This document shows, in pieces, positions 1-24,841 of a stretch of 24,841 bases of DNA (its first letter is position 1; each line of letters starts with the position of its first letter). The stretch is from a virus. The notes beneath the pieces are model-generated. The model was not told the DNA's origin and did not search any database. It saw only the letters and a program-made list of their open reading frames with translations. A program made the position numbers and the translations under genes. Location of the stretch: positions 1 to 24,841 of the IMG/VR virus record IMGVR_UViG_3300014493_000121, one strand, 5' to 3'.

Positions 1-294
1 GATGTTTCCCGAACAGCCACCGCTTCCGACGAGCGAGCCGTTCCGATATACGAGGTAGTACGTCGCACCTGAAACCGAGGGCCAAGAGAGGATCGCCGTG
101 TTAGTCAAGCACCCGGTTCCCGAGTTGACCGAGCACACGGAGGGGCCGCCACCTTGCTGGCCGATGACTTCGGCCGGGGCCGAAGGAACGCCAGCGGTTG
201 GGGCGACACCGCCCCGCCCATGTCTCGCCCAGGAATCCGGGGCAATGGATGCTGCGAGAATGAGCCCGAGCAGAATCGATGTAATTCGTTTCAT
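1..294 (-). CDS. Signal-peptide protein with fibronectin III-like domain (3' end cut off)
   Basis: The first 98 residues are visible and the gene runs off the left edge. The N-terminus ([18 protein letters not shown]) has a basic start, a hydrophobic core and a possible cleavage site after SWA (about residue 23), as in a Sec signal peptide. After a Gly/Pro/Ala linker, residues about 37-93 resemble a fibronectin type III strand pattern (PSAPAEV, ILSWPSVSGATYYLVYRNG). Two cysteines lie 8 apart (CSVNSGTGC). The ATG overlaps the TGA of the preceding fibre gene by one base (TGATG), and AGGA lies 5 bases upstream, so the start is well supported and translation is probably coupled. FN3-like domains occur in phage tail and surface proteins that bind carbohydrate. 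The role here is inferred: an exported or virion adhesin working with the upstream fibres. Confidence 0.7.
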   Translation of the reverse strand, partial: MKRITSILLGLILAASIAPDSWARHGRGGVAPTAGVPSAPAEVIGQQGGGPSVCSVNSGTGCLTNTAILSWPSVSGATYYLVYRNGSLVGSGGCSGNI

Positions 295-3200
295 CAGAAT
301 CCTATGCAATGAAACTTCACATAGTCGTTCCCGACCATCGTCCCGCTGAAGGTATCGGTGGTGGTGCTGCCGACCCCTTCCACCAACGTATCCGCCGTCG
401 TCGTTACGTCATGAGCTTCGCAAGCCCAGCCATTCGAGGCTGTTGGAAACGTGATCGTGATGGTCGATGCACCGCTCGTTCCCGTGCATTGGAATTTGCC
501 GGCCGAGGTGCCGGTCGTTCCTGTCTTGGTGATCGCTGAACAAGCACCCGTGCCCGTTACGGTGTACTGAGTGCCGGTGTCGATCAGATAGGTGAGGGTC
601 GAGGTTGCCGTGGGAGCCGCGCTCGATCCCGTCGCATTCGCAAGAACCGTGTTCGCGCCAATCGCCGCAAATGAGGTGGTCAGGCTGCCCGCCGTGTTGG
701 TCACCACACCCGTCAAAGCAGGCATGGCGGCTGTGGGGAGCGTGGTCGTCGCCGTGAGCGTCGTGCCGCTGCCCGCATAGTAGGGGATCTGATTCGTGGT
801 GCCGCTGCCGACCGTGCCTGATCCGCCGGTTGCGCTGCTGACGCTCTGATCGCAATCGAGCGTCGTGCCATTCGATACCAGATTCCAGGTGTCGCCCGCT
901 GGGATTCCGGTCCCCGATACGCAGCCTGCCCCAGCATTGATCGTAGGCGTTGTGGAGATTGCCGCCGTCGAGGCTGAGTAGTTGACGATGGTCAGACTCA
1001 TGCCGGAAGCAAACACTGTCGATGAAATCGCCGGAATCGTGATCGTGCCGCCGCCCGAGACGTTGGTGTTGATCTGGCCGCCCATGTCGGTCGAGGCCAC
1101 CGTGGGCGAAGTGGTCACGGTGCGAATCGGGACGTTGGTGCCGAGCGTGCCCGAGGTGATGGCCAGGGTCGAGGCCAGCGCCGCGCAGCCCATCGTGGTG
1201 CTCGTGGAATTGTCGATGAGGCAAGGCGCGGTCGCGCCGCTTACCGTCGTGGTGCCCGGCGTGATGGAACTGGCGGACGCACTCGGCGTTGCCCAGGTGC
1301 CATCTCCGCGCCAGAACGTGCTCGAGCTCGCCGACGTGCCGCTGTTCAGATTGGTCACGGCGAGGTTCCCGGTGACGGCGCTCGCGAGCGGTATCCCGGT
1401 GAAGTTCGTGCCGGTCAGGGTCGGCGTGGTGGTGAAGGCCGGAATGGCCGAGGCCGAGCCCTGCAAAACGCCCGCCGCGCCGGCAATCGATGCCGGGACG
1501 CCGGTCGCCCCGTAGGTCTGAACCCCGTAGTTCGATGCGCTGAAAAACGAGGTCGCACCCGCCCCCGTTTGATAGGGCTCCTGGTTCGCCGTGCCGCCCG
1601 CGATGTTGGTCGCTGCGCCGGCCGTGAGCCCCGATGCGGTTCCGGTGGCATTGGTCGCAACCAAGGCGGAGGGGGTGCCGAGTGCGGGCGTCGTGAGCGT
1701 TGGCGACGTGGCAAAGACGACATTGCCTGTCCCGGTCGCTCCACCCGCCGTCACGCCTCCGATCGAGATATTCGTGCCAAAAGTTTGCAGTGCCGAGAAC
1801 GTCTGGGCCAGGTTCAACTCTGCAAGCGTGCCGGTGTTGGCCGGAACGGTTGCAGTGTAGGCGCTCGCGCTCGCGTTCGCGCTCGTAAAAGTCGTCGCGC
1901 CCGTAGACGATCCCAACAACAGCAGATCGCTATTGGTGAAGGTCTGAGGCGCGGTGAAAGTTTCCGTGAGGTTGAGTTCGCTCAACGTGCCGGAATTCGC
2001 CGGTACCGTAGCCGTGTAGGCCGTCGCACTCGCGTTCGCACTCGTAAACGTGGTTGCGCCGGTTGAAGAGCCGAGCAACGCCAGGTCGCTATTGGTGAAC
2101 GTTTGGACCCCGGTCCAGGTTTCTCCGAGGTTCAATTCCGCGAGCGTGCCGGTGTTAGCGGGGACCGTTGCGGTGTACGCCGTGGCGCTCGCGTTCGCGC
2201 TGGTGAAGGTCGTTGCACCAGTGCTCGACCCCAACAACAGCAAGTCCGAGTTGGTGAAGGTCTTGGCCGCCGTGAACGTCTGCGCGGCGTTGAGCGTAGC
2301 AACTGTGCCCGAAGCGCTCGGAAATGTCATCGTCGTGGCATCGGTGCCGCTCAACGTCAACGAGTTGGTGAAGTTGAGCGTCTTGGCTGCCGTGCCGGTC
2401 AAGGTGTAGGTGCCGGTCGTGAACGTGTTGCCGTTGATTGAAGTTGCCGTGGCGGCTCCGAGCGTCGGCGTGGTCAGGCTGGGGGATACGGCAAGCACCG
2501 CATTGCCGGTGCCCGTAACCGCGAGCCCCGAGACTGCCGTGCCGGTAGAGGCGTAATAAGCCACATACCCGGAGGTTCCCGAATTGACCGTGCCTGAGCC
2601 GCCCGAGCTGCACGCCACGCCGTTGATATAGCACCCGGCCATGTTGATAGTGCCTGCGCCCTGCGCGCCGCCCGTGGGCGATCCGATGGTCACGCCGCCC
2701 GCAACCGCCGTGAAGGTGCCGGAGGATGCGGAAAGCGTCGTGAACGCACCCGCCGCTGGTGTCGTGCCGCCGATTGCCGGGGGCGTCGCGTAATTTTGAG
2801 CGGCGAAGGTTCCCAGGCCGGTCACTTGCGTCGAAGGCAGGCTGAGCGATGAAAGCGTCGTCAGCGTGGCGTTGGAGGTGCCGGTGACGTTGGCAGCGGT
2901 GCCGGTCGTGTTCTGATTCAGTGTCGGAAACGCGGCCGTGGGATAGGTCGAGAGCGCGTGGTAGGCCGGTGCGCCGCTCGCCGCCCCGATGCCGCCCCAC
3001 ACCCCGTAGCCGACCCCGGTATTCGCCAAAGTCGCCGTTACCGCGCCCGTGGAGGCGGAATTGCTTAGCAGTGCGCTATCGCCAGTGAACGAGGTGACCC
3101 CGCCGCCCCCAGAGCCGCAATCACTGCCGGTGCCCGTCACAGCTCCTGTCGTATCGACGTGAAGGCATTGAGTCGAGCCGGTGATGCCGGTGTCTTTGAG

Positions 3201-4577
3201 GGAACTGAATGTTCCGGCCGCCGGAGTGGTTCCGCCGATGGCCGGGGGAGTGGCATAGCTTTGCGTCGCGAACGTGCCGAGGCCGATTACGCTCGCATTG
3301 GGCAAGCCCGTCGCATTGGTCAAGACCAGCGCGGACGGGGTACCGAGCGCCGGAGTCGTCAACGTGGGCGAAGTGCCGAATACGAGCGCGCCGGTTCCGG
3401 TCTCATCCGTCACCGCCGCGGCCAGGTTTGCGCTCGAGGGCGTCGCGAGGAAGGTCGCCACGCCCGTCGCCAGCCCGCTCACGCCGCTGCTGATCGGCAA
3501 ACCGGTCGCATTGGTCAACGTGAGCGCGCTAGGCGTGCCCAGGTTCGGCGTGGTCAAGGTCGGGGAGGTGGCGAGCACATTGTTGCCGGAGCCCGTGCAG
3601 GTAAGCGCCGTGAACTGATTGGAGCCATTGGTCGCCACCGCGCAGGCAGTCGCCGGCACCGTCGCGCCGTTGACCTGATTGGCGGACAGGGTGCCGGTGC
3701 CCGTAGGACCGAGGCTCGCGCCCGTGCCGACGAGCATCGCCGCCGTGGTGTTGGTGCCCCCGGTCAGCGCCGAGAACGCGCCGGAGCCACCGCACGAGCC
3801 GGCGACGATCTGGCTGGAGCCGTTGGTGCCCACGCAAGACTGGCTGGCGGGGATCGCTGCGCCGTTGATCTTGCCGACCGTGGTGGCGGCGGTTCCGACC
3901 GTATTGGTCACATCGCCGGTCAGCGCGAGAAATTGGGCGGCCTGCAAAGTGCCGCTCACCCCGGAAGTCAGGGAGATCGTGGGGAGGTCGGCCGCCACTA
4001 ACGCCCGAGGTGAGACGGCACCCGCAGAGCCATTGGGTGAAGCAAGAACATAGTTCGGCGGCTCACTCGTGCCAGTGACCGTGAAAGCGCCCGCCGTGGT
4101 AACGGGCGAGCCGGATACCGTGAGCCAGGCGGGCAGCGTGAGGCCCACGCTCGTCACCGTGCCCGCGCCCGACGTGGCGTGGCAGTTGCCGTCCGCCCCC
4201 AGATAGTCGGTGCCGGTGCAGCCGGTGAACAGCGCGATGACCGCGCCCGGCGTGGTCGCCGTCGCGAGCGACGAGAACAGCACGCCGTTGGTCTTGGTGC
4301 ACGTGATCGCGAAACTGCCAGTTGTGGTTGAGCAATCCCCGGTGAGGATCGGCATGAGCGAGGCGGGCAGATAGCCGAGAGGGTACAGCCACGACTGGAG
4401 TTGAGCCGGCGTGATGTTGACCGTGGTGCCGAGAGTCGAAGGCCCGGCAGGACCGCCCTGGTCCGCGAGGAAACGCACGGTGCTGTCGATGCCGACCGAG
4501 TTGGGGTAATTGCCAACTTCTCCCGCGAGGGCGAGAGCCGGGAGCAGCAACAGCAAAGATTTGAAAATAAATTTCAT
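294..4577 (-). CDS. Giant repeat-built tail fibre/adhesin-like protein with signal peptide (1427 aa)
   Basis: The chosen start gives [18 protein letters not shown] followed by GE, a textbook signal peptide with a likely cut after residue 18. AAGGA sits 5 bases upstream and the preceding gene ends 8 bases away. The open frame extends to 4877, but that 100-aa extension is Arg/His-rich out-of-frame coding of the neighbour. The body is Gly/Thr/Ser/Ala-rich phage-fibre repeat sequence: [18 protein letters not shown], four SPTLTTPxLGTPSA-type units, two [15 protein letters not shown] units and three exact-period 53-aa units. Cysteine pairs bracket short hairpins ([23 protein letters not shown]). 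The C-terminus has a domain with spaced Cys residues and ends [12 protein letters not shown], resembling the terminal domain of other phage repeat fibres (from memory). The role is probably receptor binding; the signal peptide also allows an exported adhesin. Confidence 0.8.
1801..2277 (-). repeat. Three tandem 159-bp in-frame repeats inside the 1427-aa fibre gene
   Basis: Three consecutive units (1801-1959, 1960-2118, 2119-2277) have an exact 159-bp period. The string attggtgaa/gttggtgaa recurs at the same phase near 1932, 2091 and 2250. Each unit encodes 53 residues with the motifs [20 protein letters not shown] and [18 protein letters not shown]. A degenerate fourth partial unit follows from 2278 ([18 protein letters not shown]). 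The period is divisible by three, so gain or loss of a unit would keep the frame. Confidence 0.9.
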
Positions 4578-4585
4578 GGTGTTCC

Positions 4586-7500
4586 TTATCGAATTCTGCG
4601 GCAACGCGCGAGGCCGCCCATGTTGATGACGCCCGCGCCCGAGTTCCAGTTGTCGAGCAATTGCAGGGTCAGATTGCCGTTGGTGTCGTCGTTGTAGATC
4701 GGCATCGCTATCGATGAGTTGGTGCCGCTCGCAATGCTGCCCGAGGTTTGATGGATCGTGGTCGACTTGCCCGAGTCGGAGCCGAAGGTCGATCCGTTGA
4801 TCAGGCCGCCCTGGTAGGCGGTCGTGGTGGTGGCCGTGGTGGTCACGTTGAACTCGGCCTGACCCCCGCAATCCCAATCGCCCGCCGTGAGTTGAATCGC
4901 GGCACCGGCGACCACTCCCGTCGTGCCAATCGAGTAAGCACCCATGATTCCGGTATAGGGCGGCGTGCCCGCGACGGTGACGTTGACGTCCGGCGTGTTC
5001 GCAATCGCAAGGGCGACCGTGCTCGCGATATTGAAATTACCGGTGCCGGAGTTGTAGGAGGCGCCCGCGATGTAGTACGTGGTCGCGGCGGCGATTCCAG
5101 TCGGGAGCGTCCCGGTGAAGTTGATGGCGCAGGTCCAATTGGTCGGACCCGTGATGACCCACGGCGCGCTCGCCCAGTTGACCACGGTCGGAGAGGCGGT
5201 CGTGAATGTGACCGCCGCCGATGTGTTGTTGACCGGGCAGTTGACCACCATGAGTTCGCCCACGGAGCCTGCCTGCACGGTATCGCCGGCCGTGGTGCCC
5301 TTGATGCCGATGGTCGAGGTCGGCGTATAGAGGCCGGTAGTCGCCAGCGTTGTGAACTTGCCGGCTGCGGGCGTCGTGGCTCCGATGGATGGCGGGCTTG
5401 CCAGGTATGTCGAGAATCCCGCGCCCGACACGGTGCTGCTGGCGCTCAGCGTATTCGTGACCATGCCGCCGTTGGAGGTGATCACCCCATCCGTGAGCAA
5501 AGAGCCGAGCGTGCCGCAAGTCGGCGTGTTCGTGCCTCCGGTGCAAGTGGGCACGCGAAGATGCAGTAGGTAATCCGCCGTATAGGTGATGCCCGTATTG
5601 CTCGTGCCGATGATGGGTGAGGGAAAATCGAACTCATACCGTGCGGGCACCGTGGCGCTCGCAGCCGTGAAGGCATCCACAAAGGACGGCGGATTCGAGT
5701 GCAGCGAGTTGATGCCGAACCCATAGGCGGGGCTGCTGCCATACGTGCCGCCAGTGAACTGGAGGGGAAGCCCTACGCCACCCGATATGCAACTCCACGC
5801 AATGGTGTTCGAATTGTTCGCCCCGACTCCCCCGGCTGCTCCGACCACCACCACTTCGTTCTGCGGGCTCGTCCAGTTGGCCACCAGACCAAAGTTGCCG
5901 CAGCCGATCGAGTTGCTGCCGTTGGCATTGTTGATATAGACGCCATACTGGCCGTTCCATTGACCCGCAGTGATCCAGGCGTTGAATACATCGAGCTGTG
6001 TGAGCGTAGCGTTCAGATAGTATGCGGGTTGTCCGGGGGCAGGCCGGTCGACCGTCCACCGATTCATGGTCGTCTTCGTCGCCTCGGAGTCGGCGGTCGG
6101 GCCGTCATAGTTGGAAAACGAATGCCAGTCGGTCAAGGTCACGTCCGCTGCATCCGCGCGGTAGGCGCTTGATTGCGTGCCATCGGTGATGAACGTCGTG
6201 AACTCATCGTCCGTATTGCCTGCCATCACCCACAACCCCTCGGTCGGCGCGGGCGAATTGGCGGAGAGAAACAGCGGGTCGTTGTGAATCCAAGAAGCCG
6301 TGTACTGCACGCGTTGCACGGTCGCTGGGATGTTGTAGAGGAAAATATTCGCGACCGTCGCGTTCATATAAATGTTGTTGTTCGACTTGAGCGCGCCCGC
6401 CTCCACGTCATCGTTGATCGACGCCAAACCGAAGCCGTCCCAGCGACAGTTGTTGTAGCCGTTGCCGGAACCCGGATTGCTTGTAGAAAACGCTCCCGTG
6501 TTGACCTGCGTAATTTCCGAACGCATTGGCGCAAGTGCGTTGATGAATTGACTGGCGCAATCCAGGCGAAACGAGTTCGTGATTGGCATGCCGATTGGCG
6601 AGGTGATGCCGTACTGAGGAAACGCAGTCGCTGACCACGGGGCAACGGTCGTGACCGGCAGGTAGGCATACGATGCGCCGCTCGCGACCGCTGCGTTGAT
6701 CGCCGCCGAGTCATCCCATCCCGCCTCCCACCAGTTATTCCCCGACGTGACCGACACCGCCGCTGCATTGGTGGTCATCGTCACGGAGTTCGTGCCGACG
6801 CTTGCGATGATGTCGTTGATGCCCGCGCCCTGATAATTGAGCGTCACCGTCGCGCCCGAGCCCGTTCCGCCGCTCGTCGCGGCCGCTGCTCCGGGGGAGG
6901 CGGTGCAGGCGCCCGGCGTCACCACGGCGAAGGTCTGGATGACGCCCGTGGCCGAGACCGTCAGCGGTTCAATCAAGGGCTGCACCGTGCAGGTGCCGCC
7001 CAATACCGTCAGGATGTCGCCCGTGTAGAGCGATGGCGTCAGCGTGCCGCCCGAGGTGTAGGCCGGAAAGGTGGTCGAGTTGATCAGCGCAAAGGTCACC
7101 GTCCACGCACCCGAAGAGCCCCCGGTTGCGCTGATCGGATAGGTGACGTTGTTGACCTGGGTCATGCCCGCGACACTGGCGAAGGTCGCGGCGGGGATTC
7201 CCGCGAAGGGGTTCACCGTGCTCACGGTCGAGATCGTGGCAACCATCGAGGCAGCCTGCGTGATGCCGGTCACCGTATAGGAGGTCGGATTGACGGTAGG
7301 GCTTTTTGCAACATAGCCCGTACCGCCGTTCGCGGGCACATACCCGCCGAGAGCGGCCTGAGCACCCAGAGGCCCGCAACCCGTCAACGCAAACGCCGCG
7401 CCGACATAGGACGCCGGCAACGACTCAGTGATGGTGACAGTCTTGGAGCTCGCCGTGCAGCGAACCGCGCCCAGCTCCTTGATCGTGCTTCCGCATCGGC

Positions 7501-10006
7501 TTGGATTCGCCGCGAACGCGCACACGTTCGCCCATGTGTTGCTGACGGCCGGACCAGAGGCGGTGTAGTTGCCGCTGAGCGCCACGATGCTTGCACTCGT
7601 GCCCGGCAGGAAATTGAGATAGGTTCCGCCGTTCAACGTGCTCGTTATGGGCGTAACAGTGATGACCCCCGAGCCGCCCGCAAGGATGTTGACGCGGCAC
7701 GCGGCAAAGCTGCCCGTGGCTTGCGGTAACGCGACGGCGACCGCTCCCGAACTTGTGTACTTGACAGCATTTCCGCAGTCACTCGATAGAATCGTATCGG
7801 TGGTGCCGGACACCGACCGAATGGTGTAGGTGGTCGAGAGCGTGCCGCTGGTCAACCCTAAGCCGCTGCCGATAGATGCGATCGACGGGACGCCGGTCGC
7901 GGTCGTGTTGAGTACCAGGCCGCTCGCGAGACCGGAAAGCGCCGTGCCGTTGATCTCATTCGCGTTGTTGATGCCGGAGCCGCTGAATGTAAGGGTGCTG
8001 CCGGAGCCGAGCGTCATGGTGGCCGACGTGTTGGTGCCGCTCGTGATATTGGAAAAAATCGGGGCGACGCAATCACTGCCGGTGCCGGAAACCACGCCCG
8101 ACGTATTGGCATGCAGGCACTGTGTTGATCCGGTGACGTTCGTTGTCAAGCTGCCGGTTGCGCCGAGCGTGGTGAAGGTGCCCGCCGCAGGCGTCGTTCC
8201 GCCGATGGCGGGCGGCGTGGCGTAGTTCTGCGTGGCGAAGGTGCCCAAGCCCGTGACGCCTGCAACGGGAAGCCCGGTGCCGTTGGTGAGCGTGATCGCG
8301 GAGGGCGTGCCGAGATTGGGGGTCGTGAGCGTGGGAGAGGTGGCGAACACCGCATTCCCCGTGCCGGTCGCGCCGGCAGCAGTCACGCCGCCGATGGAAA
8401 TGTTGGTGCCGAAAGTCTGCAGCCCGCTCCATGTATTCGCAGCACCGAGCGCGGTCGAATTCAAGCCGCTGGCCGTGATCGTGCCGCTGCCGGTCGGTGC
8501 AAGGCTCGAGCCGGTCCCGACCAACATGGCGGCCGACGTATTGGTGCCGGATGTGATGCCGTTAAACGCAGGCGCCGTCCCGCAGGCCACGCCGTTGACG
8601 TAGCATCCGGCCATGTTCAAGGTGCCCGCGCCCTCAGCCCCGCCAGTGGGGCTTCCCACGGTCACGCCGCTCGCGGAAGAGGTAAAGCTGCCCGAGGAGG
8701 CGCTGAGTGTGGTAAATGCGCCGGCGGCGGGCGTGGTGCCGCCAATCGCCGGAGGGGTCGCGTAGCTTTGTGTGGCGAAGGTGCCGAGCCCGCTGACCTG
8801 GGTCGATGGCAGGCTCAGGGCAGAGAGCGTCGTCAACGTCGCATTCGACGTGCCCGTGATGTTGGCGGCGGTCCCCGTGGTGTTCTGGTTGAACGTGGGG
8901 AAGCCGGTCAGGTTCGCGGCCGATCCGCTGGAAGGGGTGCCGAGCGCCCCGCCATTGATGACCGGAGCGCCCGCGGTGCCTGCATTGACCGCAAGGGCCG
9001 TTGCGATCCCCGTTCCCAAGCCGCTGACGCCGGTCGAAATCGGCAAGCCCGTGCCGCTGGTCAGCGTGATCGCAGACGGGGTGCCGAGATTCGGCGTCGT
9101 CAGGGTGGGAGAGGTGGCCTTGACGCTATTGCCGCTGCCCGTACAGGTGAGCGCGGTAAGTTGGCTCGATCCATTCGTTGATACCGCGCACGCGCTCGCC
9201 GGTACAGCCGCGCCGTTGACGCCGGTCGTATTGGTGGCCGTGAGGGTGCCGGAGCCGGTCGTTGCCAAACTCGCCCCTGTACCGACGAGCATCGCCGCCG
9301 CCGTGTTCGTGCCGCTGGCCAAGCCTGAAAATGCCGGGGTGCTGAGCCCGGTCACTTGGGAGGACGGCAAGCTCAACGCGGAGAGCGTGACCAGCGTCGA
9401 GTTCGACGTACCCGTGATGTTCGATGCGGTGCCGGTCGTATTTTGATTGAGCGTCGGAAAGCCGGTGAGATTCGCCGCAGAGCCCGAACTGGGCGTTCCC
9501 AATGCGCCGCCGTTGACGACCGGCGCGCCAGCCGAGCCGACATTTACACCGAGCGCCGTGCCGACGCCGGTACCCAGTCCAGTGACGCCAGTGATCGGAA
9601 GCCCGGTGCCATGGGTCAGCGTGACCGAGGAAGGCGTGCCGAGCGCCGGAGTGACCAAGGTGGGAGAGGTGGCCAGGACGGTCGCCCCCGTGCCCGTGGT
9701 CGAGGCGAAAGACGAAGCGCATCCCGATGTGACAATGACGCCGGTGTAGGGTGGCAGCACGATGCACGGCAATATGCCCTTCGTGATGTTGTAGGCGTTC
9801 GTAGTATCGACGGTCGCGGAGGGCGCAAGAGTGGACGTGGTCTGCGTGGTGATCTGCGCGACCGTGCATTTCTTCGTGCCGCCTTGCTCGCACGGCATGG
9901 CTTCTGAGCCGGTAAGCGTGGTAGCCGCAGGCAGATTGCCGATGGTCGTAGGGGTTTGCGCGTTCGTGGTGAACGTCACAAAGAGCAGCGCGAGAAGTTT
10001 TTTCAT
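4586..10006 (-). CDS. Giant fibre/depolymerase-like protein: signal peptide, fibre repeats, pectate-lyase-like beta-helix (1806 aa)
   Basis: It begins [16 protein letters not shown] with QT following, a short signal peptide with a likely cut after residue 16. The ATG overlaps the upstream stop by four bases (ATGA), with AGGT close upstream. Residues about 60-700 are fibre repeats: three SPTLxTPxLGTPS units, two long [21 protein letters not shown] blocks, TGSTQCLH and CYVNGVAC modules. Residues about 720-830 resemble a common fibre module ([24 protein letters not shown]). From about residue 1090, [20 protein letters not shown] matches the opening of pectate-lyase-3/phage-depolymerase beta-helix domains (D1098-D1099), followed by several hundred Asn/Gly-rich residues. 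The C-terminus (about 1560-1806) has further Cys-containing beta-rich sequence. I infer a virion-associated or exported polysaccharide-binding or -degrading protein; catalytic residues cannot be assigned by eye. Confidence 0.8.
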
Positions 10007-11040
10007 GTGACCTGTATAGGTTGTCCGGTGTCCGTGATGATCGTCTGCCCGGTATCCGTGACCAGTACAGATACGCCCGCTGGATTGCCGCCCTCGAATT
10101 GAAACGTGGCGCTCGCCTCCACGATCAACTGCCGAGCGACGACGGCAGCGCGTTGCTGGTGGTACGAGATTTCAAACGTGATGGTCTTTTTCATGCCGAG
10201 CGCTTGCAACTCAGCCACCGAGCGTTTCGCGTCGGTCACCACGGGCATGTTCATGATCCCGAAATTGTTGGTGTCGATGCTGTACTGGAGCACGCAGTCG
10301 ATGAAATCCATCGCCGCATTGTGCTGCAGCCCGTAGAGCGTGATCTTCACCTTGTCTGCCACAAGCTGGCTGTGGCTGCGGTTGATCGTCAGGTATGGCG
10401 CAGCCGCGAGCGCCCGCGTGTCCTCTTCGCCGATGTGGACCGCGCCATAGGGCGGCACTTGATTCGGCGCGACGATGTACGACGGGAACAGCTCAATGAA
10501 ATTCGAGAAGCCGTCCGAGTACGGGCACTCGTAATTGTTCAATGCCAGCCAGAGCGGCAACGAGTTCGACACCACCGCCTGATTCGGATCGATGTACTGC
10601 GGCGAGTTCGGATTGTCGGAGTTCGACGAAAGAAACTGGCTGGTCATCGCCGGAGGGATCGAGTGCCCGAAGTAATGCCACAAGCCCGCTTGCGAATAGA
10701 ATCCCTGCTGCTGCGAAAACGCGAAGAAAAACCCTCCCGCCTTTGAAACAAACAGCGTGTTGATCGGCGCTTCCTCGAACTGCGTCACGCGCTCTTCGGC
10801 GGTAAAAAAGATGGTGCCCTGTCCGTAGGTCTCATCCTCGCCCTGCACAATCTCTTGCGAGTAGTGCAGCGAGCCGACAATCGTGAGCGGCACCGTGGGA
10901 CGCCAGAAAATGTAGCTGTCGAGCGGCAGCACCACGCGCGTATGCGCCTGGAAATTCGTCGGCACGAACTCCAGCGGCACGTTTTGCAGGGCCGCGTAGA
11001 TTTGGTCCGCTGACCCCCGGCCCGCCTCACTGATGCTCAT
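10003..11040 (-). CDS. Conserved phage structural protein, possibly tail-terminator/neck related (345 aa)
   Basis: The ATG directly abuts the TGA of the upstream 141-aa gene, and the stop overlaps the next start by four bases, so it is an operon member. There is no signal peptide, unlike its neighbours on both sides. The N-terminal half is rich in aromatic and hydrophobic beta-type sequence (LPLDSYIFWRPTVPLTIVG). Residues about 245-315 (KVKITLYGLQHNAAMDF, YSIDTNNFGIMNMPVV, MKKTITFEISYHQQRAAVVA) resemble, from memory, neck or tail-terminator type phage proteins. This is a family-level impression, not a search result. The position after a probable tail-completion protein fits a role at the head-tail junction or tail tip. 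It could equally be a minor tail or baseplate-like component. Confidence 0.6.
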   Translation of the reverse strand: MSISEAGRGSADQIYAALQNVPLEFVPTNFQAHTRVVLPLDSYIFWRPTVPLTIVGSLHYSQEIVQGEDETYGQGTIFFTAEERVTQFEEAPINTLFVSKAGGFFFAFSQQQGFYSQAGLWHYFGHSIPPAMTSQFLSSNSDNPNSPQYIDPNQAVVSNSLPLWLALNNYECPYSDGFSNFIELFPSYIVAPNQVPPYGAVHIGEEDTRALAAAPYLTINRSHSQLVADKVKITLYGLQHNAAMDFIDCVLQYSIDTNNFGIMNMPVVTDAKRSVAELQALGMKKTITFEISYHQQRAAVVARQLIVEASATFQFEGGNPAGVSVLVTDTGQTIITDTGQPIQVT

Positions 11041-11466
11041 TCAATCGACCCAAACGCGAAACGATGCCATGTACAGCCCGGTATCCAAGAAGCTTGGACG
11101 CCGCACGCCGGTGCGTGGGTTCTTCTTGCGATGGTTGATCCCCATCAACGCGGCTTTGGTCGGAGTGCCTGGAATGCCCACGGTTTCCGCCTGCTTGGAG
11201 GCGATGAAGTCCTTGAAACCGCTTTGAATCTGCTGGCACGCGGCGGCCAGCGGATCGACGCGCGGGGCACCCATGAAACGCGACTCGATGGCTCCGGCCA
11301 CCGAGCGTTCGAGCGCCGCGATGTTCTGTTTCTCGCGCACGCGCCAGTAGACGCTCATGATGCCGTACTTTTTTTCCAAGATTTGCGCCACGTCGAACGT
11401 GGTGATGCCCTTGCGCCCCTTGTACGCGTAGGGCTGAACAACGACGCCAAGATGCAGTACGGTCAC
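11041..11466 (-). CDS. Probable head-tail joining/tail completion protein (141 aa, GTG start)
   Basis: I choose the GTG at 11466 because it overlaps the upstream fibre stop as GTGA; the frame upstream of it is antisense-like Arg/His-rich sequence within the fibre gene. The protein begins MTVLHLGVVVQPYAYKG, contains a basic helix-rich middle and ends RRPSFLDTGLYMASFRVWVD. A Pro/Phe-(L/I)-Asp-Thr-Gly-Leu-Tyr segment near the C-terminus is reminiscent of HK97 gp10-like and related tail-completion proteins, which sit at the neck of siphoviruses and myoviruses. The length is in the usual range. The gene is followed without a gap by the 345-aa structural gene. The assignment is inference from motif and position. 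Confidence 0.6.
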   Translation of the reverse strand: MTVLHLGVVVQPYAYKGRKGITTFDVAQILEKKYGIMSVYWRVREKQNIAALERSVAGAIESRFMGAPRVDPLAAACQQIQSGFKDFIASKQAETVGIPGTPTKAALMGINHRKKNPRTGVRRPSFLDTGLYMASFRVWVD

Positions 11467-13250
11467 GGGGTCCACATGGCGACGTAGCGAACTAGCATCG
11501 TGCCCGCCGTGAGCGCGCCGTGGCTCGCGGTCTGGAGGATTGGCTGATAGCCGAGCGAGTCGCGGAATGTGTTGGTCGTGCCGGTGACTGCCGTCGAATA
11601 GGTTTCGACCAGCGTGCCGTCGAGCCACACGTAGAACTTCTGGCCCACCGGATCATACGCACCGCCAAAAATGTGCTCCGTGGTGTAGCTGATCGCGCCG
11701 GTTTGCGCGGTCTGCACCAGGACGTTGTAGGCGCCCGCCGTGAGCGAGGCGGAGCATGGCGAACAGGTAAGCGCCGGCCCCCACGTCATCGTGGTCGAGC
11801 CGTTGGTCAGCGTCGCCGGGTAGAGGTTCTGGCTGGAGGTCGTGAAGGCATTGAACGTCGATTGCGAGTCGCCGGCCCACGGTGCTGTGAGGGTACAGCC
11901 GTGCGCGCCGGTCGAAGGCGCAACGGTACACGTGACGGGGATGCCGGGGCTCGAACTGCCGCCCCAGTTGATGTAGGTGCCGCGCAGGAAACCGGACTGG
12001 TCGGTGCCGTGGCCGTTCTCGTTGATGTCGAACTCGTGCCACTGCTCGTAGGCGGCCGGAAATGGGCTGCCGGGCTCGTCGCCCTTCGCCGCATTGTGCT
12101 GCCATGGCTGCACGAAAAGCGCATCGAAACTGTCCGCATTGTCGGTCGGGATCGTGTACGCGGCCTCGAAATAAAAGCCCTTCGAGCCGATGGCGGGCGG
12201 GAGCTTACCGAGCAGCCCGGTGATGTTCGTGGTGTTCTGCGACGCCGTGATGGTCATCACCGCCGCATTGCCCGACGTGTAGTAGAGCGCGAGCTGGCCG
12301 GTGCCCGAATCGGTGCCGAACGCGGCGGACGTGGGCTGGCCCGAATACGCGGCGATGCCCGCATACCAATTGGCCTTGGTCGTGCCGCGGCTGAACACGA
12401 GGTCCGCGAATACCGGGAAGTCGGTGTACGCATTGTGCGTGTAGCCGAGCAGGGCCGCGCCCGGTGGGATCGGGGGAGTGCCGACGACGTTCCAGCGCAC
12501 CCCGTCGCACGTCATGCGCCCCATGTCGGTCGTGAGCGCCGATGCGCCGGCATTGCTGGCCGGGGGGTAGCTTGCAATGATCTGCGTCGAAGTGAATGTG
12601 CCGGGAATGAAGCTCGAGGCGCACGGAGCGCCGGCATCGCCCAGCGCCGCGCTCGCGGACCAGGTAACGCAATGCCCGGCGGTGCTTGAGTTGATGACCG
12701 GGATACCGGCAGCCGCCAGGGAGGTCGCACCCGTGCCGCCCGAGCCCGCGGGAACAGTGTAGCCGGACGCGAGCGCATTGGCCGTGACGACGCCGCTACC
12801 AGTCGGCGCGAGACTCGCCCCCGTACCGACGATCAGCGAGGCGACGGTGTTGGTGCCGCTGGTAACGGAGCTGAACGCCGGCGAGCCGCCCCCCGTGCCG
12901 CACGGCGTCCAGTTGGCAATGACGCCGTTGGTGCCCAGGCAATCGCCGGAGAAGCCGGTCTGTCCGGGCAGCAGCGCGTTGATCGCCGCCGTCGCCGTAT
13001 TCGCACCCGTCCCGCCGCTCGCAATCGGCACCGCCGATAGGTTGCCGAGGAACGTGTAGACGCTGATCCAGTTGGTATTGTCCTTGCCGAAGGCAAGCCA
13101 TGCCGGGTCGCCCTGATTGCCGGTGCCGGGGTTGGCGACCGTGTTGCAAGGCGTGGCCGGTACTTGAATGCAGTTGATGATCTGCTGCGAGAACGCAGGC
13201 GCAGCCGTGAACAGGCCGAGCAGTGCGAGAAGCTTGACGAAATTTTTCAT
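11463..13250 (-). CDS. Fibre protein with signal peptide and GH16/concanavalin-like C-terminal domain (595 aa)
   Basis: It begins MKNFVKLLALLGLFTAAPA, a signal peptide with likely cuts after residue 19 (APA) or 21 (AFS). The ATG overlaps the upstream stop by four bases, with GGAG about 10 bases upstream. Residues about 70-185 are fibre linkers ([29 protein letters not shown]) with Cys pairs (CLGTNGVIANWTPC). From about residue 270 the protein resembles a concanavalin-like jelly roll. FYFEAAYTIP and an aromatic stretch precede HEFDINENG, and YVWLDGTLVETY follows near the end. EFDINE (residues 406-411) matches the ExDxxE catalytic pattern of glycoside hydrolase family 16. I infer a glycan-binding or glycan-cleaving fibre. 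It could be only a lectin-like fold. It interrupts a run of small connector genes. Confidence 0.75.
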   Translation of the reverse strand: MKNFVKLLALLGLFTAAPAFSQQIINCIQVPATPCNTVANPGTGNQGDPAWLAFGKDNTNWISVYTFLGNLSAVPIASGGTGANTATAAINALLPGQTGFSGDCLGTNGVIANWTPCGTGGGSPAFSSVTSGTNTVASLIVGTGASLAPTGSGVVTANALASGYTVPAGSGGTGATSLAAAGIPVINSSTAGHCVTWSASAALGDAGAPCASSFIPGTFTSTQIIASYPPASNAGASALTTDMGRMTCDGVRWNVVGTPPIPPGAALLGYTHNAYTDFPVFADLVFSRGTTKANWYAGIAAYSGQPTSAAFGTDSGTGQLALYYTSGNAAVMTITASQNTTNITGLLGKLPPAIGSKGFYFEAAYTIPTDNADSFDALFVQPWQHNAAKGDEPGSPFPAAYEQWHEFDINENGHGTDQSGFLRGTYINWGGSSSPGIPVTCTVAPSTGAHGCTLTAPWAGDSQSTFNAFTTSSQNLYPATLTNGSTTMTWGPALTCSPCSASLTAGAYNVLVQTAQTGAISYTTEHIFGGAYDPVGQKFYVWLDGTLVETYSTAVTGTTNTFRDSLGYQPILQTASHGALTAGTMLVRYVAMWTP

Positions 13251-13498
13251 CGGGTACGGGCTCCGATTTGACGCAGGGCGCCGGGCGGCGCAACCGAGAT
13301 GCCGCCCGTTTGCTCCACGATGAATGCCTGGAAGTCATTGGCGAGCGCGCGAAGCGCGTCAGGGTTCACGCCGTCGAACACAATCGAGCCGACGTAATCG
13401 CCATTGCTCATGGTGTAGATGAGTCGGTTGATGCCGCCGGCCAGGAGCGCCGTGCGCTTAAGCTCCAGGCCGGGAGGATTTGCAGCAGGTGTCGTCAT
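13247..13498 (-). CDS. Small phage protein of unknown function (83 aa)
   Basis: The start at 13498 is set by an ATGA overlap with the upstream 199-aa gene, and the stop overlaps the fibre start by four bases in the same way. Double coupling makes this a real gene. The longer open frame upstream is shadow sequence. The product (MTTPAANPPGLELKRTALLAGG) has an alpha/beta pattern with YVGSIVFDGV and a hydrophobic helix ALRALANDFQAFIVEQTGG. It has no signal peptide or membrane span. I do not recognise a family. Position among connector and tail genes suggests a minor structural protein or assembly helper. Confidence 0.65.
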   Translation of the reverse strand: MTTPAANPPGLELKRTALLAGGINRLIYTMSNGDYVGSIVFDGVNPDALRALANDFQAFIVEQTGGISVAPPGALRQIGARTR

Positions 13499-14094
13499 GA
13501 GAGTCCCCAGATATTCGATCCGTAGTTTTGAGCCATCCCCATGTACGCACGGCCATACGGAGTCTTGAGCGTTTGCAGATCGAACAGCGTCAGGTGCTGC
13601 ATCATCTCGGGATTCAAGATCGAAACCGCCGTGCCTTGATCGCTGCCGCTCGCGGCAACGCCCACGCTCACATCGTAAATCTTGAAGTTCTTGCGCAATT
13701 CCTGCCAATACGATTGGCCGGTCTGGTCAGGGGATATGTTGATGAGACGATCCGCCGCGAGGTTGTACACCGCAAAGGCGTACATGCCGCACGGCAGATC
13801 GCAATTCACAAGGTCGATGGCGATCAGGAACGATGCGAGCACCCATTGATAGGGCACGCTGCCGGTGACGGGATTGCCGCTGCTATCGACGAGATTGTTC
13901 CCGCCGCTATCGGTGACGATGCCCCATGCGCCGCTCGTGGAAATCCAGTTGCCGTTGGCATCGATTACCGGATTGCCGTTCGCATCGACCAGAATCGACG
14001 TGAACAAATTGGGCGAGAGAACCTGCGGTGGCAACCCTACTTGAGCTTGCAAGAATTGCAGGTACCCGTACCAATTTGGATACACGTTCGACAT
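13495..14094 (-). CDS. Phage structural protein, possible head-tail adaptor (199 aa)
   Basis: The start at 14094 (MSNVYPNWYGYLQFLQAQVG) is four bases after the stop of the 190-aa gene; codons further upstream in this frame are Arg/Pro-rich shadow of that gene. Residues about 28-65 contain an Asn/Gly/Asp-rich stretch with a repeated D-x-x-G-N-P-V pattern (DANGNPVIDANGN, DSSGNPV). After it comes an amphipathic helical segment (WVLASFLIAIDLVNCDL, YAFAVYNLAADRLINISPD). The layout of helices and the position after the capsid gene recall adaptor or head-completion proteins, but I cannot name a family with confidence. The DANGN loop may be an insertion or a metal-binding-like turn. Confidence 0.6.
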   Translation of the reverse strand: MSNVYPNWYGYLQFLQAQVGLPPQVLSPNLFTSILVDANGNPVIDANGNWISTSGAWGIVTDSGGNNLVDSSGNPVTGSVPYQWVLASFLIAIDLVNCDLPCGMYAFAVYNLAADRLINISPDQTGQSYWQELRKNFKIYDVSVGVAASGSDQGTAVSILNPEMMQHLTLFDLQTLKTPYGRAYMGMAQNYGSNIWGLS

Positions 14095-14098
14095 GGAA

Positions 14099-14671
14099 TC
14101 AGGCCGCGCTCTTGCGCCCGCGACCGGAGGGCGTCTTGCCTTCCTCCGCGACTTCGACCACGTTGTTGAGGCGGGGCGTGTTGCCGTTAACTTCCTGAGC
14201 ACCCTTTTCGGCGACCTGAACGTCGGTCTCGCGCAGATCCTTGAAGGGCGCATCATCCTGCGCGGCGACTTCGCGCATGTTGCTCGCGATCTGGAGCGCG
14301 GTGTTGGTCTGGCGCTGCTTGTTTTCCTCGGTGCGTACCTTGTCGTTGGTTTCCAAGCGCTCGAGGATCTCCTCGATCGGGACCGGATTGTCCTGCCGAT
14401 AGCAGAGGCCTTGGAAGCCGCGCACGGTATTCAGATCCTCAAAGCGGACGATGTGCGGGTGCTGCTCGAGGATGTTCTTCACATCGGGGCCTTCCAGCGC
14501 CTTATCGTTGCCGATGCAGATTTGTCCACCGAGCGGGATGGGAAGCCGGCGCAGCTCGCCGTACTTCGGTTTGATGATGCCGTCCTGATTTTCCCCCGAG
14601 AAATCGCGGAGTTTCGGACGCCATACGAATTCGTGATTTTGCTTTGTCGTGTTCGCTATGAATAGCTTCAT
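14099..14671 (-). CDS. Phage protein of unknown function downstream of the capsid gene (190 aa)
   Basis: The product begins MKLFIANTTKQNHEFVWRP and has an N-terminal beta-rich part with charged Arg/Lys residues, then a helical part (IEEILERLETNDKVRTEENK) and a low-complexity basic tail ending SGRGRKSAA. A GGGGA sequence lies about 7 bases upstream of the ATG. The gene is separated from the capsid gene by a 73-base gap holding an intrinsic terminator, so it depends on read-through or on a promoter I cannot see. It has no signal peptide or membrane span. I recognise it only as a phage structural-region protein; the charged, possibly disordered C-terminus could contact nucleic acid or other head proteins. 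Confidence 0.65.
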   Translation of the reverse strand: MKLFIANTTKQNHEFVWRPKLRDFSGENQDGIIKPKYGELRRLPIPLGGQICIGNDKALEGPDVKNILEQHPHIVRFEDLNTVRGFQGLCYRQDNPVPIEEILERLETNDKVRTEENKQRQTNTALQIASNMREVAAQDDAPFKDLRETDVQVAEKGAQEVNGNTPRLNNVVEVAEEGKTPSGRGRKSAA

Positions 14672-14688
14672 TGGTAAGTCCCCAGTTG

Positions 14689-14718
14689 AAAAGAAAAGCG
14701 GGGCTTACGATGCCCCGC
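14689..14718 (-). terminator. Intrinsic terminator after the major capsid gene
   Basis: A perfect 7-bp stem GCGGGGC/GCCCCGC (14698-14704 with 14712-14718) encloses a 7-base loop. On the minus strand it is followed by TTTTCTTTT (14697-14689). This is the only large gap in the operon. It lies just downstream of the capsid stop at 14745, where a partial terminator would keep capsid transcripts more abundant than tail transcripts. Confidence 0.8.
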
Positions 14719-14744
14719 TGAACGCCTTGAAGGAAGGTTGTCGA

Positions 14745-15764
14745 TCAATAAGGCATCGAGATCAGCTGCAAGCACTCCGGTCGCACGACCCAGCCCGGGC
14801 TCGCGCGCATCTCGGTGAGCACATCGATCGCGCCACCGGGGAGCGGAGTCGGGATCTCGAGCGGCGCCACCATGTCGGTGTACAGGAGCGAATTGTCATT
14901 GAAGCCCTGCGAGAGCTTCGCAAACATGTTCGTGTCGAGCGGCTGCTTCAAGTGCGGCTCGATCTCCGGCATGATCAGGATCACCAGATCCGTGCCGCCC
15001 GTTCCCTGGCCGATCAGCGAGTCGTCATAGGCGAACTCGACCACATCGTTACCGGCTTCGATCCCGATCTGCTTGAGCATCTCGAGAGTCGACCCCGTGC
15101 CTGCGCCCGGCCGCTGGTAGGACGTGAGCTGCACCACGTTGTACTCGAAGATACCGAGGATGCGTTGCGGACCCAGGAACGCGAACCGCCGGGGCGTGCC
15201 CAGCTGGTACGTGCGGGTCTTGATCGCGAGGATCTGCTGCGCGAGAAACAACGCCATCTGACCGGAGTCATAGTTGTGCGCCGCGGTGTCGCCGAAGGTG
15301 TCCGGCGGCAGGGTGATGGTGGTCGCACCCGGGGTGTTGACGATGCCCTCGCCGTATCCGGGGAGCGCCCCGTAGAGCGTGCGGTCACGGAGCAGCAGGT
15401 GATGGCCCTGCTGCATGGCGTACTTGTACGCCTCCGGCAGTCCCAAGCCCCATTTCGACGCCATCGCCGTGTCGTGGTGGTCGTACTCCGTGCGGATGCG
15501 CTGGTTGTACGTCGGGCACTGGATCATGCCCATCACGATATTGGGATTGGGGACCACGTTCCCGGTGGCCGGGTTTTGCAGCATCGTGGTTCGCACCTGG
15601 GCGGTGCGGATGTAGATCATCTTGTCTTCGCTGTCGAGTTGCACGCGGGGATTGCCGCCCGCGAGAGTGCGAGTGTAGCCAGACGCCTGGTTGACACTCA
15701 TGATGATATTCGGCTCGAAGTGACTCGGCGATACCGTCAGTACGGAAGGTGCTATGAGACCCAT
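14745..15764 (-). CDS. Major capsid protein (DUF2184-like)
   Basis: The 339-aa product begins MGLIAPSVLTVSPSHFEPNI, with GAGGA about 9 bases upstream. Its length, mixed alpha/beta composition and segments such as SDxLIGQGTGGTDLVILIMPEIEP-like strands (near residues 250-275) resemble DUF2184-type HK97-fold capsid proteins. It sits where a capsid gene is expected: after portal, protease-like, scaffold-like and decoration genes, and before a strong terminator. No N-terminal scaffold extension is apparent, consistent with a separate scaffold gene upstream. It forms the icosahedral shell. Family naming is from recall of sequence and gene order; the capsid role itself is strongly supported by context. 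Confidence 0.8.
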   Translation of the reverse strand: MGLIAPSVLTVSPSHFEPNIIMSVNQASGYTRTLAGGNPRVQLDSEDKMIYIRTAQVRTTMLQNPATGNVVPNPNIVMGMIQCPTYNQRIRTEYDHHDTAMASKWGLGLPEAYKYAMQQGHHLLLRDRTLYGALPGYGEGIVNTPGATTITLPPDTFGDTAAHNYDSGQMALFLAQQILAIKTRTYQLGTPRRFAFLGPQRILGIFEYNVVQLTSYQRPGAGTGSTLEMLKQIGIEAGNDVVEFAYDDSLIGQGTGGTDLVILIMPEIEPHLKQPLDTNMFAKLSQGFNDNSLLYTDMVAPLEIPTPLPGGAIDVLTEMRASPGWVVRPECLQLISMPY

Positions 15765-15803
15765 GATTGATTTTCCTCAGTTGAATTTGGTGACGATGGC
15801 CGA

Positions 15804-16424
15804 TCAGATCTTGATCAGTGCGGCGTAGCCGGCGTAGTTCCAGCTGTTGCCACCCGATGCGACCACTTGGGCGTTGCCGTTCGTGACCACATCGACGACT
15901 TGCACGCCGATCGCGGTGCCGCCCGGGGCAGACAGCAGCACCTGGTTCGTGTAGTCCCAGTACGTCGCTGCATTCCACGCGGCGCCCTTGTAGGCAGCGG
16001 CCACGCCGCTCGAGCACTGCACCCAGATCTGGGCGCCGGAGCCGAGCTCGAAGAAGTTGATGGCACCGCCCGGATTCGTGCCGTTGCCCGCGCCGGCCTG
16101 GGGCACCGGGTTGGAGACGGACGGATTCAGGATGGTGGCGAGCGACTGATTCCAGACGGTGAAGCCCAGAAGATTCGCCTGGGAGCTCGCGAGGGTGAGC
16201 ATTGCTTTGAGCGACTGCGCTTCGACGCCGGTCGCAGGGCCGTTGATGACGATGCCCATTCCGCCCCAGAGCGGGGTGGTCTGGGCGGGCGCAACGAGAC
16301 CCGAGCGCAAGGAATAGCGAATCGCCGGATCGTCCTGGAAGAAGCCCTGAATGGCTCCATCCGAGGTTGCGTAGAACGTGTTCGGGGCTACAGTCACCTG
16401 CGCCGGGTTGTAAGTCAGAGACAT
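15804..16424 (-). CDS. Probable capsid decoration/cement protein (206 aa)
   Basis: The product begins MSLTYNPAQVTVAPNTFYAT and has one of the best ribosome sites here, AGGAG 7 bases upstream of the ATG (16432-16436). It is Gly/Ala/Asn-rich, beta-strand-like, without Lys/Arg clusters, and ends GGNSWNYAGYAALIKI. Aromatic and Gly-rich turns (PLWGGMGIVING, INFFELGSGAQIWVQC) suit a shell-binding protein. The gene lies 39 bases upstream of the capsid gene. In phages with this layout a decoration or cement protein commonly occupies this position, so I infer that role. A strong ribosome site fits a product needed in high copy. Confidence 0.6.
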   Translation of the reverse strand: MSLTYNPAQVTVAPNTFYATSDGAIQGFFQDDPAIRYSLRSGLVAPAQTTPLWGGMGIVINGPATGVEAQSLKAMLTLASSQANLLGFTVWNQSLATILNPSVSNPVPQAGAGNGTNPGGAINFFELGSGAQIWVQCSSGVAAAYKGAAWNAATYWDYTNQVLLSAPGGTAIGVQVVDVVTNGNAQVVASGGNSWNYAGYAALIKI

Positions 16425-16467
16425 GGTTTAACTCCTAAAAAGGAAAAAGGTGGAATGGCGCAGGTGG

Positions 16468-17334
16468 TTACTGGAGACGAGCGGAGCCGGGTGTCAGGAT
16501 CTTGCGCACGTACTGGATCGGGGGATTGAACTGATCCCAGCACGCATTCGGATCGCCGGTGTACTTCGTGATCTCCCGACCCGCGGCATCGCGAATCTTG
16601 TGCGGGAGCAGCACGCCCGGAGTGATCGTGGTCGGATGGGTGGCCTCGGCGAGCGCATCGTTGAAAATGGCGTCCTCCACCAGATCCATCGTCATCGAAT
16701 CCTTGATCTCGGTGAGCTTCGCGTCCTTGATCTTGGGATTCTTCGCAAGGCTCTGATACTTCGAAGCCAGGCGCGCGCGATAGTCGATCTCGGTCTCACC
16801 GACATTCGGCGCTGGCGCACCGCTCGCATCGCGGAAGGCCTGGTACACCCGCTCCCACCGTGACTGGTAGGTGGACAGGCGCGCGCGCACATCGGGCGGC
16901 ACTTCGACCACGCGAGCCTTCATCGCCGCGGCCACCGCCGCATCGACTCGAGCCGTGATTGCGGCGCTATCGAGGCGCATCGCATCGGCACGAGCCGCAT
17001 CCGCCTTCTTGCGCTCCTCCTCCTCGGCATCGCGTTTCGCGGCATCGGCCCGCGCGGCGTCCGCCTTTTTCTTCTCCTCAGCCTCTGCGTCCGCACGAGC
17101 GGCATCGGCCTTTTTCTTTTCCTCTTCCTCAGCATCGCGACGGGCGGCATCGGACTTCTTTTTTTCCTCCTCCTCCGCATCGCGCTTCGCGGCGTCCATC
17201 TTCTCCTTTTCCCAGGAATCCATTTTGGCGCAGGCAGCGTCGAGCTTCTCGCGGTCGGCCTTCTGGGCTGCTTTGATGGAGTCGAGACCCGACATAATCG
17301 CGTCGAGCTTCTCCGAATCTTTGATGTCGGGCAT
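16468..17334 (-). CDS. Charged repeat-rich protein, probable scaffold (288 aa)
   Basis: The first half is an extremely charged helix: residues about 46-120 are near-perfect 15-aa repeats of the type RDAEEEEKKKADAAR. The second half (VEVPPDVRARLSTYQSRWER onward) is a mixed helical domain. AGGA lies 8 bases upstream of the ATG. The protein sits between a protease-like gene and the decoration and capsid genes, the usual place of the capsid scaffold, and long helical charged proteins are typical scaffolds. However, the globular C-terminal part is larger than in a simple scaffold, so a minor capsid protein is also possible. Little Cys or Trp is present. Confidence 0.65.
   Translation of the reverse strand: MPDIKDSEKLDAIMSGLDSIKAAQKADREKLDAACAKMDSWEKEKMDAAKRDAEEEEKKKSDAARRDAEEEEKKKADAARADAEAEEKKKADAARADAAKRDAEEEERKKADAARADAMRLDSAAITARVDAAVAAAMKARVVEVPPDVRARLSTYQSRWERVYQAFRDASGAPAPNVGETEIDYRARLASKYQSLAKNPKIKDAKLTEIKDSMTMDLVEDAIFNDALAEATHPTTITPGVLLPHKIRDAAGREITKYTGDPNACWDQFNPPIQYVRKILTPGSARLQ
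16975..17184 (-). repeat. 45-bp tandem repeats encoding a charged helix
   Basis: Between these positions the scaffold-like gene carries four to five units of about 45 bp, one with a 5-codon insertion (AKRDA). On the plus strand they read as repeated ttcttctcctc/gcatcgcg/gcggcatc blocks. Each encodes 15 residues alternating EEEEKKK and ADAAR. The 15-residue period equals about four helical turns, consistent with a long single helix or a non-heptad coiled coil. Confidence 0.85.
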
Positions 17335-17361
17335 GTGATTTGTCCTATGTGGATGTTGTGA

Positions 17362-18363
17362 CTAAAGAATGCGATCAACCAAATCGTTTAACTTAAGCTT
17401 GCGCAGAATCAGATCGAGCGGAGATTGCTCCTCGTCGACCCCAGCATCGACCGATTCGACGCCGGCGAGTGGTCCGCCTTTGTCCCAAACACCGGGCTCC
17501 AAAAGGATCGCAAGGTGATCCAAAAGGAAGGGTTTGTCCTCGATCAAAATCGGTTTGCCATCGGGGCCAGGAGTCTTGTTTCCCAGGCAGAGCACGCCGG
17601 GTGAAGTCGACATGTCCTCGTTTTCGAGCAGCTTCGCGGCGTGCATGTCGCGGATCTTCGCGATCCCCCACACCTCTTCGACTTCTGGCTTGAGGTAGGG
17701 CACGAAGATCGTCCCCACGATGCGGTCGCGGAACTCCTCCGTGTTGAGCATCGTTTTCTTTGGGTGGCGGAAGATCACCTCGAGCCCATTGCAGCGTTCG
17801 AGGAATTCGGCGTTCATGTAGATGGACGAGTCGCGCCAGACGAACTCGCCCACCTGGGGCCGGTAGCTCATGCCGGTCCCCGTGATCCGCAGCGCCACCA
17901 GCATCATGTCCTTGCCGTAATACTGCGGCGAGGTGAGATCCCCGTCGCGGATGGCCTTCGCCACCCCGAGCTCGTCCATGGTCAGGCGCGCGATGGCGAT
18001 GCGGGAGCCAGGATGCAGGGTGTTCAGATTCAGCGCAGCCGTGCGCGGGAACCAGCCCCAGTCATCGTGCTCATCGTTCAAGGTCGGCGTGAAAGGCTCT
18101 GGCACCCGCACGATGAACGTCGTGAAGTCGATGCCGTCGCGGATCCGCCGCGTCCAATAGGTGAGTGCGCCGGTGAACTCCACGCCGGCCTCTTCCTTCA
18201 GTTCGCGCCGTGCCGCGGTTTCGTTGTCCTCGCCGTCCTCGAGCCCGCCGCCCGGGAACGCCCAGTCGCCCACATGGTCGCCGTCCTGGGCGGCTTTGGC
18301 CGCGCGCAGCATCAGCAACACCTTGTTGTCGGGTGTCACGAACATGATCCCAGCGGCTTTCAC
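17362..18363 (-). CDS. Nudix domain fused to DUF2213-type prohead protease-like domain (333 aa)
   Basis: Residues 1-130 form a Nudix hydrolase domain. The Nudix box is complete at residues 39-61: G, five residues, E45, seven residues, then RELKEEAGV, exactly Gx5Ex7REUxEExGU. Such domains hydrolyse nucleoside diphosphate-linked compounds using the box glutamates to bind metal. Residues about 165-260 ([41 protein letters not shown]) resemble DUF2213, a phage head maturation protease-like family; H200 and S252/S254 are candidate catalytic residues. I choose the GTG at 18363 because it overlaps the upstream stop (GTGA); a GTG at 18378 would add five residues. The position before scaffold and capsid fits a maturation protease. 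Confidence 0.75.
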
Positions 18364-18551
18364 GTCACCGCCGCCCACACGCTGTTCAACTCTTGAACCG
18401 CCTTGAGCGTGGAGTCGATCTTGGCGCTGAAGTCCTCGCCGGCCTTCGAATAGGCAATGGCCACCGCTTGCTTCTGGGGTTTGCCCGCGTTCATCTCAGT
18501 GGCGACGTTGTGCGAGAACGCCTCGCGGCTCTTACCGGGTTCCAAGGGCAT
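18360..18551 (-). CDS. Small basic conserved phage protein (63 aa)
   Basis: The product begins [20 protein letters not shown] and continues with [20 protein letters not shown]. The pattern PLxxGKS ... GxPxKQAVAIAxSKA recurs, from memory, in many small uncharacterised phage and bacterial proteins. The stop overlaps the next start by four bases, and AGGA lies upstream of the ATG. It has no membrane span. Its function is unknown. The position between head-morphogenesis and protease genes suggests a virion or assembly role, and its basic helical character would allow nucleic acid binding. Confidence 0.75.
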
Positions 18552-18564
18552 AACTAGGGCATTC

Positions 18565-19413
18565 CTATGCTATTTGGCGAATGGCCGCGCGGGCCTCGAG
18601 CAGCGCTTCCTTGCCCTTGGCGGTCAGCATGTCCCGGGGCAGATCGCGCAGCGCGTAGATGAATTCGTACCAACACGAGCAGAAAATTTCTTCGCCCGGC
18701 TGGGTGATCTGGTCCGAGAAACCGACACTGCCCGGCTTGACGAAGCCGCGCTGCAGGGCCCAACTGCCCCGCAACAGGTACACCTTGCCGTCACGTGCGA
18801 CATGCTCCGGCCGCGCATCGTAGGAAGGCGGCCCGCGCTTGACGTGATGCCACCGGCCGGCAATCGCCCCGCCATCGACCGCGATCACCTCATTGATGGC
18901 CGCGGTCAGCTTGTGGCCCTGATCGATGATGACGCGCCGCTCCTCGAAGGGCAGCGATGCGATCCCCCGGCGGATCTGTTTTTTGACTTCTCGGCGCTTG
19001 CCGACTTCGGTACCGCCCGCCGGCACCGAGGAGGCCCAGCCTGCGAAGCGCTGCAAGGTGCGCGCAATGGAGGCCTCGCGGTTCAACCGAATCAGGCCCG
19101 CCGAGGCATGGATCTTCTGATCGAGCAGTTGCCGCAGCTTCGGCCTCACCTGCCTGAGCGTGAAGGCGCTCACGCCCGGGTGCACCTCGAGGATCTCGCG
19201 GTCGGACGTGGCGCGCTTGAAGGTGCGCTGCAGAAGGGTCTGTAGGGCCGCGCTCAGCTTCTCCTCCGAGAGAAGCGAGATCTCCGCGGTGGCTGCCAAT
19301 CGTTTCAGCCAGCGGTCCAGGCGCTCCTGGGAGTCGAAGCCGTACTCCAGCAGGTCATCAATCGCGGCGTTCAGGATCCCGTAGAACCCTGCGGGCTGCG
19401 CGACCTTCGCCAA
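18565..19413 (-). CDS. Head morphogenesis protein, Mu F/SPP1 gp7-like (282 aa, TTG start)
   Basis: The gene follows the portal by four bases, the canonical place of this family. Residues 1-130 are helical. Residues about 185-256 contain [24 protein letters not shown]-type spacing (R201-P-E-H204, then a DGKVYLL strand) and a late CSCWYEF (Cys 245 and 247), which match the His and Cys-x-Cys signature region of Mu gpF-like minor head proteins. These proteins help procapsid assembly near the portal and may enter the virion. No ATG or GTG is available near the N-terminus, so TTG at 19413 is the best start; the ribosome site is weak and translation is probably coupled to the portal. Confidence 0.65.
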
Positions 19414-19417
19414 TGAC

Positions 19418-21031
19418 TTAGGCCGGGACGGCGGGGGGAAGCGTGCGCTGGCGCGCGATGGCGCGCTCGCGGGGGCTGGTCAGCCGAGCGGCGGCCTCGC
19501 GGAGCTTGGCGATCTGCACATTGATCTGCGCGACACTGTCGCCGGCGTCCTTGAAGCCCTTGCCGAAACTGCCTTCTGCCGGTTCGAGCGAGGCCTTGTG
19601 CGCCTCCTCCTGGCGCTCGGCATTCTCTTCCTGGAATTCCTCGAGCGCCTCCCAGTCGAGTTCGAGCTCGTGCGGGAAGAGGCGCTTGTTCTCGCCGAAG
19701 CAGTCGGCCGCCCACTGAATGAGCTTGGACTTATTCTCGGCATCCAATTGAGGTAGGAGGGTATTCAAGATGGCCACCACGGCCTCGAGCTTGACTTCCT
19801 CCTTTTTGATTTCTTCGGACTCCGGCTCGATCAGGAGCGAGGGCCACTCCGCCTGAAAGGCCTGGCGCCACTGGGAGAAGGCGGTGAACCAGTCGATGCC
19901 GCCCCATTCTTCCGGATACTTGGCCTGGATGACGGTCTTGTACCAGAGCGGATTCCACGCCCGGTACTGCGCGATATTGTTGAACCACACGTACACGGGC
20001 CGCATCTTGATGCGAATCGATTCGATGTACTGGGCATTGCGCTTCGAATCCTCGGTGCCCTCACCGAAGCCCGAGACCATCGTTTCCTGGTCGAGCATCT
20101 TCGCGGGCATGTCCGCCGCGGCCTCGATATTTCGGATGATGTTGTTGCGCGAGTAGCTGCCGGCGCCGTCGACGTTGGTCATGTCGATGGTGGCCACATC
20201 CTCATCGGTGCCGATCGAGAGCACCTGGCCGGACGTGGCGAACTTGAGGAGCATCCGCTTCCACGCGGCAAGCTTCAGCATCGCGTTGTTGATGACCGAG
20301 CCGGGGGACTTCTGCTTCGCGATCAGAAGCGCGAGCTTCGACTGGATCATGTCGTCGGCGATCATCGAGCGCAGGAACGACTTCATGGCAAAGAGCGCGC
20401 GCATGTAGACCGATCGGCCGACGAAGCCGAAGGCGGAGCCGGTGTACTGGATGAACACCGGATTCTCGTTCATTACCACCTTGAAGCGGGAGGGGTGATA
20501 GGACTCGCCACTGGTCGACACGCGCACCGGCCGCTGGAAGCCGGGGTCATTCGGATTCTGCGACAGCACCAGCGAGCCCGATGTGTTGAGCGGATCCAGG
20601 ACATTGAAATACACGTCCTTATCCCAGATTTTGTCCATCTCCACCGGGACATTGGAGGGCACGTCTTTCACGCCCAGGATGACCGTGGAGATGCCGTACA
20701 CGCGGGCGAGAGCGTGGACATTCAGGATGTGCTGGTCCGCTTCCATGGCGGCCCACTGATCGGTGAAGGCCTTGACCGCCTCATCGGGCGCCCCCTGGAT
20801 CGTGACTTTGCGCTCCTGGGATTGCGCGAGCTTGATCGGGCCCTCTGCCATCTTGCCGCCGAGCGGGTGGTAGATGTAGATCGTCTTGCACAACTGGTAG
20901 GAGGGCTCCGTGCCGGGCTGGATATCCTCACCCATCAGCATCTGCATCAGCGGGCTTTCCGCCCCGCCACCATAGGACAGCACGAGCTCCGAATACTGGT
21001 TGCTGCCGGTGTCGCCGCTCAGACTACCCAT
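19418..21031 (-). CDS. Portal protein (DUF1073-like, 537 aa)
   Basis: The length is right for a portal subunit, and it sits between terminase and head-morphogenesis genes. The N-terminal half has the DUF1073-type features (HALARVYGISTVILGVKDV, FNVLDPLNTSG), followed by long helices (MKSFLRSMIADDMIQSKLAL) and NNIIRNIEAAADMPAKMLDQ before a C-terminal coiled region rich in Glu (EEFQEENAERQEEAHK). The portal forms the dodecameric ring at one capsid vertex through which DNA is packaged. I choose ATG 21031 (MGSLSGDTG), which overlaps the upstream gene by 8 bases and has GGGG upstream; an in-frame TTG at 21046 would need a 23-base overlap. Confidence 0.8.
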   Translation of the reverse strand: MGSLSGDTGSNQYSELVLSYGGGAESPLMQMLMGEDIQPGTEPSYQLCKTIYIYHPLGGKMAEGPIKLAQSQERKVTIQGAPDEAVKAFTDQWAAMEADQHILNVHALARVYGISTVILGVKDVPSNVPVEMDKIWDKDVYFNVLDPLNTSGSLVLSQNPNDPGFQRPVRVSTSGESYHPSRFKVVMNENPVFIQYTGSAFGFVGRSVYMRALFAMKSFLRSMIADDMIQSKLALLIAKQKSPGSVINNAMLKLAAWKRMLLKFATSGQVLSIGTDEDVATIDMTNVDGAGSYSRNNIIRNIEAAADMPAKMLDQETMVSGFGEGTEDSKRNAQYIESIRIKMRPVYVWFNNIAQYRAWNPLWYKTVIQAKYPEEWGGIDWFTAFSQWRQAFQAEWPSLLIEPESEEIKKEEVKLEAVVAILNTLLPQLDAENKSKLIQWAADCFGENKRLFPHELELDWEALEEFQEENAERQEEAHKASLEPAEGSFGKGFKDAGDSVAQINVQIAKLREAAARLTSPRERAIARQRTLPPAVPA

Positions 21032-21455
21032 CCACACACCCCACAAATTGATCGTTGAAACCGCGCACGCGCAGCACGTCGTAGATTGCGCGCGCCTGGG
21101 CGGTTGCGCCGTTCTGGTCGGTAAACTGGAACATCACCTGCTTCGGCTCATATAGCCGGGTGAAGGAAATCAGCGAGTTGGATACGGCCGGGATCTGGAT
21201 CTGAGTCGTCTGCACCAAAATGCCGGTCCATGGGATGATCATCGCCCCGGACACCACATCATCCAGGCGCCAGCGTAGCGCCAAGGGCGCGAACTGCGTG
21301 CCGAGGCCATTGCCGCCCACGACGGGTGGTGTGAACACGGCAAAGTTCACATAGCACGCGTTTTGCTCGAGCACGCACGTGCGGGCGCCGGCGAGCGCGT
21401 TCTGGCTCTGCACGGTGACCGTCGCATAGCCGAATTGGCCGGGGGGCAGCGTCAT
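21024..21455 (-). CDS. Phage protein of unknown function between terminase and portal (143 aa)
   Basis: The product begins MTLPPGQFGYATVTVQSQNA and is mostly beta-strand-like, with two close cysteines (CVLEQNAC) and the segments MFQFTDQNGATAQARAIYDVLRVRGF near the end. Its ATG overlaps the stop of the 31-aa membrane gene by four bases, and it overlaps the portal start by 8, so it is embedded in the operon. It has no signal peptide and no membrane span. I do not recognise a family. The location suggests a minor head or connector protein. Confidence 0.65.
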   Translation of the reverse strand: MTLPPGQFGYATVTVQSQNALAGARTCVLEQNACYVNFAVFTPPVVGGNGLGTQFAPLALRWRLDDVVSGAMIIPWTGILVQTTQIQIPAVSNSLISFTRLYEPKQVMFQFTDQNGATAQARAIYDVLRVRGFNDQFVGCVDG

Positions 21456-21547
21456 TGGCTGAACACGGCCCAGAGCACGACGATGATAAAGATCAGCAGA
21501 ATGGTTGCGCCGGCCCGATCAACGTGTGGGTCTTCTGGTGTTTGCAT
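21452..21547 (-). CDS. Tiny single-span membrane protein (31 aa)
   Basis: This short gene encodes MQTPEDPHVDRAGATILLIF plus IIVVLWAVFSQ: an acidic, polar N-terminus of about 12 residues, then one hydrophobic span (about residues 14-29), and almost no C-terminal tail. Support comes from its signals: GGAGGG lies 10 bases upstream of the ATG, the terminase stop is 3 bases away, and its own stop overlaps the next ATG as ATGA. The topology is compatible with a small membrane anchor, or a pinholin- or regulator-like peptide, but a holin role at this position would be unusual and I do not assign one. Confidence 0.7.
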   Translation of the reverse strand: MQTPEDPHVDRAGATILLIFIIVVLWAVFSQ

Positions 21548-21550
21548 AAT

Positions 21551-23164
21551 TCAGAATCCCTCCGGATTGCCTAGAGCGATAGAAACTCCATAGCAGAAGG
21601 TGTCAAGCAAGTCGTCCGCGCCCTGGTCGCCGGTCGACGGGCTGAAGTTCAGCACCTGCGTAAGCATGTGGTTCTGGACGAAACCCTTGTACTCCACGAC
21701 CTTGTCGTAGGCGTTGCGGGAAAACTTTACCTTGCCCGCGTGGATGTAGCCGGAGACGTTGACCGCCCGGCCGGCCTTGCCGAGCGCCGTCATGTCGCTT
21801 TCAATCGCCGTGACCGGCCAGCCGTGGTTGTGGCTTTGCTGGATCAGAACGATGCCGGAGTCCTTGTCCTCGACGAACACGCCCACGGAGCCCTGCAACA
21901 CCTGGAATTCATGGGTGAGGGCCTGGAGCCGCCCGAGCACGGCATTGGGCATCCACTCCTCGAGGAGCGCGGCCTCGATCTGCGTGATGTTCCAATCGAG
22001 CAGCACGAGCGGCGGCTTATCCACGTCCGCCGGGCGCAGGCCCCAGAATGCGACGCCGACACCATCATGCGTGGAGCCGGTCTTCGAGGCCGAATCGACC
22101 ACGGCGAAGACCACGTCCAGGACACCGATCTCCTCCTCCGGCTCGCCGCGGTACGCGATGCGCTCCACCGAGCCGCCGAAACCATCGTCCGTCTCGGTTG
22201 TATCGACGCGGTAGCAGAGGTGCTCTTTGGTGAAGAAATTACCGCCAACGGCGGTTGGGGCCTGCATGTATTGGCTCGCAAAAACGTAAGGGGATGCCTT
22301 CTGCATCTTCCTGAGTTTCTCGATCGGATGCTTTTCGGGCCAAAGCGCTGTGCCGTCGTCCATGATCGCCGGCAAGCGAAGATGTTCCCATTCCTCACCA
22401 TTTCGCCCGGCGCGCAGCCAGGCAGGCAAGTCTTCCACATGCAAACAATGCGCAATCACGATGATCGGCGTTGTCGCCCAATTCAATCTGTTCTCCACGG
22501 TCTGTTGGAAGTTCCGAATGACCTTCTCGCGCACCGGGCCGAATACTTCGTCGGGCTTGTGGGGGTCATCGACGATCAGCGCGCCGCCAAAGCCGTCCCG
22601 CATCTTGCCGGCGCCGAGACCGGTGACGGTGCCGCTCGTACCCGCGGCATACACCCGGCCACCCTGCGCGGTCTGCCAGTCTCCCGCGTGCTCGCGCGTG
22701 AGGGCGAGCTCCGGGAAGATGCCGTGATAGGCGGCTGACTTGACGTTTCGGAGCGCCTCGGCGGTCTTATCTTCGGCAAGCGTCGAGCCGTAGGACAGGT
22801 AAATAAACTCCGAATCCGGGACGTGCCCAATCGTCCATTCGATGAAGTTCTCCACCAGCTGCGTCTTCGAATACCGCGGCGGCATCGAGATGATCAGCCG
22901 AAGGATCAGGCCTTCGAACACGGCCTGCAGATACTTTGCGACGATCGCGTGGTGGCGGGCCCGCTGCCACTTGATGCCTGAATTGCGCAGCATGATCCAG
23001 CGCGAATAGAACTCGAAATCCTTCCGAGCCTTCCAGTTGCCGACCGCGATATCCTTGTCGGAGAACCGCGTGATGATGCGCTGACGTTCCGGCTCCGCGC
23101 GTTTGGCCGCGTTGCGCTTGAGCTCCTCGAGCCGGCTGATCGGACCGGCTAAGGCATCCGTCAT
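21551..23164 (-). CDS. terL: Terminase large subunit
   Basis: This 537-aa protein is the DNA packaging motor: an N-terminal ATPase and a C-terminal RNase H-fold nuclease. Walker A is MPPRYSKT (residues 94-101), the variant PPRxxKT form rather than GxxGKT. Walker B is LIVDD (196-200). A coupling-type segment IIVIAHCLHVEDLP follows (234-247). The nuclease acidic residues are D357 (FAVVDSAS), E432/D433 (VFVEDKDSG) and the late DDLLDTF (517-523). Length is normal and no motif is missing. The ATG overlaps the small-subunit stop by four bases. It works with the upstream small subunit and the portal downstream. Cleavage type (cos or pac) cannot be read from the sequence. Confidence 0.95.
   Translation of the reverse strand: MTDALAGPISRLEELKRNAAKRAEPERQRIITRFSDKDIAVGNWKARKDFEFYSRWIMLRNSGIKWQRARHHAIVAKYLQAVFEGLILRLIISMPPRYSKTQLVENFIEWTIGHVPDSEFIYLSYGSTLAEDKTAEALRNVKSAAYHGIFPELALTREHAGDWQTAQGGRVYAAGTSGTVTGLGAGKMRDGFGGALIVDDPHKPDEVFGPVREKVIRNFQQTVENRLNWATTPIIVIAHCLHVEDLPAWLRAGRNGEEWEHLRLPAIMDDGTALWPEKHPIEKLRKMQKASPYVFASQYMQAPTAVGGNFFTKEHLCYRVDTTETDDGFGGSVERIAYRGEPEEEIGVLDVVFAVVDSASKTGSTHDGVGVAFWGLRPADVDKPPLVLLDWNITQIEAALLEEWMPNAVLGRLQALTHEFQVLQGSVGVFVEDKDSGIVLIQQSHNHGWPVTAIESDMTALGKAGRAVNVSGYIHAGKVKFSRNAYDKVVEYKGFVQNHMLTQVLNFSPSTGDQGADDLLDTFCYGVSIALGNPEGF
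21558..21563 (-). promoter_or_regulatory. Strong ribosome binding site of the 31-aa gene
   Basis: GGAGGG on the minus strand, 10 bases before the ATG at 21547 and inside the last codons of the terminase gene. It is the main evidence that this very short reading frame is translated. Confidence 0.7.
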
Positions 23165-23598
23165 ACTTCGTCGTCGAGTTTCTTCTCGATCAGTTTCCGC
23201 TCATCTTCCTTGATGATGTAGGTATTGCCGGCGGGCGGGTCGATCGGATTGCCGTCCTTGCCCAACTGCTGCACCTGCTGGCGCACCAGCGTCTGTTCCG
23301 ACATGCCGGCGAACACGGCGAGAATCCACTTGATGGCCCAAGGCTCGCCATTGTTAGCGGCCTCGCGGACCTTGGTCAGCGCGTGCGTTACCTGCTCGAT
23401 GTGCCCGCGCTTCAGATCGTCACGGTAGTAGCGCTTCAGCGTCTTCAGGCCGATGCCCACCATAAACGCGATCTTGTCGTGTGGCAGGCCTGCCTGCGCA
23501 AACATCGTGACGATCTTCTGATCGTGCTCCGTCTTTACGTAGCGGGGGCGGCCGGGCTTCCTGGCGCCGGTTGAATTATGGTCGATGGTCTCAGGCAT
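23161..23598 (-). CDS. terS: Terminase small subunit (DNA-binding)
   Basis: The 145-aa product begins with a polar arm carrying an AT-hook-like RKPGRPRY (residues 13-20). A helix-turn-helix-type segment follows (HDQKIVTMFAQAGLPHDKIA, then VGIGLKTLKRYYRDDLKRG). After it come helices (THALTKVREAANNGEPWAIK) and a charged tail (EDERKLIEKKLDDEV). This layout, DNA-binding domain then oligomerisation helices then a tail contacting the large subunit, is typical of small terminases, and the gene is translationally coupled to terL. It recognises the packaging site and regulates the motor. The ribosome site is weak. Confidence 0.85.
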   Translation of the reverse strand: MPETIDHNSTGARKPGRPRYVKTEHDQKIVTMFAQAGLPHDKIAFMVGIGLKTLKRYYRDDLKRGHIEQVTHALTKVREAANNGEPWAIKWILAVFAGMSEQTLVRQQVQQLGKDGNPIDPPAGNTYIIKEDERKLIEKKLDDEV

Positions 23599-23602
23599 AC
23601 AC

Positions 23603-24313
23603 TCACGGTCTCAGTGCCTTCAGCTTGTCGGCGAGCGCCTGGCCATTCTGATAGCGGTTCTGATCCAGGCCCTCTTGCTCGATGAACTGATCGACATGGG
23701 CCCCGGATGGGAAAATGAATACAAGGAAATGCTCGCTCGAGGCCTTCTCTCGGTTCTTCTTCGAGATGGCATCGTACTGGCTGGCGATCTTCGTCAGCGT
23801 GGAGGCGAAGGCCTCCAGGTCCACCGAGCGGTTGGCGAACACGCTCTCTCCGAACATTTGCACCATGTCGGATGGGCTGAAGCCGGCGCCGGTGATGCTG
23901 ACGGCCGAGTCCGCGAACACGGCCTTGAGCAGATCCTGGTCGAAGGAGCCCATCGCGTTCGTGTTGTTCAGCGCGATGTTGAGCTCTTTTTCGCGGGCCT
24001 CGTCCACATCGATCACGGCCACGTGCAGCGTGTAGTCGCTGGTCTCGGCGATATCGTCGAGGAGGCCGATCCGCTGGTGGCCGCCCACGATATTCTTCGA
24101 GCGGTGGTTCCATGTGATCGGGGCGACCAGTCCATGGCGCTTCAGCACCTCGCGCAGCTTCGACTTCTCGTGATCGGAAATCTTGCGCGGGTTGTAGACC
24201 GCGTTCACGAGCTCACTGCGGTGGATCTCCACCACATGGTAATTCTCGAGGCCGAGTTCCCGCAGGGTCTTCGGCGGGCTCGTCGCGTCCTTGCGCTTGG
24301 CTGCGGTGCTCAT
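23603..24313 (-). CDS. ParB-like nuclease-domain protein (236 aa)
   Basis: Residues about 25-95 match the ParB/sulfiredoxin N-terminal fold: YNPRKISDHEKSKLREVLKR, then GLVAPITWN and the GGHQR motif (77-81), the phosphate or nucleotide-binding signature. Then comes DVDEAREKELNIALNNTNAM, a pattern common in phage ParB-like proteins next to terminases. The remaining 110 residues are helical and unassigned. Such proteins may bind DNA or cleave nucleic acid, and the position just before terS suggests a role in packaging or DNA modification. I choose ATG 24313 (TGATG, 1-base overlap); the preceding GTG at 24316 adds one residue and would give GTGA. Confidence 0.8.
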   Translation of the reverse strand: MSTAAKRKDATSPPKTLRELGLENYHVVEIHRSELVNAVYNPRKISDHEKSKLREVLKRHGLVAPITWNHRSKNIVGGHQRIGLLDDIAETSDYTLHVAVIDVDEAREKELNIALNNTNAMGSFDQDLLKAVFADSAVSITGAGFSPSDMVQMFGESVFANRSVDLEAFASTLTKIASQYDAISKKNREKASSEHFLVFIFPSGAHVDQFIEQEGLDQNRYQNGQALADKLKALRP

Positions 24314-24555
24314 CACTCATCCCCCAATGCTTGATCGAATTCCCGCATCCACTCGCGGAGGTGAAGCATCAGGAGGCGGGCCCGGTGCTTCTGCTTGTCG
24401 CTCATTTTCTTGGCGAGCGACTGTGGGCTGTTGTGGCCGGCAATCGCCCAGGCCACGCTGAGCGCCCGCTGCATCCTCTCCCAACCGGGGCAATCCTTCA
24501 ACTCGAGGCGACCAGCGATATCCAGTCCCGAGCCTTCATGATTTCCCCGTTGCAT
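24313..24555 (-). CDS. Small phage protein of unknown function (80 aa, start uncertain)
   Basis: From the ATG at 24555 the product contains a helix-rich, basic part (CPGWERMQRALSVAWAIAGH, then SLAKKMSDKQKHRARLLMLH and LREWMREFDQALGDE). Its stop overlaps the ParB-like start. The start is uncertain: this ATG lies 20 bases inside the upstream gene and has only a weak ribosome site. An ATGA-coupled ATG at 24539 lies in a different frame and stops after 13 codons, so either the start is 24555 or the true start is downstream, or a frameshift separates the two frames. I do not recognise a family. Confidence 0.6.
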   Translation of the reverse strand: MQRGNHEGSGLDIAGRLELKDCPGWERMQRALSVAWAIAGHNSPQSLAKKMSDKQKHRARLLMLHLREWMREFDQALGDE

Positions 24556-24727
24556 CCAATGCCTGTTGCTCCAGCCGGCACTGATTGCAGAGGAGCGGGC
24601 CGCCACAGTTGGCGGTGTAGTCATCGTCGCGCTTGTGGACGTGCCCGTGATTCTGATAGGGCGGATCCAACGCCTCGTGATCCTCACGCCAGTGCCATGG
24701 CGTGATTCCCACGATGCGGGCATTCAT
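24536..24727 (-). CDS. Small Cys/His-rich (zinc-binding-like) phage protein (63 aa)
   Basis: The start at 24727 (MNARIVGITPWHWREDHEAL) is fixed by an ATGA overlap with the upstream frame. The product contains NHGHVH and CGGPLLCNQC, giving C-x5-C-x2-C plus nearby histidines, a plausible zinc site. The combination of an aromatic WHW, a PPYxNHGHVH segment and a Cys knuckle recalls small zinc-ribbon-like proteins seen in phages (from memory). It is followed by a charged tail. A role in DNA binding or regulation is likely but unproven. Confidence 0.7.
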   Translation of the reverse strand: MNARIVGITPWHWREDHEALDPPYQNHGHVHKRDDDYTANCGGPLLCNQCRLEQQALDATGKS

Positions 24728-24841
24728 TTCAGGTTGGAGCCCCGTAGACCCGGGGCATTGCATCCTACGTCTTGGTGGCCTTTCGGCCCTGCGCGCTGGT
24801 GTGAATTTGAGGTGGCGGCCGGAGAACGTGGGTCGATCTTA
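24724..24841 (-). CDS. 3' end of an unidentified gene (cut by window edge)
   Basis: Thirty-eight codons in a frame ending TGA at 24726-24724 overlap the next ATG as ATGA. The visible peptide is basic and Gly/Ser/Pro-rich (AGPKGHQDVGCNAPGLRGSN). The coupling to the next gene is the main support. Nothing identifies the product. A GC-rich hairpin inside it is listed separately. Confidence 0.45.
   Translation of the reverse strand, partial: KIDPRSPAATSNSHQRAGPKGHQDVGCNAPGLRGSNLK
24739..24756 (-). other. Perfect GC-rich hairpin upstream of the 63-aa gene
   Basis: GCCCCG and CGGGGC form a perfect 6-bp stem around a 6-base loop, 12 bases upstream of the ATG at 24727. There is no T-run after it on either strand, so it is not a standard terminator. 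It could affect ribosome loading, or be chance in GC-rich coding DNA. Confidence 0.3.

Follow-up and report, generated by a model that had tools for sequence, protein, structure and literature searches.

The window analysed here, 24,841 nucleotides (24.8 kb) from the IMG/VR record of an uncultured tailed phage, carries four fibre-like genes, f1–f4, each of which opens with a Sec-type leader, and their products are very probably exported through the Sec pathway. In sequence comparisons, leaders of this kind recur, conserved as predicted cleavable-type signal peptides, both in relatives of this phage and in phages unrelated to it. We propose, at about even confidence, that f1–f4 are Sec-exported accessory fibres or depolymerases that would be held in the periplasm, released at lysis and then act outside the cell on glycans.

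Four leader-bearing genes in a late structural operon

The late operon lies on the minus strand and was assigned to a PdC23/QDWS-like phage on gene order and protein identities. As in Pantoea phage PdC23 and Shewanella phage QDWS, it runs from the small and large terminase genes (large subunit, 21551..23164; phrog_38) through the portal (19418..21046; phrog_146), head morphogenesis, a NUDIX-type gene and capsid-region genes to the major capsid protein (14745..15764; 50.6% identical to PdC23 gp06), and then to connector genes, a conserved structural gene of 141 aa (11041..11466; phrog_6560) and another of 345 aa (10003..11040; phrog_6359). f1 (11463..13250) lies downstream of an 83-aa gene (13247..13498) and precedes the 141-aa gene, and f2 (4586..10006), f3 (294..4577) and f4 (1..294) come after the 345-aa gene, all on the minus strand. 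In PdC23 and QDWS the 141-aa homologue is flanked directly by conserved genes, with no fibre insertion between them. As the PdC23 homologue of the 345-aa gene directly adjoins the next conserved gene, f2–f4 are insertions in the window.

The f1 product consists of a signal peptide at residues 1–21 (MKNFVKLLALLGLFTAAPAFS, 13188..13250, cut before QQ), a repeat region with paired cysteines and a C-terminal domain at residues 215–595. In f2 the signal peptide occupies residues 1–16 (9959..10006) and is followed directly by a phage-fibre N-terminal module, fibre repeats and a long C-terminal region; f3 has a signal peptide at residues 1–18 (4524..4577), fibre repeats and a C-terminal two-cysteine domain common to leader-bearing proteins of L008, L147 and G005. 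The fourth gene is incomplete at the contig end and gives the start of a protein with a 23-residue signal peptide (226..294), for which the cleavage position is assigned with less certainty; the near-identical contigs in IMG/VR stop short of the missing part. These products are classed as fibre-like by the LPAATTLTG module of f2, by PTLTTPxLGTP-type repeats and by their place in a PdC23-like structural operon. No usable family was found for f1–f3 in PHROG, Pfam or NCBIfam, or for the f4 fragment in PHROG or Pfam, and whole f1 used as a query against phages returned no homologue.

The leaders were delimited with a home-made three-region rule (charged n-region, uncharged hydrophobic h-region and A-x-A-type cut), the criteria for Sec and signal peptidase I substrates being small residues at −3 and −1 and a cut at about 15–30. 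As a control, 8/8 classical E. coli signal peptides passed, and from 45 E. coli genes the rule picked the two evident exported proteins, along with three membrane proteins and, weakly, one soluble protein. The products starting at 13250, 10006, 4577 and 294 all pass with scores of 4.0–4.5 and have the pattern of Sec/signal peptidase I substrates, in agreement with the Sec-type leaders that the first-pass annotation had read there; the interspersed 345-, 141- and 83-aa genes, which it had described as leaderless, are so by the rule as well. None of the other 15 genes of the window passes, and four of four fibre genes against none of 15 would be expected by chance about once in 3,900 (Fisher); the first-pass annotation had also argued that several leaders in one operon speak against chance. 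In comparison, 0/38 QDWS genes, 3/75 PdC23 genes and 0/3,573 internal 45-mers of f1–f3 passed. The leaders of f1–f4 contain no lipobox, no cysteine at the cut and no twin-arginine motif, and no later transmembrane segment was seen in the mature chains.

The start codons of f1, f2 and f4 overlap the stop codon of the preceding gene (the 83-aa gene for f1, the 345-aa gene for f2), and the ATG of f3 has AAGGA a few bases upstream. With the starts fixed in this way, by stop/start overlap or by a Shine–Dalgarno sequence, any translation of the operon would include the leaders, and true starts lying after the leader, which the first-pass annotation had named as one outcome that would overturn its reading, are highly improbable. 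A reading in which the leaders are chance matches or misannotated starts of ordinary cytoplasmic fibres can draw on the existence of leaderless relatives of the same modules, but we regard it as scarcely credible given these starts, the conservation of the leaders across many phages and their absence from all 15 neighbours.

Selection on the leader and its spread

To locate the junction between leader and fibre, the following fibre module was used as the reference. At 35/35 such junctions the residue at −1 is A, G or S and that at −3 is A, S, V or T, and the charged n-region is likewise kept, while mean identity within module groups is 40–52% for the leaders and 54–75% for the modules behind them. 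When a real leader was drifted neutrally in simulation to 60–35% identity, 4–28% of the products still passed the rule. Bcep1 and Bcep781 have different leaders, the same module behind and different distal parts. Because the cleavage-site residues are kept while the leaders diverge, selection for export is indicated, with the leaders kept as cleavable-type signal peptides. Taken with the leader pattern across many phages, this comparison strongly supports the passage through the inner membrane that the first-pass annotation had suggested. That annotation had also considered a leader retained as an anchor on the virion. An uncleaved hydrophobic N-terminus that tethers trimeric fibres to the virion or a membrane would account for the position and hydrophobicity of the leader, but it is disfavoured by the conserved cleavage site at every junction despite leader divergence and by the retained n-region charge, and we hold it to be very improbable.

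Three longer relatives of the window were read (G002, G003 and G004). In G002 and G003 a leader-bearing fibre lies between the 345-aa gene and the gene in the sheath position, the same insertion site as in the window, and in G004 the fibre at this site is leaderless. Two more cysteine-rich proteins with leader-like starts (977 and 738 codons) are encoded in G002 between large terminase and portal (14598–19738; L161), and this interval is a second insertion site. In G005, of the same lineage, an 868-codon leader-bearing gene stands in the tail-fibre place, and a fibre end matching that of G005 is present in Caballeronia calidae. G005 also encodes, adjoining the major capsid gene (25245–25721; L174), a protein of about 158–159 aa with a leader and then a phage-fibre motif (NNLSDVASAATARTNLGLG).

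Looking for the leader in homologues from other phages, as had been suggested at the outset, was productive among cultured phages and Burkholderiaceae genomes as well as these environmental relatives. Cultured phages with a leader-bearing fibre are Shewanella phage QDWS, Bcep781, Bcep43, Bcep1, BcepC6B and PBR31. Homologous N-termini occur in 27/399 and 22/300 genomes (about 7%) of Burkholderiaceae, the family of Paraburkholderia panacisoli; 27 of the 31 distinct Burkholderiaceae open reading frames pass the rule and the remaining four are truncated or have a non-standard start, one of them (L228) also with an obvious leader. Among fibre open reading frames sampled by repeat motif, 6/100 have a leader. 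The arrangement of leader and fibre thus recurs across many proteobacteria, in their prophages as well as their phages, and some phages therefore seem to export accessory fibre proteins from the cytoplasm and not to build them directly into the particle.

Several of these loci deserve separate description. In Paraburkholderia panacisoli two leader-bearing fibre genes stand in tandem (L199, 1077–3712), the first with a leader and N-terminal module nearly identical to those of Shewanella phage QDWS. In Devosia sp. 67-54 a leader-bearing fibre-like gene lies within a 6,660-codon open frame (G014 C9 near 104675; L187/L207). The true, leader-bearing fibre of QDWS is 687 aa long (L015 4005–6186, equivalent to OK094664 14004–16185); the deposited annotation holds only its C-terminal part (4005–5261), plus a likely spurious opposite-strand gene over the N-terminal half. 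The entry OP650936.1, 'Hujiaoplasma phage zrk29-1', matches QDWS in length (47,902) and in its fibre, which is 100% identical, and its named host is doubtful.

The usual assumption is that fibres of tailed phages are both synthesised and attached in the cytoplasm. The first-pass annotation started from this premise, and it needs qualifying in so far as fibres are held never to be exported, given that cultured phages have the trait and that GenBank flags it in two of them. The GenBank notes give Bcep781 gp49 and Bcep1 gp51 as 'possible tail fiber; possible signal peptide domain'; treatment of leader-bearing tail fibres as a class was not found in the full-text literature searched, which leaves out most subscription journals. 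In accounts of PBR31, PQ43W, Atu_ph07, JG068, KBNP1315, the classification of the Myoviridae and the eCIS catalogue, signal peptides are absent or unrelated to fibres; where named, they concern lysis proteins, an esterase, methods or references.

Apparently exchangeable N-termini, cysteines and possible glycan targets

The modules behind the leaders are ordinary phage-fibre modules that begin the protein elsewhere. For example, 16 other fibres with the LPAATTLTG module, which stand for about six kinds as many are close relatives, start 8–9 residues ahead of the motif and have no leader; in f2 a 16-residue leader stands ahead of the same module. Distal domains behave similarly. The C-terminal domain of f1 shares 41–43% identity with the corresponding domain of a protein that has a leaderless fibre start (MANKNISDLPAG) and comes from a phage contig unrelated in other respects. 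BcepC6B gp19, PBR31 orf35 and the second L199 protein end in sequence belonging to phrog_11393, a family represented by KpV74/PhiM1-type tail fibres in which the N-terminus differs and is leaderless. As the same distal domains occur with or without a leader, the leader and the ordinary fibre start look like interchangeable N-terminal options. A podovirus-like contig (L277, IMG/VR 3300024279_000030, 3–1286) holds a leaderless f1 homologue followed by a leader-bearing cysteine-rich gene (MKHLFWFLFFATAAHA).

Mature leader-bearing fibres are richer in cysteine (12.8 vs 3.4 per 1000 residues, p = 5e-6), and the number of cysteines is even in 11 of 13. Both the frequency and the even number would fit folding in the periplasm. 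However, some leaderless fibres of the same lineage are also cysteine-rich (16 in G003 and 12 in G004), and the leaderless f1 homologue L273 has several cysteines, so that cysteine pairing is support for export and not proof of it. We had considered it as proof and dropped it on account of these leaderless proteins.

One hint of enzymatic function is the sequence QWHEFDINENG in the C-terminal domain of f1, a GH16-like E-x-D-x-x-E motif that is kept in L273. The domain gave no match in Pfam or PDB, its alignment by hhalign with the GH16-like neighbour from L008 gave no support, and an AlphaFold model built from two sequences only reached a pLDDT of 27.5; the assignment of f1 as putatively glycan-active, based on one motif, is weak. 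That neighbour is a leaderless 446-aa gene (L008, 13156–14496) adjoining a leader-bearing fibre, with GH16 similarity just below the Pfam cut-off. The leader-bearing proteins of QDWS and L009 have pectate-lyase/beta-helix similarity, also just below the Pfam cut-off. Together, the beta-helix/pectate-lyase and GH16 similarities and the EFDINE motif of f1 suggest glycan targets. Acyltransferase genes (PF01757) lie beside leader-bearing fibres in QDWS (L015, 2960–4012) and in L199 (3833–4936), and acyltransferase-like open reading frames beside related loci (L202, 4531–6015; L203, 4941–5966; L204, 4930–5955); these neighbours may point to modification of O-antigen.

Possible roles of exported fibres

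In the explanation that we favour, f1–f4 would be made late, together with the structural genes, and their cleavable Sec signal peptides would direct them across the inner membrane of the infected Gram-negative host; once cleaved, they would fold in the periplasm, possibly with disulphides. Lysis would then free them to bind or cleave surface glycans outside, and they would not be built into the particle in the cytoplasm.

The main rival, and a more novel one than free release, is mounting on virions after lysis: the proteins would be exported, cleaved, folded in the oxidising periplasm and attached to tails only after lysis, as virion fibres assembled outside the cytoplasm. We consider this possible, though we lean against it. 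The tail-fibre position, behind the baseplate genes, is where QDWS and G005 carry their leader-bearing gene, and such a location is more readily understood for a component of the virion than for a free protein. Bcep1 and Bcep781 share the arrangement of leader and first module while their distal parts diverge, as is usual for receptor-binding proteins, and f2 retains behind its leader the usual N-terminal fibre module, for which there is not obviously any need in a free protein. Against it, Bcep781, BcepC6B, PBR31, G002 and G004 also have a separate leaderless fibre or spike; the exported protein is then not needed as the sole fibre, and beside such a fibre it looks accessory. The more general proposition, that in some tailed phages receptor-binding fibres mature in the periplasm, losing the leader and forming disulphides, and are mounted only at burst, so that assembly is completed outside the cytoplasm, seems to us unlikely.

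Alternatively, once exported, the proteins could act on the phage receptor, by binding or modifying it at the cell surface or from the periplasmic side, and in this way prevent superinfection or the loss of progeny to debris. An exported distal fibre part without a virion anchor could bind a receptor, and the acyltransferases beside the fibres in QDWS and L199, with the similar frames at L202–L204, are of a type able to alter O-antigen. Yet neither a lipobox nor an outer-membrane anchor was found. The lipobox cysteine after the leader that marks superinfection-exclusion lipoproteins of the Llp/Cor type is absent from f1–f4, and f1–f3 have no autotransporter domain, translocator barrel or surface-anchor Pfam domain, f4 being partial; these results also bear on the adhesin, decoy and superinfection-blocker readings put forward in the first-pass annotation. 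Expression in the window appears to be late, judging from the tightly overlapping structural genes, and known exclusion proteins such as T5 Llp are far smaller than the 600–1800 aa of these fibres. We therefore think receptor blocking improbable.

Turning to systems that resemble the one favoured here, export of free accessory fibres, one group is Bcep781 gp49, Bcep43 gp48 and Bcep1 gp51 (phrog_33320, phrog_32740), which like f1–f4 are tail-fibre-like with a cleavable-type leader; gp49 of Bcep781 is cysteine-rich, and the second fibre gene of that phage, gp31, is leaderless. The Bcep781-type gene is, however, single and near baseplate genes in a virulent phage, whereas the window has four such genes of up to 1806 aa, and there is no sequence relationship beyond the general plan. 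BcepC6B gp19 and Xanthomonas phage PBR31 orf35 also combine a leader, fibre modules and a tail-fibre C-terminus and are encoded after a tail fibre or spike that lacks a leader, but they are only 270–360 aa long and lie before lysis genes, not among head–tail connector genes. Shewanella phage vB_Sb_QDWS is of the same lineage as the window (portal 45% and capsid 40% identical), and its fibre (OK094664, 14004–16067) joins a leader to fibre repeats and beta-helix similarity; unlike the fibres of the window it stands in the usual tail-fibre position, and its N-terminal part was missed on deposition. T5 Llp and other exclusion lipoproteins are Sec-exported phage proteins. SAR endolysins use the host Sec pathway (PMC3765740), and the fOg44 lysin is also Sec-exported (PMC4640515). 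All of these use host Sec during infection, as proposed for f1–f4, but they are small lysis or exclusion proteins and f1–f4 are repeat-rich fibres.

As cultured phages carry the trait, the proposal is directly testable. If a fibre-like class is under selection for Sec export, then phages would release free adhesins or depolymerases, or part of their assembly would be extracytoplasmic. Where receptor-binding proteins of soil and water phages are produced recombinantly, this would affect annotation of the mature N-terminus, expression without the leader and the need for periplasmic folding.
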